This document shows, piece after piece, positions 1 to 64,000 of a stretch of 64,000 nt of DNA (positions within the stretch are counted from its first letter, which is position 1; every line of letters begins with the position of its first letter). Source of the stretch: Hwangdonia lutea (lineage in GTDB: Bacteria; Bacteroidota; Bacteroidia; Flavobacteriales; Flavobacteriaceae); assembly GCF_032814565.1 (NCBI RefSeq), contig NZ_CP136521.1, positions 1,522,501 to 1,586,500 of the forward strand, in the 5' to 3' direction. A model generated the notes under the pieces. The model was not told where the DNA came from, ran no database searches, and was given only the letters and a program-made list of their open reading frames with translations. The translations under genes were made by a program, and so were the position numbers.

Positions 1-6
1 TGAGAA

Positions 7-31
7 AGGCTAACCTCATGTGTGTTAGCCT
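7..31 (-). terminator. Possible terminator after the element ATPase gene
   Basis: Eight-base perfect inverted repeat (AGGCTAAC / GTTAGCCT) with a 9-nt loop, lying just beyond the stop of the minus-strand ATPase gene at 85-984. The T run on the minus strand after the stem is short and interrupted, so termination is plausible but weak. Confidence 0.4.
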
Positions 32-84
32 CTATAAATGGGTTTGGTGATTTGGTAATTATCTGCTCTTCTGGTATGACTAAA

Positions 85-984
85 TTATTCTGTACTTGTT
101 GTAGTTCCATTTTCGTTGGGTTTTTGTTGTTCAATAATTTCTGAATTAGGCACGATATTGTGGTCTATGGCTTCAATAAGTACCTTCCTTTCCATAATAT
201 CAGCTTTAATTACTTTTTGGTAATTGGGGTATTTAGCATAAATATGCCTTAAACCATCAACAGTTTCGCATTTTTGAATTTCAGCTTTAGCTTGTTCTAA
301 ATCTTTTCCATTATTACACCAACGCATTAATTTTTTACCTGTGGAAGCATTTATAACAAACTCTGGTTTATTCATAAACAAGCCAGTCCTGTCTTTAGAA
401 GCTCTAACTAAATGGTTGTCGTTAATTAATTCAAGATTTACAGTTAATTCGTACTCAAATCCCTCTCTGGTAATTTCTTTAGTGCCATGTTTTATAACTT
501 TAGTTTTACCATTATTATCAGTATCCATAGAATAATCCACCTTACGCCTTGTTGTAGTAATGATGTGACATTTAGATTGTAAAATAGCATCAATAAATGC
601 TTGATGTCTTGGGGTTATTTGTGCCCAATTCTGGAACCTCCCACCTAGTTTCTCATGAATATCCAAACATCCGCCTTTGCCATTCCATTCATGTGTAATA
701 CTATCGACTATAATTACCTCCATACCAGATTCTTCGCATACTTTAATAGCTTCTATATACTTTTCTGGGGCATAAGGAGGTTGCATACTTAATGTGTTGT
801 AACTTCCTAAATGTGAGTATAAGCTAGCTGATTGATTTTCTGTGTCGATTATAGCTACTTTAGAGTAATCATTAGTAATGCCATAAGCCAATAATAGCGC
901 TGAATAGGTCTTGCCAAATCCAGATGCTCCACTAAGTCCAATACGTAGCTTTACTTGTTCTCGTTGTGCTTGTTTAAGTTTCAT
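85..984 (-). CDS. Phage-type RecA-fold AAA ATPase (Sak4-like)
   Basis: A 299-residue P-loop ATPase. Walker A GASGFGKT sits at about residues 19-26 and a Walker B strand ending VIIVDS near residue 95, the layout of the AAA_24/Sak4-type single-strand annealing or recombination ATPases of phages and mobile elements. A TTTRRKVDY stretch follows, as in RecA-fold motors that act on DNA. The C-terminal 60 residues are polar and probably disordered. It lies downstream of a small acidic-tailed protein (1075-1431) on the same strand, and gene pairs of this kind often combine a recombinase with an ssDNA-binding partner. Family assignment is by motif; the exact recombination role is inferred. Confidence 0.7.
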   Translation of the reverse strand: MKLKQAQREQVKLRIGLSGASGFGKTYSALLLAYGITNDYSKVAIIDTENQSASLYSHLGSYNTLSMQPPYAPEKYIEAIKVCEESGMEVIIVDSITHEWNGKGGCLDIHEKLGGRFQNWAQITPRHQAFIDAILQSKCHIITTTRRKVDYSMDTDNNGKTKVIKHGTKEITREGFEYELTVNLELINDNHLVRASKDRTGLFMNKPEFVINASTGKKLMRWCNNGKDLEQAKAEIQKCETVDGLRHIYAKYPNYQKVIKADIMERKVLIEAIDHNIVPNSEIIEQQKPNENGTTTSTE

Positions 985-1035
985 ATATATTAATGTTATT
1001 GGTTATACTATTTTTTAGTTACATATAAAACCAAA

Positions 1036-1059
1036 AAAAGAGGCAATTAAACCTCTTTT
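1036..1059 (-). terminator. Intrinsic terminator downstream of the 118-aa gene
   Basis: Stem AAAAGAGG / CCTCTTTT around an 8-nt loop, followed on the minus strand by a run of T. It separates the 1075-1431 gene from the ATPase gene, so the two may not be fully cotranscribed. Confidence 0.55.
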
Positions 1060-1074
1060 CTTAGTTAGTAATGT

Positions 1075-1431
1075 TTACATCACCTCTTCTTCTTCGATAA
1101 TATTTTCTGTAAGCACCTTCGGAACTTCCTCTAAGGAATCATCTTGATACTCCCAACGATGTTCAAGTGTAATGATTTCCCCTGATTCTGGCAATGCGTA
1201 TTCGTATGGCTCAACTTCCACTTTTACAATCTCGCCAGGAAATTCCTGACCAATGATTTGCTGGCAGGTTTCTTCATCAAATGTAGTTGGAACAGTACAA
1301 GTTTTGGCTGTAAAATACATTCGTCCAGTTTCTTTGCTTTTTACAGGTGTAATGCCTCCTTGCAATACTAGCACAAAGAAGTCCTCGCCCTCTTTGTTTT
1401 GTCTTGTTTTAAAATCGATAACTTTTACCAT
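1075..1431 (-). CDS. Small acidic-tailed protein, possible ssDNA-binding partner
   Basis: A 118-residue protein that I do not recognise by family. It is beta-rich, with alternating hydrophobic residues in the first 80 positions, and ends in a strongly acidic tail (ENIIEEEEVM). This size and acidic C-terminus resemble phage and bacterial single-strand DNA-binding proteins, and it sits directly upstream of a recombination-type ATPase. That role is inference from shape and context; no OB-fold signature was confirmed. The start ATG at 1431 is the only good one. Confidence 0.45.
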   Translation of the reverse strand: MVKVIDFKTRQNKEGEDFFVLVLQGGITPVKSKETGRMYFTAKTCTVPTTFDEETCQQIIGQEFPGEIVKVEVEPYEYALPESGEIITLEHRWEYQDDSLEEVPKVLTENIIEEEEVM

Positions 1432-1614
1432 GATAATAATATTTAATTAAACAATAGGGGTTATAAGCCCCATCCTCCTTATTAGGCAGGGGTGTTAAAT
1501 TAATTATCACTCATTCATGGCTATGAAAAAGTGTTGCAAAAAAAAATTGAAAAAATTTTAGAAAATAAGTTGGCTTTATGGCTTTTGACAACTTGCCAAG
1601 TTTTTTGTGAAAGT

Positions 1615-2019
1615 TTAATTAGGCTTGATTTCAAAATAACAAGTGTAAAAGTCTTTATAGCCTTGATAAGAATGTTGACCCAATTTATTAATACGTCTAT
1701 AGCAAGCATCCAGCGTCCCGTTATTAACATTAACCTGAGTGAAATTCATATAAGGTTTCCCATTAGAATCTAAATAAGTTACTTCTGTATGAAATAAACC
1801 ACCATCTGCACCAAAACCTCTGACAATTTTAAACCTTTCAAGAATTTCTTCTTCATAGTAGCAACTTAATTTATAGTTCGCATACTCCTTAGTGATTTTT
1901 TTCCCATTCTGGTAAAAAACCTTATTATAGAAAAGCATAGGTCGGGTATACATTTTCATATTTAAAACAAAAACATGATTTTTGTAATTGCCTATGTCTG
2001 GGAAGTTGATTTTGAACAT
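1615..2019 (-). CDS. Hypothetical protein of the integrated element
   Basis: A 134-residue protein with no recognised family, no signal peptide and no membrane segment. It is rich in Tyr, Phe and Asn and reads as a small beta-rich soluble domain. It ends 183 bases before the next minus-strand gene and starts 11 bases after the stop of the 2031-2792 gene, so it probably shares a transcript with that membrane protein. It may be cargo rather than a replication gene. Confidence 0.5.
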   Translation of the reverse strand: MFKINFPDIGNYKNHVFVLNMKMYTRPMLFYNKVFYQNGKKITKEYANYKLSCYYEEEILERFKIVRGFGADGGLFHTEVTYLDSNGKPYMNFTQVNVNNGTLDACYRRINKLGQHSYQGYKDFYTCYFEIKPN

Positions 2020-2030
2020 ATTAAATTATC

Positions 2031-2792
2031 TTAGATACAACATTCTAGTTTTTTCTTAGTTACCCTCTTATAAGTATTTATAATATATCTAAAAGCTTTA
2101 CTATTAAAAGCCCCATCAGCTATATAAATTGACGGATTTTCTTCTATTTCCTGTCCGTAAACATTCTTGTTTTCCCTAAACCAAACTTCAACATCAGGAT
2201 AAGCTAAAGTGAACCATAGAGGTATACCCAATGCTCTTTCCATTATATCTTTTGTAAAATATTTAAGAAAAGAAGGTGTACATTCTAAATTTTCGTTAGT
2301 ATTAAAGCCATAGGTATAACAAAATGTATTAGCGTTTTCATTGATACCATATTTGAAAAAATCAATATTGTCTTTAATGAAAAAAGATTTTATTATATCT
2401 GACATTGTATCCTCAGGATTCATTTTTTCTATTAAATCATGCCAGATAGCAGTATTTTTACTCTCTAACGATTTACCAGAAAATATTATTTGTTCAAACT
2501 TGTTGACGCTTTTTTCTTTACTTTTATTAGAATTGGAGTTGCCGTTTTCTTTGTTGTTAGGTTTTTTATTCCACAATTCTTCCCTACCAAGTTCCTTTTT
2601 AACCTTATGTTTTTTAACTTCTTCTTTAAAAATATCTGGTCCCACAAAAACTAACACAAAAGCAACAATAAAAATCAAAAAAATTATAATGATTCCAAAT
2701 ACGCCTAAATCTACTCCATCGATTAAAGATATAAATATTGCTAATAATGCAAAAGCTAAAAAATAACCAAGTACCATTTTTAAAGTGTCCAT
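2031..2792 (-). CDS. Two-helix membrane protein of unknown function
   Basis: A 253-residue protein. Two hydrophobic segments occupy about residues 5-25 and 30-52. A Lys/Asn/Ser-rich low-complexity linker follows (about 60-95), then a soluble domain of about 150 residues ending in KKLECCI. No enzyme motif is visible. It starts 10 bases from the stop of the 2803-3144 gene and lies 11 bases ahead of the 1615-2019 gene, forming a compact minus-strand cluster. An N-terminal membrane anchor with a cytoplasmic C-terminal domain is the simplest topology. Function unknown; accessory cargo such as defence is possible but unsupported by motifs. Confidence 0.5.
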   Translation of the reverse strand: MDTLKMVLGYFLAFALLAIFISLIDGVDLGVFGIIIIFLIFIVAFVLVFVGPDIFKEEVKKHKVKKELGREELWNKKPNNKENGNSNSNKSKEKSVNKFEQIIFSGKSLESKNTAIWHDLIEKMNPEDTMSDIIKSFFIKDNIDFFKYGINENANTFCYTYGFNTNENLECTPSFLKYFTKDIMERALGIPLWFTLAYPDVEVWFRENKNVYGQEIEENPSIYIADGAFNSKAFRYIINTYKRVTKKKLECCI

Positions 2793-2802
2793 AATGTAAC
2801 GG

Positions 2803-3144
2803 TTAATAATTATACGTTTCTGATAATCTTGTAAATAAATCTAACACAATGTCATCAGGTATAATTGAACCATTTATATTTACCTCGTCATTGAATTTCT
2901 TTAACATTATTGCCATCGCAAATATTCCTGTTGGTCTACTACTAAAAGATAGTTTTAGGTTACTTAACATATAATGTCTTAAATCCACAGGAGTAGGGTA
3001 ACATTGTTTTAAATAGCATTGATTTAATAGGCTTCTAGTGTATTTAGAGTTATTTACAATATTTTGAATTTTACGGATTTTCCTTTCTCCATATTCATGC
3101 AAAAAATCATTATAATAAATTTCAAATGCAGTATTAAAATCCAT
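2803..3144 (-). CDS. Hypothetical protein of the integrated element
   Basis: A 113-residue soluble protein, mostly helical by composition, with no recognised motif. It sits 10 bases upstream of the membrane-protein gene 2031-2792 and 26 bases downstream of the 3171-3707 gene, so the three look like one transcription unit. Nothing suggests an enzyme. It could be a small partner of the neighbouring membrane proteins. Confidence 0.45.
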   Translation of the reverse strand: MDFNTAFEIYYNDFLHEYGERKIRKIQNIVNNSKYTRSLLNQCYLKQCYPTPVDLRHYMLSNLKLSFSSRPTGIFAMAIMLKKFNDEVNINGSIIPDDIVLDLFTRLSETYNY

Positions 3145-3170
3145 ATTTATAATTTTTATCTACAACTTAA

Positions 3171-3707
3171 TTAATTTTCATCCTGCCCTTTGGGAAATAG
3201 TTTTTTGTCAATTAACTCATATTTACCCACCTTATAGACCTTGAGTACTTTTCCTTTTTTTATGTATTCCCCTGCTCTATCTGAATAACCTATTGTACTT
3301 CCACTTACATTTAATACTTCCACTTCTAATTCCTTACATTTTTTATAAAGTAATTCGCTTTTTTCAATACTTTCAATTAAATTAAAATCAACTGAATTGG
3401 CTTCATTAATCACTTTTTCCTTTAAAACTTCTGTCATTTCGCTATATTTATAATTACTATCGACAGTTGCGTACATAAATATTACTTTACCTTGTTCTTG
3501 ATATCTAATCATAAAGTTAGACCCTAAATTAATTTTATTTATCTGCGACTCTATTAAATTAGCCCTAATCTGATGTCCAGTATATGTCATTAATTCACCA
3601 GCGCCAGAAGCAACATTTGACAAATTTTCTAATGCAATAGATTTGCTAAAACGTGAAAGAAACATAAAAACAAAAATAACCGCTATTATAATACTTACTA
3701 TTTCCAT
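3171..3707 (-). CDS. Single-pass membrane-anchored hypothetical protein
   Basis: A 178-residue protein with one N-terminal hydrophobic helix (about residues 3-18), then a mixed domain. The ending, GEYIKKGKVLKVYKVGKYELIDKKLF, reads like a short beta-rich C-terminal domain. No family recognised. It is the first gene of a minus-strand run (3171-3707, 2803-3144, 2031-2792, 1615-2019). The arrangement of two membrane proteins with two small soluble ones is the least explained part of the mobile element. Confidence 0.45.
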   Translation of the reverse strand: MEIVSIIIAVIFVFMFLSRFSKSIALENLSNVASGAGELMTYTGHQIRANLIESQINKINLGSNFMIRYQEQGKVIFMYATVDSNYKYSEMTEVLKEKVINEANSVDFNLIESIEKSELLYKKCKELEVEVLNVSGSTIGYSDRAGEYIKKGKVLKVYKVGKYELIDKKLFPKGQDEN

Positions 3708-3766
3708 GGTTTTAGTTTATTTAATTAACTGAATCTTGAATAAAATTAATTTATAAGTTGACATAT

Positions 3767-4321
3767 TCAATACCATTCTGGTCCAAAATATGTGTTTTTT
3801 ATAATGTTTTGAAAAAGTGGTATATAACAGTTTCTTAAGCTCCGTGTAGTGTTAAAAGTGAACACATAGGTATAACCATCATTAACAATCATATACATGA
3901 TACCTGACATTAAATGTGTGTCATCAAGATTGTACACTTTGTGATTATATATAATTAGTTTTGCTGGAATATTTTTAAGCTTTACATTCTTTAGCATCCT
4001 ATTTTCAAGATTAATTCCCATTTTAGCAATGAGTTGATCTATTAATCTGTCATTAATATCATGGGCTGATTTGATATAGTATCCATTTTTGTTTTTCATA
4101 ATTCCTGCACTGGCTTGTTCAGAATCATTTTTCATGAATACCAAAACTGCGTTTTTATTCTCCAAAACTATATTCCAGTCTTCATTTAATGGCATTTCTA
4201 GGTCTTCGATACTGTTTGTGTATGAATAGTTTGAGTTAATCTCAGTATTAATACTTGAACAGTCTTGAGAAAATCCGCTGTGGCAATAAATAGCCAGAAT
4301 CAATAAAAATATTATTTTCAT
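3767..4321 (-). CDS. Secreted hypothetical protein, possibly DcrB/PsbP-like fold
   Basis: A 184-residue protein with a clear type I signal peptide (hydrophobic residues 3-14, cleavage near GFSQ-D), so it is exported. Two cysteines (one near residue 21 and one near the C-terminus) could pair. The alternation of amphipathic strands, with a late YTYVFTFNTT strand and a terminal helix, resembles small DcrB/PsbP-type domains, but this is only an impression. Its start ATG is at 4321, 85 bases from the divergent XRE regulator. Confidence 0.45.
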   Translation of the reverse strand: MKIIFLLILAIYCHSGFSQDCSSINTEINSNYSYTNSIEDLEMPLNEDWNIVLENKNAVLVFMKNDSEQASAGIMKNKNGYYIKSAHDINDRLIDQLIAKMGINLENRMLKNVKLKNIPAKLIIYNHKVYNLDDTHLMSGIMYMIVNDGYTYVFTFNTTRSLRNCYIPLFQNIIKNTYFGPEWY

Positions 4322-4406
4322 GAATTTAGTATTGGTTAATCAAATATAATAAAATGTAGTATTTTAAGGTTACATGAATTAACTTTTCAAGTGAGAATTT
4401 TACCAA

Positions 4407-4679
4407 ATGATGGAATTCTCAGATGAAAAGCTAAAGCTATTGAAAAGCTCTATACCCAAGGAAATTGGTAATAGGGTTAGGCATTTCAGAAAGGAAAAAG
4501 GCTACACTCAAACTGAGTTAGCCCAAATCGTAGGGAAGGATAGGCAATATTTATATAAAATTGAAAAAGGTAAGGTAACACCCAACGTAGTTACAATTGC
4601 CATTCTTGCCATGGCATTGGAAATTCCATTAAAAGACCTATTTGACTTTGATGAAAAAAGCACTACAAAGGGAAGCTAA
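4407..4679 (+). CDS. XRE-family helix-turn-helix regulator
   Basis: A 90-residue protein that is essentially one Cro/CI-type HTH domain. The RVRHFRKEKGYTQTELAQ helix-turn-helix lies at about residues 22-40, and the recognition helix continues through RQYLYKIEKG. This is the only plus-strand gene of the mobile element and is divergent from the 3767-4321 gene. Its stop codon overlaps that of the integrase by 4 bases, tail to tail. Small XRE proteins of this type usually control excision or maintenance genes of integrated elements; the target here is not known. Confidence 0.75.
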   Translation: MMEFSDEKLKLLKSSIPKEIGNRVRHFRKEKGYTQTELAQIVGKDRQYLYKIEKGKVTPNVVTIAILAMALEIPLKDLFDFDEKSTTKGS

Positions 4680-5875
4680 CAACCTCCCTTTATTTTATTA
4701 ATCTCTAAACTAATCCTTTTTTGCACTACCTTACCATAACTTTCCTGAGTTACTTTCATACTGGAATGCCCCAATAACTCGCTAACAATTTCCATCGGTA
4801 CATTATTATAAAGCAATACGGTACTTGCAAAGGTTCGTCTAGCCATATGTGTAGTAAGGTTCTTATCAATCCCAACAATAGTAGCTATTTCCTTTAAATA
4901 GGAATTATAACGCTGGTTACTTATTCTGGGAAATACCAAATTATCTTCATTCTGGTAAATATTTAAAATAGTTTCAGCCTTTGATAGCAATGGAACAGAT
5001 AGTTCCCTAGAGGTCTTCTCTCGCTTAATTTTAATCCACAGGTTATCGTCAAAACCAACAAATATATGCTTGTTTTCCAACCGCATCAGCTCATTATACG
5101 GCAAACCTGTATAACAGCAGAATACAAATAAGTCCTTTACAAATCGCAACCTAGATTGGCTAAAATTGTGATTCTCCAGTTTTTCAAGTTCCTCTGCTGT
5201 CAAAAACACCACTTTTTTAATAATGTTTTTGGCTTTATAAAGCATAAATGGGTCTTTAATTAAATATCCTTCTGCTACCGCAACTCTTATCACTTTTCTA
5301 AAACGTTGTATCTTTTTGTTTATCGTAATCTGTTTTAATTGTGGATTATGCGTTGTTTTATAATAATAATCCAAATCTGTTAAAAAATTAGATTTTAACT
5401 CTTTTAGAGGAATATCATTAGTTTTAAATTTAAATTTAACAAAGCGTTTTATATCAAGCTTAATGTACTCAAACTTATTATAAGTTACTTGCTTTATATC
5501 AATACTTACAAGTGCTTTAAGTGTATCTAAATAGTTCTCATAGAATTGGATTAGATTGTAATCTTTTGTGGCTTTTTTGCCTTTGTAGGCGTTATAAACA
5601 TCATCTACAGTAAAGTTTTCTTCTTTAACTTGAAGCAATAAAAAAGCCTTATTAATTTTGGTTTTAATAAGGCTTAGTTGTGTGTTTATAAATTCAGCAT
5701 CAGGTTCTAGTGGTTTTACTAATTGTTGTTTGCTATTCCAGTTTTTGGGATTTACGAATTGTCCTGTAGAGAATTCTTTACGTGTTTTATTGTATGTTAT
5801 TCTGCATCTAATAGGACATTTTCCTTTAGAATTGATTTTAGATTTATACAATAGGAATAATATATTTAATTTCAT
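4676..5875 (-). CDS. Tyrosine recombinase / site-specific integrase
   Basis: About 399 residues from the ATG at 5875 (a TTG nine bases further upstream is a weaker start). It has the Bacteroidota integrase architecture: an N-terminal arm-binding domain opening LNILFLLYKSKIN, a SAM-like core-binding domain around residues 100-200 and a C-terminal catalytic domain. HxxR is seen in THMARRTFAST, a late His in LLGHSSMK and the catalytic Tyr in QESYGKV. The first catalytic Arg box reads TGLPYNEL, a variant found in Bacteroidota integrases. It lies next to tRNA-Asn with a duplicated tRNA end, so it is the recombinase of the element extending left out of the window. Confidence 0.88.
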   Translation of the reverse strand: MKLNILFLLYKSKINSKGKCPIRCRITYNKTRKEFSTGQFVNPKNWNSKQQLVKPLEPDAEFINTQLSLIKTKINKAFLLLQVKEENFTVDDVYNAYKGKKATKDYNLIQFYENYLDTLKALVSIDIKQVTYNKFEYIKLDIKRFVKFKFKTNDIPLKELKSNFLTDLDYYYKTTHNPQLKQITINKKIQRFRKVIRVAVAEGYLIKDPFMLYKAKNIIKKVVFLTAEELEKLENHNFSQSRLRFVKDLFVFCCYTGLPYNELMRLENKHIFVGFDDNLWIKIKREKTSRELSVPLLSKAETILNIYQNEDNLVFPRISNQRYNSYLKEIATIVGIDKNLTTHMARRTFASTVLLYNNVPMEIVSELLGHSSMKVTQESYGKVVQKRISLEINKIKGGC

Positions 5876-5903
5876 GATTTTCAATATTTTATTAGATTAT
5901 TCA

Positions 5904-5975
5904 ATGGTACACCTTGAAGAAAAAATGGTACACCTTATAGTATGCCTTTTAAGTTAAAAAACTTGACAACTTGAC
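5904..5975. repeat. Paired short direct repeats upstream of the integrase
   Basis: ATGGTACACCTT occurs at 5904-5915 and 5925-5936, exactly 21 bp apart (two helical turns). AACTTGAC follows in tandem at 5960-5967 and 5968-5975. Both pairs lie between the integrase start (5875) and the tRNA-derived repeat (from 6034), where arm-type integrase or excisionase sites, or operators controlling the integrase, are expected. Confidence 0.5.
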
Positions 5976-6033
5976 TTTTGAAGTAAAATGTAGGTAGTGC
6001 AGTAAATGCAGGTAACACAAGGAAAGTTTTGAG

Positions 6034-6087
6034 CACAAAAAAACCCAACACTTTCGTATTGGGTTTGTTTGCTCCTCTTCTTGGGCT
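6034..6087. repeat. 54-bp direct repeat, copy 1 (tRNA-Asn 3' end plus terminator)
   Basis: Perfect copy of 6131-6184. It contains the last 16 nt of the tRNA-Asn gene and its downstream hairpin terminator. It has no tRNA body, so it is a tRNA-derived remnant and a candidate att core of the element encoded to its left. Confidence 0.75.
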
Positions 6088-6130
6088 TACTTCGACTACG
6101 CTCAGCATAAACTTCTCACCCAATCTTTTC

Positions 6131-6163
6131 CACAAAAAAACCCAACACTTTCGTATTGGGTTT
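6131..6163 (-). terminator. tRNA-Asn terminator
   Basis: On the minus strand, a stem of AAACCCAA / TTGGGTTT type is followed by a T tract, immediately 3' of the tRNA-Asn gene. An identical copy lies in the upstream repeat. Confidence 0.7.
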
Positions 6164-6184
6164 GTTTGCTCCTCTTCTTGGGCT
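6131..6184. repeat. 54-bp direct repeat, copy 2 (within intact tRNA-Asn)
   Basis: Second perfect copy, spanning the 3' end of the functional tRNA-Asn gene and its terminator. The two copies start 97 bp apart with a 43-bp spacer. That is too short for an element, so one is probably the current junction and the other an older junction or a duplicated attB. Confidence 0.75.
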
Positions 6185-6242
6185 CGAACCAAGGACCCTC
6201 TGATTAACAGTCAGATGCTCTAACCAACTGAGCTAAAGAGGA
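6169..6242 (-). tRNA. tRNA-Asn (GTT)
   Basis: A 74-nt cloverleaf on the minus strand. The acceptor stem is TCCTCTT / AAGAGGA, the D arm contains AGCTCAGTTGGTTAGAGC, and the anticodon arm loop CTGTTAA gives anticodon GTT (Asn). The T arm contains GGTTCGAGCC. CCA is not encoded. The 3' end coincides with the 54-bp duplication, as expected for an integrase target. Confidence 0.93.
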
Positions 6243-6314
6243 AGGTTATTTTCTCTTAAGCGAGCGCAAATATATATATATTTTTAATTACTGCAAATTT
6301 AATAATTAAAAATT

Positions 6315-7661
6315 TTAATTAAAAATAGCTTTGTAAATATCGTTGCCGTTGGCAAATAATACTAATGCAATTAATATAAAGAAACCAACCATTTGGGCAT
6401 ACTCCATAAACTTGTCTCCTGGTTTTCTTCCAGAAATCATTTCATATAACAAAAACATAACATGCCCACCGTCTAAAGCCGGAATTGGCAGTAAGTTTAA
6501 AACCCCAAGCATTATGGACAAAAAGGCTGTTATGCCCCAAAACGCTTGCCAACTCCAAACGTTGGGGAATATATCGAATATGGCTTTAAAGCCGCCTACG
6601 CCTTTGTATGCGCCCGTGCTTGGTGTAAAAATGGCTCCTAATTGATCCCAATACGACAGCATTCTGTCTTTGGTTTTCTTTAATCCTACTGGGAATGATT
6701 CGAAAAAACCATATTTTTTGGTATCGTACTTGTAATAACCTAAAGCCTCCAATGTTTTTGGTGTGGAACGAGAGGCATAGACCAACCCTAACTTACTGTC
6801 GTCACTAATTTTTAACGGTATTGTTATTTCTTCATTATCTCTTAAAACTGTAGCCTCAACATCTTGTCCTTTAAATTTTTGTAAACCTTGTATTACCTCA
6901 TCAGCATATTTGGTTTTAAAATCGTTTAATGCAATTATAATATCGCCTTTTCTTAAGCCAGCATTTTTATTAAACGATGTATCCGGAACCTCAATAACAA
7001 TAAAAGGTTCTCTTAAATCTATAAATCGTTTTTCTTTTGAATCTATTAATTGGGCTAAAAAATCTTCAGGTAAAGTAACCGTTGATGTGTTTCCGTTTCT
7101 TTCTATAGAAATTTCTGTGCCAAATAGCACTTTCTCTGAAATTTGAGAAAAGTTTTCGATTTTCTCTCCATCGACGGCTAAAATCTTATCGCCCGTTAAA
7201 AGTCCCGCCTTATTAGCTACGGTACTTTCAATTAAAAGTCCATCTTTAATATGGTCGTTTGGCAAAAATTTATCGCCATAAAAATAGCTCATTCCTATAT
7301 AAATGAGAATAGCCAACAAAAAGTTTACCGTAACACCACCCAACATAATAATTAAACGCTGCCATGCAGGTTTCGAGCGAAATTCCCATGGCTGTGGCTC
7401 TTTTGCCATTTGCTCGGTGTCCATGCTTTCGTCAATCATACCAGCAATTTTAACGTATCCGCCCAAAGGCAACCAGCCTATGCCGTAAACCGTATCGCCA
7501 ATTTTCTTTTTGAATAGTGAAAATTTTACATCAAAAAACAAATAAAACTTTTCTACTCTGGTTTTAAATGCTTTCGCAGGAAGAAAGTGCCCTAATTCGT
7601 GCAAAACAATCAATAGTGAAAGACTCAATAAAAATTGAGATATTTTAATAACAAACTCCAT
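6315..7661 (-). CDS. rseP: RseP-type site-2 zinc metalloprotease (M50)
   Basis: A 448-residue inner-membrane protease that cuts anti-sigma factors inside the membrane. The zinc motif HELGH is at residues 21-25 within the first membrane helix, and the second active-site motif LDGGH is at about 396-400. Between them lie two PDZ-like regions (about 130-215 and 215-300), with further membrane helices near the C-terminus. Length and order match the RseP/YaeL family (about 450 residues). It is transcribed alone toward tRNA-Asn. A TACTTTTG box 30 bases upstream on the minus strand is a good promoter candidate. Confidence 0.93.
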   Translation of the reverse strand: MEFVIKISQFLLSLSLLIVLHELGHFLPAKAFKTRVEKFYLFFDVKFSLFKKKIGDTVYGIGWLPLGGYVKIAGMIDESMDTEQMAKEPQPWEFRSKPAWQRLIIMLGGVTVNFLLAILIYIGMSYFYGDKFLPNDHIKDGLLIESTVANKAGLLTGDKILAVDGEKIENFSQISEKVLFGTEISIERNGNTSTVTLPEDFLAQLIDSKEKRFIDLREPFIVIEVPDTSFNKNAGLRKGDIIIALNDFKTKYADEVIQGLQKFKGQDVEATVLRDNEEITIPLKISDDSKLGLVYASRSTPKTLEALGYYKYDTKKYGFFESFPVGLKKTKDRMLSYWDQLGAIFTPSTGAYKGVGGFKAIFDIFPNVWSWQAFWGITAFLSIMLGVLNLLPIPALDGGHVMFLLYEMISGRKPGDKFMEYAQMVGFFILIALVLFANGNDIYKAIFN

Positions 7662-7690
7662 ATATCTTCTGTCAGATTTTTATAATCGCA

Positions 7691-7698
7691 CAAAAGTA
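7691..7698 (-). promoter_or_regulatory. Candidate -7 box for rseP
   Basis: TACTTTTG on the minus strand matches the Bacteroidota -7 consensus TAnnTTTG and lies 29 bases upstream of the rseP ATG. A correctly spaced -33 TTG was not found. Confidence 0.4.
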
Positions 7699-7811
7699 AG
7701 CTTTTAAACCAACTTTAAAAAGACAATTATTTAATGCGCATTTTTTTAACATGATTTTAAGTTTAACTTAAATCTTAAGAGTTTAAATTTTTAGTCGTGC
7801 CGCATTCATTG

Positions 7812-7819
7812 TATTTTTG
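7812..7819 (+). promoter_or_regulatory. Candidate -7 box for the SCO1 gene
   Basis: TATTTTTG matches TAnnTTTG, 27 bases before the ATG at 7847. No clear -33 element. Confidence 0.4.
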
Positions 7820-7846
7820 CAACGGTTTAATTTTTAATTTCTAATA

Positions 7847-8518
7847 ATGCTTTCGTTTTTTAAAGACTACAAAGGGTTTGCCATTGTTTTTGCAGGTATT
7901 TCGCTGGTTATTGTACTTATTATTTATAACACTTTAAATGTTTACAAACCGCTGCCTATTTACCAACCCGCCATGGTTAGTACCGAGTTGGTGGACAGCA
8001 CCATTCAGCACCAAAAAAAATACCATAAAATAGCCGATTTTAAACTTATAAACCAAAACGGAAGAACCATTACTCAAAACGATTACAAAGACAAAATTTA
8101 TGTTGCCGATTTCTTTTTTACCACATGCCAGACGATTTGCCCGATTATGACCGACCATATGGCGCAGATTCAAAAAGAAATTATGAATGACAACGATATT
8201 ATGTTGCTTTCACATACAGTAACGCCCGAAATTGATACCGTGGCTCAACTAAAACGCTATGCTCAAAAAAAAGGGGTTAACGACGATAAGTGGAATTTGG
8301 TAACCGGCGATAAAAAGCAGATTTACCAACTTGCCAGAAAAAGCTATTTGGCTGTTAAAGATCATGGCAACGGTGATGCTTTTGATATGATACACACCGA
8401 AAACTTTATGCTTATTGATAAAAAACGACAGATTCGCGGATTTTACGATGGCACCAACCCTGAAGATATCGATAAGCTTCTTAACGATATTGAGGTTTTG
8501 AAAGCTGAAAAAAAATAG
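7847..8518 (+). CDS. SCO1/SenC-family copper chaperone
   Basis: A 223-residue protein with an N-terminal membrane anchor (about residues 11-27) and a thioredoxin-like domain outside the membrane. The copper-binding set of the family is present: CxxxC at Cys94 and Cys98 (TTCQTICP) and a distal His at about 183 (MIHTEN). SCO proteins deliver copper to, or keep reduced the CuA site of, cytochrome c oxidase. No oxidase genes are next to it here. It is a single-gene unit, convergent with the superoxide dismutase gene. Confidence 0.9.
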   Translation: MLSFFKDYKGFAIVFAGISLVIVLIIYNTLNVYKPLPIYQPAMVSTELVDSTIQHQKKYHKIADFKLINQNGRTITQNDYKDKIYVADFFFTTCQTICPIMTDHMAQIQKEIMNDNDIMLLSHTVTPEIDTVAQLKRYAQKKGVNDDKWNLVTGDKKQIYQLARKSYLAVKDHGNGDAFDMIHTENFMLIDKKRQIRGFYDGTNPEDIDKLLNDIEVLKAEKK

Positions 8519-8590
8519 TGTTGGTTTTTTAAGCCTTTGAGCACTGCAAATTGAACCTCTTTTTTGGTTTTGCCGGTTATTTGGAGGAAA

Positions 8591-8687
8591 GGTACGCTAG
8601 GGATAGCAGTGGCATCCTTTTTTGAAGTACGAGAAAAAGATATAACGTCCCGATAACTATCGGGAAGACCGACCTTTAGATAGCGCC
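8591..8687. repeat. Dispersed intergenic repeat, copy A
   Basis: Starts with a CGCTAGGGAT..GCAGTGGCATCC block and ends with CGACCTTTAGATAGCGCC. Reverse-complemented, these ends match the element at 40553-40636 (GGCGTTACC..GGTCGGGC and CAATCCCTAACGC). It includes the perfect palindrome TCCCGATA-AC-TATCGGGA at 8648-8665. This fills most of the 285-base gap between the SCO1 and superoxide dismutase genes. Confidence 0.55.
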
Positions 8688-8695
8688 ATAAAAAA

Positions 8696-8726
8696 AATCG
8701 TCTAATAAAAAACTTACTAGACGATT
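8696..8726. terminator. Bidirectional terminator between SCO1 and SOD genes
   Basis: Perfect stem AATCGTCTA / TAGACGATT around a 13-nt A-rich loop. A runs lie on the left and T-rich sequence on the right, so it can act for both convergent genes. Confidence 0.6.
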
Positions 8727-8803
8727 TATATTTTTAATGAGATGCTTATACTACACTGAGCATAAACAACTAACAAAATTGTATCATAAAATTGGTTCGC
8801 TAC

Positions 8804-9412
8804 TTATTTCGCTTCGGCGTAACGTTTTTCAACCTCATTCCAGTTAATTACCTTAAAAAACGCATCGATATAATCTGGACGACGGTTTTGATAATTTAAA
8901 TAATACGCGTGTTCCCAAACATCCAATCCTAAAATTGGTGTGCCTCCGCAACCAACTCCTGGCATTAATGGGTTATCTTGGTTCGGCGACGAACAGATTT
9001 CCACTTTACCGCCTTTGTGCACACATAACCAAGCCCAACCAGAGCCAAAACGTGTTGCAGCAGCTTTACTAAAGGCCGCGATAAATTCGTCTTTTGAGCC
9101 ATAAGCGGCTTCAATAGCATCCTTTAAATCGCCCGATAAGTATCCTTTATCTTCCGGATTCATAACCGACCAAAATAAGCTATGGTTGTAAAATCCGCCA
9201 CCGTTATTTCTAACTGCGCCGTTGCTCATATCCAAATTTGTTAGAATATCTTCAATAGATTTTCCTACTAAATCTGTGCCTTCAATAGCATTATTTAAGT
9301 TGTTTGTATATCCTTGGTGGTGTTTTGTATGGTGTATTTCCATTGTGCGTGCATCAATATGAGGCTCTAAAGCATCATAAGCATATCCTAATTTCGGTAA
9401 TTCGAAAGCCAT
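8804..9412 (-). CDS. Iron/manganese superoxide dismutase
   Basis: A 202-residue cytosolic enzyme converting superoxide to oxygen and peroxide. The N-terminal helical hairpin carries the metal ligand His27 and the HxTKHHQGY signature. The C-terminal alpha/beta domain has the DVWEHAYY signature containing the last Asp and His ligands. Length is typical for the family. Whether it prefers Fe or Mn cannot be read with certainty. It is monocistronic, with a TAAATTTG box about 38 bases upstream on the minus strand. Confidence 0.96.
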
Positions 9413-9450
9413 AATTTTCTGTTTTTAAAATATTAGTATTTATTTTCATT

Positions 9451-9458
9451 CAAATTTA
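9451..9458 (-). promoter_or_regulatory. Candidate -7 box for the SOD gene
   Basis: TAAATTTG on the minus strand matches TAnnTTTG, 38 bases upstream of the ATG at 9412. Confidence 0.4.
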
Positions 9459-9525
9459 CGGATAAAACACATCAATTAAAAATAATAAATTGCTATCTGT
9501 CTATTGATAGTTTCTATATTGTCCC

Positions 9526-9533
9526 TAAATTTG
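9526..9533 (+). promoter_or_regulatory. Candidate -7 box for the AddA-like gene (near leaderless)
   Basis: TAAATTTG lies only 5 bases before the ATG at 9539. If used, transcription would begin at or near the start codon. The divergent SOD box lies 70 bases away. Confidence 0.4.
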
Positions 9534-9538
9534 TTTTT

Positions 9539-12500
9539 ATGCATCCCAACCACCCTTTTACTATTTACAACGCTTCTGCCGGTAGCGGAAAAACCTATTC
9601 GTTGGTTAAAGCCTATTTAAAAATCCTTTTCAACTCAAACAACCTACATCTTTTTAACCGCATTTTGGCTATTACATTTACCAATAAAGCGGTTGCCGAA
9701 ATGAAAGACCGCATAATTGAAACCTTAAAAGCGTTTTCCGATGAGGCCATTTTAAGCACTTCAAATAGTATGTTTGATGCTATTTGTGAGGAACTCGGTA
9801 TGGAACCTGAAGCGCTTCACAAAAAAGCAGAAAAACTACTCAACACCATTATTCATAATTATGCGGCGTTCGATATTTCTACTATTGATGGCTTTACGCA
9901 TAGATTGATTCGCACCTTTGCCCACGATTTAAAATTGCCTTTAAATTTTGAAGTTGAACTGGATCAAGATTCCCTTTTAAACGAAGCCGTTGATAGCTTA
10001 ATATCTAAAGCCGGAACAGATGAGGCGCTAACCAAGGTGTTGGTTGATTTTGCTATTGAAAAAGCCGATGACGACAAAAGTTGGGATGTGTCTTTCGATT
10101 TTAACAAAATTGCAAAATTGTTGGTTAACGAAAACGATATGCCGTTTATTGAAACTTTAAAACACAAAACTTTAAACGATTTTAAAGCGCTTAAATCGCA
10201 TTTAAAAAAAGAGATTTCTGCTTTTGAAACTACTATAATTGAAGCAGCTCAAGGTGTTTTAACCCTAATTGAAGAGGCAGGTTTAGAATTTGGTGATTTT
10301 TCAAGTAGTTATTTACCTAAACATTTTAAAAATTTATCAGATAAAAAATTCAATGTGAAATATGGAAATAAATGGCAAGAAAATTTAGAAACGGAAACAT
10401 TATACCCAAAGCGTGTTTCCGAAGATGTGGCATCCATAATTAATCAAATTCAACCGCAATTGGTAGCGGCTTTTAACACTACAAAACAAGCTGTTTTTCA
10501 TCTTAAATTTTTAAAAGCGTTTTATAAAAACGTTACGCCACTTTCGGTTTTAAATGCCATAAATAATGAGTTAGGTGATTTAAAAACGGAGCAGAACAAA
10601 ATGCTGATTTCAGAATTTAATGCCATTATTAGCAAAGAAATAAAAAACCAGCCCACACCTTTTATTTACGAGCGTATTGGCGAAAAATTCAAGCATTATT
10701 TTATCGATGAGTTTCAAGACACATCGGTTTTGCAGTGGGAAAACCTAATACCGTTATTAGAGAATTCACTCTCTGCCGAAAACGGCACTACCATGTTGGT
10801 GGGCGATGCCAAACAAGCCATTTACCGATGGCGCGGTGGTAAAGCGGAACAGTTTATAGATTTGTTTAATAAAAAAGAACAGCCATTCCAGATTAAACAA
10901 AAGGTAGAAACGCTGGAGGAAAATTACCGGAGTTTTAAAGAAATCGTAGCGTTTAACAATGGCTTTTTTAAGTTTTTAGCAAATCTAGTTTTTACGGCTA
11001 ATGATTATAAAGCTCTTTACGAAAACGCCCATCAAAACATAACTAAAACGGAAGCGGGTTATGTGAATTTTTCGTTTTTAGAAATTGAAAAAGATGATGA
11101 TAGGGACGCGCATTTCTCTGAAAATACCTTAAACACCATTAACAACTGCTTGGAAAATGGTTTTGATTTGGAGGATATTTGCATTTTGGTGCGAAAGAAA
11201 AAAGAAGGCGTTGCCGTCGCCAATTATTTGAGCCAAAATAACATTCCTATCGTATCTTCAGAGACTTTATTGTTAAATAATTCAGACGAGGTTAATTTTA
11301 TAAATAATGTTCTCTCGCTTTTAAATCAGCCTAAAAACAACGAAATAAAAATTGCTGTTTTAAATTATTTAACAACGCTTTTCAACATTGAAAACAAGCA
11401 CGAATTCTTTTCAAACCATATTAACCTTTCATTATCTCAATTATTTAAAAGTTTTGAAAAATTCAGCATCCAAATAAACAGCAGCAATCTGCTTCAATTG
11501 CCGCTTTACGATTTGGCGGAAACCATTGTGAGGAGCTTCAATTTAGTAAAAACATCAAACGCTTACATTCAGTTTTATTTAGATGTGGTTTTAGATTTTT
11601 CACAAAAAAAAGGATCGGATATTTCTGGGTTTTTACAGTATTTTGACAAGAAAAAAGAAAGCTTAAGCATAGTATCGCCCAAGGGTCAAAATGCGGTTCA
11701 AATCATGACGATACACAAATCGAAAGGTTTAGAGTTTCCGGTGGTTATTTTTCCGTTTGCCGATTTGGATATTTATAGAGAGTTGGAGCCCAAAGAATGG
11801 TTTGCATTAAACAAAGACACTTACAACGGGTTTTCGCACACCTTATTGAATTACAATAAAGATTTCGAGTTTTATGGCGACGAAGGTTTGCGTATTTTTA
11901 ACAAACATCAATCTGAACAGGAATTAGACAACATCAATCTGCTTTATGTAACCTTAACACGCGCTGTGGAGCAGTTGCATGTTATTTCAACCAAAGATAT
12001 TTCAGCAAAAGGCGAGGTAAACACCAAAAGATATTCGGGCTTGTTTATCGCATATTTAAAACACATCAACGCATGGGAAGATTCTAAATTAACGTACAGC
12101 TTCGGGAATGATAAAAGAACTTTTGAAAAGGAAATTTTGAAAAAAGAAACTCAAATTCAGCATCAATTTATTTCAACAGCAAAAGAAACGCACAATATAA
12201 ACGTGGTAACAAAATCGGGGTTACTTTGGGACACCGCCCAAAAAGAAGCTATTGAAAAGGGGAATCTCATCCACAATATCATGTCTAAAATCAACACCAA
12301 AGACGATATTGATTCTGCTATAAACGATTTTATCAATTCAGCTTCAATAAACCAAGAACAAGCTGCAATTTTAAGCACAACGGTAAACGAAATTGTAAAT
12401 CATTCAAAAGTTCAAAACTATTACACATTAAATCATACCAATTATAATGAGCGCGATATTATTACAAAAGAAGGCATGATTTTACGTCCGGATCGCGTGG

Positions 12501-12673
12501 TTGTCAATGCCAATAACGAAGCTGTTATAATCGATTACAAAACGGGTTTTGAAGATAAAAAACACGCTCAACAATTACAATTGTACCAAGACGTTTTGGA
12601 AGAGATGAATTTAAAAGTGACCGAGAAAATTCTTATTTATATAAATGATGATATTCAGATAAAAGAAATTTAA
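9539..12673 (+). CDS. AddA/RecB-like UvrD helicase-nuclease
   Basis: A 1044-residue superfamily 1A helicase with a C-terminal nuclease. Walker A ASAGSGKT is at residues 12-19, the DEFQDTS motif II is near 393, and a late helicase motif appears in MTIHKSKGLEFPVV. The C-terminal PD-(D/E)XK nuclease shows RPDRVVV (Asp about 985) and AVIIDYKTG (Asp999, Lys1001). With the nuclease at 14706-17462 it forms the Bacteroidota AddAB-type complex that resects double-strand breaks for RecA. The partner lies about 2 kb downstream, separated by an OmpA gene. Confidence 0.9.
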   Translation: MHPNHPFTIYNASAGSGKTYSLVKAYLKILFNSNNLHLFNRILAITFTNKAVAEMKDRIIETLKAFSDEAILSTSNSMFDAICEELGMEPEALHKKAEKLLNTIIHNYAAFDISTIDGFTHRLIRTFAHDLKLPLNFEVELDQDSLLNEAVDSLISKAGTDEALTKVLVDFAIEKADDDKSWDVSFDFNKIAKLLVNENDMPFIETLKHKTLNDFKALKSHLKKEISAFETTIIEAAQGVLTLIEEAGLEFGDFSSSYLPKHFKNLSDKKFNVKYGNKWQENLETETLYPKRVSEDVASIINQIQPQLVAAFNTTKQAVFHLKFLKAFYKNVTPLSVLNAINNELGDLKTEQNKMLISEFNAIISKEIKNQPTPFIYERIGEKFKHYFIDEFQDTSVLQWENLIPLLENSLSAENGTTMLVGDAKQAIYRWRGGKAEQFIDLFNKKEQPFQIKQKVETLEENYRSFKEIVAFNNGFFKFLANLVFTANDYKALYENAHQNITKTEAGYVNFSFLEIEKDDDRDAHFSENTLNTINNCLENGFDLEDICILVRKKKEGVAVANYLSQNNIPIVSSETLLLNNSDEVNFINNVLSLLNQPKNNEIKIAVLNYLTTLFNIENKHEFFSNHINLSLSQLFKSFEKFSIQINSSNLLQLPLYDLAETIVRSFNLVKTSNAYIQFYLDVVLDFSQKKGSDISGFLQYFDKKKESLSIVSPKGQNAVQIMTIHKSKGLEFPVVIFPFADLDIYRELEPKEWFALNKDTYNGFSHTLLNYNKDFEFYGDEGLRIFNKHQSEQELDNINLLYVTLTRAVEQLHVISTKDISAKGEVNTKRYSGLFIAYLKHINAWEDSKLTYSFGNDKRTFEKEILKKETQIQHQFISTAKETHNINVVTKSGLLWDTAQKEAIEKGNLIHNIMSKINTKDDIDSAINDFINSASINQEQAAILSTTVNEIVNHSKVQNYYTLNHTNYNERDIITKEGMILRPDRVVVNANNEAVIIDYKTGFEDKKHAQQLQLYQDVLEEMNLKVTEKILIYINDDIQIKEI

Positions 12674-12676
12674 CTT

Positions 12677-12859
12677 TACCCGTTGTGCATTTTGAATGAA
12701 AATAATTTCTATATGTCAGTTCGAGTGATTTTGAGGAACGAAAAATTGTATCGAGAACCCATTTATGGTTCAAAAATTCTTATTCTCGATACAAATTTCA
12801 CTCATTCAATCGTAAAATTCACTCGAATTGACAGAATTCTGCCAAAATGCACAACGGGT
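12677..12859. repeat. 183-bp nested imperfect palindrome
   Basis: The outer arms are a perfect 17-bp inverted repeat (ACCCGTTGTGCATTTTG at 12677-12693, its complement at 12843-12859). Inside are a second pair (12713-12731 with 12814-12833, one or two mismatches) and a third (12743-12756 with 12783-12797). The transcript could fold into one long hairpin. No transposase, so it resembles a MITE-like or structured intergenic repeat. Confidence 0.7.
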
Positions 12860-12961
12860 TAACTTCATTAATACAAATCCATTTTCAGCATTATTATAGG
12901 AAATTATAAATATGCCACACCAACCTCTAAATCTTGCAAAATTGACGAAAACCAAGGCAAA

Positions 12962-13126
12962 TATGCTTTAAAAGAAGGTATTTACGTTATTGGGTTCTTT
13001 TTATTCGTTGTACCGAAACGCAAAGCAAGAATTCGCGTACAACTAATGATGGTTCATGAAAAATCACATTTAGACAAGGCTATTGCTGCGTTCGCCAAAG
13101 TTGGCCAACAACTCAATGTAATCTAA
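12962..13126 (+). pseudogene. Decayed 3' fragment of kbl (glycine C-acetyltransferase)
   Basis: One frame reads YALKEGIYVIGFF, then VVPKRKARIRVQL, and ends FAKVGQQLNVI followed by TAA at 13124. This is the characteristic C-terminus of 2-amino-3-ketobutyrate CoA ligase (family pattern EGIYVxGFFYPVVPKGxARIRxQ ... GKxLGVI). Only about 55 residues remain, without the PLP lysine or any start, and the conserved YPVVPKG and SAAHT positions are degraded. It is a relic, not a gene. Confidence 0.75.
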
Positions 13127-13174
13127 AATCTTTCTGAATTACTTATTATTACGAAGGATTCATCAATATTTTTA

Positions 13175-13182
13175 TATATTTG
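13175..13182 (+). promoter_or_regulatory. Candidate -7 box for the OmpA-family gene
   Basis: TATATTTG, a match to TAnnTTTG, about 68 bases before the ATG at 13251. This would give an AT-rich leader of roughly 60 nt, common for abundant outer-membrane proteins. Confidence 0.4.
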
Positions 13183-13250
13183 TCTTTGTTAATAACATTT
13201 AACAACTTACTTTTGCTTACAATTAACACTTAAAAATTAAACTTTTGAAT

Positions 13251-14612
13251 ATGAAAAATCTTAGCAGATTATTGTTCGCTATGTTGCTTGTACTTGGTTA
13301 TAGCAACGCTAATGCGCAAGACGAAAACAACCCATGGCAAATTACCATTGGGGCAAACGCGGTAGACTTTTACCCTACGGGTGAAAACGCACCACTTGGT
13401 GATACGTTTGATGAGTTCTTTAATGTAGAAGACCATTGGAATATCTTACCATCTTTATCAACCATCTCTGTATCTAAATATTTAGGTGACGGTTTCTCTT
13501 TTGGAGTTGCTGGAGCTTTAAATAAAATCGATAAGTGGGGAGATGCTTCAGTTGATGATTTGTCTTACTACAGTGTAGATGGTACTATTAAGTACAGCCT
13601 TGGTAATTTACTTAACTCAAACACGCTTGAGCCTTATTTAGGTGCTGGTGGTGGTTACACTTGGGTTGACGAAGTTGGTGCTGGTACTGTAAATGGTACT
13701 TTAGGCTTAAATGTTTGGTTTAACGAGAACATTGGCTTAACACTACAGTCTGCATACAAACATGCATTTGAAGACTATTTACAAACACATTTCCAACATA
13801 CAGTTGGTATTTCTATCAAATTTGGTGGAACTGATACTGACGGTGATGGCATTTACGATAAAGATGATGCTTGTCCAGATGTTGCTGGTTTACCTGAATT
13901 TGACGGTTGCCCTGATACTGATGGCGATGGCATTCAAGATTCTAAAGACGATTGTCCTAACGAGCCAGGTTTAGCTGAGTTTAACGGATGTCCTGATTCT
14001 GATGGTGATGGTGTTCCAGATCATTTAGATGAGTGTCCTACTGTAGCTGGATTAAAAGCTTTAGCTGGATGTCCAGATGCTGATGGTGATGGTGTTGCCG
14101 ATAAAGATGACAAGTGTCCTAACGAAGCTGGTCCTGCTGCTAACAACGGTTGTCCTTGGCCAGACAGAGACGGTGATGGTGTTTTAGATAAAGACGATAA
14201 CTGTCCAGACGTTAAAGGTACTGTAGCTAACAACGGTTGCCCAGAAGTATCTGAAGCGGTTCAAAAAACGCTTAACGAATATGCTAAAACCATCTTATTT
14301 GATACAGGTAAATCTACTATCAAAAACGAGTCGGCTAAAGTATTATCTGATATTACAGCCATCTTAAAAGAATACACAAATTCTAAATTTACCATAGAAG
14401 GTCATACTGATAGTACTGGTAGTGCAAAACTTAACCAGTCGTTATCTGAAGCTAGAGCACTTTCTGTAAAAGAATATTTAGTTAAGAATGGTATCGATGA
14501 GTTTAGATTATCTGCACTTGGTTACGGAAAAGACAGACCAATTGACACTAACAAAACTAGAAAAGGTAGAGCTAACAACAGACGTGTTGAAATTAACTTA
14601 GTTAAAGAATAA
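13251..14612 (+). CDS. OmpA-family outer-membrane protein with TSP3 repeats
   Basis: About 453 residues from the ATG at 13251 (a TTG six bases upstream is less likely). A signal peptide ends near SNANAQ. An eight-strand beta-barrel-like region follows (to about residue 195). Then come five calcium-binding thrombospondin type 3 repeats of the DxDGDGxxDxxDxCP kind (about 197-340), and a C-terminal OmpA peptidoglycan-binding domain ([22 protein letters not shown]). It links the outer membrane to peptidoglycan. The smooth codon use and strong terminator suggest high expression. Confidence 0.92.
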
Positions 14613-14642
14613 CACTCTATTTTAGTTAACAAATAAGTTTTT

Positions 14643-14674
14643 AAAAACGCTTCGGTTATCCGAAGCGTTTTTTT
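14643..14674 (+). terminator. Terminator of the OmpA-family gene
   Basis: Strong stem AAAACGCTTCGG / CCGAAGCGTTTT with a TTAT loop, followed by a T run, 30 bases after the stop codon. Confidence 0.85.
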
Positions 14675-14705
14675 ATTTTTATATAGCAGTAACAACTCAG
14701 CTTTA

Positions 14706-17462
14706 ATGACAACTTTTATTTTTGATGTTTTAAAAGATTTACAAGATTCCAAAACAAATCTTTCTAAACTAAACTTTGTTTTACCCAGTAAAAGAGCTGG
14801 TTTGTTCTTAAAGCATCAACTTTATCGAGTTACCAACGAAACCATTTTTTCGCCTGAAATCATTAGTATAGAAGAGTTTGTAGAAAACACATCTCAACTA
14901 AAACCAATTTCAAATACTGAGCTTTTATTTGAATTCTATAATAGCTATCAAACGCTTACCAAAAAAGAAAATCAAGATGCTTTTGAGGTGTTCTCAAAGT
15001 GGGCGCAAATATTACTTCAGGATTTTAATGAGATTGATCGCTACCTCATTCCACAAGAAAACATTTTTAATTATTTAAGCGATATTCAAGAACTAAAACA
15101 CTGGTCTTTAGAAGAAAACAAAACCGATTTTGTTAAAAACTACTTATCGTTTTGGAATAAGCTTTATACCTATTACACCCATTTCACTAAGCAACTTTTA
15201 AATAAAAATAGTGGCTATCAAGGATTGATTTACAGAGAAGCGGTTAAAAATTTAGACGATTACCTAAAAAACAACACCGAAAAACAGCATGTATTTTTAG
15301 GTTTCAATGCGCTAAATACTGCCGAGGAAACCATCATTCAAAAATTATTGGAACATAATGTGGCAAAAATTTATTGGGACATCGACCAAGTTTTTTTTAA
15401 CAACCCAAAACACGATGCCGCATTGTTTACAAGACAGCATAAAACCCGTTGGAAATATTTTGAAAAAAATCCGTTTCATTGGATTACCAAAAATTATTCA
15501 AACGAAAAGAACATTTCAATTTATGGTGTTCCAAAAAACATTGGGCAATCTAAATACATCGGCACCCTATTAAATAATCTCAGTCAAAGTAACCCGTCGT
15601 TGCAAAATACTGCGGTAGTTTTGGGCAATGAAAATTTATTGATTCCGGTATTAAATTCGCTGCCATCAACTATCGAAGCCCTTAATATTACCATGGGGTT
15701 TCCGCTAAAATCCATTCCGCTGGCCTCACTTTTCGAGAGCTTATTTAAGCTTCATAAAAACCCATCAAAATCATTTTATTATAAAGATGTGGTCAACATT
15801 ATAGCACACCAATTTATAAGGCCTTTATTTTATGTTGACGACACCGATTACGCCTCAAAACTCATTGAAACCATTGAGGCTAATAACATCATTTATTTAA
15901 CGCCAGACAGGTTAAAGCAAATTGTGCCAAAGGCTGATACAATTATCGATATGCTCTTTAGCAATTGGCAAACATCTACTGACGAGGCCTTAAAAAACTG
16001 TTCGCAATTAATCTTAATTATTAAAAACGATTTAACTGAAAACAAAGCTTCAAATTTATTATCCTTGGAATATTTATTCCGATTCAACGCATTGTTTAAC
16101 GAGTTATCGCGACTTAATTCAGAATACAATCACATCAAAGATATTTCAGCATTATTTAGCATTTACAAAGAACTATTAAGCAGCGAAACACTAGATTTTC
16201 AGGGCGAACCCTTACAAGGTTTACAAATTATGGGTATGTTAGAGTCGCGTGTATTGGATTTTGAAACCGTTATAATTTCATCGGTAAACGAAGGCATATT
16301 GCCCTCTGGAAAAAGCAACAATTCCTTTATTCCGTTTGATGTTAAATTAGAAAATAACCTGCCCACGTATAAAGAAAAAGATGCGGTATACACCTATCAC
16401 TTTTACAGGCTTTTACAACGCGCCAAAAACATTCATATTATTTACAACACCGAAGCCGATGTGTTAACTGGTGGCGAAAAAAGCAGATTTATTACGCAAT
16501 TGCAGTTAGAAAATATTCATAAAATAAAGCATCAAATTATAGCGCCTCATGTGCCTATTTTAGAACCCAAATTAAATGAAGTACAAAAAACGCCCGAGCT
16601 GCTAAATCAAATTATTCAGGTTGCGAAACAGGGGTTTTCACCGTCTTCACTTACCAATTATATCCGGAATCCCATTGATTTTTATTATCAGAAAATATTA
16701 AAGGTAAAAGAGCATGACGATGCCGAAGAAACCGTAGCCGCAAACACCTTGGGAACCGTTGTGCACAACACCCTTGAAGATTTTTATGAGCCTTTTGTTA
16801 ATACCTTTTTAACGGTTGAAAATATTACAGGTTTAAAAGCAAAAATTAATGAAAGGGTAAGCCATCATTTTAAAAAAGAATATAAAGAGGGCGATATTAC
16901 CAAAGGCAAAAATCTTATTATTTTTGAAATAGCAAAGCGCTACGTATCTAACTTTTTAGATTTAGAAATTCAAGATTTAAAAGCTGGAAACCAAATAAAA
17001 ATTATAGCCGTTGAAGCTGAAAATAAGGTATTAATTGATATTCCGGAACTCAATTTTCCGGTAAAATTAACCGGAAAAGTAGATCGCGTAGATGAATATA
17101 ATGGGGTAACCAGAATTATTGATTACAAAACGGGTAACGTGAGCCAAAGCAGTATAGAAATTGTTGATTGGGAGGCCATTACTACCGATTACGATAAATA
17201 CAGCAAAAGTTTTCAGGTGCTTACCTATGCGCTCATGATGCATCAATCCAATCAAATTCAGCTTCCCGTTGAAGCTGGTATTATTTCATTTAAAAACTTA
17301 AATTCTGGCTTTTTAAAATTTGCAAAAAAAGACAGTTCAAGAAGTAGAACCAAGAAATCGTTAATCACTCAAGACACTATTTCTTCATTTGAAACCGAAC
17401 TAAAAAAACTCATTTTAGAAATTTGTAATTTAGATACACCTTTCATTGAAAAAGAAGTATAA
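14706..17462 (+). CDS. AddB-like PD-(D/E)XK nuclease
   Basis: A 918-residue protein with the Bacteroidota AddB layout. The N-terminal inactive helicase-like part opens VLPSKRAGLFLKHQL without a Walker A lysine motif. A middle region follows with VIISSVNEGILPSG, and a C-terminal nuclease domain with HNTLEDFYEP and GKVDRVDEYNGVTRIIDYKTG-type residues (catalytic Asp and Lys of the QxxxY nuclease class). It should pair with the helicase at 9539-12673. Its stop codon directly abuts the ATG of the downstream hydrolase (TAAATG), so the two are cotranscribed. Confidence 0.85.
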   Translation: MTTFIFDVLKDLQDSKTNLSKLNFVLPSKRAGLFLKHQLYRVTNETIFSPEIISIEEFVENTSQLKPISNTELLFEFYNSYQTLTKKENQDAFEVFSKWAQILLQDFNEIDRYLIPQENIFNYLSDIQELKHWSLEENKTDFVKNYLSFWNKLYTYYTHFTKQLLNKNSGYQGLIYREAVKNLDDYLKNNTEKQHVFLGFNALNTAEETIIQKLLEHNVAKIYWDIDQVFFNNPKHDAALFTRQHKTRWKYFEKNPFHWITKNYSNEKNISIYGVPKNIGQSKYIGTLLNNLSQSNPSLQNTAVVLGNENLLIPVLNSLPSTIEALNITMGFPLKSIPLASLFESLFKLHKNPSKSFYYKDVVNIIAHQFIRPLFYVDDTDYASKLIETIEANNIIYLTPDRLKQIVPKADTIIDMLFSNWQTSTDEALKNCSQLILIIKNDLTENKASNLLSLEYLFRFNALFNELSRLNSEYNHIKDISALFSIYKELLSSETLDFQGEPLQGLQIMGMLESRVLDFETVIISSVNEGILPSGKSNNSFIPFDVKLENNLPTYKEKDAVYTYHFYRLLQRAKNIHIIYNTEADVLTGGEKSRFITQLQLENIHKIKHQIIAPHVPILEPKLNEVQKTPELLNQIIQVAKQGFSPSSLTNYIRNPIDFYYQKILKVKEHDDAEETVAANTLGTVVHNTLEDFYEPFVNTFLTVENITGLKAKINERVSHHFKKEYKEGDITKGKNLIIFEIAKRYVSNFLDLEIQDLKAGNQIKIIAVEAENKVLIDIPELNFPVKLTGKVDRVDEYNGVTRIIDYKTGNVSQSSIEIVDWEAITTDYDKYSKSFQVLTYALMMHQSNQIQLPVEAGIISFKNLNSGFLKFAKKDSSRSRTKKSLITQDTISSFETELKKLILEICNLDTPFIEKEV

Positions 17463-18311
17463 ATGAACATTGAAAAAAATATCATTATTGACGGCAAGCA
17501 CGATAAACCAATTTTAACCGACTTGTTTTTTAAAGACGACAGCACTAAAAAGCCGGTAATAATATTTTGTCATGGCTACAAAGGTTTTAAAGATTGGGGC
17601 GCATGGGATTTAATGGCGGAAGCATTTGCCAAAGCGGGTTTTTATTTTGTTAAATTTAATTTTTCACATAATGGAGGCACTGTAAAACAGCCCATTGATT
17701 TTCCCGATTTGGAAGCTTTCGGAAACAACAACTACACCAAGGAATTAGACGATTTAGAATCTGTTATCGATTGGGTTTGCAGCAATCCTAAGTTAAAAAA
17801 GAATGCCGATACAAACAGCATCACTTTAATGGGACATAGTAGAGCCGGCGGGATTGTAACTATAAAAGCTGAAGAAGATAACAGGATAAAAAACGTAATT
17901 AGTATTGCCGGTGTTTGCGATTTCGGGAAAAGAACAGCAACATCTGGTGATTTAGAACAATGGAAAAAAGACGGTGTAAAATATGTTTTAAACGGACGAA
18001 CAAAACAACAAATGCCGCATTACTATCAATTTTATGAAGATTTTATCGCCAACGAAAATAGGCTCACCATTAAACGCGCCGTATCGAATTTAAAAACCCC
18101 ATATTTAATAATTCATGGTGATAACGACACCAGTGTTTTTTTAGAGGAAGCAAAACTACTTAATCGTTGGAACCCGAACAGTCAGCTAGAAATTATTGAA
18201 GGTGCCAATCATGTTTTTGGAGCACAGCATCCTTGGGAAAAAACTACGTTACCCAATCAATTAAAACAGGTTATCACTAAGGTTATGGCTTTCTTATCAC
18301 ATCAAAAATAA
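17463..18311 (+). CDS. Alpha/beta hydrolase (dienelactone-hydrolase-like)
   Basis: A 282-residue cytosolic serine hydrolase. The nucleophile elbow is GHSRAGG near residue 125, the oxyanion region is FCHGYKGFKDWG, and a late GDND and ANHVFG supply the expected Asp and His. The fold class is clear. The substrate is not: such enzymes include esterases and small peptidases. It is translationally adjacent to the AddB-like gene with zero spacing, but no functional link is evident. Confidence 0.8.
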   Translation: MNIEKNIIIDGKHDKPILTDLFFKDDSTKKPVIIFCHGYKGFKDWGAWDLMAEAFAKAGFYFVKFNFSHNGGTVKQPIDFPDLEAFGNNNYTKELDDLESVIDWVCSNPKLKKNADTNSITLMGHSRAGGIVTIKAEEDNRIKNVISIAGVCDFGKRTATSGDLEQWKKDGVKYVLNGRTKQQMPHYYQFYEDFIANENRLTIKRAVSNLKTPYLIIHGDNDTSVFLEEAKLLNRWNPNSQLEIIEGANHVFGAQHPWEKTTLPNQLKQVITKVMAFLSHQK

Positions 18312-18333
18312 ATATTGATTTTAAAGATTTTAC

Positions 18334-20652
18334 TTATTCAATAACACTGAAACTTTTCTTTAAAGACGTTGTAGAATCGCCTCCCACCCAAACATTAAAT
18401 TTACCGGGTTCTACTTCCCACTTGTTATTTGCCGTGTAAAATTGAAGCATTTTAGCGTTTATAGTAAAATTAATGGTTTTGGTTTCCCCTCCTTTTAGCA
18501 TTACCTTTTCGAAACCTTTTAACTCTTTTACAGGTCTTACAAAGCTCCCAACCAAATCTCGAATATAAAGTTGCACAACTTCTTCCCCCGCTCTGTTGCC
18601 GGTATTGGTCACATTTACTGATGCTTTTATGTCGTCGCTAGCTTTAATTTCGGTTTTATCCAATTGTAAATTATCATAACTAAAGGTTGTATAACTCAAG
18701 CCAAAACCGAAGGGATACAATGCCTTTTTGGGCGCATCTCTGTAGCCGGAGAACGTAACGTGTTTATTGCTATACGGTCGTCCAGTGTTTTTTTGGTTGT
18801 AATATAAAGGCTCTTGACCAACGTTGTGCGGAAAAGATACCGGTAATTTTCCCGAGGGATTATAATCCCCAAAAACAACATCGGCAATGGCATTACCAGA
18901 TTCCGATCCTAAATGCCAGCACTCTAAAATGCTTGGTGCAATTTCAGAGGCACGACTTAAATCCATGGGCCTGCCATTCATTAAAACAATTACAATGTTT
19001 TTATTCACTTTATAAACCGCTTCCAGCAATTCATTTTGAAGCCCTAAAAAACCGATATTGGTTTGACTGCGCCCTTCGCCTGTTTGATACGCATTTTCAC
19101 CAATTGCCAATAAAACAACATCAGATTTTTTAGCAGCTTCAACGGCTTTTGTAATTCCCGAGTCATCTGTGGTGTTAAATTTTAAAGGTAATAAGAACTG
19201 ATTTGCTCCAGGCTCTATAGTTGGAATGGTTAAATCGACACCTTTTGCATAATGTATTTTGGTGTTTTCTCCAACAGCGTTTTTAATACCTTCCAATAAT
19301 GAAACTGCCGAATTATATTCCCCTTTGGCCCGCCAGTTTCCTAACGGTGAATCTTTATCATCTGCCAAGGGACCAATAACGGCAATACTTCTAATTTGTT
19401 TAGACAGTGGCAGCACGTTGTTTTCATTTTTAAGCAATACAATAGATTTTTTTGCAACATCGCGTGCTATGGCTAAGTTTTCTTTAGAGTACACATTATC
19501 TTTTTCGCGTTGCTCGTTGCAGTATTTGTAAGGATCATCAAAAAGTCCCAATTCAAATTTCAACCTTAAAACCCGTTTTACCGCATCATCAATTTGGTTG
19601 ATGGAAATCTTATTTTCGCTAAGTAAAGTTTCCAAATGTGCTTCGTAAGCATAGGATTCCATATCCATATCGCTTCCTGCATTTAAAGCTATTTCGGCAG
19701 CATGTTTTTTGTCTTCAGCATAACCATGTGCCCGCATTTCGCCAATGGAACCCCAATCTGAAACCACCAATCCATTCCAGTTCCATGCACCTTTCAAAAT
19801 ATCGCGTTGTAGAATTTTATGCCCTGTGGCAGGAATGCCATCAATATCGTTAAAAGCATTCATAAATGTTGCCGCACCTGCTTCGGCCGCTGCCTTAAAA
19901 GGTGGTAAAATGGTGTTGTGCAGCTCGTTTGCCCCAACATTAACGGTGTTGTAATCCCGACCAGCCTCTCCAAAGCCATAGCCTGCAAAGTGTTTAGCGC
20001 AAGCTGCAATGGTGTAAATATCAGATAAGTCGTCTCCTTGAAATCCTTCAATACGCGCCACGCCAACAACGGCATTTAAGTAAGGGTCTTCGCCAGCACC
20101 TTCCATAACGCGTCCCCAACGGGCATCTCTAGATACATCAATCATGGGCGCGAAGGTCCAATTTAAGCCCGAAGCAGCACTTTCTTTGGCTGCAATGGCG
20201 GCTGATTGTTTCATAATACCTAAATCCCAACTAGCCGTTTCACCCAACGGAATGGGAAATATGGTTTTATACCCGTGAATAACATCATAAGCAAAAATTA
20301 AAGGGATTTTAAGCCTTGAATGCTCCATAACAATTTTTTGGGTTTCCCGAATACTCGCCACAGACGTTATATTTAACATCGAACCCACCTCACCTTTTTT
20401 AAGCTTCTCAAATTTATGCTGATCGCCTTTTGTTGATGACGGTCCGGTAGCGTTCCATTTTCCACTGTATTGCACTAATTGCCCGATTTTTTCGTTTATC
20501 TGCATTAATGCCAAAACAGAATCTACCTTTTTTTCAATACTTTCATTTAAAGTTGAATGTTGGGGTTTAGTCGTTTCGTTTATACAGCTAAATACGGTAA
20601 TAATTAGACTCGAAATAATGATGAATTTTAAAGGAAGAATTGATATTTTCAT
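18334..20652 (-). CDS. GH3 beta-glucosidase, surface or periplasmic lipoprotein
   Basis: A 772-residue glycoside hydrolase family 3 enzyme of the BglX type. Lipobox VFSC puts the lipidated Cys at 23. The N-terminal TIM-barrel domain contains the nucleophile Asp299 (VVSDWGS) and the substrate pocket KHFAGYG. A C-terminal alpha/beta sandwich (about 390-620) and a fibronectin III-like domain (about 660-765) follow. It removes glucose from non-reducing ends of beta-gluco-oligosaccharides. It is the last gene of the minus-strand glucan locus and starts 14 bases after the stop of the 20667-21521 gene. It is the likely partner that finishes what the GH16 domain starts. Confidence 0.92.
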   Translation of the reverse strand: MKISILPLKFIIISSLIITVFSCINETTKPQHSTLNESIEKKVDSVLALMQINEKIGQLVQYSGKWNATGPSSTKGDQHKFEKLKKGEVGSMLNITSVASIRETQKIVMEHSRLKIPLIFAYDVIHGYKTIFPIPLGETASWDLGIMKQSAAIAAKESAASGLNWTFAPMIDVSRDARWGRVMEGAGEDPYLNAVVGVARIEGFQGDDLSDIYTIAACAKHFAGYGFGEAGRDYNTVNVGANELHNTILPPFKAAAEAGAATFMNAFNDIDGIPATGHKILQRDILKGAWNWNGLVVSDWGSIGEMRAHGYAEDKKHAAEIALNAGSDMDMESYAYEAHLETLLSENKISINQIDDAVKRVLRLKFELGLFDDPYKYCNEQREKDNVYSKENLAIARDVAKKSIVLLKNENNVLPLSKQIRSIAVIGPLADDKDSPLGNWRAKGEYNSAVSLLEGIKNAVGENTKIHYAKGVDLTIPTIEPGANQFLLPLKFNTTDDSGITKAVEAAKKSDVVLLAIGENAYQTGEGRSQTNIGFLGLQNELLEAVYKVNKNIVIVLMNGRPMDLSRASEIAPSILECWHLGSESGNAIADVVFGDYNPSGKLPVSFPHNVGQEPLYYNQKNTGRPYSNKHVTFSGYRDAPKKALYPFGFGLSYTTFSYDNLQLDKTEIKASDDIKASVNVTNTGNRAGEEVVQLYIRDLVGSFVRPVKELKGFEKVMLKGGETKTINFTINAKMLQFYTANNKWEVEPGKFNVWVGGDSTTSLKKSFSVIE

Positions 20653-20666
20653 GTTTTAATGCTGTT

Positions 20667-21521
20667 CTATTTTAAGGTTAATTCAATAAACACCGGAAAA
20701 TGATCGGATGGATATTTTAAATCTATGGAGCTTGATAAAACGCCGTATTTTTCGACTCCAATTTTTGAAGATTTTGATAACATGATGTAATCTATTCTTC
20801 GCTTAACAGGCTCGTTAAACTTGAAACCGTTGAATGTTCCGTTTGATCCAAAAACAAGTTTTGCTTTATCTTTTGAATCGTCTAGGGTTTGTTTAAGATT
20901 TGTGATGAGCTCACTTTGCGGCTCTACATTAAAATCGCCCATCATAACTACCGGAAAATCACTGGTGTTTAAAGCCTTTATTTTTTTAAGAATAAGTTGC
21001 ATGCCTTGTAACTGTGCTTCCCTTCCAACGTGGTCTAAATGCGTATTGAACACCCAAATTTTTTGATTATTTTCGAGTAAAGTAAAAAGTCCGTAAGTAC
21101 AAATTCTTGGATAGGCAGCATCCCAACCCATTGAGATTTGATTGGGCGTTTCAGATAACCAAAAGGTGTTTTCTTCTTCTACTTTTAGTTCTTTTGAATT
21201 GTAAAATATCGCTGAAAACTCGCCTTTATTATCGCCATCGCGACCAATGCCGATTGTTTTATAATCTATTAAGGCTTCTTTTAAATCTGCCATTTGATTG
21301 GGTCGCGCTTCCTGAACACCCAGAATATCCGGGCTGTAAAACAGTACTTGCGAGCTTAAAAAATCTTTTCTGTTTGCCCAGGCGTTCTCGTCATCGGAAG
21401 CTATGTCCAAACGGATGTTGTAAGTCATCACATTTAGGCTTTGGTTTGCTTGTTTTTTTTCGTTTTTACAACTAGAAAAACCGATAAACAAAATTAATAT
21501 CAGGTGTGTTAAATGCTTCAT
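20667..21521 (-). CDS. Endonuclease/exonuclease/phosphatase-fold lipoprotein
   Basis: A 284-residue lipoprotein (lipobox FSSC, Cys18) of the DNase I-like EEP superfamily. Family motifs are seen: MTYNIR, GVQEAR, THLDHVG, MGDFNVEP and SDHFPVF, giving the metal-binding Glu, Asp, Asn and catalytic His. Members cut phosphodiesters or phosphomonoesters in nucleic acids, sphingolipids or inositol phosphates. In this glycan locus, between GH3 and the GDPD-GH16 fusion (3-base gap), a role on a phosphate-bearing glycan or on released glycerol phosphate is more likely than nuclease action. That is inference from context. Confidence 0.85.
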   Translation of the reverse strand: MKHLTHLILILFIGFSSCKNEKKQANQSLNVMTYNIRLDIASDDENAWANRKDFLSSQVLFYSPDILGVQEARPNQMADLKEALIDYKTIGIGRDGDNKGEFSAIFYNSKELKVEEENTFWLSETPNQISMGWDAAYPRICTYGLFTLLENNQKIWVFNTHLDHVGREAQLQGMQLILKKIKALNTSDFPVVMMGDFNVEPQSELITNLKQTLDDSKDKAKLVFGSNGTFNGFKFNEPVKRRIDYIMLSKSSKIGVEKYGVLSSSIDLKYPSDHFPVFIELTLK

Positions 21522-21524
21522 TTT

Positions 21525-23120
21525 TTATTCTTCCTTTTGTTGAAAAACCCTAACATAATCGACTACCATTTGCTGCGGAAAAACAGAATCATCAATTCCT
21601 TTTTGTCCACCAAGCATGCCACCAACAGACACATTCATTATCAAATAAAATTCTTGATCAAAGGGCCATTCGGCTATGGTTTTATGTTCATTTTTTATAT
21701 GATTGTAAACGGTATCATTTAAAATAAAGTCCATTTTTTCATGAGTCCATTCTACTGCAAATACATGAAACGTCTCATAAGGTTTATCAATAAAAATCTT
21801 TTTTCCTCTCTCTGTACCTTTCATGTGATTAAAGGCTTTTGTGTGTATGGTTCCAAAAATAGAATCTGGGTTAAAACCAACATGTTCCATAATATCTATC
21901 TCGCCACATTCCGGCCAGCCAACTTCTTTTCTATTTTCGCCCAACATCCAAATGGCAGGCCACAATCCAACACCTCGAGGCAACTTCGCTCTTACTTCTA
22001 TGCGCCCATATTTCCATGAGGCTAAACCATCGGTTTTTAATCTTGCCGATGTGTATTGCGCGGTGTCAATTTCAGCAATATATTGCACCCAACTTTTGTT
22101 TTTAAACTCGTCGCTTTTGTATTTTGCGTTCGCTATTTTTTCTTTATGAGCTTCAATTATTAGCGTACCATTTTCAACTCTCGCATTTTTTAAGCTATCG
22201 GTGTAATATTGCTTTTCGCGGTTGCTTAAAAAACCGTAATCGTAAGCCCATTTGGTAGAATCTGGTTTTCCTTTGTAATTAAATTCGTCGCTCCAAACCA
22301 ATTTATAACCTCTTTTTGTTGGGCTTTTTTCGCTTCTTTTAAAAACAAGTTCTGGTTCATCTGTAGTGATGTAATCAAAATCGTTAGCTAAAAACCAATC
22401 GATATCTTCAGTTGAATTGACTGTCCAAGCATTTAATATTAAACCTTTTTCTTTGGCACTTGCTATCCATTCTGGACGTCTTTTATATTTATAAACTAAA
22501 TAGTCTAACCCAGTTATACCATCTTCCTTTAATCGTTTTGGTGCTTTAGAGCCATCTAAATATTGTGTTTTAGCATGTGCATCCAGTTCCTTTATTCTTT
22601 GTAAAATGGCATAACTGAAACTGATATACGACAAAATATAATTTTCTGCCTTAAGTTCTTTTACCAGTTTCAAAACATTTTCGGCCATTAAGGCATTTCG
22701 TCCTTCGGTTTTTGAAGGTTTTATTTCGCATACCAAACCCGTGGCATTGTTATTTTGCATTCCAGCAATGATATAATCTCTTAACGTTGGTAAGGTTTCG
22801 CCGTTTGAAAGTTTAAATTTTGATAATTGGGCATAGGTGGATTCTTCGATGAGTAAATCGTGATAATCGGCATCGTGGGTTACAATTAAAACATTATCGG
22901 ATGTCATTCTAACATCAAATTCTGAACCCGTACAACCCAAGTTTATAGCGTGTTTTAATGCAGCTATCGAGTTTTGCGGTAGGTTTTTTTGTTTCCATGC
23001 GCCGCGATGTGCCACCACGACATTATCAGCAAAAGTTATTGTTTTAGGCGAACTTGTTTGGCACCCATAAAAGCTGGCAATTAAGAATAAAAAAAACAAT
23101 TGAAGTGTGCTTTTTAGCAT
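21525..23120 (-). CDS. GDPD-GH16 fusion: glycerophosphodiesterase plus endo-beta-glucanase
   Basis: A 531-residue lipoprotein (Cys20) with two catalytic domains. Residues about 33-262 are a glycerophosphodiester phosphodiesterase: HRG at 38-40, Glu67 and Asp69, His82-Asp83, CEIKP near 131-135, AWTVN near 231-235 and a closing TTDEPE. Residues about 272-528 are glycoside hydrolase family 16 of the laminarinase/lichenase type, with the signature EIDIME placing the nucleophile at Glu407 and the acid/base at Glu412. Both active sites look complete. I infer cleavage of a beta-1,3 or mixed glucan together with removal of glycerophosphoryl groups. The frame is continuous through the junction. Confidence 0.9.
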   Translation of the reverse strand: MLKSTLQLFFLFLIASFYGCQTSSPKTITFADNVVVAHRGAWKQKNLPQNSIAALKHAINLGCTGSEFDVRMTSDNVLIVTHDADYHDLLIEESTYAQLSKFKLSNGETLPTLRDYIIAGMQNNNATGLVCEIKPSKTEGRNALMAENVLKLVKELKAENYILSYISFSYAILQRIKELDAHAKTQYLDGSKAPKRLKEDGITGLDYLVYKYKRRPEWIASAKEKGLILNAWTVNSTEDIDWFLANDFDYITTDEPELVFKRSEKSPTKRGYKLVWSDEFNYKGKPDSTKWAYDYGFLSNREKQYYTDSLKNARVENGTLIIEAHKEKIANAKYKSDEFKNKSWVQYIAEIDTAQYTSARLKTDGLASWKYGRIEVRAKLPRGVGLWPAIWMLGENRKEVGWPECGEIDIMEHVGFNPDSIFGTIHTKAFNHMKGTERGKKIFIDKPYETFHVFAVEWTHEKMDFILNDTVYNHIKNEHKTIAEWPFDQEFYLIMNVSVGGMLGGQKGIDDSVFPQQMVVDYVRVFQQKEE

Positions 23121-23264
23121 AAGAATACAATGACTAATTAAAAAGGAAATCTACGAAGTTAATAAAAGTGTTGAAATCTAAGGGCAATAAACTTACTTGC
23201 CCTTAGATTGAAAAACCAACACTATAAACTAAATCAAAAAAAGTGCTATTAATTTGTTCTTTAG

Positions 23265-24878
23265 TTAGTAACCGTCATTCTGTGGATAATCCGGACCCAG
23301 TAAATCCAAATCTATTTGTGCTATTGGAAAATTAATATAATGATCTTGCCAGTTTACCCTTGGATCTCTATCTCCCCCGAAATTATTGGGAAAATACGGT
23401 CCGTCACCGGCATAGTTTCTTATTTGGCGATTTATCACATCTTGTCCCATTCTTTTTAATGTAAACCAACGTTGTCCTTCAAAAGCGAGTTCGCGAGCGC
23501 GTTCATCTAATATAGCCTGCTCATCAACGCTTGTTAATGGTGTGGCATTTGCTCTTTCCCTAACTGCATTTATGTATGGTAAAGGATTGCCTGAAGACCT
23601 CATCATTGCTTCGGCAGCAATTAAATAGGTTTCGGCCAACCTATATACCATTATGTTGCTTTTATTTAGATACGAATCTGGATTGTCGTCTTCTTGTGCG
23701 AATTTGATACAAGAAGGGTGTTGTCTTTGATAATACCTTGTGTACGTGCTACTGGGGTTATTAAGATCGGTTATTGGTGCATAATTATCTACTTCTTCAC
23801 CAATTCTACTGCCCGATGTATAATAATATTTCAATCTAAAATACGTGTTGTCATCTCTAGTATCATTTGGATCTTCAGATAAAAGACCTAATAAATAAAG
23901 GTTTGGTAACACGCGTGAAAAACCTCTGCCACCCTGTTCAATATTTGACTCTATACCTGAAATCTGGAAATATTGGGTAACATAGTTTGCATTCATCATA
24001 GTGTCGTCTCCACCACCCAATAAATCATCTTTAGATTGAATAACGAATAACGATTCCGAATGGTTTCGATCACCTTTAAAAACATCTGCTGTGCTAGCTA
24101 CTAAGCTATGTGGGCTGTCTGGCCCTTCAATAACATCTAAGGCATGGGTTTTAGCTACCTCCCAATTGCCTTCCCACATTGCCACTTTTGCTTTTACGTG
24201 TTTTGCCGTGCCTTTTGTAACACGCCCAAAAGTGTCTGTCCATTCTAAGTGTTCAATGGCAAAATCCAGGTCGCTGTTTAATAGTGCAAAAATATCTTCT
24301 TTAGACGATTTAGCATTAATAACATTAAAGGCATTATCGACAGTTACCGTTTCGGTAGACACATAAATATTGTTAAACATTCTATATAAATAGAAATAAG
24401 AATTCGCTCTGAAAAACTTAGCTTCGGCAAGAACCTGGTTCCTAACATCTTCATCGATACCTTCTGCAACTTCGGCCGCATTAATTATTTCTGTAGCTTT
24501 ATTTGTAATGTTGTAAAAATGTTTCCAGAACAAAGTGGATACAAAATTGGCGCCTTGATCTACTGGCGAGACACCTCTTTGGTACCGCCCCATTAAACCT
24601 GTATAACCTGTTCTGCTAAATGCCAAATCACTTCTGGACGACATTAAAACCGCTCCCATAAAATCCTCTATACGTCGGTCATACCTATCTCTGTTAAACT
24701 TATAAAGGCTTACCACGCCAGATTTTAAACCTTCTTCGGTCGTGTAAATGTAATCGGAATCAATTAATGTACTTGGTTGTTCTTCTAAGAACTCTTCGCA
24801 AGAAAACACAACAAAGCATAGCGCCAGAGCTAGCAGCAAGTTGCCTTTTAGTTTTGAATATATAAACTTCGCTTTCAT
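23265..24878 (-). CDS. SusD/RagB-family glycan-binding lipoprotein
   Basis: A 537-residue surface lipoprotein (lipobox VFSC, Cys27) that captures oligosaccharides and caps the SusC channel at 24896-27973. Helical TPR-like SusD features are present: FLEEQPST near the N-terminus, FFRANSYFYLYRMF, and the C-terminal YRLAETYLIAAEAMM and ERARELAFEGQRWF blocks typical of the family. It follows susC by 17 bases on the minus strand and precedes the GDPD-GH16 gene. Ligand preference cannot be read directly; the neighbouring hydrolases point to beta-glucan. Confidence 0.94.
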   Translation of the reverse strand: MKAKFIYSKLKGNLLLALALCFVVFSCEEFLEEQPSTLIDSDYIYTTEEGLKSGVVSLYKFNRDRYDRRIEDFMGAVLMSSRSDLAFSRTGYTGLMGRYQRGVSPVDQGANFVSTLFWKHFYNITNKATEIINAAEVAEGIDEDVRNQVLAEAKFFRANSYFYLYRMFNNIYVSTETVTVDNAFNVINAKSSKEDIFALLNSDLDFAIEHLEWTDTFGRVTKGTAKHVKAKVAMWEGNWEVAKTHALDVIEGPDSPHSLVASTADVFKGDRNHSESLFVIQSKDDLLGGGDDTMMNANYVTQYFQISGIESNIEQGGRGFSRVLPNLYLLGLLSEDPNDTRDDNTYFRLKYYYTSGSRIGEEVDNYAPITDLNNPSSTYTRYYQRQHPSCIKFAQEDDNPDSYLNKSNIMVYRLAETYLIAAEAMMRSSGNPLPYINAVRERANATPLTSVDEQAILDERARELAFEGQRWFTLKRMGQDVINRQIRNYAGDGPYFPNNFGGDRDPRVNWQDHYINFPIAQIDLDLLGPDYPQNDGY

Positions 24879-24895
24879 AATATTATTTTTTTTAA

Positions 24896-27800
24896 TTAAA
24901 ATTTAACTCTTACACCAAAGGTGAAACTCGTTGCATCTGGATACCCTGTATCTGCATTAGAAAATGTATTTCTAATATTTACCTCAGGGCTATATCCTAT
25001 ATAATCTGTGTTGGTAAACAAGTTAGTGCCTGTTGCGTAAAACCTAATCTGCTCTAAGTTTAAACTAGATGAAATAGCCTCAGACAGCGTGTAGCCCAAA
25101 CTAACTGTTCTTAACCTTATATACGATGCATCTTTAATAGCCAAAGAATTTAAATACAGTGGTGCAGTATCAAAATTAGGTCTTGGAAAGGTTGTAGATG
25201 GATTTTCTGGTGTGTAATAATCTACTTTTACACCGTTTAACTTCCCTGATAAAGTCCCCCCATTATTAAATTCTGATAAAAATGGGTTTCTTTTTGTAGC
25301 CCCTTCTACGGCGTAAAAATCTACAAATAAATCGAAACCTTTGTAAGCAACTGTTGTTGATAAAGAACCAAACCAGTCTGGATTAGGGTCTTTAAAAACC
25401 CTGTCTTCTTGGGTTATTTTACCGTCTGGAACTCCCGTTTTATTGCCTTGGTCATCTACACCGTTGGTGTCTTTAATTTTAATGTCTCCAGGCCTGAGGT
25501 TGTCTTGTGTTAAGGCAGAGTCTGGATTGGCCTGTGGTGCATTTGCAAAATCGTCGCCTTCTTGCCAAATGCCATCAAATTCATATTGGTAAAGGACGCC
25601 TACTGGTTGGCCAACGTAGTAGTTAAATGCGTCGTCTTCTAAAATAGGGTTCCCATCGCCATCATTATAAAGTTCTATCAATTTGTTTTTATTGTTAGAC
25701 CAGTTAGTAGATATTGACCATTTAAAATCATTTTTATTGATTATATTTGCAGTTAAGCTCAATTCGATACCAGAGTTTTGCAATTCTCCGGCATTAAAGA
25801 AGGTATATTGGTAACCTGTTATTGATGGTACACCTCGACGCAATAACAAATCGGTAGTTCTAGCATCGTAGTAATTAATATTACCTACTAAAACCCTTTT
25901 AAACATTGAAAAGTCCAATCCAAAGTTTAAGGTTGTTATTCTTTCAAACTTTAAATCTGGATTGGGCAAAATAACTGATGGCGAATAGCCTGATGCAGAT
26001 TCAGCATCGAATATATAGTTTTGTCCTTCTGCTGTAAAAAGCGATGTGTATGCACGCCCAAGATCGTTTACCAAAGCGCCATAACTGGTTCTTAATTTTA
26101 ACTCATTTATAGCTTCAACATCTTCTAAAAAAGGCTCTTTATGTATTTGCCATGCAAAAGAAGCTGCCGGATTAAAGCTCCACTTATTGTTTTTAGAGTT
26201 TACTGATGCTCCATCTCCTCTTGCTGTGGCCTCAAACAAATATCTGTTCTTTAAATTATATCTTGCTCTTGCCATAAAAGATGCCAATCTCTGTTTATTT
26301 TTATCACGCTCTACGGTTACATTACCAATGGCATTTGTTATGCCATCATACCCCAAGCTTTCATTTGTAAACCCTTGTGCTTCGGTAAATGTTCGAGAAA
26401 ATTGATTTTCTTGTGCAGATTGTACCAGCGTTACATTTAGTTTATGGTCATCGCTAAAAGCTTTATCGTAGGTTAATATGTTTTCAATTAGATATGATTC
26501 CCTTAATCGATTATCGATTCTTGCAACTCCATCAACGTCATCGCCCGCTGAACTTAATGACGATTGATATTGGCCTCTTTCTGAAGTCCTTCTTGTTAAG
26601 TTAGTTTTTAATTGGTACGTTAAATCATTTGTAATTTTCCAGATTGGAGTTACGTTTATTACAAAATCGTTTCCTTTTTCTTCATTAGTCTGCTCTCTAA
26701 GGTTCCATATTGGATTTACTGCCGATAATTCCTCGCCACTTGGGAATTGGGTGAGGTTTCCATTATCATCATAAGCTCTTCCTAAGGGTGAAATTGTAAT
26801 TACGTTTACGTTTGCAGCTCTATCGGTATCATCGTTTAAAATGTTCAAATCAAAATTTACCGAAAGCTTATTACTAATTTTTTGATCTACGTTTAATCGC
26901 AATGTTTTTCTAACATAGGCAGAATTTGGTATTAGGCCATCTTCTTTAAAGTAATTGATACTCCCGAATACTTTAGTCATATCGGTACCACCACTAATGC
27001 TAATGGCTTGACTATTGACTGAGCCATTTTTTACCAACTCATTTTCCCAGTCCACAAATTGGTTATTTGCGATAGACTCTAGTTCTAAAGCTGAGAAAAT
27101 ATCTTCATCGTTTGGATATGAGTCATCTGCGATGGTAGACCTAACAGCTTCCCGTCGCAATTGTGCAAATTCTTGACCGCTATAAACATCGAAATTACGC
27201 TCAATGGATTTTGTTGTAATATAACCGTGATAATTTACACTTACTTTACCAGATTTACCTCGTTTTGTAGTTACCAAAACAACCCCATTTGCGCCTCTAG
27301 AGCCATAAATAGCTTGAGCCGAGGCATCTTTAAGAAATTCGATAGACTCAATGTCATCAGAGTCGATGTCTTCAATACCACCATCTCTTATAATGCCATC
27401 TACTACATATATCGCACTTACGCTACCTTCAATAGAGCCTTGGCCTCTAAAGATAATATCTGATGTTCCGCCTGGTCTTAATGTGCCTCCTCCTACATCA
27501 ACTTGCAAACCTGCAATTCTACCTCTCAGCATTTCATTAACATCAGAGGTTGGTGTTAATACAGCCTCTTCCATATTGGCAGTAGCCACGGCATTAACAA
27601 TATCGCTTTTACGTTGCGTACCGTAACCTACAACAACAACTTCGTCTAGCACATTTTGATCGATATTCAATAAAATGGTTAAGGCCCCAGAAGTTATGGC
27701 GACCTCTTTAGTTTGGTAGCCTAAGTAGGAAACCGTTAGTGTAGTCGCGGTATTATTTACAGAGAATGAGAAGTTACCATCAAAATCTGTCGATGTTCCG

Positions 27801-27973
27801 TTTGTAGTTCCTTTAACAACTACCGATGCTCCGGGCAAGGGCATATTATCTTCTGCTGAACGTACTGAGCCTGTTATTGTTTTTTCATTTTGTGCCAACG
27901 CTACGGTTGTTGCAAACAAAAACAATAATAAGAACAGCACTTTATTTTTTTGATTAAAAAGTTTCAATTTCAT
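24896..27973 (-). CDS. SusC/RagA-family TonB-dependent outer-membrane transporter
   Basis: About 1025 residues from the ATG at 27973 (nine codons upstream a TTG could extend it). A signal peptide ends near VALAQ. A carboxypeptidase-regulatory-like domain follows (GASVVVKGTTNGTSTDFDGNF). The TonB box/plug begins DEVVVVGYGTQRKSD with IYGSRGANGVVLVTTKRG, and the rest is a 22-strand barrel ending in an aromatic residue (VRVKF). It imports glycan fragments bound by the SusD partner. It is the first structural gene of the glucan operon, with a tandem 11-bp repeat about 250 bases upstream. Confidence 0.95.
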   Translation of the reverse strand: MKLKLFNQKNKVLFLLLFLFATTVALAQNEKTITGSVRSAEDNMPLPGASVVVKGTTNGTSTDFDGNFSFSVNNTATTLTVSYLGYQTKEVAITSGALTILLNIDQNVLDEVVVVGYGTQRKSDIVNAVATANMEEAVLTPTSDVNEMLRGRIAGLQVDVGGGTLRPGGTSDIIFRGQGSIEGSVSAIYVVDGIIRDGGIEDIDSDDIESIEFLKDASAQAIYGSRGANGVVLVTTKRGKSGKVSVNYHGYITTKSIERNFDVYSGQEFAQLRREAVRSTIADDSYPNDEDIFSALELESIANNQFVDWENELVKNGSVNSQAISISGGTDMTKVFGSINYFKEDGLIPNSAYVRKTLRLNVDQKISNKLSVNFDLNILNDDTDRAANVNVITISPLGRAYDDNGNLTQFPSGEELSAVNPIWNLREQTNEEKGNDFVINVTPIWKITNDLTYQLKTNLTRRTSERGQYQSSLSSAGDDVDGVARIDNRLRESYLIENILTYDKAFSDDHKLNVTLVQSAQENQFSRTFTEAQGFTNESLGYDGITNAIGNVTVERDKNKQRLASFMARARYNLKNRYLFEATARGDGASVNSKNNKWSFNPAASFAWQIHKEPFLEDVEAINELKLRTSYGALVNDLGRAYTSLFTAEGQNYIFDAESASGYSPSVILPNPDLKFERITTLNFGLDFSMFKRVLVGNINYYDARTTDLLLRRGVPSITGYQYTFFNAGELQNSGIELSLTANIINKNDFKWSISTNWSNNKNKLIELYNDGDGNPILEDDAFNYYVGQPVGVLYQYEFDGIWQEGDDFANAPQANPDSALTQDNLRPGDIKIKDTNGVDDQGNKTGVPDGKITQEDRVFKDPNPDWFGSLSTTVAYKGFDLFVDFYAVEGATKRNPFLSEFNNGGTLSGKLNGVKVDYYTPENPSTTFPRPNFDTAPLYLNSLAIKDASYIRLRTVSLGYTLSEAISSSLNLEQIRFYATGTNLFTNTDYIGYSPEVNIRNTFSNADTGYPDATSFTFGVRVKF

Positions 27974-28224
27974 TCGAGTGTAGTTTAATGTTAGTTTCAA
28001 AAAAAATAGTTTATGCTGATTTTACCTTTAGTTAAAAAATCAATCAATGTAAACTTAACCTCAAATGCTGAGAAATCCGCAATATAATAGCCGATAAAAA
28101 ACGAACATGGCAACAAAACCAACTGAGATTCGATATTTTGTCAGCGCAAAACCCTGTAAACACTGAGCAATCAGAATTTCATATTTTTTATATAAATGCT
28201 TAAAAAACAAGTGGTTTTATGCAC

Positions 28225-28246
28225 ATGTCGTGGTAATGTCGTGGTA
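28225..28246 (-). promoter_or_regulatory. Tandem 11-bp repeat, possible activator site for susC
   Basis: ATGTCGTGGTA occurs twice head to tail at 28225-28235 and 28236-28246, one helical turn apart. It lies between the regulator stop (28268) and the susC start (27973). A related ACGACTTGTCGT palindrome follows at 28252-28263. The spacing suits a dimeric or cooperative DNA-binding protein. Confidence 0.5.
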
Positions 28247-28267
28247 AAATAACGACTTGTCGTGTTG

Positions 28268-31036
28268 CTAAAATTTTAAGATGTACTCCACAAGACCATC
28301 ATCGTGCTCCAAACCTAGTTTTTTTCTTAATCGGTAGCGTTTGGTTTCAACGCTTTTTATAGATATATTAAGCAATGGCGCCATTTCTTTTGAAGATAAA
28401 TTAAGGCGTAAATAGGCGCAAAAACGTAGGTCGTTTGGGGTTAAATCGGGGTGTGAACTTTTTATTTTTTCTAAAAAATCTTTATCCGCATTGTTAAAAG
28501 CCTGTTCGAAAAAAGACCAATCTTTTGTATCATTTAAATTACTATTTATAAGTTCTATGGCCGTATTGTTATCAATATGTTTTGTTTTTTTAAGCTCTTT
28601 TTTAATCTTGTTTAAAACCCTATTCTTTTTAATAATACTCATAGTAGATATAGCCAACTCCCTGTTTTTATTATCTATATCCTGATTTAGTTTTTCGTTT
28701 TTTATCTGCATAATCATTTGTTCATTCTCCATTTGTTCGTGCTTAAACTTTTCTGAATAATAGCGTTTATAAGCTTTATGCGTAATTAAAATAATGATTA
28801 AAAGCAGCAGAACATAAAGGGACAAAGCCGTGTTTGAAAGGTACCACGGTCTGCTAACAGTAAAACTGTAAGACAATGTGTTTTTAGAAAGTGCGTTTCC
28901 AACCTTAGCACGCGCCATAAAGGTATAATCGCCAAACGACAGATTTTCGAAGGTAACTTGGGTGTTTTCAGTCCACTTGCTCCACTTATTTGAATGCCCT
29001 TCAAGCATGTATTGGTATTTAACGTTTAAGTATTTGTGATACTCGGGCACTGAATAATTAAAAGACAACAAGCCCTGTTTGTAATTAAACACTCCATTGG
29101 TGTTTAGCGCATAATGGCTATTATTATCATCAACATCTTGTATGGCAATTGAATTTAAAAAGATTTCATAATCTATGTCATCATTAAATTTTGATAGATC
29201 CAATGTCATGTAACCATTTGCCGTACCCAATACATAGGTTGAGCGATTAATAAGCGAAATATTCTCGTAACCCAAAACACCTTTTCTTAATTTTGAAGGA
29301 ATAGGAATATTGTTGATAACTGGTTGGTTTGTAACATCGTCGTTTTCAACAAAGCTTATGTTGTCTTTTGAAAACGCCCAAAGTTTTTCGTTTTTATCTA
29401 CTACTAATTTGCCTGAAATATAGTCGCCACTTTTAATAATTTTACTTAAAATGGAATCTCTTTGAAACGCATTTTTGGTTGTATTATATATAAAAAGCCC
29501 TTCTTCGGATGCATAATGAATATCATTTTTATATTTTATTAAACTCGAATTTTTCCCCAAAGGCAAACTTGTTTCCATGTCTAATTTTTGCACTTTGGTC
29601 AGGCTGTCATTCAGCTTTAATTTAAACACGCCTTTATATTCGTGGCTCACCCAAATCTGATTTTCATCATCAATTTCTAAATATCGTGATGAGTTTTTAA
29701 AGCCTTCAACTTTATTTCTTATACGCCAAAAATTATTCACTTTTTCAAGGATGAATAAGCCATTATAATTTCCTTGAAGCAAAAGATTTTGTTGCTCTGG
29801 AATGCGCTTAAAAGTCCACGCCCCTAATACGCTACTTATTTTGTTTGCTTTATTTTCTACAATTAAAAACGTACCCAAATGATGCCCACAAAATAAATAC
29901 TCATCATTATAATTAAACAAATCCCAAACCTGTCCAGCGGTGCCTTCAATAAACCTAAACGTATCATCATCAGCTTTTAATCGCCTATAAAACAAACCTT
30001 GGTTAGAGCCAATATACAACACGTTTTTAAACACTTGCGTTGTGTATACGGTGCCTAAAACGCCATCGTAATCAAAAAAAGTTTTTATGGCAGATTTTAC
30101 ATTTATGCAATTAATACCGTTGTCTAAACCCGCCCAAACATTGTTTGCATTATCTTCAAATAGCGACAAAACGGTGTTGTTGCTTAGTCCTTTTTTTTGA
30201 GTGATTTGGTAATTTATTGTTCCGTTTTCTGATATGTGCAACACGCCATCGGAAATAGTGCCTATCATAAAACTTTTGTCCTTTAACTGAATGCTACTAA
30301 AAACGCTCATGGTATTTAAAACCGCATCGGCTTTTATGTTCCACGGTATTAATTGATTGTTTTTAATTTTATAAAACCCTGCGTTTCGCGTTATGATGAT
30401 TAAGCTTTCTTTGCCGTTGAACATATTGATTACACGCCCCGATTTTACAATGTCACTATCAATAATGAGTTTGGGTTTACCTTCTTCAATAGTATAAATA
30501 CCTTCATTGGCAACGTGATAATAGATCTGATTTTTAACCTTAAAAGTTTTGTAAATGATATTGGATGCCTTAACAATTTTAAAGGTTTCGGTTTGCGAAT
30601 TGTAAAAATAAATTTTGGCGTTAGACTGAAAAACCACCCATTCGTTGTACTCAATAATGTTCCAAATCTGTTCGTCTTCCAACATCTTCTTATCAAGTTT
30701 AGAAGACAACGACAGATAGTTTAGTGTACCAAATTCGTTTTTATTCCAATAGCCAAACTCAGCATAACAACCTGTGTATATTTTATCTTTAATAACATTT
30801 ACGGCCCTAATTATGGTGTTGTTTGGTGAGGCATAAGTTGTCCATTCTGCGCCATTATATTCCAACAAGCCTTTATTATTGGCAACATATATAAAATTAT
30901 TTGATGCCTGGGAAAGCATCCAATTTTGGTTGTCTCCCAAATAATTTTCAGCACTAAATTTTTCAATAGGAGGCAATTCCTGACTAAAAGACAACAGGCT
31001 TAACAAGATTAAAAAAACGCTCTTTAAAATTTTCAT
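28268..31036 (-). CDS. Periplasmic-sensor LuxR-type regulator (Reg_prop/Y_Y_Y)
   Basis: A 922-residue one-component membrane regulator. A signal peptide is followed by a two-component-regulator-propeller-type sensor (repeats such as NNVWAGLDNGIN and NQIWVSHEYKGVFKL) to about residue 640. A Y_Y_Y domain (YQYMLEGHSNKWSKW) follows, one membrane helix near 745-765, and a charged coiled coil. The C-terminal LuxR-type HTH (LTPNDLRFCAYLRLNLSSKEMAPLLN then SVETKRYRLRKKLGL) is clear. There is no kinase domain. It probably senses a glycan breakdown product and activates the susC operon just downstream on the same strand. Confidence 0.88.
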   Translation of the reverse strand: MKILKSVFLILLSLLSFSQELPPIEKFSAENYLGDNQNWMLSQASNNFIYVANNKGLLEYNGAEWTTYASPNNTIIRAVNVIKDKIYTGCYAEFGYWNKNEFGTLNYLSLSSKLDKKMLEDEQIWNIIEYNEWVVFQSNAKIYFYNSQTETFKIVKASNIIYKTFKVKNQIYYHVANEGIYTIEEGKPKLIIDSDIVKSGRVINMFNGKESLIIITRNAGFYKIKNNQLIPWNIKADAVLNTMSVFSSIQLKDKSFMIGTISDGVLHISENGTINYQITQKKGLSNNTVLSLFEDNANNVWAGLDNGINCINVKSAIKTFFDYDGVLGTVYTTQVFKNVLYIGSNQGLFYRRLKADDDTFRFIEGTAGQVWDLFNYNDEYLFCGHHLGTFLIVENKANKISSVLGAWTFKRIPEQQNLLLQGNYNGLFILEKVNNFWRIRNKVEGFKNSSRYLEIDDENQIWVSHEYKGVFKLKLNDSLTKVQKLDMETSLPLGKNSSLIKYKNDIHYASEEGLFIYNTTKNAFQRDSILSKIIKSGDYISGKLVVDKNEKLWAFSKDNISFVENDDVTNQPVINNIPIPSKLRKGVLGYENISLINRSTYVLGTANGYMTLDLSKFNDDIDYEIFLNSIAIQDVDDNNSHYALNTNGVFNYKQGLLSFNYSVPEYHKYLNVKYQYMLEGHSNKWSKWTENTQVTFENLSFGDYTFMARAKVGNALSKNTLSYSFTVSRPWYLSNTALSLYVLLLLIIILITHKAYKRYYSEKFKHEQMENEQMIMQIKNEKLNQDIDNKNRELAISTMSIIKKNRVLNKIKKELKKTKHIDNNTAIELINSNLNDTKDWSFFEQAFNNADKDFLEKIKSSHPDLTPNDLRFCAYLRLNLSSKEMAPLLNISIKSVETKRYRLRKKLGLEHDDGLVEYILKF

Positions 31037-31160
31037 TTATTAATTAGAATTGAAAGCAATGAACCGTTTGTGCTTTCTTTTGAATAAAGATAGTTTTAGA
31101 AAACGACTAAACAAAATCACCTACTAAAGTCCTGAAACGAACTGTTCGCTTTTGAAAATT

Positions 31161-31889
31161 TTAAGACAATGCCAACATTAATAAAGATGCTAAACATGCG
31201 CCGATAATAGGACCAAAAACAGGAATCCAAGCATAGCTCCAATCACTTGCTGCCTTGTTTTTTATGGGAAGTAGGGCATGAACAATTCGCGGGCCTAAGT
31301 CACGTGCCGGATTAATAGCATATCCTGTTGTGCCACCCAACGACAAACCGATAGACCAAACCAAAAAAGCCACCGGTAACGCCCCTAAAGAACCTAAACC
31401 AATAACGGTTTCCGTCTCATTTATTGTAGCATTTGTAAAGTATAAAATGGTAAATATGAGCACAAAAGTACCCACGGCTTCGCTAAAAAAATTAGAAAAC
31501 GTATGCCTTATGGCTGGTGCCGTACAGAACACTGCTTTTTTGGTATCGGCATCTTCGGTTTCATCAAAATGATTTTTATAAAACATCCAAACCGCAGAAG
31601 ACCCTAACATAGCACCAAGCATTTGGGCTAAAATATATAGCGGTACATCGCTCCAAGGAAATTTTCCTGCGACTGCTAAACTAATACTCACAGCGGGATT
31701 TATGTGTGCACCGCTGTAAGGTCCCGCAATAACCACGGCCACATAAACCGCCAAGGCCCAACCCGTGGTTATTACAATCCAACCGCTATTATTGCCTATG
31801 GTTTTGTTTAAAATCACGTTTGCCACAACGCCACCGCCCAATAAAATAAGTATGGCTGTTCCTATAATTTCTGCAATAAATGGTGTCAT
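31161..31889 (-). CDS. glpF: Glycerol uptake facilitator (MIP family)
   Basis: A 242-residue six-helix channel with both NPA motifs: GAHINPAVSI near residue 65 and GYAINPARDLGPR near residue 190. Asp after the second NPAR is the hallmark of aquaglyceroporins (GlpF) rather than water-only aquaporins. It lets glycerol cross the inner membrane. It follows glpK on the minus strand after 200 bases, and the glucan regulator follows it after 124 bases. Its position between the glycerol enzymes and the glucan locus is the physical link between the two. Confidence 0.92.
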   Translation of the reverse strand: MTPFIAEIIGTAILILLGGGVVANVILNKTIGNNSGWIVITTGWALAVYVAVVIAGPYSGAHINPAVSISLAVAGKFPWSDVPLYILAQMLGAMLGSSAVWMFYKNHFDETEDADTKKAVFCTAPAIRHTFSNFFSEAVGTFVLIFTILYFTNATINETETVIGLGSLGALPVAFLVWSIGLSLGGTTGYAINPARDLGPRIVHALLPIKNKAASDWSYAWIPVFGPIIGACLASLLMLALS

Positions 31890-32089
31890 AGTGGTTTCTG
31901 ATTTACAATTAACGATTTTTTGATTATATGATTTAAGACCGCTGCACTATAGCGCAAACGGCAAAGAACTTACTCGAAACTAATTTATAATTTATTTCTT
32001 TCGATTTATTCAAGGTTGGTGATTTTTATTTTGGTGAACTATTTTGCGGTTGTAAGTTTCCTCTCCTCCGACAAGATCATAGGATAAGG
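31890..32089. other. Gap between glpK and glpF
   Basis: About 200 AT-rich bases without a gene. A lone CGAAAC half-site near 31975 resembles the DeoR-type operator repeats upstream of glpD, but no tandem copy is present. No terminator is obvious. Confidence 0.5.
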
Positions 32090-33586
32090 CTATTTATCTT
32101 TTGTCCAATATTCCAAAGCATCAATAGCTTTGTACCAGCCTTTGATGTTTTCATCGATAACGGCTCTTTTTTCAGTAGGCTTAAAGTGTTTATCTGTTTG
32201 CCATATTTGTTGAATTTCTTCAGGGTTATCCCAATAGCCCACAGCCAATCCTGCTAAAAATGCAGCACCCATGGCCGTGGTTTCTACCACTTTAGGGCGT
32301 ACGGTTTCGGTATTTAAAACATCGGCTTGAAATTGCATAAGCGAATTATTTACCGTAGCTCCGCCATCTACCCGCAACTCTTGTATCGAAATTCCGGAAT
32401 CGGCTTCCATAGCTTTTAACACATCCATGGTTTGATAAGCAATCGACTCTAATGCTGCCCGGGCAATGTGCGCATCGGTGCTGCCTCGCGTTAACCCAAA
32501 AATGGTGCCTTGTGCTTGCTGGTTCCAATGTGGTGCACCCAAGCCAGCGAATGCGGGCACAAAATATACACCTTCTGAACTCGACACCGAACTTGCAAGT
32601 GTTTCAACCTCTGATGAATTTCTAATAATTTTCAAGCTATCTCTTAACCATTGCACTACGGCTCCGGCAATAAATATGCTGCCTTCCAAAGCATACGATG
32701 TTTTTCCGTTTATTTTCCAAGCTACCGTGGTAAGTAAGTTGTTTTTAGAAACGGTTGGTTTATCGCCAATATTCATCAACATAAAGCACCCCGTTCCGTA
32801 AGTGTTTTTTACCATGCCCGGTTTGGTACACATTTGTCCGAATAATGCCGCTTGTTGATCGCCAGCAATTCCAGAAATAGGAATGTTGGCATCGTAAAAC
32901 GTAGATTTGGTGTGCCCGTAAACCTCGCTCGATTGTTTTACCTCCGGAAGCATGCTTTTGGGAATGGTTAATAATTCTAATAAATTATCATCCCAATCCA
33001 TGGTGTTTATATTGAACAGCAAGGTTCGTGACGCATTGGTAACATCGGTAATATGCTGATTGCCTTTTGTAAAGTTCCATATTAACCAAGTATCAATTGT
33101 GCCCAAAAGAAGTTCGCCAGATTCCGCTTTTTGCCGTGCACCTTCAACATGGTCTAAAATCCATTTTACTTTTGTGCCCGAAAAATACGAATCGATTACC
33201 AATCCTGTCTTTTCCCTTATCGTTTTTTCGTGCCCTTGTTTTTTAAGTTCATCGCAATAATTAGAGGTTCTTTTGTCTTGCCAAACAATAGCATTATAAA
33301 CGGGCTTGCCTGTTTTTTTATCCCAAACAACAACGGTTTCACGTTGATTGGTAATACCAATAGCAGCAATATTTTCAACATTCAATCCTTGTTTTGCAAT
33401 CGCTTCTGCAGCTACTCCAGCTTGCGAAGACCAGATTTCCAACGGATCGTGTTCCACCCACCCCGGTTTAGGAAAATATTGGGTAAACTCTTTTTGAGCC
33501 AACGAAATGATGCTTCCTTTTTTATCAAAAACTATGGCTCTGGAACTTGTTGTTCCTTGGTCTAAGGCTAGTATGTATTTTTCCAT
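32090..33586 (-). CDS. glpK: Glycerol kinase
   Basis: A 498-residue FGGY-family kinase making sn-glycerol 3-phosphate from glycerol and ATP. The N-terminal phosphate-binding loop [14 protein letters not shown], the substrate region [11 protein letters not shown], the FGGY signature region and the C-terminal [17 protein letters not shown] all match GlpK. Length is typical. It lies 16 bases downstream of glpD, and both are on the minus strand with glpF after them. Control is probably by the divergent DeoR regulator through the glpD promoter. Confidence 0.97.
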
Positions 33587-33602
33587 AATAATGATTTGTT
33601 AG

Positions 33603-35171
33603 TTAATTTTTTATGACATAATGACTAGCAATTTTTAAAAAACCTGAAATTTGTTGCTGTCTCCAGTCATCAGTTTTATTTAATTCTTTCGTTAAAATAG
33701 CGGCTACCATTGGAGCAATTTCTATAGCCGCCTCGGCATCAAAAAACAGAACTCTCACACGTCTTGCCAAAACATCTTCAATAGTTCTTGCCATTTCGTT
33801 TCGTATCGCCCAAACCACTTCTGCTTTTGTAAATTCCAATCTTTGATGCAGCTTTTCGCCTAATTCTGGAAATTCCGCTATTAGTTTCTTAATCTCCTTT
33901 TGGTCACTTCCATAAATATATAAATGTTGTGATTTATCCACCATGCCACGCGCCCCATGAATTAATAAATCTTTGGTTCGGCATTGGGCATTGGGCAGTT
34001 TCCCCAGTGTAATGGCTTTATTTAAAACATCCTGTGCCATACGCCTGTAGGTGGTCCATTTACCGCCCGTTATGGTAATTAACTCAGAATCTGACACTAT
34101 AATTTTATGGCTTCGCGAAATTTCCTTTGTTTTTTCAGATTTGTCTTTTGGTGCCGCCAACGGACGTAATCCGGCAAATATGCTCAACACATCTTTTTTG
34201 GTAATCTTTTTTGTTAAATATCTATTGGCAGTTTCCAAAATAAAATCGATTTCCTTATCGAGTGCTTTGGGCTCTAAACTGTGGCTGTCCAATAAAGTAT
34301 CAGTTGTTCCAACCACGACGCGATTATGCCATGGCACTAAAAACAACACACGTCCGTCATCCGTTTTAGGAATCATAATCGCATCGTTTCCGGGTAAATA
34401 TGATTTATCCAAAACCAAGTGAATACCTTGACTTGGGCGAATGCTATTTTTTGCCAATGCATTGTCCATTTTTAAAACTTCATCTGTAAAAACACCCGTG
34501 GCATTAATAACCACCTTAGCGTTTAAAGCGTATGTTTTGTTGGTTTCTGCATCTGTAGCCTCAACACCATTAACCAGACCATTATTGTTTTTTAAAAGCT
34601 TTTCAACCTTAAAATGATTGAGTAAAGTTGCCCCATTTTCGATGGCCGTTTGCGCTATGCTTATGGCGAGCCTTGAATCGTCAAACTGACCATCATGATA
34701 AACAACTCCGCCTTTAAGATGTTCTGATTTTATGGTTTTTAACCGAGCAGCTGTTTCGGTTTTTGAAATTCTAACCGATTTTCCAAAGCTTAATTTTCCT
34801 GCTAAAAAATCGTATATTTTTAATCCGATGGTGTAAAAAAGGTTGTCCCACCATCTATAATTAGGAATGATAAAAGATTGATTACGCACTAAATGCGATG
34901 CGTTTTTAAGCATTAATCCTCTTTCGTAAAGCGCTTCTTTAACCAAATCGATATTTCCTTGCGCCAAATACCTCACGCCGCCGTGAACCAATTTAGTGCT
35001 TCGGCTGGAAGTGCCTTTTGCAAAATCAACCTGTTCTAAAAGCAAGGTTTTAAATCCGCGGGTTGTGCTATCTAAAGCAATACCTAAGCCCGTTGCACCA
35101 CCGCCAATGATAATGACATCCCAATTTGAATGCGCTTTTAACTGTTGAATTAATGTATCCCTATCAAACAA
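33603..35171 (-). CDS. glpD: Aerobic glycerol-3-phosphate dehydrogenase
   Basis: An FAD enzyme that oxidises glycerol 3-phosphate to dihydroxyacetone phosphate at the inner membrane. The FAD-binding VIIIGGGATGLG, the family block TSSRSTKLVHGGVRYL and the C-terminal extension are all present. I start it at the TTG at 35171 (LFDRDTLIQQL). An ATG at 35306 is in frame, but the 45 residues it would add are low-complexity and overlap a promoter and operator (35211-35252), so that start is unlikely. From 35171 the protein is 522 residues, a normal length. It heads glpD-glpK-glpF. Confidence 0.92.
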   Translation of the reverse strand: MFDRDTLIQQLKAHSNWDVIIIGGGATGLGIALDSTTRGFKTLLLEQVDFAKGTSSRSTKLVHGGVRYLAQGNIDLVKEALYERGLMLKNASHLVRNQSFIIPNYRWWDNLFYTIGLKIYDFLAGKLSFGKSVRISKTETAARLKTIKSEHLKGGVVYHDGQFDDSRLAISIAQTAIENGATLLNHFKVEKLLKNNNGLVNGVEATDAETNKTYALNAKVVINATGVFTDEVLKMDNALAKNSIRPSQGIHLVLDKSYLPGNDAIMIPKTDDGRVLFLVPWHNRVVVGTTDTLLDSHSLEPKALDKEIDFILETANRYLTKKITKKDVLSIFAGLRPLAAPKDKSEKTKEISRSHKIIVSDSELITITGGKWTTYRRMAQDVLNKAITLGKLPNAQCRTKDLLIHGARGMVDKSQHLYIYGSDQKEIKKLIAEFPELGEKLHQRLEFTKAEVVWAIRNEMARTIEDVLARRVRVLFFDAEAAIEIAPMVAAILTKELNKTDDWRQQQISGFLKIASHYVIKN

Positions 35172-35210
35172 ATCAACTTTTTTTTTGCTTTGATTATTTA
35201 TATTTATTTT

Positions 35211-35218
35211 CAAATGTA
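35211..35218 (-). promoter_or_regulatory. -7 box of the glpD promoter
   Basis: TACATTTG on the minus strand matches TAnnTTTG, with a TTG 23 bases upstream as a possible -33. Transcription would begin about 30 bases before the TTG start at 35171. This supports that start over the upstream ATG. Confidence 0.6.
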
Positions 35219-35232
35219 TCAAAATTAATTTT

Positions 35233-35252
35233 AAAACGAAACAAAACGAAAC
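35233..35252. promoter_or_regulatory. Tandem AAAACGAAAC operator upstream of glpD
   Basis: Two perfect 10-bp copies in tandem (35233-35242 and 35243-35252), starting 14 bases upstream of the -7 box and covering the -33 region. Direct repeats of GAAAC (TTTC in reverse) on one face of the helix are the kind of site bound by AgaR-type DeoR proteins, and a DeoR gene is divergent next to it. Confidence 0.65.
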
Positions 35253-35311
35253 TATTTTATGAAATAAGCGACAAAAATTAAAATAATTAACTTCGTTTAT
35301 CTTCATTTACT

Positions 35312-35319
35312 TATATTTG
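35312..35319 (+). promoter_or_regulatory. Candidate -7 box for the DeoR gene (near leaderless)
   Basis: TATATTTG, ending 5 bases before the ATG at 35325. This is the same geometry as at 9526-9533 before the AddA-like gene. Confidence 0.4.
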
Positions 35320-35324
35320 ATTAT

Positions 35325-36077
35325 ATGCAGCGACATGAGACCATATTGAACATATTAGCTAAAGAAAAGCACGTTGAAGTTTTAGATTTATGTAAACAAC
35401 TAAATGTTTCTGCGGTTACCATTAGAAAGGATTTAAAGCTTTTAGAGGAAAAAGGCTTGTTGTTTAGAACCCATGGTGGTGCATCTTTGGAAAACCCATA
35501 CATTAAAGAGAAAGCTGTAATTGAAAAAGAAAAAATTTCGGTTGAAGAAAAAAACGGTATCGCGCAAGCCGCAGCAACAAAAATTGACGAAAACGACTCC
35601 ATAATGATTGCTTCGGGAACCACTGTTCAGGCGCTTTCAAAATTTATAAAACCTAAAAACAAGCTCACGGTAATCACCTCATCCCTATACGCTGTTTTGC
35701 ATTTAATCCATGATAAAAACATAGAAATTCTACAGCTTGGTGGCTATATTCGGCATAGTTCAGCCTCGGTAATTGGTACTTATGCGTCCCAGATTTTAGA
35801 TAGTATTTCGTGCAGTAAGCTTTTTTTAGGTGTTGATGGGATTGATTTTGATTATGGCCTATCTACAACAAGTTTAGAAGAAGCGCAATTGAACCAAAAA
35901 ATGCTAGCATCGGCCCAAAAAATTATTGTTTTAGCAGATTCTTCAAAATTCGGAAAAAAGAGTTTCGCAAAGATTTGTAATTTGAATGCTATTGATGAGA
36001 TTATTACAGATAGGGGTATTTCATCAACAATCAAAAAGAAATTAGAAGAAAATGGTGTTAAGGTTACCGTTGTTTAA
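35325..36077 (+). CDS. DeoR/GlpR-family regulator of glycerol genes
   Basis: A 250-residue repressor. The N-terminal DeoR winged HTH (MQRHETILNIL, KHVEVLDLCKQLNVSAVTIRKDLKLLEEKG, then FRTHGGA) is textbook. The C-terminal sugar-phosphate-isomerase-like sensor domain carries IASGTTVQ, TSSLYAVLHL, LGGYIR, GVDGID and LADSSKFG. Members bind phosphorylated sugars or glycerol 3-phosphate. It is divergent from glpD and converges with the sulfatase at 36086. Identical-type operator repeats precede glpD and the sulfatase, so it probably represses both. GlpR function is inferred from context. Confidence 0.9.
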   Translation: MQRHETILNILAKEKHVEVLDLCKQLNVSAVTIRKDLKLLEEKGLLFRTHGGASLENPYIKEKAVIEKEKISVEEKNGIAQAAATKIDENDSIMIASGTTVQALSKFIKPKNKLTVITSSLYAVLHLIHDKNIEILQLGGYIRHSSASVIGTYASQILDSISCSKLFLGVDGIDFDYGLSTTSLEEAQLNQKMLASAQKIIVLADSSKFGKKSFAKICNLNAIDEIITDRGISSTIKKKLEENGVKVTVV

Positions 36078-36085
36078 CAGCTGTT

Positions 36086-37558
36086 TTACTTTCTAACATT
36101 TAAATTAATCCAGTTTTTATAAGCCGCTTCCAAAGCTTTTACTTTTTCAAGATGTTGTGACGCTAAATCATTGCGCTCTCCCGGGTCTTTCGCAATATTA
36201 AACAACTTTAATTCCATATTATCAACTATAGGCGCAATGTATTGGGCAGACGGTTCGCTTTTCCAATGGTTTTCTTTAGCATTGGTTAGTTTCCAATCAC
36301 CTTTGCGCACCGCCCAGGTTTTTTGCCATTTCCACACCAGTAATCGATTCGCTTCGGGCTTTAAAAGATTGATGCCATCAATAGCGCTATCGGTAAGCGT
36401 AACACCGGCAAAATTAGTTAAGGTTGGTAAAATATCGGTTGCGCAAACATAATGGGTTTCCACTTTACCAGCATCAATTACATTAGGCCAACTTATTGCT
36501 AATGGTACGCGAATACCACCTTCCCAAAGTGAGTACTTTCCTCCTGTTAGCGGTGAGTTATTGGCACCGGTAAGTGGCGAACCGCCATTATCGGAAAGAA
36601 ACACAACCACAGTATTCTCAACTAGTTTTTGTGTTTTTAAAGCATCTAAAACACGCCCGATATTGTCGTCTAAACAATTGAGGTTAGCTAAATAATACTT
36701 ACGCAAATCCTCATGTTGAATGGCGCCAACTCGCGAATATTTATCGTAATAAGCTGAATAAGAACCCGGTTTATGCTTTTTGAATGCCACCAAACTATCG
36801 GGGTCGTAATTTGGAATTTCCTTTACATTGTATTTATCCAAATACTTTTTGGGAACTTGGTGAATTAAGTGATGCACAGCATTATAAGACAAAGTTAAAA
36901 AGAATGGTTTGTCTCGTTTTCGTTTAATGTATTCAACGGATTCGTCAGTCAAAATATCGGTAAGATAACCTTGGTCATAACTTTTTTCGCCCATATTGTG
37001 CATTAATGGCCCTAAAAGTGCACTTGTACCGTAAGGATCGGGCGTACGGTCCTTAATATCTTGCGAGTTCAACCAATAATCGTGGGCGTGCGCGCTAAAG
37101 CCTAAAAACTCGTCGTAGCCATGATTTAAAGGGTATTCTCGTACATTATTTTTATGAAAATTGCGTCCTAAATCATTCTTGCCAATTCGTGCTGTTTCGT
37201 AGCCAGCATCCTTTAAATACTCGGCAATGGTTTTTACGCTATCTGGTAAACCCGGGCCCCAACTTGCTGGTTTGTCCCACCTAAATTGATTTTTACCGGT
37301 TAACATTCCGGCTCGCGATGGACTGCAAACGGGTGCTGTAACATAGGCTTGTGTAAAAACTGTTCCGGAATTTCCTAGGCGCGTTATATTTGGCGTAGAA
37401 ATACTTTTGTCGTGGTTTTTAAAAGGTGAAAAATCAGCATAACCTTGATCGTCAACAACAATTAAAAGAATATTGGGTTTTTTAATTTCATCTTTTTTAG
37501 CTTTTGTTTGGCACGAAACCATGCAAATCAACAAAATTAGTACGACGATATTCTTCAT
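36086..37558 (-). CDS. Type I sulfatase lipoprotein in the glycerol regulon
   Basis: A 490-residue alkaline-phosphatase-fold sulfatase exported as a lipoprotein (lipobox MVSC, Cys16). The metal ligands Asp36-Asp37 lie in LLIVVDDQGYAD. The maturation motif C-S-P-S-R at 78-82 (Cys78 becomes formylglycine) and GKNDLGRNFH, HxxxH and FLSDNGG are all present. No maturase is in the window. It is a single gene whose upstream region repeats the glpD operator at 37609-37628. The substrate is unknown; a sulfated glycerol-containing compound is a testable inference. Confidence 0.88.
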   Translation of the reverse strand: MKNIVVLILLICMVSCQTKAKKDEIKKPNILLIVVDDQGYADFSPFKNHDKSISTPNITRLGNSGTVFTQAYVTAPVCSPSRAGMLTGKNQFRWDKPASWGPGLPDSVKTIAEYLKDAGYETARIGKNDLGRNFHKNNVREYPLNHGYDEFLGFSAHAHDYWLNSQDIKDRTPDPYGTSALLGPLMHNMGEKSYDQGYLTDILTDESVEYIKRKRDKPFFLTLSYNAVHHLIHQVPKKYLDKYNVKEIPNYDPDSLVAFKKHKPGSYSAYYDKYSRVGAIQHEDLRKYYLANLNCLDDNIGRVLDALKTQKLVENTVVVFLSDNGGSPLTGANNSPLTGGKYSLWEGGIRVPLAISWPNVIDAGKVETHYVCATDILPTLTNFAGVTLTDSAIDGINLLKPEANRLLVWKWQKTWAVRKGDWKLTNAKENHWKSEPSAQYIAPIVDNMELKLFNIAKDPGERNDLASQHLEKVKALEAAYKNWINLNVRK

Positions 37559-37587
37559 GATTGGTTTTATTAAATTTTGTTTAGTTT

Positions 37588-37595
37588 CAAATTTA
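37588..37595 (-). promoter_or_regulatory. -7 box of the sulfatase promoter
   Basis: TAAATTTG on the minus strand (TAnnTTTG), 29 bases upstream of the sulfatase ATG at 37558. The operator at 37609-37628 begins 13 bases further upstream. Confidence 0.55.
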
Positions 37596-37608
37596 CTAAA
37601 AATTATCT

Positions 37609-37628
37609 AAAACGAAACTAAGTGAAAC
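37609..37628. promoter_or_regulatory. AAAACGAAAC-TAAGTGAAAC operator upstream of the sulfatase
   Basis: The first 10 bases are identical to each half of the glpD operator. The next 10 (TAAGTGAAAC) keep the GAAAC core at the same 10-bp period. Offset from the -7 box is 13 bases against 14 at glpD. Confidence 0.6.
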
Positions 37629-37677
37629 TAATTTAATTATTTTTTTGATACCAAATCGTGAATTATGTACAAATAAG

Positions 37678-37710
37678 AAAGCTTCAAAAGTAATAACTTC
37701 TGAAGCTTTT
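37678..37710 (-). terminator. tRNA-Ala terminator
   Basis: Stem AGCTTCA / TGAAGCT with flanking A and T runs, directly 3' of the tRNA-Ala gene on the minus strand. Confidence 0.65.
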
Positions 37711-37719
37711 CTATTACTG

Positions 37720-37793
37720 TGGAGAAGATCGGATTCGAACCGACGACCTCTTGACTGCCAGTCAAGCGCTCTAGCCAACTGAGCTACATCCCC
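37720..37793 (-). tRNA. tRNA-Ala (GGC)
   Basis: A 74-nt cloverleaf on the minus strand. The 5' acceptor strand is GGGGATG, the D arm contains AGCTCAGTTGGCTAGAGC, and the anticodon loop CTGGCAG gives GGC (Ala). The T arm contains GGTTCGAATCC and the 3' side is CTTCTCC. One T-T mismatch and one G-T pair are visible in the acceptor stem. CCA is not encoded. Confidence 0.9.
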
Positions 37794-37909
37794 AAACTTT
37801 ACTTTGTGCTAAAAAAAATTTTAGTGCTTTTTAGCAGATTTCAAAATTACATTTTTTTACCAACATTTCTAACTTTGTTTTTACAAAATATTAAATGAGT
37901 TTAAAAAAC

Positions 37910-37917
37910 TACATTTG
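37910..37917 (+). promoter_or_regulatory. Candidate -7 box for GNAT-MATE
   Basis: TACATTTG, 29 bases before the ATG at 37947; a TAnnTTTG match. A TTTG lies 33 bases upstream, too far for normal -33 spacing. Confidence 0.35.
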
Positions 37918-37946
37918 CACCGGTATTTAGGGGGGAATTTATTAAA

Positions 37947-38447
37947 ATGATCAGGAAAGCGACACTTAAAGACATAGATAGAATTATAGCCATTACAAAA
38001 GCATGCGCCGTTTTTATGATTGACAAAGACATTTATCAATGGAACGAGCATTACCCCAATAAAGCGGCTTTTGAAAATGATGTTTTAAGAAATGAATTAT
38101 ACGTTATTGAAAAAAACAAAACCATTATTGGCTGTGTAGTTGTTTCAACTTTTATGGATGAAGAATATATTCCCATCAATTGGTTAACAGAAAACAATCG
38201 TAATGTATACATTCACCGATTAGCCGTTCATCCCAAATATCAAGGTAAAGGCTACGCACAAAGATTAATGGATTTTGCCGAAAATATCGCCATAGAAAAC
38301 AACTATAGCTCTATAAGGTTAGACACCTTCTCTCAAAACAAAAGAAACCAAAAGTTTTACGAACTTCGCGGCTATAAAAAATTGGGTAATATTTATTTCC
38401 CGAAACAAAGCGATTTTCCTTTTTATTGTTACGAATTAGTACTGTGA
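37947..38447 (+). CDS. GNAT-family N-acetyltransferase
   Basis: A 166-residue acetyltransferase of the GNAT fold. The acetyl-CoA loop is HPKYQGKGYAQRLMDFA near residues 92-108, with a later NYSSIRLDTFSQN strand and the FYELRGYKKLG helix-strand that end the fold. The acceptor substrate cannot be read from sequence. The stop codon overlaps the GTG start of the MATE gene by 4 bases (GTGA), so the two are translationally coupled and may act in the same stress or detoxification response. Confidence 0.85.
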   Translation: MIRKATLKDIDRIIAITKACAVFMIDKDIYQWNEHYPNKAAFENDVLRNELYVIEKNKTIIGCVVVSTFMDEEYIPINWLTENNRNVYIHRLAVHPKYQGKGYAQRLMDFAENIAIENNYSSIRLDTFSQNKRNQKFYELRGYKKLGNIYFPKQSDFPFYCYELVL

Positions 38448-39778
38448 GCACGAACATAAGTTTCAAGCATATAAATAAATTAGCGGTTCCTGCCTTGATA
38501 TCTGGGGTTTCAGAACCTATTTTGTCGTTAACCGATGCTGCCATTGTTGGAAATATAGCATTTAATGCCACCGAATCTTTGGCTGCCGTGGGCATTGTAA
38601 CCACTTTTTTGTCGATGCTTATTTGGGTTTTGGGGCAAACCCGAAGTGCTATTTCGTCCATTGTATCGCAATACGTTGGCGCCAATAAACTTGATAAAAT
38701 CAAGAATCTACCTGCCCAAGCTATATTTATTATCACCTCATTAAGTGTTCTAATTATATTGGGCACATACCCTTTTGCAAACTTTATTTTCAAACTTTAT
38801 AATGCCTCGGGTTTAATTTTAGACTATAGCGTAGATTATTACAGAATCCGTGTTTTTGGGTTTCCTTTTACACTTTTTACTATAGCCGTTTTTGGTGCTT
38901 TCCGCGGCTTACAAAACACCTACTATCCCATGCTTATTGCAATAATTGGCACCATTACAAATATTGTTTTAGATGTGGTTTTGGTTTACGGTATTGAAGG
39001 TTACATTACACCCATGAATCTTGAAGGAGCTGCTTACGCCAGCGTAATTGCACAATTTCTCATGGCTATTTTCTCTGCTTATTATTTATTGAAAAAAACC
39101 GTAATTCCATTAAAACTAAGTTTTCCCTTTAATAAAGAAATCAACCGGTTTATTTTAATGATTCTCAATCTTTTTGTGCGCACCATTGCTTTAAACGTCA
39201 CGCTTTATTACGCGAGTGCATTTGCAACGAGCTACGGTGCAACCTATATTGCGGCCTATACCATTGCTATTAATTTATGGTTTCTTGGGGCTTTTATTGT
39301 TGATGGTTATGCTAGCGCTGGCAATATTTTATCGGGAAAATTATACGGCGGAAAAGAGTATCCTTTACTTATTACCTTAAGCAATAAACTGATAAAATAC
39401 GGTGTAATAGTAGGCGTTTTAATTGCTGTAATTGGAGGTGTTTTGTACTATCCTATAGGCAATTTATTTACCAACGATCCCGAAGTTTTAAAGCAGTTTT
39501 ACAACATTTTTTGGATTGTTTTAGCCATGCAACCGCTTTGTACAATCGCTTTTATTTTCGATGGAATCTTTAAAGGATTGGGGAAAATGAAGGCGTTGCG
39601 CAACGTGCTTTTGGCTGCAACGTTTTTAGTGTTTGTTCCTGTTTTATTTTGGTTGGATGCTCTCGACTATAAATTATACGCCATTTTTATAGCCTTAACA
39701 TTATGGATTATCGCTCGAGGTTTCCCATTGATTTTTATTTTCAGAAAAATATTTATCCCGCTGTCAAAAATCAATTAA
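38444..39778 (+). CDS. MATE-family efflux transporter (DinF-like)
   Basis: About 444 residues with twelve membrane helices in two repeats, the multidrug and toxic compound extrusion layout. The first helix contains PALISGVSEPILSLTDAAIVG, a strong MATE/DinF signature. I use the GTG at 38444, overlapping the GNAT stop by 4 bases. A TTG 18 bases upstream is inside the GNAT gene and less likely. It exports organic cations or oxidised compounds against Na+ or H+; the substrate is unknown. Confidence 0.88.
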   Translation: MSTNISFKHINKLAVPALISGVSEPILSLTDAAIVGNIAFNATESLAAVGIVTTFLSMLIWVLGQTRSAISSIVSQYVGANKLDKIKNLPAQAIFIITSLSVLIILGTYPFANFIFKLYNASGLILDYSVDYYRIRVFGFPFTLFTIAVFGAFRGLQNTYYPMLIAIIGTITNIVLDVVLVYGIEGYITPMNLEGAAYASVIAQFLMAIFSAYYLLKKTVIPLKLSFPFNKEINRFILMILNLFVRTIALNVTLYYASAFATSYGATYIAAYTIAINLWFLGAFIVDGYASAGNILSGKLYGGKEYPLLITLSNKLIKYGVIVGVLIAVIGGVLYYPIGNLFTNDPEVLKQFYNIFWIVLAMQPLCTIAFIFDGIFKGLGKMKALRNVLLAATFLVFVPVLFWLDALDYKLYAIFIALTLWIIARGFPLIFIFRKIFIPLSKIN

Positions 39779-39791
39779 CTTTGAGAGCATA

Positions 39792-40070
39792 ATGCACATT
39801 TATTTAAAAGTATTTTTTATGACATTCTTAATGGCATTACAAGAATCAAACGTCCACGATGCTGGGTACAATATAGGATACGCCATCGGGAAATATCTGC
39901 CTTTGGTAGCCACCATAGTCATTGCGTATTTAATTTTCAGATTAATCAAAAAAAACTCCAAAAAATAAAACTATGGATATCATGTCATTTATAAGCGGCA
40001 ACGGCTTGTTTTTAATTTTAGGCATCGCTTTAATAATCGTTTACATTGTAAACAGAAAAAAAAGAAGGTA
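39792..40070 (+). CDS. One or two very small hydrophobic proteins
   Basis: From the ATG at 39792 the frame reads MHIYLKVFF, then GYNIGYAIGKYLPLVATIVIAYLIF and a Lys-rich end near 39965. From an ATG near 39972 it reads MDIMSFISGNGLFLILGIALIIVYIV and ends in KKRR. Each has one membrane helix with a basic tail, a pattern seen in small inner-membrane peptides. Whether a stop separates them depends on the exact length of an A run near 39960, which I could not settle, so I report one interval. It lies between the MATE gene and queD. No known family. Confidence 0.35.
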
Positions 40071-40071
40071 G

Positions 40072-40079
40072 TATCTTTG
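40072..40079 (+). promoter_or_regulatory. Candidate -7 box for queD
   Basis: TATCTTTG, 21 bases before the ATG at 40101, with a TTG 24 bases upstream as a possible -33. Confidence 0.45.
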
Positions 40080-40100
40080 CGCAGCAAATAGCATTACAAC

Positions 40101-40553
40101 ATGAGCAACATTCGCATAACAAAACAATTTTCTTTCGAAACCGGACACGCCCTTTACGGTTACGATGGCAAGTGCAAAAACGTGCACGGGCACAGCTACA
40201 AACTCTCGGTAACCGTTTTTGGAAAGCCCATAACCGATACCAATCATGTAAAATTTGGAATGGTAATCGATTTTGGCGATTTAAAAAAAATTGTCAAAGA
40301 AGAGATTGTAAACGTCTTCGACCACGCCACGGTGTTCAACAAAAACACGCCCCATGTCGAGCTCGCCAAAGAACTTGAAAACCGCGGCCACAACGTGCTT
40401 TTGGTAAACTACCAACCCACAAGCGAAATGATGGTTATCGACTTTGCGCAAAAAATAAAAAAACGTTTGCCAAACCACATTATGTTGCATTCCCTAAAAC
40501 TTCAGGAAACCGATACCTCGTTTGCAGAGTGGTATGCTTCCGATAATAATTAG
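40101..40553 (+). CDS. queD: 6-carboxy-5,6,7,8-tetrahydropterin synthase (QueD/PTPS family)
   Basis: A 150-residue T-fold enzyme. The zinc-binding histidines are in FETGHALYGYDGKCKNVHGHSYKL, which also holds the catalytic Cys. HATVFN and a C-terminal ETDTSFAEW complete the family pattern. QueD converts dihydroneopterin triphosphate to carboxytetrahydropterin on the way to queuosine. Other queuosine genes are not in the window, so a pyruvoyl-type PTPS role is a less likely alternative. Its stop codon sits at the edge of an intergenic repeat. Confidence 0.88.
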   Translation: MSNIRITKQFSFETGHALYGYDGKCKNVHGHSYKLSVTVFGKPITDTNHVKFGMVIDFGDLKKIVKEEIVNVFDHATVFNKNTPHVELAKELENRGHNVLLVNYQPTSEMMVIDFAQKIKKRLPNHIMLHSLKLQETDTSFAEWYASDNN

Positions 40554-40636
40554 GGCGTTACCACAAGGGTCGGGCTTTCACTACTCGCTTCCTCCTTTCG
40601 TCGGCGAGCTCAAACACGCCGTTCAATCCCTAACGC
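40553..40636. repeat. Dispersed intergenic repeat, copy B
   Basis: Begins GGGCGTTACCACAAGGGTCG and ends CAATCCCTAACGC, with GCGTTA / TAACGC ends in inverted orientation. The internal CTCGCTTCC..CGGCGAG part can pair. The ends match copy A at 8591-8687 on the opposite strand. It starts at the queD stop codon. Confidence 0.6.
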
Positions 40637-40976
40637 AGCAGTCCGCAGTTGGAAGTAATCAGTCCGTAATCAGAGCGTATATTTGCAAAGAACTTAGAGA
40701 GCAAGATAGATTGAAAACAGAAATGATTTAACAAAAATTCAAGTCCCAAATTCCGACACAGTCGGAAAAGTCAATCTGCAGAAATAATGAGCGAAAAACG
40801 TAACTGCGAAGCACAGCTTCAAGCATGAAGTTTTTAAAGCGAATGTTCCGCAGGAATTTCCTCAGATTGACATGATTTTTTGGTTCGTTTTGTATCAAGA
40901 CAAAATGAACAAAAAGAAAAAATTAATACTAAAAAATGAGATTCCTGCCTTAGCAGGAATATATTATATTTACAGC
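40554..40976. other. Gene-free stretch between queD and lpxH
   Basis: About 420 bases. After repeat copy B (to 40636) there is no convincing coding sequence; a frame open into lpxH from 40872 is low-complexity and is not taken as coding. A hairpin ATTCCTGC-CTTA-GCAGGAAT lies at 40941-40960 just before lpxH. Confidence 0.6.
40941..40960. repeat. ATTCCTGC hairpin repeat, copy 1
   Basis: Perfect 8-bp arms with a CTTA loop, preceded by GAG. The reverse complement of 57256-57275 gives the same arms and flank with loop CTTC. It lies 16 bases ahead of the lpxH ATG and could affect its expression. Confidence 0.6.
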
Positions 40977-41735
40977 ATGCAAATTCCACAAGGAAAAAAA
41001 ATATATTTCGCATCCGATAACCATTTAGGCGCACCCACACAAGAAGCCTCTCGCCCGCGCGAAAAAAAATTCGTGGCTTGGTTAGACACCGTAAAACACG
41101 ATGCGGCAGCTATTTTCCTTTTAGGCGATTTATTCGATTTTTGGATGGAATACAAAAAAGTAGTCCCAAAAGGGTTTACTCGAACTCTGGGTAAACTTGC
41201 CGAAATATCAGATTCCGGCATGCCAATCTACTACTTTGTTGGCAACCACGACCTATGGATGAACGGCTATTTTGAAGAAGAGCTCAACATTCCCGTATAC
41301 CACAAACCCGAAGAATTTACCTTTAACGACAAAACTTTTTTTATTGGCCACGGCGATGGTTTGGGTCCTCACGACAAAGGCTATAAGCGCATGAAAAAGG
41401 TGTTTACAAATCCGTTTTGCAAATGGCTTTTTAGATGGCTACACCCCGATTTAGGCGTGCGATTGGCACAACACTTATCGGTAAAAAACAAAATGATTTC
41501 GGGCGACGAAGATGCTAAATTTTTAGGCGAAGACAACGAATGGCTCGTACAATATTGTAAACGCAAACTGGAAGACAAACACCGCGATTTTTTTGTTTTC
41601 GGACACAGACATTTGCCATTAAATATAGACCTTAACGGAACTTCTAAATATATTAATTTAGGCGACTGGATTTCGCATTATACTTATGGTGTTTTTGATG
41701 GGGAGACGATGGAGTTAAAAACATATCGCACCTAA
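40977..41735 (+). CDS. lpxH: UDP-2,3-diacylglucosamine diphosphatase
   Basis: A 252-residue calcineurin-like metallophosphatase of lipid A synthesis, cleaving UDP-diacylglucosamine to lipid X at the membrane face. Metal motifs in order: SDNHLG, GDLFDFW, GNHD, GHGDG and FGHRHLP. I start at the ATG at 40977 (MQIPQGKKIYFASDNH), giving the usual family length. The frame is open further upstream, but that part is a repeat-bearing spacer. LpxH rather than a general phosphoesterase is favoured by the motif spacing and the RWLHPDLG lid region. Confidence 0.86.
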   Translation: MQIPQGKKIYFASDNHLGAPTQEASRPREKKFVAWLDTVKHDAAAIFLLGDLFDFWMEYKKVVPKGFTRTLGKLAEISDSGMPIYYFVGNHDLWMNGYFEEELNIPVYHKPEEFTFNDKTFFIGHGDGLGPHDKGYKRMKKVFTNPFCKWLFRWLHPDLGVRLAQHLSVKNKMISGDEDAKFLGEDNEWLVQYCKRKLEDKHRDFFVFGHRHLPLNIDLNGTSKYINLGDWISHYTYGVFDGETMELKTYRT

Positions 41736-41751
41736 AATTCTAATGGCAAGT

Positions 41752-41795
41752 ACACCCCGCGAGAAGGATTGCAGCGGCATCCTTTTTTGTGCGCG
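41752..41795. repeat. Dispersed intergenic repeat, partial copy C
   Basis: AGGATTGCAGCGGCATCC with a following T6 run (41765-41789) matches the same block of copy A (GGGATAGCAGTGGCATCC, T6) with about three differences. The other end of the element is missing, so this is a partial member. The T run could also terminate lpxH. Confidence 0.5.
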
Positions 41796-41923
41796 CCTAA
41801 TATTTGATAGACGCAAAAATTTATACTGTTTACTATTTGCTTAATGCGATACTAAAACCACTTTGCACAAAAAAGATATAGTGTAAAGCCTGTTTGCCAT
41901 TTTTATGGCAACTCGCCCAAAAA

Positions 41924-43192
41924 TTAATGGTCGTTTTCGTGCGCATCAATATCTTGTTGCAAGTCAAGTTTACGCAATGGCTTGTTTTTAACACCTATAA
42001 TTCCAACGACAATAAGGGTTACTGTTCCGCCAAGAACCACGGCGAGTGGTGCGCCAAAAATACGTGCAGCTATCCCGCTTTCCAAGGCGCCGAGTTCGTT
42101 GGAAGACCCTACAAACATTGAGTTAACCGCACCCACGCGCCCGCGCATGGCGTCTGGTGTTTTAAGTTGCAGTATGGTTTGACGCACGACCATTGAAATA
42201 CCATCGAAAACCCCCGAGAAGAATAGCGCCAAAATACTTAACCACAATAATTTTGAAGCTCCGAATACAATCATGCAAGCTCCAAATCCGAACACCGAAA
42301 CGAGTAATTTTTTTCCTGTATTTTTTGTAATCGGGATATAGGTTGTGGCCAGCATGGTGATAATACTGCCGGAGGAAAGTGCTGCGTTTAATAATCCAAA
42401 TCCTTTGGGTCCGGCATCTAAAATATCTTTTGCAAATACGGCAAAAATGGCAACGGCGCCACCAAATAAAACGGCAATCATATCTAAGGTTAGTGCGCCT
42501 AAAATGACTTTGTCGTTAAACACAAAACTAAGTCCTGCTTTTAGGCTTTCTTTCACGGATTCATTCCTGCCTTTATTTAAAACAGGTTTTTTAGTTATTT
42601 GAAATACTAACAATAATGCCAGCATAACCAACAAAAATATAATACCAAGTGTATAGTGAACACCAATCCAAGCAATTAAAAACCCACCAACTAAAGCTCC
42701 AAAAACATTGGCGCCTTTCCATGTACTACTGCTCCAGGTTGCGGCATTTGGGTATATTTTTTTTGGAACAAGCAATGCAATTAGCGAAAAAATAGTAGGG
42801 CCAAAAAAGGCTCTTAAAACACCTCCAAAAAACACTAATGCATAAATGCCGTATAGTATGGCACTGGTTTCCCATGTGGCTTCAACCGTACTTGAAGTTA
42901 GCCAAAATAGTCCAAAACTGATTAAAGAAAACAGGGCAATACAAAGTGTGAATAGGTTTCGTTTTTCTTTTTTATCTACAATATGTCCAGCAAAAGGTGC
43001 CAGTAAAAATGCCGGTAAAAATTCGCAAAGTCCTATAATACCAAGTGCCAAAGGGTCTTTGGTTAGGGCATATACTTGCCATTCTATAACCACAAATTGC
43101 ATAGACCATCCAAAAACCAATGCAAAACGCACCAATAAAAAAATATTGAATTCTTTAATACGCAAAGCGGCGTACGGATCGTTTTTAGACAT
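41924..43192 (-). CDS. MFS transporter
   Basis: A 422-residue major facilitator with about twelve membrane helices. The motif between helices 2 and 3 reads GHIVDKKEKRN, a form of the MFS signature. Residues such as AVNSMFVGSSNELGALESG in the second half match the EntS/NreB-like branch of exporters. The substrate cannot be assigned. It lies 3 bases downstream of recJ on the same strand, so it is cotranscribed with that repair gene, though no functional link is known. The C-terminus is short and charged, ending in His, Glu and Asp. Confidence 0.85.
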   Translation of the reverse strand: MSKNDPYAALRIKEFNIFLLVRFALVFGWSMQFVVIEWQVYALTKDPLALGIIGLCEFLPAFLLAPFAGHIVDKKEKRNLFTLCIALFSLISFGLFWLTSSTVEATWETSAILYGIYALVFFGGVLRAFFGPTIFSLIALLVPKKIYPNAATWSSSTWKGANVFGALVGGFLIAWIGVHYTLGIIFLLVMLALLLVFQITKKPVLNKGRNESVKESLKAGLSFVFNDKVILGALTLDMIAVLFGGAVAIFAVFAKDILDAGPKGFGLLNAALSSGSIITMLATTYIPITKNTGKKLLVSVFGFGACMIVFGASKLLWLSILALFFSGVFDGISMVVRQTILQLKTPDAMRGRVGAVNSMFVGSSNELGALESGIAARIFGAPLAVVLGGTVTLIVVGIIGVKNKPLRKLDLQQDIDAHENDH

Positions 43193-43195
43193 TTG

Positions 43196-44890
43196 TTAAG
43201 CTTTTATATCTCTTAGTTTAAGTTGAAGCGACACGTTGCCTCTAAACTCATTTTCATCGATGGAATATACTGCCTTAAATGGTTTTTTATCAGAAATCAA
43301 TTCATATTTATCGCCCATTCCAAACCCAATACAAACTATACTTTTAGAAGCATTTGGTTGTTTTGCCGTTAAGCGCAAGTGGGTTTTATCGGCGCCAACA
43401 CATTTACCGTAACCGGTATCGGTTAAATTTTCAGTCAAAAAAACGGGGGTCATATTTGCTGGACCAAAAGGAGCAAACTGCTTTAATATTCTATAAAACT
43501 TTGGGGTTATGTCTTTTAAATCGATTTTAGCATCGATTTTAATCTCAGGAATTAGCAAGTTTCTGTCAATAGTTTTTGACACCTCATCTTCAAAAGCTTG
43601 TTTAAAAGCTTCGTAATTTTCTTCTTTAAGTGTTAGTCCTGCCGCATATTTATGTCCTCCAAATTGCTCGATATGCGCACTACAAGCTTCAATGGCATTG
43701 TACACATCGAACCCACGAACGCTGCGTGCCGAAGCCGCTAAATATTCACCACTGCGCGTAAATACCAGAGTTGGTCTGTAATACGTTTCCGTTAATCTTG
43801 AAGCTACAATACCTATAACGCCTTTATGCCAATCTTGGTGGTAAACCACGGTGGTAAGTCGGTCGTGTTCTTTGTTATCTTCAATTTGTTTAAGGGCTTC
43901 TTCAGTAATTTGCTTATCGGTTTCGCGTCTATCTAAATTATACTCATCAATCTCAGAAGCATACTGTTGTGCTTTATCGGCCTCTTCTTCGGCTAGTAAA
44001 GTAACGGCATAATTCCCGTGTTTCATGCGTCCCGCAGCGTTAATCCTTGGGGCGACAATAAATACGACGTCGGTAATGGTGAGTTCTGTTTTTTCAACTT
44101 GGTCTAAAATAGCTTTTATGCCGGGGCGCGGATTGGTGTTAATAACTTGTAATCCGAAATAAGCCAATGCCCTATTTTCACCATCAATGGGAACAATATC
44201 TGCCCCAATAGCTGTGGCAACCAAATCTAAGTATTCGGTTAAATCTTCAACCGTTTCTCCTTCTTTTGATGCTAAGGCTTGTACGAGTTTAAAGCCCACA
44301 CCACAACCGCATAATTCTTTATACGGATAATTACAATCTTCGCGTTTGGGGTCTAAAACTGCTACTGCTTTCGGGATTTCGTTTCCTGGTCTGTGATGAT
44401 CGCAAATAATAAAATCGATGCCTAGTTTTTTTGCATGGGCTACTTTTTCAACCGATTTAATCCCGCAATCTAAAGCGATAATCAGCGAAAAATCATTCTC
44501 TAAAGCAAAGTTTATACCTTTATAAGAAATACCGTAACCCTCATCGTATCTATTCGGGATATAAGTATGAACCAACGGGTATTTGGTTTTTAAATACGTG
44601 GACATTAAAGCGACTGCCGTGGTACCATCAACATCGTAATCGCCATATACCAAAATGTTTTCTTTATTGGCCATGGCTTTTTCTATACGTGCCACGGCCA
44701 GATCCATATCTTGCATTAAAAACGGATCGTGCAAATCGTTTAAACTGGGTCTGAAAAATGTTTTAGCATCCTCATAAGTTTCAATACCACGCTGTAATAA
44801 TAAGGTTGCAATAGGCGTATCTACTTGTAATGCTTCTTTTAAAACTGCTAATTTACTGGCTTCGGGTTTTGGCTTTAGTGTCCAACGCAT
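43196..44890 (-). CDS. recJ: Single-stranded-DNA exonuclease RecJ
   Basis: A 564-residue DHH-family 5'-3' exonuclease. The phosphoesterase motifs are YGDYDVDGTT (about 82-91), IALDCG, the name-giving DHH in ICDHHRPG and, in the DHHA1 part, ASARSVRGFDVYNAI and EQFGGHKYAAGL. An OB-type C-terminal region follows. Length is normal. It processes ends and abasic lesions in recombination and mismatch repair. The MFS gene follows 3 bases after its stop. Confidence 0.95.
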   Translation of the reverse strand: MRWTLKPKPEASKLAVLKEALQVDTPIATLLLQRGIETYEDAKTFFRPSLNDLHDPFLMQDMDLAVARIEKAMANKENILVYGDYDVDGTTAVALMSTYLKTKYPLVHTYIPNRYDEGYGISYKGINFALENDFSLIIALDCGIKSVEKVAHAKKLGIDFIICDHHRPGNEIPKAVAVLDPKREDCNYPYKELCGCGVGFKLVQALASKEGETVEDLTEYLDLVATAIGADIVPIDGENRALAYFGLQVINTNPRPGIKAILDQVEKTELTITDVVFIVAPRINAAGRMKHGNYAVTLLAEEEADKAQQYASEIDEYNLDRRETDKQITEEALKQIEDNKEHDRLTTVVYHQDWHKGVIGIVASRLTETYYRPTLVFTRSGEYLAASARSVRGFDVYNAIEACSAHIEQFGGHKYAAGLTLKEENYEAFKQAFEDEVSKTIDRNLLIPEIKIDAKIDLKDITPKFYRILKQFAPFGPANMTPVFLTENLTDTGYGKCVGADKTHLRLTAKQPNASKSIVCIGFGMGDKYELISDKKPFKAVYSIDENEFRGNVSLQLKLRDIKA

Positions 44891-44959
44891 TTAAAAAGTT
44901 TTAAGTTAAGAATACTTAAATTGCCTTAAGTTTTTCTTTTGCAAAAAAATTCTAATTTC

Positions 44960-45382
44960 TTATTTATTGTGATAATGGATATCTATTTTAATTTCGGCAA
45001 AATGACGAAACATTTCCATAACACCACAATATTTTTCAACCGAAAGATCTACGGCACTCTTTATTTTGTTTTCATTCAATTGTTTACCATAAAAATGATA
45101 ATCGACCGATACTTTGTGATAATATTTTGGATGCTCGTCGGTAAGCTCCCCTTCAACAACCATTTTAAAATCGTCAATTTTAACACGCATTTTATTTAAA
45201 ACCGAAACTACATCCAAACCCGAGCAACCGGCCAACGAGGATAGCATCATCGCCTTGGGCGCCATGCCTGAGTTAGTGCCACCAAATTCTTCTGAGGCAT
45301 CCATCATTATGGAATCCCAACGCGGGTTATCCGATTCAAATACCATATCCCCTTTCCACTGTGTGGTAACTTTATCTGCCAT
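44960..45382 (-). CDS. OsmC/Ohr-family protein
   Basis: A 140-residue OsmC-fold protein. The redox Cys is in AGCSGLDVVSVL near residue 54. The other Cys of the pair is in VEKYCGVMEM near residue 125. Such proteins reduce organic hydroperoxides as dimers. The sequence fits the general OsmC branch (YhfA-like) more than Ohr, so the peroxidase role is probable but not certain. A well-spaced promoter (TTG-18-TACTTTTG) lies upstream on the minus strand. Confidence 0.87.
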   Translation of the reverse strand: MADKVTTQWKGDMVFESDNPRWDSIMMDASEEFGGTNSGMAPKAMMLSSLAGCSGLDVVSVLNKMRVKIDDFKMVVEGELTDEHPKYYHKVSVDYHFYGKQLNENKIKSAVDLSVEKYCGVMEMFRHFAEIKIDIHYHNK

Positions 45383-45411
45383 TTTATAAATATTTTTGTT
45401 ACTTGTAGTTT

Positions 45412-45440
45412 CAAAAGTACTATTTATATACTTAAAACAA
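45412..45440 (-). promoter_or_regulatory. Promoter of the OsmC-family gene
   Basis: On the minus strand, -33 TTG (45438-45440), an 18-nt spacer, then -7 TACTTTTG (45412-45419), a full match to the Bacteroidota consensus, 29 bases before the ATG at 45382. Confidence 0.6.
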
Positions 45441-45456
45441 TAATCCTGCTACCAAT

Positions 45457-46920
45457 ATGAAATCTTTTTTAAAGCTGATATTGCTGTTTGTAACCCTATC
45501 TGCAGCTAGCCAAACCAACGATTTTACTTCTAAAATTTACGAAACTTACGATACTTACAAAGAAACCACATTGGAAAAAAGGCGCATAAAACACCAAGAT
45601 ATTCAGCCTTTAATCAACACGCTTAAAAACAACCCAAAGTTTACTGTAAAAAAAGTGGGGCAGTCTATTGAAGGGCGCGATCTAAGCCTAATCAGTATTG
45701 GGTCTGGTAAAACCAATGTGTTTTTATGGTCGCAAATGCATGGCGACGAACCTACGGCAACACAGGCTATTTTCGATATTTTTAACTTGCTTACCAGTAA
45801 GGATTTTTCAAAGGAAAAAGAAACCATTCTAAAACGTGTGACGCTTCATTTTTTACCGATGTTAAACCCTGATGGCGCCGAAAAATATACGCGCCGGAAC
45901 ACATTGGGTATCGATATTAACCGAGATGCACTCCGTTTACAGTCACTAGAAGGCCAAACTTTAAAACGAGTTAGGGACAGCCTGAATGCCGATTTCGGGT
46001 TTAATCTGCACGACCAAAACATTTATTACAATGCCGAACGTACCAACAAGCCTGCAACCATTTCGTATTTGGCACCGGCGTATAATTACGAAAAAGACAT
46101 TAACCAAGTGCGCGGAGATGCTATGAAGATTATTATTTTTATGAATAACATTATTCAAAAGTACGCACCCGGGCAAGTGGGCAGGTATAACGATGCTTTC
46201 GAGCCCAGGGCTTTTGGCGATAACATACAAAAATGGGGAACCAGCACCATTTTAATTGAATCTGGAGGTTATAAAAATGATGTTGAAAAACAGGAAATAA
46301 GAAAACTGAATTACGTCTCTATTCTTTCGGCCATTTATACCATTGCCAACGGGCAGTACAAAAATATTCCTATTGATGATTATGAAAACATACCGAGAAA
46401 CGATAGTAAGTTATTCGATTTAAAAATTGAGGGTGCTACGTATAATTTATTGGGAAAGCCCTATAAAATAGATATTGGTGTAAAGCGCTATGAAGTTGAT
46501 AATGCTAACCATTCCGATTTTTATAATGTGGGCAGAATTGCAGATCTAGGCGATTTATCGACCTTTTACGGCTACAACACTTTTAATGCCGAAGGTTATA
46601 CTATTGTCGAGGGCAAAGTGTATTCCGAAGTATTTGACTCTGTTAGTGGCATTTCGAATTTAGATGTTTTCAAGCTTTTAAAATCGGGTTACACGTATAT
46701 TCAAATGGAAAAATTGCCCGAAAGCACCTTAGAAGCCTCAGAGCCTATTCACTTGGTTAAGATAGGGCAGCAATTGCCTGAGTTTAGATTGAGACCCGGC
46801 ATTAACCCAACCTTTTTATTGCAAAAAGATGGTATTAACGAGTATGCCGTAATTAATGGGTTTTTAATTGATTTGAATGCCAAAAATAGTAGGCTAAAAA
46901 ATGCTTTGATTTATAGGTAG
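45457..46920 (+). CDS. M14-family zinc carboxypeptidase, exported
   Basis: A 487-residue protein with a signal peptide (cleavage near LSAAS). The M14 zinc site is HGDE (SQMHGDEPTATQ, His and Glu) with a later His in NLHDQNIYYN. NPDGAEKYTRRNTLGIDINRDA is the typical substrate loop, and the catalytic Glu falls in TILIESGGYKN. The C-terminal 150 residues form an extra domain. It trims peptides in the periplasm or at the surface. It is divergent from the OsmC gene and convergent with MazEF. Confidence 0.9.
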   Translation: MKSFLKLILLFVTLSAASQTNDFTSKIYETYDTYKETTLEKRRIKHQDIQPLINTLKNNPKFTVKKVGQSIEGRDLSLISIGSGKTNVFLWSQMHGDEPTATQAIFDIFNLLTSKDFSKEKETILKRVTLHFLPMLNPDGAEKYTRRNTLGIDINRDALRLQSLEGQTLKRVRDSLNADFGFNLHDQNIYYNAERTNKPATISYLAPAYNYEKDINQVRGDAMKIIIFMNNIIQKYAPGQVGRYNDAFEPRAFGDNIQKWGTSTILIESGGYKNDVEKQEIRKLNYVSILSAIYTIANGQYKNIPIDDYENIPRNDSKLFDLKIEGATYNLLGKPYKIDIGVKRYEVDNANHSDFYNVGRIADLGDLSTFYGYNTFNAEGYTIVEGKVYSEVFDSVSGISNLDVFKLLKSGYTYIQMEKLPESTLEASEPIHLVKIGQQLPEFRLRPGINPTFLLQKDGINEYAVINGFLIDLNAKNSRLKNALIYR

Positions 46921-46938
46921 AATTACCACAAGACCCAT

Positions 46939-47262
46939 TTAATCTACGAATGTCTCTCGGATAATAGCTTTGCAATTTCGAATTTCGGATTTCGATAATT
47001 GGTCAAAACTTTTTATTATACGCGTTTTATCAATGGTTCGAATTTGGTCAATGGCAATCATTCCCTTTTTATTGTTGTATTTTACTGCAGTTCGGGTTGG
47101 ATATTTTTTCAAGTTAGTCGTCATTGGAGCCACCACAATCGTTTTGAGAAACTTATTTATTTCATTGGGAGATACAATTACGCAAGGGCGCGTCTTTTTT
47201 ATTTCGCTACCTATTGTTGGGTCGAGGTTTACAAGCACGATAGCATATTGCTTTAGTTCCAT
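46939..47262 (-). CDS. mazF: MazF/PemK-family mRNA interferase toxin
   Basis: A 107-residue CcdB/PemK-fold toxin. The family start (DLDPTIGSEIKKTRPCVIVSPNEIN here with VNLDPT) and the VVAPMTTNLKKYPTR and IDQIRTIDKTRI blocks match PemK/MazF endoribonucleases. The catalytic Arg and Thr region is intact. It overlaps the antitoxin gene by 10 bases, the usual arrangement for a translationally coupled pair. The partner lies upstream on the same strand. Confidence 0.92.
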   Translation of the reverse strand: MELKQYAIVLVNLDPTIGSEIKKTRPCVIVSPNEINKFLKTIVVAPMTTNLKKYPTRTAVKYNNKKGMIAIDQIRTIDKTRIIKSFDQLSKSEIRNCKAIIRETFVD

Positions 47263-47498
47263 TCCTCAAAATTTTCATCTTCAAAAACATCGTCAAACAA
47301 TAACCGATCATCATTATTATCTCGCATTTCCTCAAACGCTTTTTCCCAGTTTTTTCTTGGTTGATCAATAGGTTTCAGCACAATTTGCTCTTTCTCCAAT
47401 ATCATTTCAACCTTGTCTTTTATATTGTACTTTTCTAAAATTGTTTTGCTTAAACGAAGCCCTTTTGAATTCCCTATTTTAATAATTGCTGTTTCCAT
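47253..47498 (-). CDS. mazE: AbrB-type antitoxin MazE
   Basis: An 81-residue swapped-hairpin AbrB DNA-binding protein (AIIKIGNSKGLRLSKTILEKYN) with a negatively charged C-terminal tail (DDVFEDENFEEWN), as expected for neutralising the basic toxin groove. It is first in the operon and overlaps mazF by 10 bases. Such antitoxins also repress their own promoter. Confidence 0.92.
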   Translation of the reverse strand: METAIIKIGNSKGLRLSKTILEKYNIKDKVEMILEKEQIVLKPIDQPRKNWEKAFEEMRDNNDDRLLFDDVFEDENFEEWN

Positions 47499-47564
47499 AA
47501 TTCAATTTTGTAATTACAAAGTTAATACATTTTTTTGGGTTTTTCAAAATTTTTTATTTAGTCC

Positions 47565-47597
47565 AGACCTGTCAGGTTTTAGAAACCTGACAGGTCT
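47565..47597. repeat. Palindromic intergenic hairpin
   Basis: AGACCTGTCAGGTTT / AAACCTGACAGGTCT type inverted repeat with a loop of about 3 nt, between mazE and the PBP4-type gene (both minus strand). Flanking T-rich sequence on both sides allows a terminator role for the upstream PBP4-type gene; palindromes of this kind are frequent between flavobacterial genes. Confidence 0.6.
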
Positions 47598-47615
47598 CAA
47601 TTGCTAAAATAGCTT

Positions 47616-48881
47616 TCAATAATTATCGCGGAGCCATTCAAAAATTAATTGCATGCGTTTTTTTACATCAGTCGTAGATTTTCTGTAATGATTATTCATA
47701 AAACTAAAAATCAAGGTTTTGCCCGATTTTGTAATCAGATAACCACTTAACGAATAATTATTGCCTAAGGTGCCCGATTTCGCATAAATATAAGGTTTCT
47801 CTTCACCCGAATAATAGTTTTTTAAGGTACCTGATGAGCCGCCAACAGGAAATAAATTAAATAAACGCTGTTGCGGAATTTGATTGTGTAATTTTTCGAG
47901 TACCTGCACAAACGATGTTGGTGAAAATAGGTTATAGCGGCTTAATCCAGAGCCATCAACCCAACGCGGTTTTTGTTTTAAATCTTTTAATTGCTTGTTT
48001 AAAATAGTGTCTCGAATTCGTTTCGAACTCAAGGTGTCTGAAAGTGTTGACGATGCCAAAATGAGCATTTGTTCCGCTAAAAAATTATCGCTTACCAACA
48101 TCATGCGTTTATATAAAGAATCCGACGGAACGCTATAAGCCGTATGTGTTAAGGCTTTATCTGACTGTTTGAAAACAGATACTTTATTTGGAAGTATATC
48201 ATCCCACAACTGCTTTACTAACGCTGTATCGATAACCATAGGAACTTCAATGGTATCCTTTCGTTTTGGATTGTAATAAAACGTGTTGTCGTTAAAATTT
48301 CTTCTTTTATTGGATTCGGAAAAATGGATTTGATTTTTCAATGCCTTTGGAATGCTTTGCAGGCTGTCTTGATTACTAATGGTAAGCACATTTCCGTACA
48401 TGGGAAAGCTACTTTTTTCGGGGCTAAAATAGGTGTCGTAATCTTCCCAAGCCCAACCTGGTCCAAACTTATCATCCTCCAAATTATTTAAAACCACATT
48501 TACTTTTTTGTAGTTTCTTGCCATTTTTAAGGCTGTACTATCATTAAAAAACGGATGTAAAAAAGTGGGGTTTCCAACACCTTGAATGGTAATGGTATCG
48601 TTTTCAATACCATATTTAAACGCTGGGATTTGCGCTGGTAACACTTGCAAAGCGGTATATAAAGTAAAAATTTTGGTGTTGCTGGCCGGGGTAAAATATT
48701 TGTCGGCATTTTTCTTAAATACGGTGTCTTTAGTTTTCGGATTGAAAACCAACAATCCTGTAAACTGGTTGTTGTAGAAGGGATTTTCTAAATTTTTTGA
48801 AATATAATTGGATTTGCAGCTGCTTAAAAACAAAGCCGATAAGCATAAATAAATAAGTTTTCTTTTTATTGTTTTCAACAT
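47616..48881 (-). CDS. dacB: D-alanyl-D-alanine carboxypeptidase, PBP4/DacB family
   Basis: A 421-residue S13-family penicillin-binding protein made as a lipoprotein (lipobox LSSC, Cys22). The active-site set is complete: SxxK at 67-70 (SNTK), SxN in VSDNFLAE and KSGT in YAKSGTLGN. It trims peptidoglycan peptides in the periplasm. At 421 residues it is shorter than E. coli PBP4 (about 477), suggesting a reduced insert domain. It is transcribed alone, with the DeoR gene behind it on the same strand after 76 bases. Confidence 0.88.
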   Translation of the reverse strand: MLKTIKRKLIYLCLSALFLSSCKSNYISKNLENPFYNNQFTGLLVFNPKTKDTVFKKNADKYFTPASNTKIFTLYTALQVLPAQIPAFKYGIENDTITIQGVGNPTFLHPFFNDSTALKMARNYKKVNVVLNNLEDDKFGPGWAWEDYDTYFSPEKSSFPMYGNVLTISNQDSLQSIPKALKNQIHFSESNKRRNFNDNTFYYNPKRKDTIEVPMVIDTALVKQLWDDILPNKVSVFKQSDKALTHTAYSVPSDSLYKRMMLVSDNFLAEQMLILASSTLSDTLSSKRIRDTILNKQLKDLKQKPRWVDGSGLSRYNLFSPTSFVQVLEKLHNQIPQQRLFNLFPVGGSSGTLKNYYSGEEKPYIYAKSGTLGNNYSLSGYLITKSGKTLIFSFMNNHYRKSTTDVKKRMQLIFEWLRDNY

Positions 48882-48957
48882 GTTAAGGCTAACATTAATT
48901 TGATGCTTCTAAAGTATATTCAAAATTCATTTGATACTAAATTAGAATCACGATAGG

Positions 48958-49707
48958 TTATATAATCACCGCGTTAATGGCGTTAAAATCTACAAAAACA
49001 GAATCTGATGCATCAATATCGGTAATGATGGCATCAATCTCGTTAATGGGAACAACGGTGTGCCTCTTTACAGACATTAGTTTACTACTTATACACATAA
49101 CTACCACGTGGTTTGAGGCTTCAATCATCCTTCTTTTTATACGAGAAACGTCCCAGTCCTGCTCCGTTAAGCCTCTGTTAACGTTTATGCCATCTACACC
49201 CATAAAACATATATCGGCGCTAATATTATGGATTGAAGTTACCAAATCTATACCTACGGTAACCTGTGCCGACTTATTTAATTTTCCGCCTAAAAAAATA
49301 ACTTCAATTAGTGGATGATACGATAATTGTGTGGCAATGGGCAAACTATAGGTATATACGGTGGCGTTAATATCTGGTGGAATAATTTTAGCCAATTCTA
49401 AATTGGTTGAGCTCCCACTCATAATAATGGCTTGCCCATCGTGTATTAAATTTACGGCTTTTTTGGCAATTTTCTTTTTCTTATCAATATCGGCAATACT
49501 TCTTTCGTCGTAAGACAGTATTTTGCTTTCTTTCAGCAAAGCGCCACCATGCACTTTATAAACCAGGTTTTTTGCCTCTAATTCTTTTAAATCTCTTCGG
49601 ATGGTATCTTCAGAAACCTGCAGTTCTTGGCTCAATTTTGTCGATAGTACTTTTTTTTCTGTCTTTAGCCTATCCAAAATGGCGTGTTGTCTTTCTTGCT
49701 TTAGCAT
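48958..49707 (-). CDS. DeoR-family regulator next to the second SusC/SusD pair
   Basis: A 249-residue DeoR protein: winged HTH (ERQHAILDRLKTEKKVLSTKLSQELQVSEDTIRRDLKELEAKN), YKVHGGA and a sensor domain with MSGSSTNLE, LGGKLN and GVDGIN. It lies divergent to susC at 49835, with a 127-base shared promoter region holding an inverted repeat, so it probably represses that locus in response to a phosphorylated sugar. It is a distinct paralogue of the protein at 35325-36077. Confidence 0.9.
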   Translation of the reverse strand: MLKQERQHAILDRLKTEKKVLSTKLSQELQVSEDTIRRDLKELEAKNLVYKVHGGALLKESKILSYDERSIADIDKKKKIAKKAVNLIHDGQAIIMSGSSTNLELAKIIPPDINATVYTYSLPIATQLSYHPLIEVIFLGGKLNKSAQVTVGIDLVTSIHNISADICFMGVDGINVNRGLTEQDWDVSRIKRRMIEASNHVVVMCISSKLMSVKRHTVVPINEIDAIITDIDASDSVFVDFNAINAVII

Positions 49708-49733
49708 AACCTCGATTAAAAACGTGCTAAATA

Positions 49734-49757
49734 TGCAATAAACAAATTAATATTGCA
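49734..49757. promoter_or_regulatory. Inverted repeat between DeoR and susC
   Basis: TGCAATA (49734-49740) and TATTGCA (49751-49757), perfect 7-bp arms with a 10-bp spacer, in the divergent region. A candidate operator of the DeoR protein. Confidence 0.45.
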
Positions 49758-49798
49758 AAAAAATGCATAAAAAACACTCATAAAAACGCAAACATTAC

Positions 49799-49806
49799 TA
49801 TATTTG
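49799..49806 (+). promoter_or_regulatory. Candidate -7 box for the second susC
   Basis: TATATTTG, 28 bases before the ATG at 49835; matches TAnnTTTG. Confidence 0.5.
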
Positions 49807-49834
49807 AGAGACTATTAATTCAAACTCTTAATTT

Positions 49835-52800
49835 ATGAACAAAAAAACAACCCTCTCTTTTCTTGTTTTTTTAACCGCTACCTGCAGTTTTTTGTTTGCT
49901 CAAAACATAACTGTAAGTGGTACGGTAACCGATGCTTCTAGCGTTCCGTTGCCCGGTGTAAACATTCAAGTAAAAGGAACAAGCAACGGAACATCGACCG
50001 ATTTTGATGGAAATTATTCTATTTCTGCAAATCAAGGCGATGTATTGATTTTTTCTTTTGTTGGCTTTAAAACAAAAGAAGTTTCGGTAACAGGAACTCA
50101 ACTAAATACTTCTCTAGAAGAAGATGCAAGCAAACTAGACGAAGTTGTTATTACGGCATTTGGTGTTGCTAAAAAACAGAAATCTTTAGGATATTCTGTA
50201 ACACAAGTGGATGCCAATGATGTAAATTTAACAGGGCAAACCAATGCTCTTGAAGCACTTCAAGGACAAGTTGCCGGCGTGCAAATTAACCGAACCTCTG
50301 GATCTGCTGGTGGTGGTGTTGATATATTAATTAGAGGCATTACCTCTGTAAATCCTTCTAGAAGTAACCAACCCTTAATTATTGTTGATGGATTAGCCCT
50401 TAATAATGATACATTTTCTGGTGAGGTAAGACCGAGTACTGGTTCAAATTCTGCTAGTAGTGCCGAACAATTTGCATTTTCTAACAGAGCGGGAGATATC
50501 AATCCTGAAGATATAGAAAGCTATAATGTTTTAAAAGGTGCAGCAGCAACAGCGCTTTATGGCGTTAGAGCATCAAATGGTGCCATTATTATTACGACTA
50601 AAAAAGGTAAATTAGGGAAGGCTAAAATAAACTTAACAGCCTCTACTTCTTTTAGAGAAGTTAAAACAACGCCCGATGATCAAACTGAATATCGCGAAGG
50701 CTTTAACAACCTGCCCAGAACTTTATATACGCCAGAAACCGATACTGGATTTACAAGATTGGGTGGAACTTCCTTTTATTCATGGGGACCGAGGTTTAGC
50801 GATGATTCTGCAACTTTGGGCAATGGCGATGTTATAGACCTTACAAATGACGCCTATTACAGTCCCTATGATATTTTTAGAACCGGTGTTAACACTCAAG
50901 TAAACCTAAGTGTGAGTGGCGCTACGGGCGTTATGGATTATTTCTTATCTGTTGGTAATAGTAGCGACGAAGGTATTTTACCAAATACAGATTACGAGAA
51001 AACAAACCTTAGGTTAAAAGCGGGTTATAAAGTGACCGACAATTTCAATATTAATAGCTCTATTGCCTTTACCAATTCGGGAGGCCGGCGAGCAAATGGT
51101 GGTGATAAATCGGTTATGAGCGCCCTGTCTTATTTTTCAGGAACATTCCCAATAAACGATTACCAAAACCCTGATGGTTCCGAGCGTGATTATTCCTTTG
51201 GAATTATTGATAACCCAAGATATTTAATGGAAACCAGCAGTCTTGTTGATGATGTTAACCGTTGGGTAGGTAATGCTACATTTAATTGGCAACCTAAAGA
51301 ATGGGTAAATATTACCTATGCTGCTCAAATTGATAATTATTCCGACAGACGTAACCGTTATGTGGGACCAGATTTAGATGGAGGCTCGCAGGTTGGTGGT
51401 TTTATTTTAAATCAAAATATAAACTTCACAGCATTAGAATCTAACTTATTAGTGGCATTCAATAAAGATTGGTCTGATGATTTTACTTCAGAATTAACCT
51501 TAGGACATCAAGTTTCAGACACTAAAAGAGATTATGATGAAGCACGTGGCGAAGGTTTAAATATTGCAGGGGTTAACGAAATAGGCAACACAACCAATTT
51601 CTTTATCGACAACTCGGTAGTACAACTGCGCAATATGGGTATTTTTGGAGAGTTAAAATTGGCTTACAAAGACAAGTTATTTTTAACCTTAACAGGAAGA
51701 AATGACTGGTTATCTACATTACCAAAAGCAAACAGGTCATTCTTTTACCCATCGGCTAGTTTAGCCTACGATATCACCAGCCTTTTTGGAGACAGCGACG
51801 TATTCTCCTTTGGAAAACTTAGAGCCTCTTGGGCAGAAGTTGGTAAAGGCCCTGGATTTGGTGATGTTGGACAGTATTTTGTGGTTGATGGCGATTTTCC
51901 ATTTGCAGGCTCTGGCGGATACAGAAGAAGCACAAGACTCGGTGATTTAGCAATTCAACCAGAAAGCAATAAATCTACAGAATTTGGTGCCGATTTACGA
52001 TTTTTCGATAGTCGTATTCGTATAGATTACGCTTATTTTAAAACCAAAGTTGAAGATCAAATTTTCAACGTAGGTACAGCGTATTCCTCTGGCCTATCGG
52101 CTATTACTAGAAATGCAGGAGATTATGAAGTTTTCGGACATGAATTGTTATTAAGTGCCGATATTATTAGAAAACCAGATTTTAAGTGGAATATGATTTT
52201 AAACTGGTCTACGAGTGAAGGTAATGTCCTCGATATTCCAGATGATATTGAAGCTATTATTTTTGCAAATTCTGGTTTTGCTGGTGTGACCTCTGAAATT
52301 AGAGAAGGCGATAAAATGGGTAACTTATATGGTTACAAATGGCGCTACGAAAATGGAGAACGCTATATTGGTAGCGACGGATTACCCCGTGTAAACCTAG
52401 ACGAAAGAGTTGTGGTTGGTAACGCATTTCCAGATTTCATATCGTCTGTTAACAACAGTTTTAAATGGAAAGGCATCGGATTCAATTTTGTGTTAGAATA
52501 CAAAAAAGGAGGCGATCTTTACGATTCCGGAATGCGTAACTCTATTAGAAATGGTGTTCGTGGCATTACAGCCTATCGTAACGTAGATACCGTACTTGAG
52601 GGTGTTATGGACGATGGTAGTGGTGGTTTCACAACCAATACTATCGAAACAACAATTGATCAAAACTATTACAGAAGTTCGACACGTTACAACAGAGCTT
52701 CAGAAATTTTAGTGCAAGATGCGTCTTGGGTTAAACTTAGAAACATAGGTCTGTCCTACGATTTTGGATCTAATATTACAGAGAAATTAAAAGTAGACAA

Positions 52801-52966
52801 ACTTAGCTTTAACGTAAGTGCCAATAACATTTTGATATGGACACCGTTTGATGGATTCGACCCCGAAGGAAATCAATACAGCGCAGGAAGTAATGTTTAT
52901 GGATTTACCGGGTTAAGTATACCGTTAAGCCAGAGTTATTCATTTGGTCTTAATATTATATTTTAA
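49835..52966 (+). CDS. SusC/RagA-family TonB-dependent transporter (second locus)
   Basis: A 1043-residue outer-membrane transporter. A signal peptide ends near FLFAQ. A carboxypeptidase-like domain follows (GTSNGTSTDFDGNYS), then a plug with DEVVITAFGVAKKQKSLGYSV and TALYGVRASNGAIIITTKKG, then the barrel to an aromatic end (LNIIF). It is paired with the SusD at 52978, 11 bases downstream. The AFG-with-KKQKSLGY plug belongs to a branch distinct from the first SusC, often near peptide or small-molecule loci, but the ligand is unknown. No hydrolase follows. Confidence 0.94.
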   Translation: MNKKTTLSFLVFLTATCSFLFAQNITVSGTVTDASSVPLPGVNIQVKGTSNGTSTDFDGNYSISANQGDVLIFSFVGFKTKEVSVTGTQLNTSLEEDASKLDEVVITAFGVAKKQKSLGYSVTQVDANDVNLTGQTNALEALQGQVAGVQINRTSGSAGGGVDILIRGITSVNPSRSNQPLIIVDGLALNNDTFSGEVRPSTGSNSASSAEQFAFSNRAGDINPEDIESYNVLKGAAATALYGVRASNGAIIITTKKGKLGKAKINLTASTSFREVKTTPDDQTEYREGFNNLPRTLYTPETDTGFTRLGGTSFYSWGPRFSDDSATLGNGDVIDLTNDAYYSPYDIFRTGVNTQVNLSVSGATGVMDYFLSVGNSSDEGILPNTDYEKTNLRLKAGYKVTDNFNINSSIAFTNSGGRRANGGDKSVMSALSYFSGTFPINDYQNPDGSERDYSFGIIDNPRYLMETSSLVDDVNRWVGNATFNWQPKEWVNITYAAQIDNYSDRRNRYVGPDLDGGSQVGGFILNQNINFTALESNLLVAFNKDWSDDFTSELTLGHQVSDTKRDYDEARGEGLNIAGVNEIGNTTNFFIDNSVVQLRNMGIFGELKLAYKDKLFLTLTGRNDWLSTLPKANRSFFYPSASLAYDITSLFGDSDVFSFGKLRASWAEVGKGPGFGDVGQYFVVDGDFPFAGSGGYRRSTRLGDLAIQPESNKSTEFGADLRFFDSRIRIDYAYFKTKVEDQIFNVGTAYSSGLSAITRNAGDYEVFGHELLLSADIIRKPDFKWNMILNWSTSEGNVLDIPDDIEAIIFANSGFAGVTSEIREGDKMGNLYGYKWRYENGERYIGSDGLPRVNLDERVVVGNAFPDFISSVNNSFKWKGIGFNFVLEYKKGGDLYDSGMRNSIRNGVRGITAYRNVDTVLEGVMDDGSGGFTTNTIETTIDQNYYRSSTRYNRASEILVQDASWVKLRNIGLSYDFGSNITEKLKVDKLSFNVSANNILIWTPFDGFDPEGNQYSAGSNVYGFTGLSIPLSQSYSFGLNIIF

Positions 52967-52977
52967 AAAAAGAAATT

Positions 52978-54459
52978 ATGAAAAAATTTAATATAACAAC
53001 TACAATTTTAGCACTGTTCGTTATTGCGCTCGTAGGGTGTAGTGATGAATATTTTGATGTGAACACACCATCCAATACTGCCGCTTTAGAGGAATTGGGG
53101 ATGAAGGACTTAATTGCGCCTGTGATTCATAGCACTATGGAAGGACAACGTTCGGCAGAATTAGCTTTTGGAAACTATACGCAGTATTTTGTTTCAACTG
53201 GTGGAGGTGCCGCAGGACAAACCTCAGCAAGTGGGCTATGGACGCAAATTTACCTTTATATATTACCAAACTTAAAAGTGGTAAAAGCAAAAGCGGTTGA
53301 AAATAACGCACCACATATTGGTGCTATTTCAGATATTTTAGTAGCCATCAATTTAGGAATAGCAACAGACACGTGGGATAATATTCCATATTCTGAAGCA
53401 ACCCAAGGACCAGATTCTAACTTTCCTGCATTTGATACGCAAGAACAAATCTATACTGAAATATTCAACCTATTAGATGGCGCGATAGCAGCTTTAAGCG
53501 CTGCTGATACTTCTGGTTTCAATTTAGGATCTGCAGATTTAATTTACGGAGGCGATTCAGATTCTTGGTTAAGAGCCGCTTATACAATTAAAGCACGTTA
53601 CCAATTACATGTAATAGATAAAGGTGTTACAACGGCCAATGACGTTTTAACTACCATTGCCAACGGGTTTACGTCTAACGCTGATAATTTCGCCATGTAT
53701 TATGACGAAAAGAACATAAACCCCTGGTATTCGTCCGAGGTTTTATCGCGTGAAACCGGTAACCTAAGTAACGATATTGCCAGTCAAATTGTAAGCTCTA
53801 TGAATGGTGATTATTACCCTTTTAATGGAGCTATTACTATAGATCCTCGACTGCCAGAAATTGCAGAAATACCTGATAGCGACACCGAATATAGAGGTTT
53901 TATAAGCGGTGGCGCAGGCAAATCCCCTAGTGGTTTGGTTGATGCAAATACCCGTTTTAAAAGCGATGGTTTTTACACGAGCATAGACTCTCCATTAATT
54001 TTAATATCATATGCAGAGGCTCTATTTATCAAAGCTGAAGCTGCATTTTTAGCAAACGGAGGCAACACAACCAGCGTAGGAACTAACACGACAGCTTATA
54101 TGGCATACATGGATGGAATCGCTGCAAGTATGGATATGTGGGGTGTTGATGGAGCAGATTACATCGCTGATACCGCTGTAGACGTTGGAGAAGCTAGTTT
54201 AGCCTTGCATCATATTATGAAGGAGAAATACATCCATAACTATTTAAACCCTGAAACGTTTGTAGATTTTAGAAGATATGATTTTTCAGATGATGTGTTT
54301 ACGGGTTTAACTATTAGAGAGGAAGAAGATAGTGATGGCGATTATTTCGGACAATGGTTTAGACGCGCCAATTATCCTTCTACTGAATTAAACAGAAATG
54401 AAGCTAATGTTTTGGCGAATCAGCAAGAACCGATTACACCTGTTTGGTGGGATCAATAA
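52978..54459 (+). CDS. SusD-like lipoprotein, SusD_2 branch
   Basis: A 493-residue lipoprotein (lipobox LVGC near residue 21) of the SusD/RagB nutrient-binding branch PF12771-type. It opens EYFDVNTPSNT, followed by the characteristic DTWDNIPYSEA, the repeated NIPYSEA-type helix, and the C-terminal MKEKYIHNYLNPETFVDFRRYD and RANYPSTELNRNEAN blocks. It works with the SusC upstream. A strong terminator closes the two-gene operon. Confidence 0.92.
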   Translation: MKKFNITTTILALFVIALVGCSDEYFDVNTPSNTAALEELGMKDLIAPVIHSTMEGQRSAELAFGNYTQYFVSTGGGAAGQTSASGLWTQIYLYILPNLKVVKAKAVENNAPHIGAISDILVAINLGIATDTWDNIPYSEATQGPDSNFPAFDTQEQIYTEIFNLLDGAIAALSAADTSGFNLGSADLIYGGDSDSWLRAAYTIKARYQLHVIDKGVTTANDVLTTIANGFTSNADNFAMYYDEKNINPWYSSEVLSRETGNLSNDIASQIVSSMNGDYYPFNGAITIDPRLPEIAEIPDSDTEYRGFISGGAGKSPSGLVDANTRFKSDGFYTSIDSPLILISYAEALFIKAEAAFLANGGNTTSVGTNTTAYMAYMDGIAASMDMWGVDGADYIADTAVDVGEASLALHHIMKEKYIHNYLNPETFVDFRRYDFSDDVFTGLTIREEEDSDGDYFGQWFRRANYPSTELNRNEANVLANQQEPITPVWWDQ

Positions 54460-54486
54460 TAATAGTCTAGTTTTTAAATAGAATTA

Positions 54487-54524
54487 AAACCGTTCTTCAG
54501 CTTTATTGAAGAGCGGTTTTTTTA
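54487..54524 (+). terminator. Terminator of the second susCD operon
   Basis: Stem AAACCGTTCTTCA / TGAAGAGCGGTTT with one mismatch, loop GCTTTAT, then T run; 28 bases after the SusD stop. Confidence 0.75.
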
Positions 54525-54544
54525 TGCATTTTATAAAGGGGTTT

Positions 54545-55570
54545 TCACAAAGAAACCAACGCCTTTTTTAACCTTGTTAAATCGGTTTCGGTATGGTTTG
54601 CCGTTATTACAATTCTATTCATATCTTCTTTGTAATTGGGGTATTTAAAGTGTGAAATGATGATGCTGTTTTCAAATAACGCATCGTATATCGTATTAGA
54701 GTTACAATAAATCACCGGGTAATTTTCATTAAATTTAAAAGCATCACCCAAGTTTAAATCTTTAAACAAAAACCTTAAATTGGCTTTAAGTTTTTCTTGT
54801 TGACTTTCAATCAGGTTTTGTGAGACCACATAGCTTTCTAAATACGCGGCATTGGCACATGATGATGATACAAAAAGCACTTCATTCTTTATAGCGTTAA
54901 TAAAGTTTTCATCTGCGGCAATAACGCCTCCCGAAAGTCCCAAAGCCTTTCCTAAAGAGGCTATCATTATTTTCCTTTTTAGGTTTTTATTTCGGATGGT
55001 CTTAAAAACACCATCACCTTGTTGGCCTAAAACACCCAGGCTATGCGATTCATCAACCAGAAGTGTAATGTGTTTTTTAGGTGAAATATCGTTTAAAAAA
55101 TCGAACGATGTAGGCTCAACTTCCAAAGCTAAAACCGCATCGACTGTGATAACAATGTCTTCTTTTGTATTGTTAAGTAGATTTTTATGCAATGCTCCGT
55201 TTTCAAATAAGGGCAGGCTTTTGTCGTGTAAAATCGCAGGATGCGTTTTGGGGTAGTGATAAAATGTGGGTACTGTTTTAGACAAATACTCCAAAACCAA
55301 TTTCCCCGCCAAAGTTCCCGAGGATGTTGTAAGCGATTTTTCAGTTCCTATTTGTGTGGCGAACAGCTGTTCTGCTTTATCAAAAACTGATAATTTTATA
55401 TTGGAATTTCTTGAGCTTCCGTAAAACGTGCCCCATTTGGCTATACTTTTTATAAGCGTGTTTTTAAAATCGACATGCGTTGGAAGCCCTAAATAAGCTG
55501 TCCCGCCAAAGTATAAATATTCCTTTTCTTCAATGAATATTGTTCTGTCCGGAAAGCGTTCAACAATCAT
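54545..55570 (-). CDS. PLP-dependent alpha-oxoamine synthase-like enzyme
   Basis: A 341-residue fold-type I PLP enzyme related to BioF and Kbl. LVDESHSLG carries the PLP-ring Asp and His, and SLGKALGLSGG the lysine that binds PLP. It is shorter than the usual 385-400 residues because the N-terminal part before YFGGTAYLGLPTH is trimmed. It sits 7 bases downstream of the dipeptide epimerase on the minus strand, so an amino-acid or dipeptide pathway is likely. Exact acyl-CoA and amino-acid substrates are unknown. Confidence 0.82.
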   Translation of the reverse strand: MIVERFPDRTIFIEEKEYLYFGGTAYLGLPTHVDFKNTLIKSIAKWGTFYGSSRNSNIKLSVFDKAEQLFATQIGTEKSLTTSSGTLAGKLVLEYLSKTVPTFYHYPKTHPAILHDKSLPLFENGALHKNLLNNTKEDIVITVDAVLALEVEPTSFDFLNDISPKKHITLLVDESHSLGVLGQQGDGVFKTIRNKNLKRKIMIASLGKALGLSGGVIAADENFINAIKNEVLFVSSSCANAAYLESYVVSQNLIESQQEKLKANLRFLFKDLNLGDAFKFNENYPVIYCNSNTIYDALFENSIIISHFKYPNYKEDMNRIVITANHTETDLTRLKKALVSL

Positions 55571-55577
55571 TAAAACA

Positions 55578-56588
55578 TTAAATTAAGGAAACTCCCGTTC
55601 CGTTTAAATGGCTATATTCTACAACGCCGTTTTTAATCGTAACACCGTTGGCAATATCTTCGGCCAACAACAAGGGACCATCCATATCAACATAATCCAA
55701 TAAGGGCAATAAATGTGCTATGGCCGAAATGCCAACTGAAGATTCCGTCATGCAGCCCACCATGGTTTTCATACCCAATTGGCGAGCTTTGGTAAGCATG
55801 CGTCTTGCCGGAGTTAATCCGCCACATTTTACAAGTTTTACATTAACCCCGTGAAAATGATTGTGGCATTTATCGATATCAGCTTCAATCTGGCAACTTT
55901 CGTCGGCAACAATGGGCAGCACCGATTTTTTGAATACTTCTCTATGGGCATCCCAATCATCGGCCTTTAATGGCTGCTCTAAAAATTCGACACCAAGAGC
56001 CTTTAAAGCCACAGCGTTTTTTATGGTTTCATCGGCCGTCCATCCGCAATTGGCATCAATTCTAAAAACAGCATCGGTGTGTTGTCGCAAAGCTTCTACA
56101 ATGGCAATATCTTCCTCAGTGCCCAGTTTTATTTTGTAAATGGGCCAGGGCAATTCCTTCATTTTAGCCACCATTTTATCAATCGTATCGATGCCAATGG
56201 TGTAATCTGTTAAGGGGTTTTTATCAGTAGTATAGTTCCAAAGTTCATAAAGCTTTTTGCCTTTTTTCCGTGCGTACAAATCGTTATAGGCTATATCTAA
56301 GGCACACAAAGCAAACATGTTGTGTTTTAAATGCGGATAAATGGTGTCCCAAAATGCTTCTGGCGTTTTATCGCTATCCGCTTCAATTAAATGTTTAATC
56401 CCTAATATATCATCAGTCATTTTTTGTACTGTAATGCCATAATACGGGTTTGAGGTTCCCTCACCATAACCCGAAATGTCGCCATCTTTAAGCTCGACAA
56501 TTAACGTGGATTGTGTGTTGTGAGATTCTCTAGAAATGGTAAACGTGTGCTTTAATTTTAATTCGAATGGTCTTAATATGAGCTTCAT
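55578..56588 (-). CDS. Dipeptide epimerase (L-Ala-D/L-Glu type)
   Basis: A 336-residue enolase-superfamily enzyme. Catalytic lysines are in YKIKLG (KxK near 155) and VKLVKCGG (near 245). The metal ligands are Asp in FRIDANCGW, Glu in EQPLKAD and Asp in ADESCQIE. The C-terminal MVGCMTESSVG matches L-Ala-D/L-Glu epimerases that recycle murein peptides. The specificity is inferred from family; other cationic dipeptide epimerases share the pattern. It is operonic with the oxoamine synthase-like gene and divergent from the CMD gene. Confidence 0.87.
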   Translation of the reverse strand: MKLILRPFELKLKHTFTISRESHNTQSTLIVELKDGDISGYGEGTSNPYYGITVQKMTDDILGIKHLIEADSDKTPEAFWDTIYPHLKHNMFALCALDIAYNDLYARKKGKKLYELWNYTTDKNPLTDYTIGIDTIDKMVAKMKELPWPIYKIKLGTEEDIAIVEALRQHTDAVFRIDANCGWTADETIKNAVALKALGVEFLEQPLKADDWDAHREVFKKSVLPIVADESCQIEADIDKCHNHFHGVNVKLVKCGGLTPARRMLTKARQLGMKTMVGCMTESSVGISAIAHLLPLLDYVDMDGPLLLAEDIANGVTIKNGVVEYSHLNGTGVSLI

Positions 56589-56657
56589 AAATACGTTTTT
56601 ATTTATAGGGGAAAGTTAATAAAATTATATCTTTGAAGATACCGAAAAATCAAATTT

Positions 56658-57248
56658 ATGCCATTAGTTACACCATTATCTGCGGACCACGATTTAGAGA
56701 CAAAAAAGCTTGCCGAATTTTTTAATGAAACCCTGGGGTTTTGTCCAAATTCGGTATTAACCATGCAACGCAGACCCGCCATTAGTAAAGCTTTTATTAA
56801 TTTAAATAAAGCTGTTATGGCCAATGAAGGCAGAGTCACTTCGGCATTAAAGCGCATGATAGCTTGGGTTTCCAGCAACGCAACAGGTTGCAGATATTGT
56901 CAAGCGCACGCCATTAGAGCTGCCGAACGTTACGGTGCAGAGCAAGAGCAATTGGACAACATTTGGGAATACCGCACGCATCCTGCTTTTAATGAAGCAG
57001 AACGTGCTGCATTGGATTTCAGTTTGGCGGCATCACAAGTACCAAACGACGTAGATGAAACCATAAAAAAACGTTTATACGAATATTGGGATGAAGGAGA
57101 GATTATTGAAATGCTTGGTGTTATTTCGCTCTTTGGTTATTTGAATAGATGGAACGATAGCATGGGAACCTCTATTGAAAATGGTGCTGTTGAAAGCGGC
57201 AATCAATATTTAGGAAAACATGGTTGGGATAAAGGAAAACATGTTTAG
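56658..57248 (+). CDS. Carboxymuconolactone decarboxylase-family (AhpD-like) protein
   Basis: A 196-residue all-helical protein with the CxxC of peroxidase-type members in ATGCRYCQAHA near residue 79, followed by the conserved His. It also has ALKRMIAWVSSN and the C-terminal GYLNRWNDSMG seen in the uncharacterised peroxidase-related group. The Cys pair suggests thiol peroxidase or disulfide reductase activity rather than decarboxylation. It is divergent from the dipeptide epimerase gene with 69 bases between. Confidence 0.83.
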   Translation: MPLVTPLSADHDLETKKLAEFFNETLGFCPNSVLTMQRRPAISKAFINLNKAVMANEGRVTSALKRMIAWVSSNATGCRYCQAHAIRAAERYGAEQEQLDNIWEYRTHPAFNEAERAALDFSLAASQVPNDVDETIKKRLYEYWDEGEIIEMLGVISLFGYLNRWNDSMGTSIENGAVESGNQYLGKHGWDKGKHV

Positions 57249-57255
57249 GTCTGTC

Positions 57256-57275
57256 ATTCCTGCGAAGGCAGGAAT
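57256..57275. repeat. ATTCCTGC hairpin repeat, copy 2
   Basis: ATTCCTGC-GAAG-GCAGGAAT, followed by CTC. It is the reverse-complement relative of the hairpin at 40941-40960 and lies directly after the CMD gene, where it may also end transcription. Confidence 0.6.
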
Positions 57276-57365
57276 CTCATTATGATTAGCTGCCTTTTTA
57301 ATTGCCACAAATGCACGAATAATTTTGTTTGAAATCTTTTCCTCGACTCCGGCAACACCTCAACC

Positions 57366-57815
57366 TCAAACCAAAGAGGTGATGTTAAATTCTAATCCTC
57401 TAAAAACTATAGTGTCTCCAACGGTTTTTCCCATTAGCAATTGCCCAATAGGTGTGTTTGGAGAAATAGCATAAAACAAATGGTTTTCTGCTTTCAACCG
57501 TCCCGCGCTTACAGCCATATAATAGTTAGCACCCGACGTATAAACGACGCTGCCCAAACCAACCGTTGTTGAAGGTTTTGAAGGGTCGATTTTAGAAAGC
57601 GCTTCTTTTACTTTTACAATTTCAGCGAGTTGGTTTCCCGCTTTTTCGCGCTCTAACTGTAACATGGCGCGTCCTGTTTCGTGCTTGTCGCCCGCGCTGC
57701 TTTTGGTTTCAGAGTGTAAGGATTCTTGTATTTCGTTTATGGTTTTTTGAATGGTTTGAAAACGATTGTCAACAAACTCAACACATTGATTATATAGTTC
57801 TTCTTTTATATTCAA
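57366..57815 (-). CDS. GreA/GreB-like C-terminal domain protein
   Basis: A 149-residue protein. Residues 1-75 form a charged helical coiled-coil region, followed by a beta domain (VGLGSVVYTSGANYYM, GQLLMGKTVGDTIVFRG) with the FKBP-like fold found at the C-terminus of GreA. The start is TTG at 57815; no ATG is available. Homologues are often labelled 3-oxoacyl-ACP synthase, which this clearly is not. It may modulate RNA polymerase like Rnk or Gfh proteins, but the coiled coil lacks the acidic tip pair I would need to call GreA. Confidence 0.78.
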   Translation of the reverse strand: MNIKEELYNQCVEFVDNRFQTIQKTINEIQESLHSETKSSAGDKHETGRAMLQLEREKAGNQLAEIVKVKEALSKIDPSKPSTTVGLGSVVYTSGANYYMAVSAGRLKAENHLFYAISPNTPIGQLLMGKTVGDTIVFRGLEFNITSLV

Positions 57816-57866
57816 TTTTTTATTTTTAAAAGAGGATTCCGCATCAAGTACGGAATAACAGATACG

Positions 57867-58994
57867 TTAAATTAAATCTGCTAATTCTTTCCCGATTATA
57901 CTACCAATGGCAACACCCATACCACCAAGTCTTACACCACAAAATACGTTGCTACCAAGCTGTTTAACAATAGCCTTTTTTTGTCCCGATTGCAACCGGG
58001 AACCAACACCCATAATACCACTCCAACGATGGTCGATTTCAAAAGGGATTTCTGGCAAAATTGTGGTTTTAAGTAAGGTTTCAAGTTTGTTTTGTACAAG
58101 CTCGGTTTGTTTTAATTCGGTGGTTTCCTCGGCTTTAAAATCAAGGTTTCGTCCACCGCCAAGTAAAATCCTGTTGTCAATATTTCTGAAATAATAATAC
58201 CCTTTATCTAAATGAAACGTGCCTTTTATATGCAGGTCTTTAATGGGCTTTGTTATTAATACTTGGGCGCGTGCCGGCTTTACCGCTTCGTTAATTAACT
58301 GCGATGCAAAACCATTGGTTGCGATAAGCAATTTCGAGCTCGAAAATTCGAACAAATTGGTTTTTATTTTTACTGAGCTTGCATCTTCTGAAAAAGCTTC
58401 AACCGTTATATTATTTAATATTTTTATACCGCTTTTCAATACCAAATGCATTAATGAATCCATCATTTTTCCGGTGTCAATTTGTCCTTCAAACGCATTA
58501 AAAACATACTGGCTTTTTATATTCTTAAAGTTGAAACTATTGCCTTTTAAACTAAAGACTTCTTTTTTAAAAACCGGTTTCAATAGTTTATTGATATGTG
58601 CTTTATTTGAAAGACAGTTTTCAAATAGCGTAGAATTTGTTTCAGTGAACAACTCAAAACCGCCTAATTGTTTATAATCAATATTTGTATCACCTAAAGT
58701 GTGGCGTAGAAGTTTTAAGCCGTTAACGCGTTTTTCTACTATGTTAACAACAGCCTCTTCGGTATGTGTTTTTAAGTCGTCTAGAATTTCACTTAAACTT
58801 CCAAAGCACGCAAATCCAGCATTTTTTGTGCTCGCACCTTGTGGCAAAACACCTTTTTCTAAAATGAGAATATGGGCTTTTGGGAAACGCTGTTTTAGTT
58901 GTAGCGCACAATTTAAACCCACTATGCCGCTACCCACAATAGTAAAATCTACATGGGTAAGCCACGATTTAATTTCCCAATAGGATAAGTTCAA
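57867..58994 (-). CDS. FAD-dependent amino-acid-oxidase-type oxidoreductase
   Basis: A 375-residue DAO-fold flavoprotein. The dinucleotide motif is TIVGSGIVGLN (about 18-28), with an N-terminal LILEKG strand that binds the adenosine ribose. FAD-contacting GASTKNAGFACFG and a C-terminal WSGIMGVGS and GVRLGGMGVAIG close the FAD site. The start is TTG at 58994, four bases after the sulfatase stop at 58999, so the genes are coupled. The substrate is unknown; the link to the sulfatase may be only positional. Confidence 0.84.
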   Translation of the reverse strand: MNLSYWEIKSWLTHVDFTIVGSGIVGLNCALQLKQRFPKAHILILEKGVLPQGASTKNAGFACFGSLSEILDDLKTHTEEAVVNIVEKRVNGLKLLRHTLGDTNIDYKQLGGFELFTETNSTLFENCLSNKAHINKLLKPVFKKEVFSLKGNSFNFKNIKSQYVFNAFEGQIDTGKMMDSLMHLVLKSGIKILNNITVEAFSEDASSVKIKTNLFEFSSSKLLIATNGFASQLINEAVKPARAQVLITKPIKDLHIKGTFHLDKGYYYFRNIDNRILLGGGRNLDFKAEETTELKQTELVQNKLETLLKTTILPEIPFEIDHRWSGIMGVGSRLQSGQKKAIVKQLGSNVFCGVRLGGMGVAIGSIIGKELADLI

Positions 58995-58998
58995 AATC

Positions 58999-60525
58999 TT
59001 ATTTCTTTTCTAGTTCTAAAGCTTGTTTTAAAGCCTCTAATTTTTCGGGATGGGTTTCTGCTAAATTATGCTGTTGCGCCTGGTCATCTTTAAGGTTATA
59101 AAGCTGATAAATGCTGTCTCTACCTGTTTCTATATTCACCCATTTATTCGTCATTTTACGACCTTTATGTGGCGGAATTAAAACCCAATCGCCTTGTCGG
59201 TAAGCCATAATGTTGTTCTGTCCCAGAATAAGCCCTTGCCGCCCTTTATCGGATTTTCCTAAAAAAGCATCTAAAATGTTTTGACTGTCTGGTGTGGTAT
59301 TATCTTGTCCCGTTAAAGCAGCAAACGATGCGGTGAAATCCATCTGCGAAACCAACGCATCGGATACGCCTGGTTTTATAGTGCCCTTCCATCTAATTAT
59401 AAATGGCACGTGGGTTCCGGCATCAAAAAGGCTGTATTTTCCACCTCTGAGTCCGCCTGTTGGCGTATGTTTTCCGTTTTTTTCCACAGCATCATCTTTA
59501 TAGCCATCATCTAAAACGGGGCCATTATCGCTTGAAAATATAACAATGGTATTTTCTGAAAGCCCTAAGGTATCGAGTTCATCTAAAAATTGACCAACGG
59601 CCCAATCTGCCTCAACAATAACATCGCCCCTCGGACCTAGTCCTGAAGCGCCAACAAAACGAGGGTGTGGCACCCTTGGAACATGCGGTTGGTGCAAGGC
59701 ATAAAATAAGAAAAATGGATGGTTTTTGTTTTTATTGATATATTTAATGGATTCCTTTAAAAAATCATCGTTCATATCTTCATCTATAAACAAAGCTGAT
59801 TTTCCGCCTTTCATATATCCAATTCTTGATATGCCATTGTGAATGCTCATATCGTGTCCGTGACTTGGATGTACTTTTAACATTTCTGGATTGTCTCTTC
59901 CGGTAGGTTCTCCTTCAAAATTCTTTTGATAACTTACATAAATTGGGTCTTCGGCCGTTAAGCCAACAACTTTGTGGTTTTCTACGTAAACACTAGGTAC
60001 TCTATCGTTTGTAGAGGCCATGATATAAGCGTAATCAAAACCAATTTCCAACGGACCGGGTGCGATTTTTTTATTCCAATCCATATTGGCGTCGCCCAAT
60101 CCCAAATGCCACTTGCCAATAACGCCTGTTTTATAGCCCGCTTGTTGCAACATTGATGGTAAGGTTTGTTTCCCTAGCTCGAAAAGCAAGGGCGCATTTC
60201 CGGGCAAAACTTGCGCTCTTTTCGTTCTAAACGGATAGGTGCCCGACAATAATGAGTAACGGCTCGGGGTGCAGGTTGGCGATGTGGCGTATCCGTTTGT
60301 AAACCGAATGCCTTCATTCGCGATACGGTCAAAATTGGGGGTTTTCAATGCTGTGGAGCCATAGGAACTAACATCGCCAAAGCCCAAATCGTCTGCATAA
60401 ATAACAACGATATTGGGTAGCGTTTGCGTTGTGGATTCAATTAAGTTTTTATTGTTAGCCTTTTTACAGCCAACAAAAGCCATAAGAAAAATGAGGCTGA
60501 AAATTTTGCCGTATACCTGTTTCAT
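58999..60525 (-). CDS. Type I sulfatase lipoprotein (arylsulfatase-like)
   Basis: A 508-residue sulfatase, lipidated at Cys20 (lipobox FVGC). Metal ligands are in VIYADDLGFGD (Asp45-Asp46), the maturation motif C-T-P-S-R is at 85-89, and GKWHLGLG, HxPHVPRVPH and FSSDNGPV are all present, so it looks active after formylglycine formation. The pattern fits the S1 arylsulfatase A-like group. It removes sulfate from a glycan or aromatic compound; the target is not evident. It is cotranscribed with the FAD oxidoreductase (4-base gap). Confidence 0.88.
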   Translation of the reverse strand: MKQVYGKIFSLIFLMAFVGCKKANNKNLIESTTQTLPNIVVIYADDLGFGDVSSYGSTALKTPNFDRIANEGIRFTNGYATSPTCTPSRYSLLSGTYPFRTKRAQVLPGNAPLLFELGKQTLPSMLQQAGYKTGVIGKWHLGLGDANMDWNKKIAPGPLEIGFDYAYIMASTNDRVPSVYVENHKVVGLTAEDPIYVSYQKNFEGEPTGRDNPEMLKVHPSHGHDMSIHNGISRIGYMKGGKSALFIDEDMNDDFLKESIKYINKNKNHPFFLFYALHQPHVPRVPHPRFVGASGLGPRGDVIVEADWAVGQFLDELDTLGLSENTIVIFSSDNGPVLDDGYKDDAVEKNGKHTPTGGLRGGKYSLFDAGTHVPFIIRWKGTIKPGVSDALVSQMDFTASFAALTGQDNTTPDSQNILDAFLGKSDKGRQGLILGQNNIMAYRQGDWVLIPPHKGRKMTNKWVNIETGRDSIYQLYNLKDDQAQQHNLAETHPEKLEALKQALELEKK

Positions 60526-60575
60526 AAACCGAAATGTTTTATCTGTATTTAGAACAAAGTCTAAAATAAAAAAAA

Positions 60576-60598
60576 ACTCCGAAATTGCTTTCGGAGTC
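60576..60598. terminator. Terminator downstream of accC
   Basis: Stem ACTCCGAAA / TTTCGGAGT with loop TTGC, preceded on the + strand by an A run, which becomes a T run after the stem on the minus strand. It closes the accC-accB-fabH unit. Confidence 0.75.
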
Positions 60599-60606
60599 TT
60601 AATTCT

Positions 60607-61959
60607 TTATTCTTCTATGGTCTTTTCTATTACAAAATCTTCCATAAATTTAGTGGTATAATTTCCTGCTAAGTAATCTGGATGATCCATTAATTGTCTA
60701 TGAAAAGGAATGGTTGTTTTAATGCCCTCAATAACAAATTCATCTAAAGCACGTTTCATTTTATTAATGGCTTCTTCTCTGGTTTGCGCCGTGGTAATTA
60801 ACTTTGCAATCATAGAATCGTAGTTTGGCGGAATGGAATACCCTGCATAAACATGGGTGTCTAGACGTACACCATGCCCCCCTGGAGCGTGTAATGTCGT
60901 GATTTTCCCTGGTGATGGACGGAAGTCGTTAAACGGATCTTCTGCATTTATTCTACATTCAATGGAATGTAATTTTGGAATGTAATTTTTTCCAGAAATT
61001 GGCACCTTTGCGGCCACAAGGATTTGCTCGCGAATTAAATCGAAATCTATTACCTGTTCCGTAATAGGATGCTCTACCTGAATACGTGTATTCATTTCCA
61101 TAAAGTAGAAATTTCGGTGTTTATCCACCAAAAACTCTACCGTTCCAGCGCCTTCATACTTAATATATTCTGCTGCTTTTACCGCCGCATCTCCCATTTT
61201 TTTACGAAGTGCTTTCGTCATAAATGGCGAAGGAACTTCCTCGGTTAATTTTTGATGACGACGTTGGATAGAGCAATCTCTTTCTGACAAATGACAAGCT
61301 CTTCCTGTGGAGTCGCCTACAATTTGGATTTCAATATGCCTTGGCTCTTCAATAAGTTTTTCCATGTACATATCATCGTTGCCAAAGGCAGCTTTAGATT
61401 CCTGTCGAGCGGAGTCCCATGCATCTTTAAGATCCTCGGGTTTCCAAACGGCACGCATCCCTTTACCGCCACCACCTGCAGAAGCCTTTAACATCACCGG
61501 GTAGCCCGTTTCCTTGGCTAATTTTTTACACTCTTCAAAATCCTCAATCACTCCTTCACTTCCTGGTACACATGGCACCCCAGCTGCAATCATGGTTGCT
61601 TTAGCGTTGGCCTTGTCTCCCATCTTGTCTATCATTTCGGGTGAAGCGCCTATAAATTTAATATCGTGCTCTTCGCATATTTTTGAAAACTTAGCGTTTT
61701 CTGACAAAAACCCATATCCGGGATGAATGGCATCGGCATTGGTAATTTCTGCTGCAGCGATAATATTAGAGACTTTTAAATAAGACTCGCTACTTGCTGG
61801 CGGGCCAATACAAACGGCTTCATCAGCAAACTTTACATGTAAGCTCTCAGCATCAGCCGTAGAATAAACCGCTACGGTTTTAATGCCCATTTCTTTACAG
61901 GTTCTAATAACACGTAATGCTATTTCCCCTCGATTGGCTATCAATATTTTTTTAAACAT
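60607..61959 (-). CDS. accC: Acetyl-CoA carboxylase biotin carboxylase subunit
   Basis: A 450-residue ATP-grasp enzyme that carboxylates biotin on AccB. It carries [13 protein letters not shown] at the start, the ATP-grasp glycine loop [25 protein letters not shown] and [13 protein letters not shown] with the metal ligands and catalytic Arg. Length is exactly that of AccC. It is the last gene of fabH-accB-accC. Cytosolic. Confidence 0.97.
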
Positions 61960-62004
61960 AACTTAGAATTAAATTATGAATTCAGAATTCTGAATTCTGA
62001 ATTT

Positions 62005-62490
62005 TTAAGATGGATCAACTAAAAACAATGGCTGATCGAACTCTACTGGCGAAGAGTCGTCGACTAATATCTTAACTATCTTTCCAGAAACTTCAGATTC
62101 TATTTCGTTGAATAGTTTCATGGCTTCGATAATACAAAGTACATCACCTTCTGCAATGGTTTGCCCTACTTCAACAAATAATGGTTTATCTGGTGACGGT
62201 TTTCTATAAAACGTTCCTATTATTGGTGATTTGATGGTGATATATTTTGAATCTTCAGTTGCAACTGCAGATTCTTTAGCTGGCGCTGAAGGTTCTACGG
62301 CAGCTGGTTGGGCTACTTGCTGTGGTACTTGAGGAATTTGAGGAGCAGCAGGGACTTGATGCACTATTGTAGTGTCTGAATCAGACCCTGTTTTGATGGT
62401 AATTTTAACATCATCCATCTCCAATTTAACCTCGTTTGCTCCAGATTTGGCAACAAACTTAATTAAGTTTTGAATCTCTTTAATATCCAT
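62005..62490 (-). CDS. accB: Biotin carboxyl carrier protein AccB
   Basis: A 161-residue carrier. The N-terminal helical start DIKEIQNLIKFVAKS matches AccB, followed by an Ala/Pro/Gln-rich flexible linker (about 45-80) and the biotinyl domain. The biotinylated Lys is at about residue 125 in EAMKLFN. It carries the carboxyl group between AccC and the transferase. It lies 28 bases after fabH and 45 bases before accC on the minus strand. Confidence 0.96.
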   Translation of the reverse strand: MDIKEIQNLIKFVAKSGANEVKLEMDDVKITIKTGSDSDTTIVHQVPAAPQIPQVPQQVAQPAAVEPSAPAKESAVATEDSKYITIKSPIIGTFYRKPSPDKPLFVEVGQTIAEGDVLCIIEAMKLFNEIESEVSGKIVKILVDDSSPVEFDQPLFLVDPS

Positions 62491-62518
62491 GATTTTACTT
62501 ATTAGTTAATGGTTAGTT

Positions 62519-63514
62519 TTATGAGTTATAGGCCCATTTTAAATAAATAGAGCCCCAATTGAATCCGCCTCCAAAAGCGGCAAATATTAAGTTATCCCCT
62601 TTTTTTAATTGCGATTCGTAATCGTTTAAAAGTAAGGGTAAGGTAGCCGATGTGGTGTTGCCATACTTATGTATGTTCATCATTACCTTTTCTTCTTCCA
62701 ATTCTATTCGGTTGGCGGTAGCGTCAATAATGCGCTTGTTAGCTTGGTGCGCTACTAACCAATCAACGTTGTTTTTGGTTAAGTTATTTCGTTCTAAAAT
62801 TTTTACGGTAGCATCAGCCATATTAAATACTGCATTTTTAAATACGGTTCTGCCCTCTTGAAATGCGCAATGTGCTCCTCTTTCAATGGCTTCTGGGGTT
62901 ATTGGATAAGACGAACCGCCGTAGGTGGCTTGTAAAAATTCTCTACCGGTACCATCGCTTCTTAGGTATTCATCTTTTAACCCAACATCCTCTTGAGTAG
63001 GTTCGAATAAAACGGCACCCGCGCCGTCTCCAAAAATAATACAGGTGGCTCTGTCTTTATAATTAATCATCGAAGACATTTTATCGGCACCTATCAATAA
63101 AACGTTTTTATAACTTCCTGATTCTATATATTTGGCAGCAACCGACATACCGAAAAGAAAACTAGAGCAAGCCGCATCCAAATCAAAAGAAAAAGCGTTA
63201 ACGGCTCCTATTTCTGAGGCTGTAAACGCTGCGGTTGATGCTGCTTTCATGTCTGGTGTTGCGGTGGCAACTATAATAAGTTCGATATCTTTAGGATCGA
63301 TGCCTTTTTTATCAATAAGATTTTTAGCCGCATTGATAGCTAAAAAAGAGGTGCCTTTGCCTTCACCTTTAAGAATACGACGTTCTTTTATCCCCGTTCT
63401 GGTGGTTATCCATTCGTCGTTTGTATCAACCATCGTTTCAAGAATTTGATTGGTTAATACATATTCTGGCACATACGCGCCTACAGCTGTAATCGCCGCC
63501 GAGGTTTTACTCAT
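62519..63514 (-). CDS. fabH: Beta-ketoacyl-ACP synthase III
   Basis: A 331-residue condensing enzyme that starts fatty-acid synthesis from acetyl-CoA (or a branched acyl-CoA) and malonyl-ACP. The catalytic triad is Cys116 (DLDAACSSFL), His in VAHQANKRI and Asn in HKYGNTTSA. A FabH-type DEWITTRTGIKERR is near the N-terminus. It heads the accB-accC genes, behind the rpmF gene and a terminator. Confidence 0.96.
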   Translation of the reverse strand: MSKTSAAITAVGAYVPEYVLTNQILETMVDTNDEWITTRTGIKERRILKGEGKGTSFLAINAAKNLIDKKGIDPKDIELIIVATATPDMKAASTAAFTASEIGAVNAFSFDLDAACSSFLFGMSVAAKYIESGSYKNVLLIGADKMSSMINYKDRATCIIFGDGAGAVLFEPTQEDVGLKDEYLRSDGTGREFLQATYGGSSYPITPEAIERGAHCAFQEGRTVFKNAVFNMADATVKILERNNLTKNNVDWLVAHQANKRIIDATANRIELEEEKVMMNIHKYGNTTSATLPLLLNDYESQLKKGDNLIFAAFGGGFNWGSIYLKWAYNS

Positions 63515-63652
63515 AACTTTATAGTTAATTCGACCTAAAAAACATTAAAAATTGGACAAAAACGTTCAAAATTTTGTGAAAACTACTAAATTTTGGCTAA
63601 TTAATACGCAAATTAATCATTTTTGTCATGTTAGAAAATACTTGTCATAAAA

Positions 63653-63676
63653 AAAACGCTCACAGGTGAGCGTTTT
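63653..63676 (-). terminator. Terminator of the rpmF transcript
   Basis: Perfect stem AAAACGCTCAC / GTGAGCGTTTT with an AG loop and an adjoining A run that gives T on the minus strand. It lies 20 bases after the rpmF stop. Confidence 0.8.
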
Positions 63677-63696
63677 ATAATATGCGTGCATAATAA

Positions 63697-63900
63697 TTAT
63701 GCTACGTTTTCTACTTCTTCTGAGTTATCAATTAAAACTTGACCTCTGTAGTATAATTTTCCTTCGTGCCAATGCGCTCTGTGATATAAGTGAGGCTCAC
63801 CGGTTGTTGGGCAAGTAGCAATCTGTGGCGCAGTTGCTTTGTAATGTGTTCTTCTTTTATCTCTTCTAGTTCTCGAGATTTTTCTTTTAGGATGTGCCAT
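63697..63900 (-). CDS. rpmF: 50S ribosomal protein L32
   Basis: A 67-residue basic ribosomal protein beginning [21 protein letters not shown], as in L32. The later [15 protein letters not shown] keeps the family pattern, though the zinc-type Cys pairs are reduced to one Cys. The C-terminal tail is acidic, a Bacteroidota feature. It lies 8 bases behind the DUF177/YceD gene on the same strand, the classic yceD-rpmF pair ahead of fatty-acid genes. Confidence 0.97.
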
Positions 63901-63908
63901 TTTTTATG

Positions 63909-64000
63909 TTATTTATCCGTTAATAGTTTCTTTAATGTATTCCATCGAGGGTCAATATCCTCGTTAGTTTCTTTATTTTCTTTTAGCTTTGGACTTAACT
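63909..64000 (-). CDS. DUF177/YceD-family protein, 3' end only
   Basis: Partial gene running off the window edge. The last 30 codons on the minus strand read KPKLKENKETNEDIDPRWNTL and end in KKLLTDK followed by TAA at 63909-63911. DPRW followed by LKKL is the typical end of the DUF177 (YceD) protein that precedes rpmF and takes part in 23S rRNA maturation. Confidence 0.85.
   Translation of the reverse strand, partial: LSPKLKENKETNEDIDPRWNTLKKLLTDK

Follow-up and report, generated by a model that had tools for sequence, protein, structure and literature searches.

The genome of Hwangdonia lutea encodes a protein in which a glycerophosphodiesterase (GDPD) domain is joined to a GH16 glucanase domain, both with intact active sites, and the gene for this fusion lies in an operon together with genes for a SusC/SusD pair, an EEP-family protein, a GH3 enzyme and the glycerol functions GlpF, GlpK and GlpD. 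We read this locus as a putative polysaccharide utilization locus for a glycerophosphorylated beta-(1,3)-glucan, with a probability that we put at roughly 45%; the substrate and the two activities of the fusion protein are predictions. Positions given below are those of the window, i.e. the whole stretch of 64,000 nucleotides that was analysed (positions 1,522,501 to 1,586,500 of contig NZ_CP136521.1), and loci are numbered with an L.

A single protein with two intact active sites

The fusion is encoded on the minus strand by one frame that starts with an ATG at position 23120 and runs without interruption to 21525, specifying a protein of 531 amino acids whose signal peptide carries a lipobox-like Cys20. 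An earlier, sequence-only reading of this DNA had described a continuous frame here, giving no strand, and had named as active-site residues HRG 38–40, E67, D69, H82-D83, CEIKP 131–135, E407, D409 and E412, all of which we find at those positions. The GDPD domain (PF03009, residues 38–257, 22350–23009 on the minus strand) is identified by Pfam (E 1.3e-24, 88.1 bits against a cut-off of 23.6), by conservation, and by a fold match to 3no3 (Z 34.0). The GH16 domain occupies residues ~269–528 (21537–22316, minus strand), with PF00722 matching residues 347–508 (E 4.2e-21, 75.6 bits against a cut-off of 22) and laminarinases or beta-1,3(4)-glucanases as the nearest solved structures. GH16 enzymes of the laminarinase type have the catalytic motif ExDxxE (Glu-x-Asp-x-x-Glu), which appears in the window protein as E407-I-D409-I-M-E412. 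In the GDPD half, the phosphate-binding His and Arg, the metal-binding Glu, Asp and Glu, and the second His of the inserted segment are H38, R39, E67, D69, E132 and H82; pairing residues by motif rather than by alignment, their counterparts in GlpQ, with roles as given in PMC7086022, are H43, R44, E70, D72, E152 and H85.

Aligning the window protein with 56 other unique fusions, we found H38, R39, G40, E67, D69, H82, E132, K134, E407 and D409 in 57/57 sequences, E412 in 56 (the remaining one has Q) and D83 in 55. Near-invariance at these sites bears out the earlier description of both active sites as complete, and confirms that a GDPD-GH16 fusion with two intact sites is real. The GDPD half is a predicted glycerophosphodiester hydrolase and the GH16 half a predicted cutter of beta-1,3 or mixed-linkage glucan. 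We note that a loose lipobox pattern is matched by 28 of the 56 homologues, a count to be read knowing that the pattern misses at least one evident lipobox (L064). The pattern fails in 17 of 21 Pedobacter copies, which resemble plain signal peptides, and lipoprotein anchoring is for that reason not general to the fusions.

A solved homologue

The sequence-only reading knew of no characterised enzyme of this architecture; however, a Pedobacter terrae protein with the same two domains has been solved by crystallography (PDB 7WW4/7WWC, 'multidomain beta-1,3(4)-glucanase', released 2023-02-15), and these entries match both halves of the window fusion. The title names the glucanase alone, and 7WWC was crystallised with laminaritriose. 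The fusion at L096 (P. terrae DSM 17933) closely resembles the crystallised chain without being identical to it. Modelling of the domain orientation, which had been proposed along with the earlier reading, gave a template-free AlphaFold2 model from 13 aligned fusions (mean pLDDT 86.1, pTM 0.83) that superposes on 7WWC with Z 43.2 and an rmsd of 1.5 Å over 472 residues at 47% identity. As modelled, the window fusion has the same domain order and mutual orientation as the 7WW4-type protein. A 2025 paper (PMC12448869) describes 7WWC as the P. terrae glucanase A0A1G7XNR7, with no accompanying publication available, and in the same paragraph also puts this code on a Bacillus xylanase, evidently by a slip. 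In the open-access literature that we searched we found no sign of GDPD-activity testing for the 7WW4/7WWC protein and, besides PMC12448869, no paper on a GDPD-GH16 protein or such a locus among the titles and abstracts listed. The architecture is thus known structurally, and its function is unclaimed as far as our literature search reached.

The fusion recurs across Bacteroidota

Searching for the architecture in Bacteroidota, as the sequence-only reading had suggested, we sampled 397 genomes of the same family, at least 13 of which (that of H. lutea among them) have the fusion in full length, the other copies being 52–78% identical to it. This count is a lower bound because weaker relatives are reported per single domain, with 339 of the 397 genomes matching either half. 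At least 47 full fusions were present among the best 79 loci from a scan of GTDB contigs and, once three duplicates had been removed, all loci collected gave 56 distinct fusions besides that of the window, spread across Bacteroidota. Carriers in the scan include Tamlana, Flavivirga, Algibacter, Lutibacter, Aureibaculum, Gelidibacter, Polaribacter, Psychroserpens, Winogradskyella, Cellulophaga and Flavobacterium, and also Saccharicrinis, Draconibacterium, Fulvivirga, Runella, Sediminibacterium, Aureispira, several unclassified MAGs and 21 Pedobacter. In Fulvivirga sp. M361 (L077, 9938–12396) a further, free-standing GDPD gene comes immediately after the fusion.

A careful GH16 tree was built from 75 of 111 rows (the other 36, which included near-duplicates and long rows, were thinned out on the basis of locus number). 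Every fusion in this tree falls within one 51-row clade (99/98), and the fusions form a single clade in 0/200 bootstrap trees. The fused state requires 8 changes on the careful GH16 tree, at least five of them forced by starred branches, and 11 on a quick GDPD tree. The clade that holds the fusions also contains solo GH16 rows with neither a GDPD nor an EEP gene nearby (e.g. L049, L112, L118, L120 and L140). These trees are compatible with either of two histories, namely repeated fusion, or one early fusion that was split again several times.

The fusion gene lies among glycan and glycerol genes

Nine minus-strand genes follow one another in the order glpD, glpK, glpF, regulator, SusC, SusD, fusion, EEP and GH3, separated by 16, 200, 124, 267, 17, 144, 3 and 14 bp. 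At the head of the series are a GlpD-like glycerol-3-phosphate dehydrogenase (33603–35306; its best model stays under the cut-off, and translation probably starts downstream of 35306), the glycerol kinase GlpK (32090–33586; TIGR01311, 758.9 bits against a cut-off of 590) and a MIP-family channel that is glpF-type by context (31161–31889; PF00230, TIGR00861). The genome has no second close copy of GlpK, and the FGGY kinase that comes next is 25% identical. A sensor-regulator (28268–31036) has Y_Y_Y and Reg_prop matches above cut-off and a LuxR-type HTH (GerE) match one bit below. It is followed by a SusC-like TonB-dependent receptor (24896–28000; TIGR04056, with a listed TTG start and a true start that is probably somewhat later) and a SusD-like outer-membrane lipoprotein (23265–24878; Pfam). 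Past the fusion come the EEP-family protein (20667–21521; PF03372, with a lipobox-like signal peptide and 3MPR and 4C1R as nearest solved structures) and a GH3 beta-glucosidase of the BglX type (18334–20652; PRK15098, 791.6 bits against a cut-off of 666). Divergent from glpD, on the plus strand, is a DeoR/GlpR-type regulator (35325–36077; all models below cut-off), and beyond it, again on the minus strand, an S1 sulfatase-family enzyme with the motif CSPSR (36086–37558), whose orthologues lie within the fusion cluster in some relatives. Scanning 18000–38000 with a strict Bacteroidota-type promoter pattern gave a single match on the minus strand, at 35245–35211; because this falls inside the listed start of glpD, it suggests that the true start lies further downstream.

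With its SusC/SusD pair, glycan-active enzymes and regulator, the window has the gene set of a polysaccharide utilization locus, and the locus is best filed as a predicted Bacteroidota polysaccharide utilization locus, in a variant with a GDPD-GH16 fusion and glycerol genes. Another SusCD locus of the genome (L167), with a GH16 and a GH30 homologue, lies ~1.3 Mb away; we count it in favour of the phosphoglycerol-glucan reading.

Elsewhere in the window, a second SusC/SusD-like pair and a second DeoR/GlpR-type regulator are transcribed divergently (48958–54459); the second protein of the pair has no NCBIfam match at 1e-15 and is judged SusD-like by position only. Genes for a BioF/Kbl-type PLP enzyme, an enzyme resembling DgcA or L-Ala-D/L-Glu epimerase, and an FAD oxidoreductase-like protein are clustered at 54545–58994 and, together with a PBP4-type carboxypeptidase (47616–48881), possibly serve the use of D-amino acids or muropeptides; all of these matches are below curated cut-offs. 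A second sulfatase-family gene of the window (58999–60525) has a weaker match to arylsulfatase models.

EEP and glycerol genes keep company with the fusion in the same family

To set the neighbourhood of the fusion against that of GH16 genes at large, we compared 11 fusion loci from the same family whose flanks are complete (the window itself and L044, on a 7.9-kb contig, excluded) with 20 control GH16 loci of the same family, taken in the order of the search list and skipping those near contig ends, those from repeat genomes and those with a fusion or split pair. An EEP gene is present at 11 of the fusion loci, glpF at 6, glpK at 4 and the sulfatase at 3, whereas among the controls EEP occurs once and glpF, glpK, glpD and the sulfatase are each found at 0/20. 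No control has a GDPD match above 100 bits (L149 has one of 19 bits), and two control genomes (G133 and G322) have a split pair or fusion elsewhere. Fisher values for these counts take no account of the relatedness of loci and serve for description only. The notion that the window holds an ordinary laminarin locus is weakened by these controls.

Four GH16-only loci that match the query better than the controls do, and that were fetched before them and left out of the count of 20 (L046, L047, L049 and L058), have an EEP gene in three cases (not L049) and glp genes in 0/4; pooled with the controls, they give EEP at 4/24 and glpF at 0/24. The single control with an EEP gene, L150, groups with one GH16-only locus in a quick GH16 tree. 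Taken from these gene neighbourhoods, the pattern is that EEP follows the fused GH16 lineage even where GDPD is missing, and that glpFK follows GDPD.

Over all 56 unique fusions, EEP accompanies 23, GlpF 12, GlpK 12, GH3 17, the sulfatase 6 and the regulator 22. In Winogradskyella echinorum (L073) the fusion, SusCD and glpKF are present and EEP is absent. Around a fixed set of regulator, fusion and EEP, the SusCD pair is one of two distinct types (SusC/SusD or SusC2/SusD2), and the porin has therefore been exchanged around a constant core. Among the 22 loci for which the arrangement was listed, EEP lies on the same strand no more than 37 bp past the fusion in 21, the exception being L070, in which a second GH16 gene intervenes. 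The EEP residues E71, H161, D163, D196, N198, D273 and H274 are invariant across 34 aligned sequences, and the window EEP matches 4C1R (deposited as a mannosyl-6-phosphatase) with an E of 7.2e-51, from which we infer a sugar- or glycerol-phosphate phosphatase, kin of the 4C1R type. We note that the EEP gene also occurs at loci with no GDPD at all (L046, L047, L058 and L150), where its neighbour is a GH16 gene from the fused lineage or close to it. EEP therefore need not serve the diesterase, and it may have a wider role on beta-glucans. These loci make the phosphoglycerol-glucan reading, its stronger form included, somewhat less likely, and make somewhat more likely a rival, set out below, in which the two halves of the fusion act on two foods.

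GDPD genes that are not fused

A GH16 gene is found within the 20-kb stretch at 5 of 13 fetched same-family loci with a non-fused GDPD above 200 bits (lower-scoring GDPD matches from the 397-genome search fall outside this set). Specifically, GDPD adjoins a separate GH16 gene in L051 and L053, the order glpK-glpF-GDPD-GH16 is seen in L052 (on the same contig as L078, from Cerina litoralis), and the order GDPD-GH2-GH16-GH16-EEP in L055 and L056. Since the GH16 proteins of L053, L055 and L056 belong to another, well separated GH16 lineage, the pairing of GDPD with GH16 arose more than once and involves two or more GH16 lineages.

Three Winogradskyella-type loci (L050, L110 and L113) lack GH16 but have GDPD together with glpKF, SusCD and a regulator, and two of them also have EEP. 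Their GDPD proteins group with four fused ones in a quick tree (SH-aLRT 91), GH16 was probably lost from them, and glucan cutting would therefore be dispensable there. Looking for GH16 remnants behind the Winogradskyella and Gelidibacter GDPD genes, we found none that is convincing (two pieces, E 0.34 and 0.75). In Gelidibacter (L114 and L115), genes for GlpD, GDPD and EEP are consecutive. Judged from these gene orders, the tie of GDPD to glycerol genes persists where GH16 does not.

A proposed pathway for a glycerophosphorylated glucan

The sequence-only reading had predicted a substrate that carries glycerophosphoryl groups on a beta-1,3 or mixed-linkage glucan. This stands as our leading, still conditional, reading, fits the glpF-glpK-glpD, EEP, SusCD and GH3 genes, and is here sharpened to beta-(1,3). 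Its named examples, osmoregulated periplasmic glucans and rhizobial cyclic glucans, have to be corrected: beta-1,2 linkages make up the periplasmic glucans of enterobacteria and those cyclic glucans of rhizobia that are best known, and we know of no GH16 enzyme for that linkage. A glycerophosphorylated cyclic beta-(1,3)-glucan is made by Pseudomonas aeruginosa PA14 under ndvB (PMC2997053, PMC10237404), and an MdoB-like transferase that draws phosphoglycerol from phosphatidylglycerol has been proposed (PMC10237404). Phosphatidylglycerol bears an sn-glycerol-1-phosphoryl group, and GlpQ of B. subtilis is specific for the sn-3 form (PMC7086022).

In the pathway that we propose, SusCD would take in glucan fragments, the GH16 half of the lipoprotein would cut the beta-1,3 (or mixed) backbone, and the GDPD half would strip phosphoglycerol substituents that might otherwise block further trimming. 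EEP would then dephosphorylate the freed glycerol phosphate, or phosphate left on glucose, GH3 would trim the bare oligosaccharides to glucose, and glycerol would enter through GlpF to be used by GlpK and GlpD. If the substituent originates from phosphatidylglycerol, the sn-1 isomer would be released and would have to pass through glycerol. Because sn-glycerol-1-phosphate (Gro1P) is not known to be usable by GlpD, release of this isomer would explain a phosphatase paired with GlpF and GlpK. The architecture, the intact sites, the recurrence, the operon and its partner genes are observed directly; both activities, the order in which they act and the compartment where they do so, as well as the substrate and its isomer, are what we infer.

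Favouring the phosphoglycerol-glucan reading are the intact sites, the enrichment of EEP and glpF, the tight spacing of EEP, the split pairs, the GlpD-GDPD-EEP order, the kinship to 4C1R and the laminaritriose complex. Against it, EEP accompanies only 23 and GlpF only 12 of the 56 fusions, EEP occurs beside GH16 genes without GDPD, W. echinorum has the fusion without EEP, the Winogradskyella-type loci have GDPD without GH16, and the sulfatase is left unexplained by a glycerophosphorylated glucan. In addition, glpK has no second close copy, so glpFKD may be the general glycerol operon, placed here for convenience; its adjacency could reflect shared regulation rather than shared substrate. The known glycerophosphorylated glucan comes from Pseudomonas and may be uncommon in these habitats, which also counts against the reading. 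A stronger form of it we consider doubtful, namely that the locus encodes a pathway, the first to be known, for breaking down the glycerophosphorylated beta-(1,3)-glucans found in bacterial biofilms and periplasms, in which the bifunctional enzyme would strip sn-glycerol-1-phosphate and cut the ring or chain, EEP would yield glycerol, and GlpK would re-phosphorylate it.

Were the phosphoglycerol-glucan reading true, an enzyme found phylum-wide that is both diesterase and endo-glucanase would be a tool for removing glycerophosphoryl decoration, polysaccharide loci of Bacteroidota would be linked to scavenging on Proteobacteria, and a function could be given to the GDPD half of 7WW4. The substrate question is directly testable with one purified protein.

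Alternative explanations

The rival that survives best holds that the GDPD half scavenges free glycerophosphodiesters of deacylated phospholipids while the GH16 half cuts laminarin or a fungal or algal beta-glucan, the two being joined since lysed cells supply both; we regard this as a real, if tentative, possibility. Its best support comes from Pedobacter and from L045, the contexts of which allow another use of the same protein. At the 21 Pedobacter fusion loci, EEP and glp genes are found in 0/21 (which likewise tells against the phosphoglycerol-glucan reading), a SusC match lies somewhere in the stretch in 7, and in 16 the next gene downstream, after a gap of 17–514 bp, encodes a homologue of phosphocholine-specific phospholipase C. 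The copy in L096 (11617–13998) scores 743 bits with TIGR03396 against a cut-off of 580, and the copies in other Pedobacter loci were assigned by comparison with this one only. In L045 the fusion lies with two GH30 genes, GH2, a second GH16, GH3 and a sugar porter, as for branched laminarin. A use of GDPD apart from glucan cutting is also suggested by the Winogradskyella-type loci, which have the one and lack the other, and GlpQ-type enzymes accept many head groups (PMC7086022). Two separate foods fit less well with the GDPD counts, since GDPD above 100 bits is missing from all 20 control GH16 loci, yet accompanies some members of one GH16 lineage, and the tight fusion-EEP operon with SusCD argues for a single glycan.

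We think it improbable that the GDPD half removes some other phosphodiester substituent, whether from cyclic glucans (phosphocholine or phosphoethanolamine) or from the wall glucan of fungi (a GPI-type remnant). Many alcohols are accommodated by the GDPD fold, and phosphocholine-bearing cyclic beta-(1,3)(1,6)-glucans occur in Bradyrhizobium, but glpF and glpK in the cluster point to a glycerol product.

Sulfatase genes raise the further prospect that the glucan is only a minor part of the substrate, which would be either an exopolysaccharide with both sulfate and glycerophosphoryl groups or a poly(glycerol phosphate) of the teichoic-acid type that bears glucose. Orthologues of the S1 sulfatase above 500 bits, whose nearest solved relatives are carrageenan sulfatases, have CSPSR in 9/9 rows, one of which is that of the window and two of which (L055 and L119) come from a single contig. 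They lie between EEP and GH3 in L035, L036 and L055, directly past EEP in L040, and near the fusion in L066, L076 and L079, which would imply sulfate somewhere in some variants of the substrate. GDPD-fold domains also occur in staphylococcal phage proteins (9f5m and 9eul), which presumably have a role with teichoic acid. We nevertheless hold such a substrate to be very improbable, as the GH16 half is of the laminarinase type and only 6 of the 56 unique fusion loci have the sulfatase.

An assembly artefact joining two genes near residue 265, which the sequence-only reading had listed among its refuting conditions, is rejected as next to impossible: nothing was found in its favour, and the junction recurs in full-length matches from many independent genomes as well as in the protein that was crystallised.

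Comparison with known systems

The protein crystallised from P. terrae (7WW4/7WWC) shares with the window fusion the order of GDPD then GH16, but its gene adjoins that for a phospholipase C, and no SusC, EEP, GH3 or glp gene was found in the 21 kb covered. Taken by halves, the C-terminal part of the window protein matches the GH16 laminarinases (3ILN from Rhodothermus, SCLam 6XOF and ZgLamA 4BQ1) in fold and catalytic residues, these enzymes lacking the GDPD half, and the N-terminal part matches the GDPD/GlpQ phosphodiesterases (3NO3, 2PZ0 and GlpQ 5T9C) in fold and in phosphate- and metal-binding residues, although those were solved as single-domain proteins. As a locus, the window has SusCD, GH16, GH3 and a regulator in common with the laminarin utilization loci of Flavobacteriia, and differs from the control loci in combining GDPD, glpFKD and EEP. 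In the yeast-mannan pathway of Bacteroides a mannosyl-6-phosphatase, which we take to be BT3783 (4C1R), takes off phosphate left on the glycan. The window EEP is related to this enzyme and would act alike if it dephosphorylates after diester cleavage, on a different glycan.
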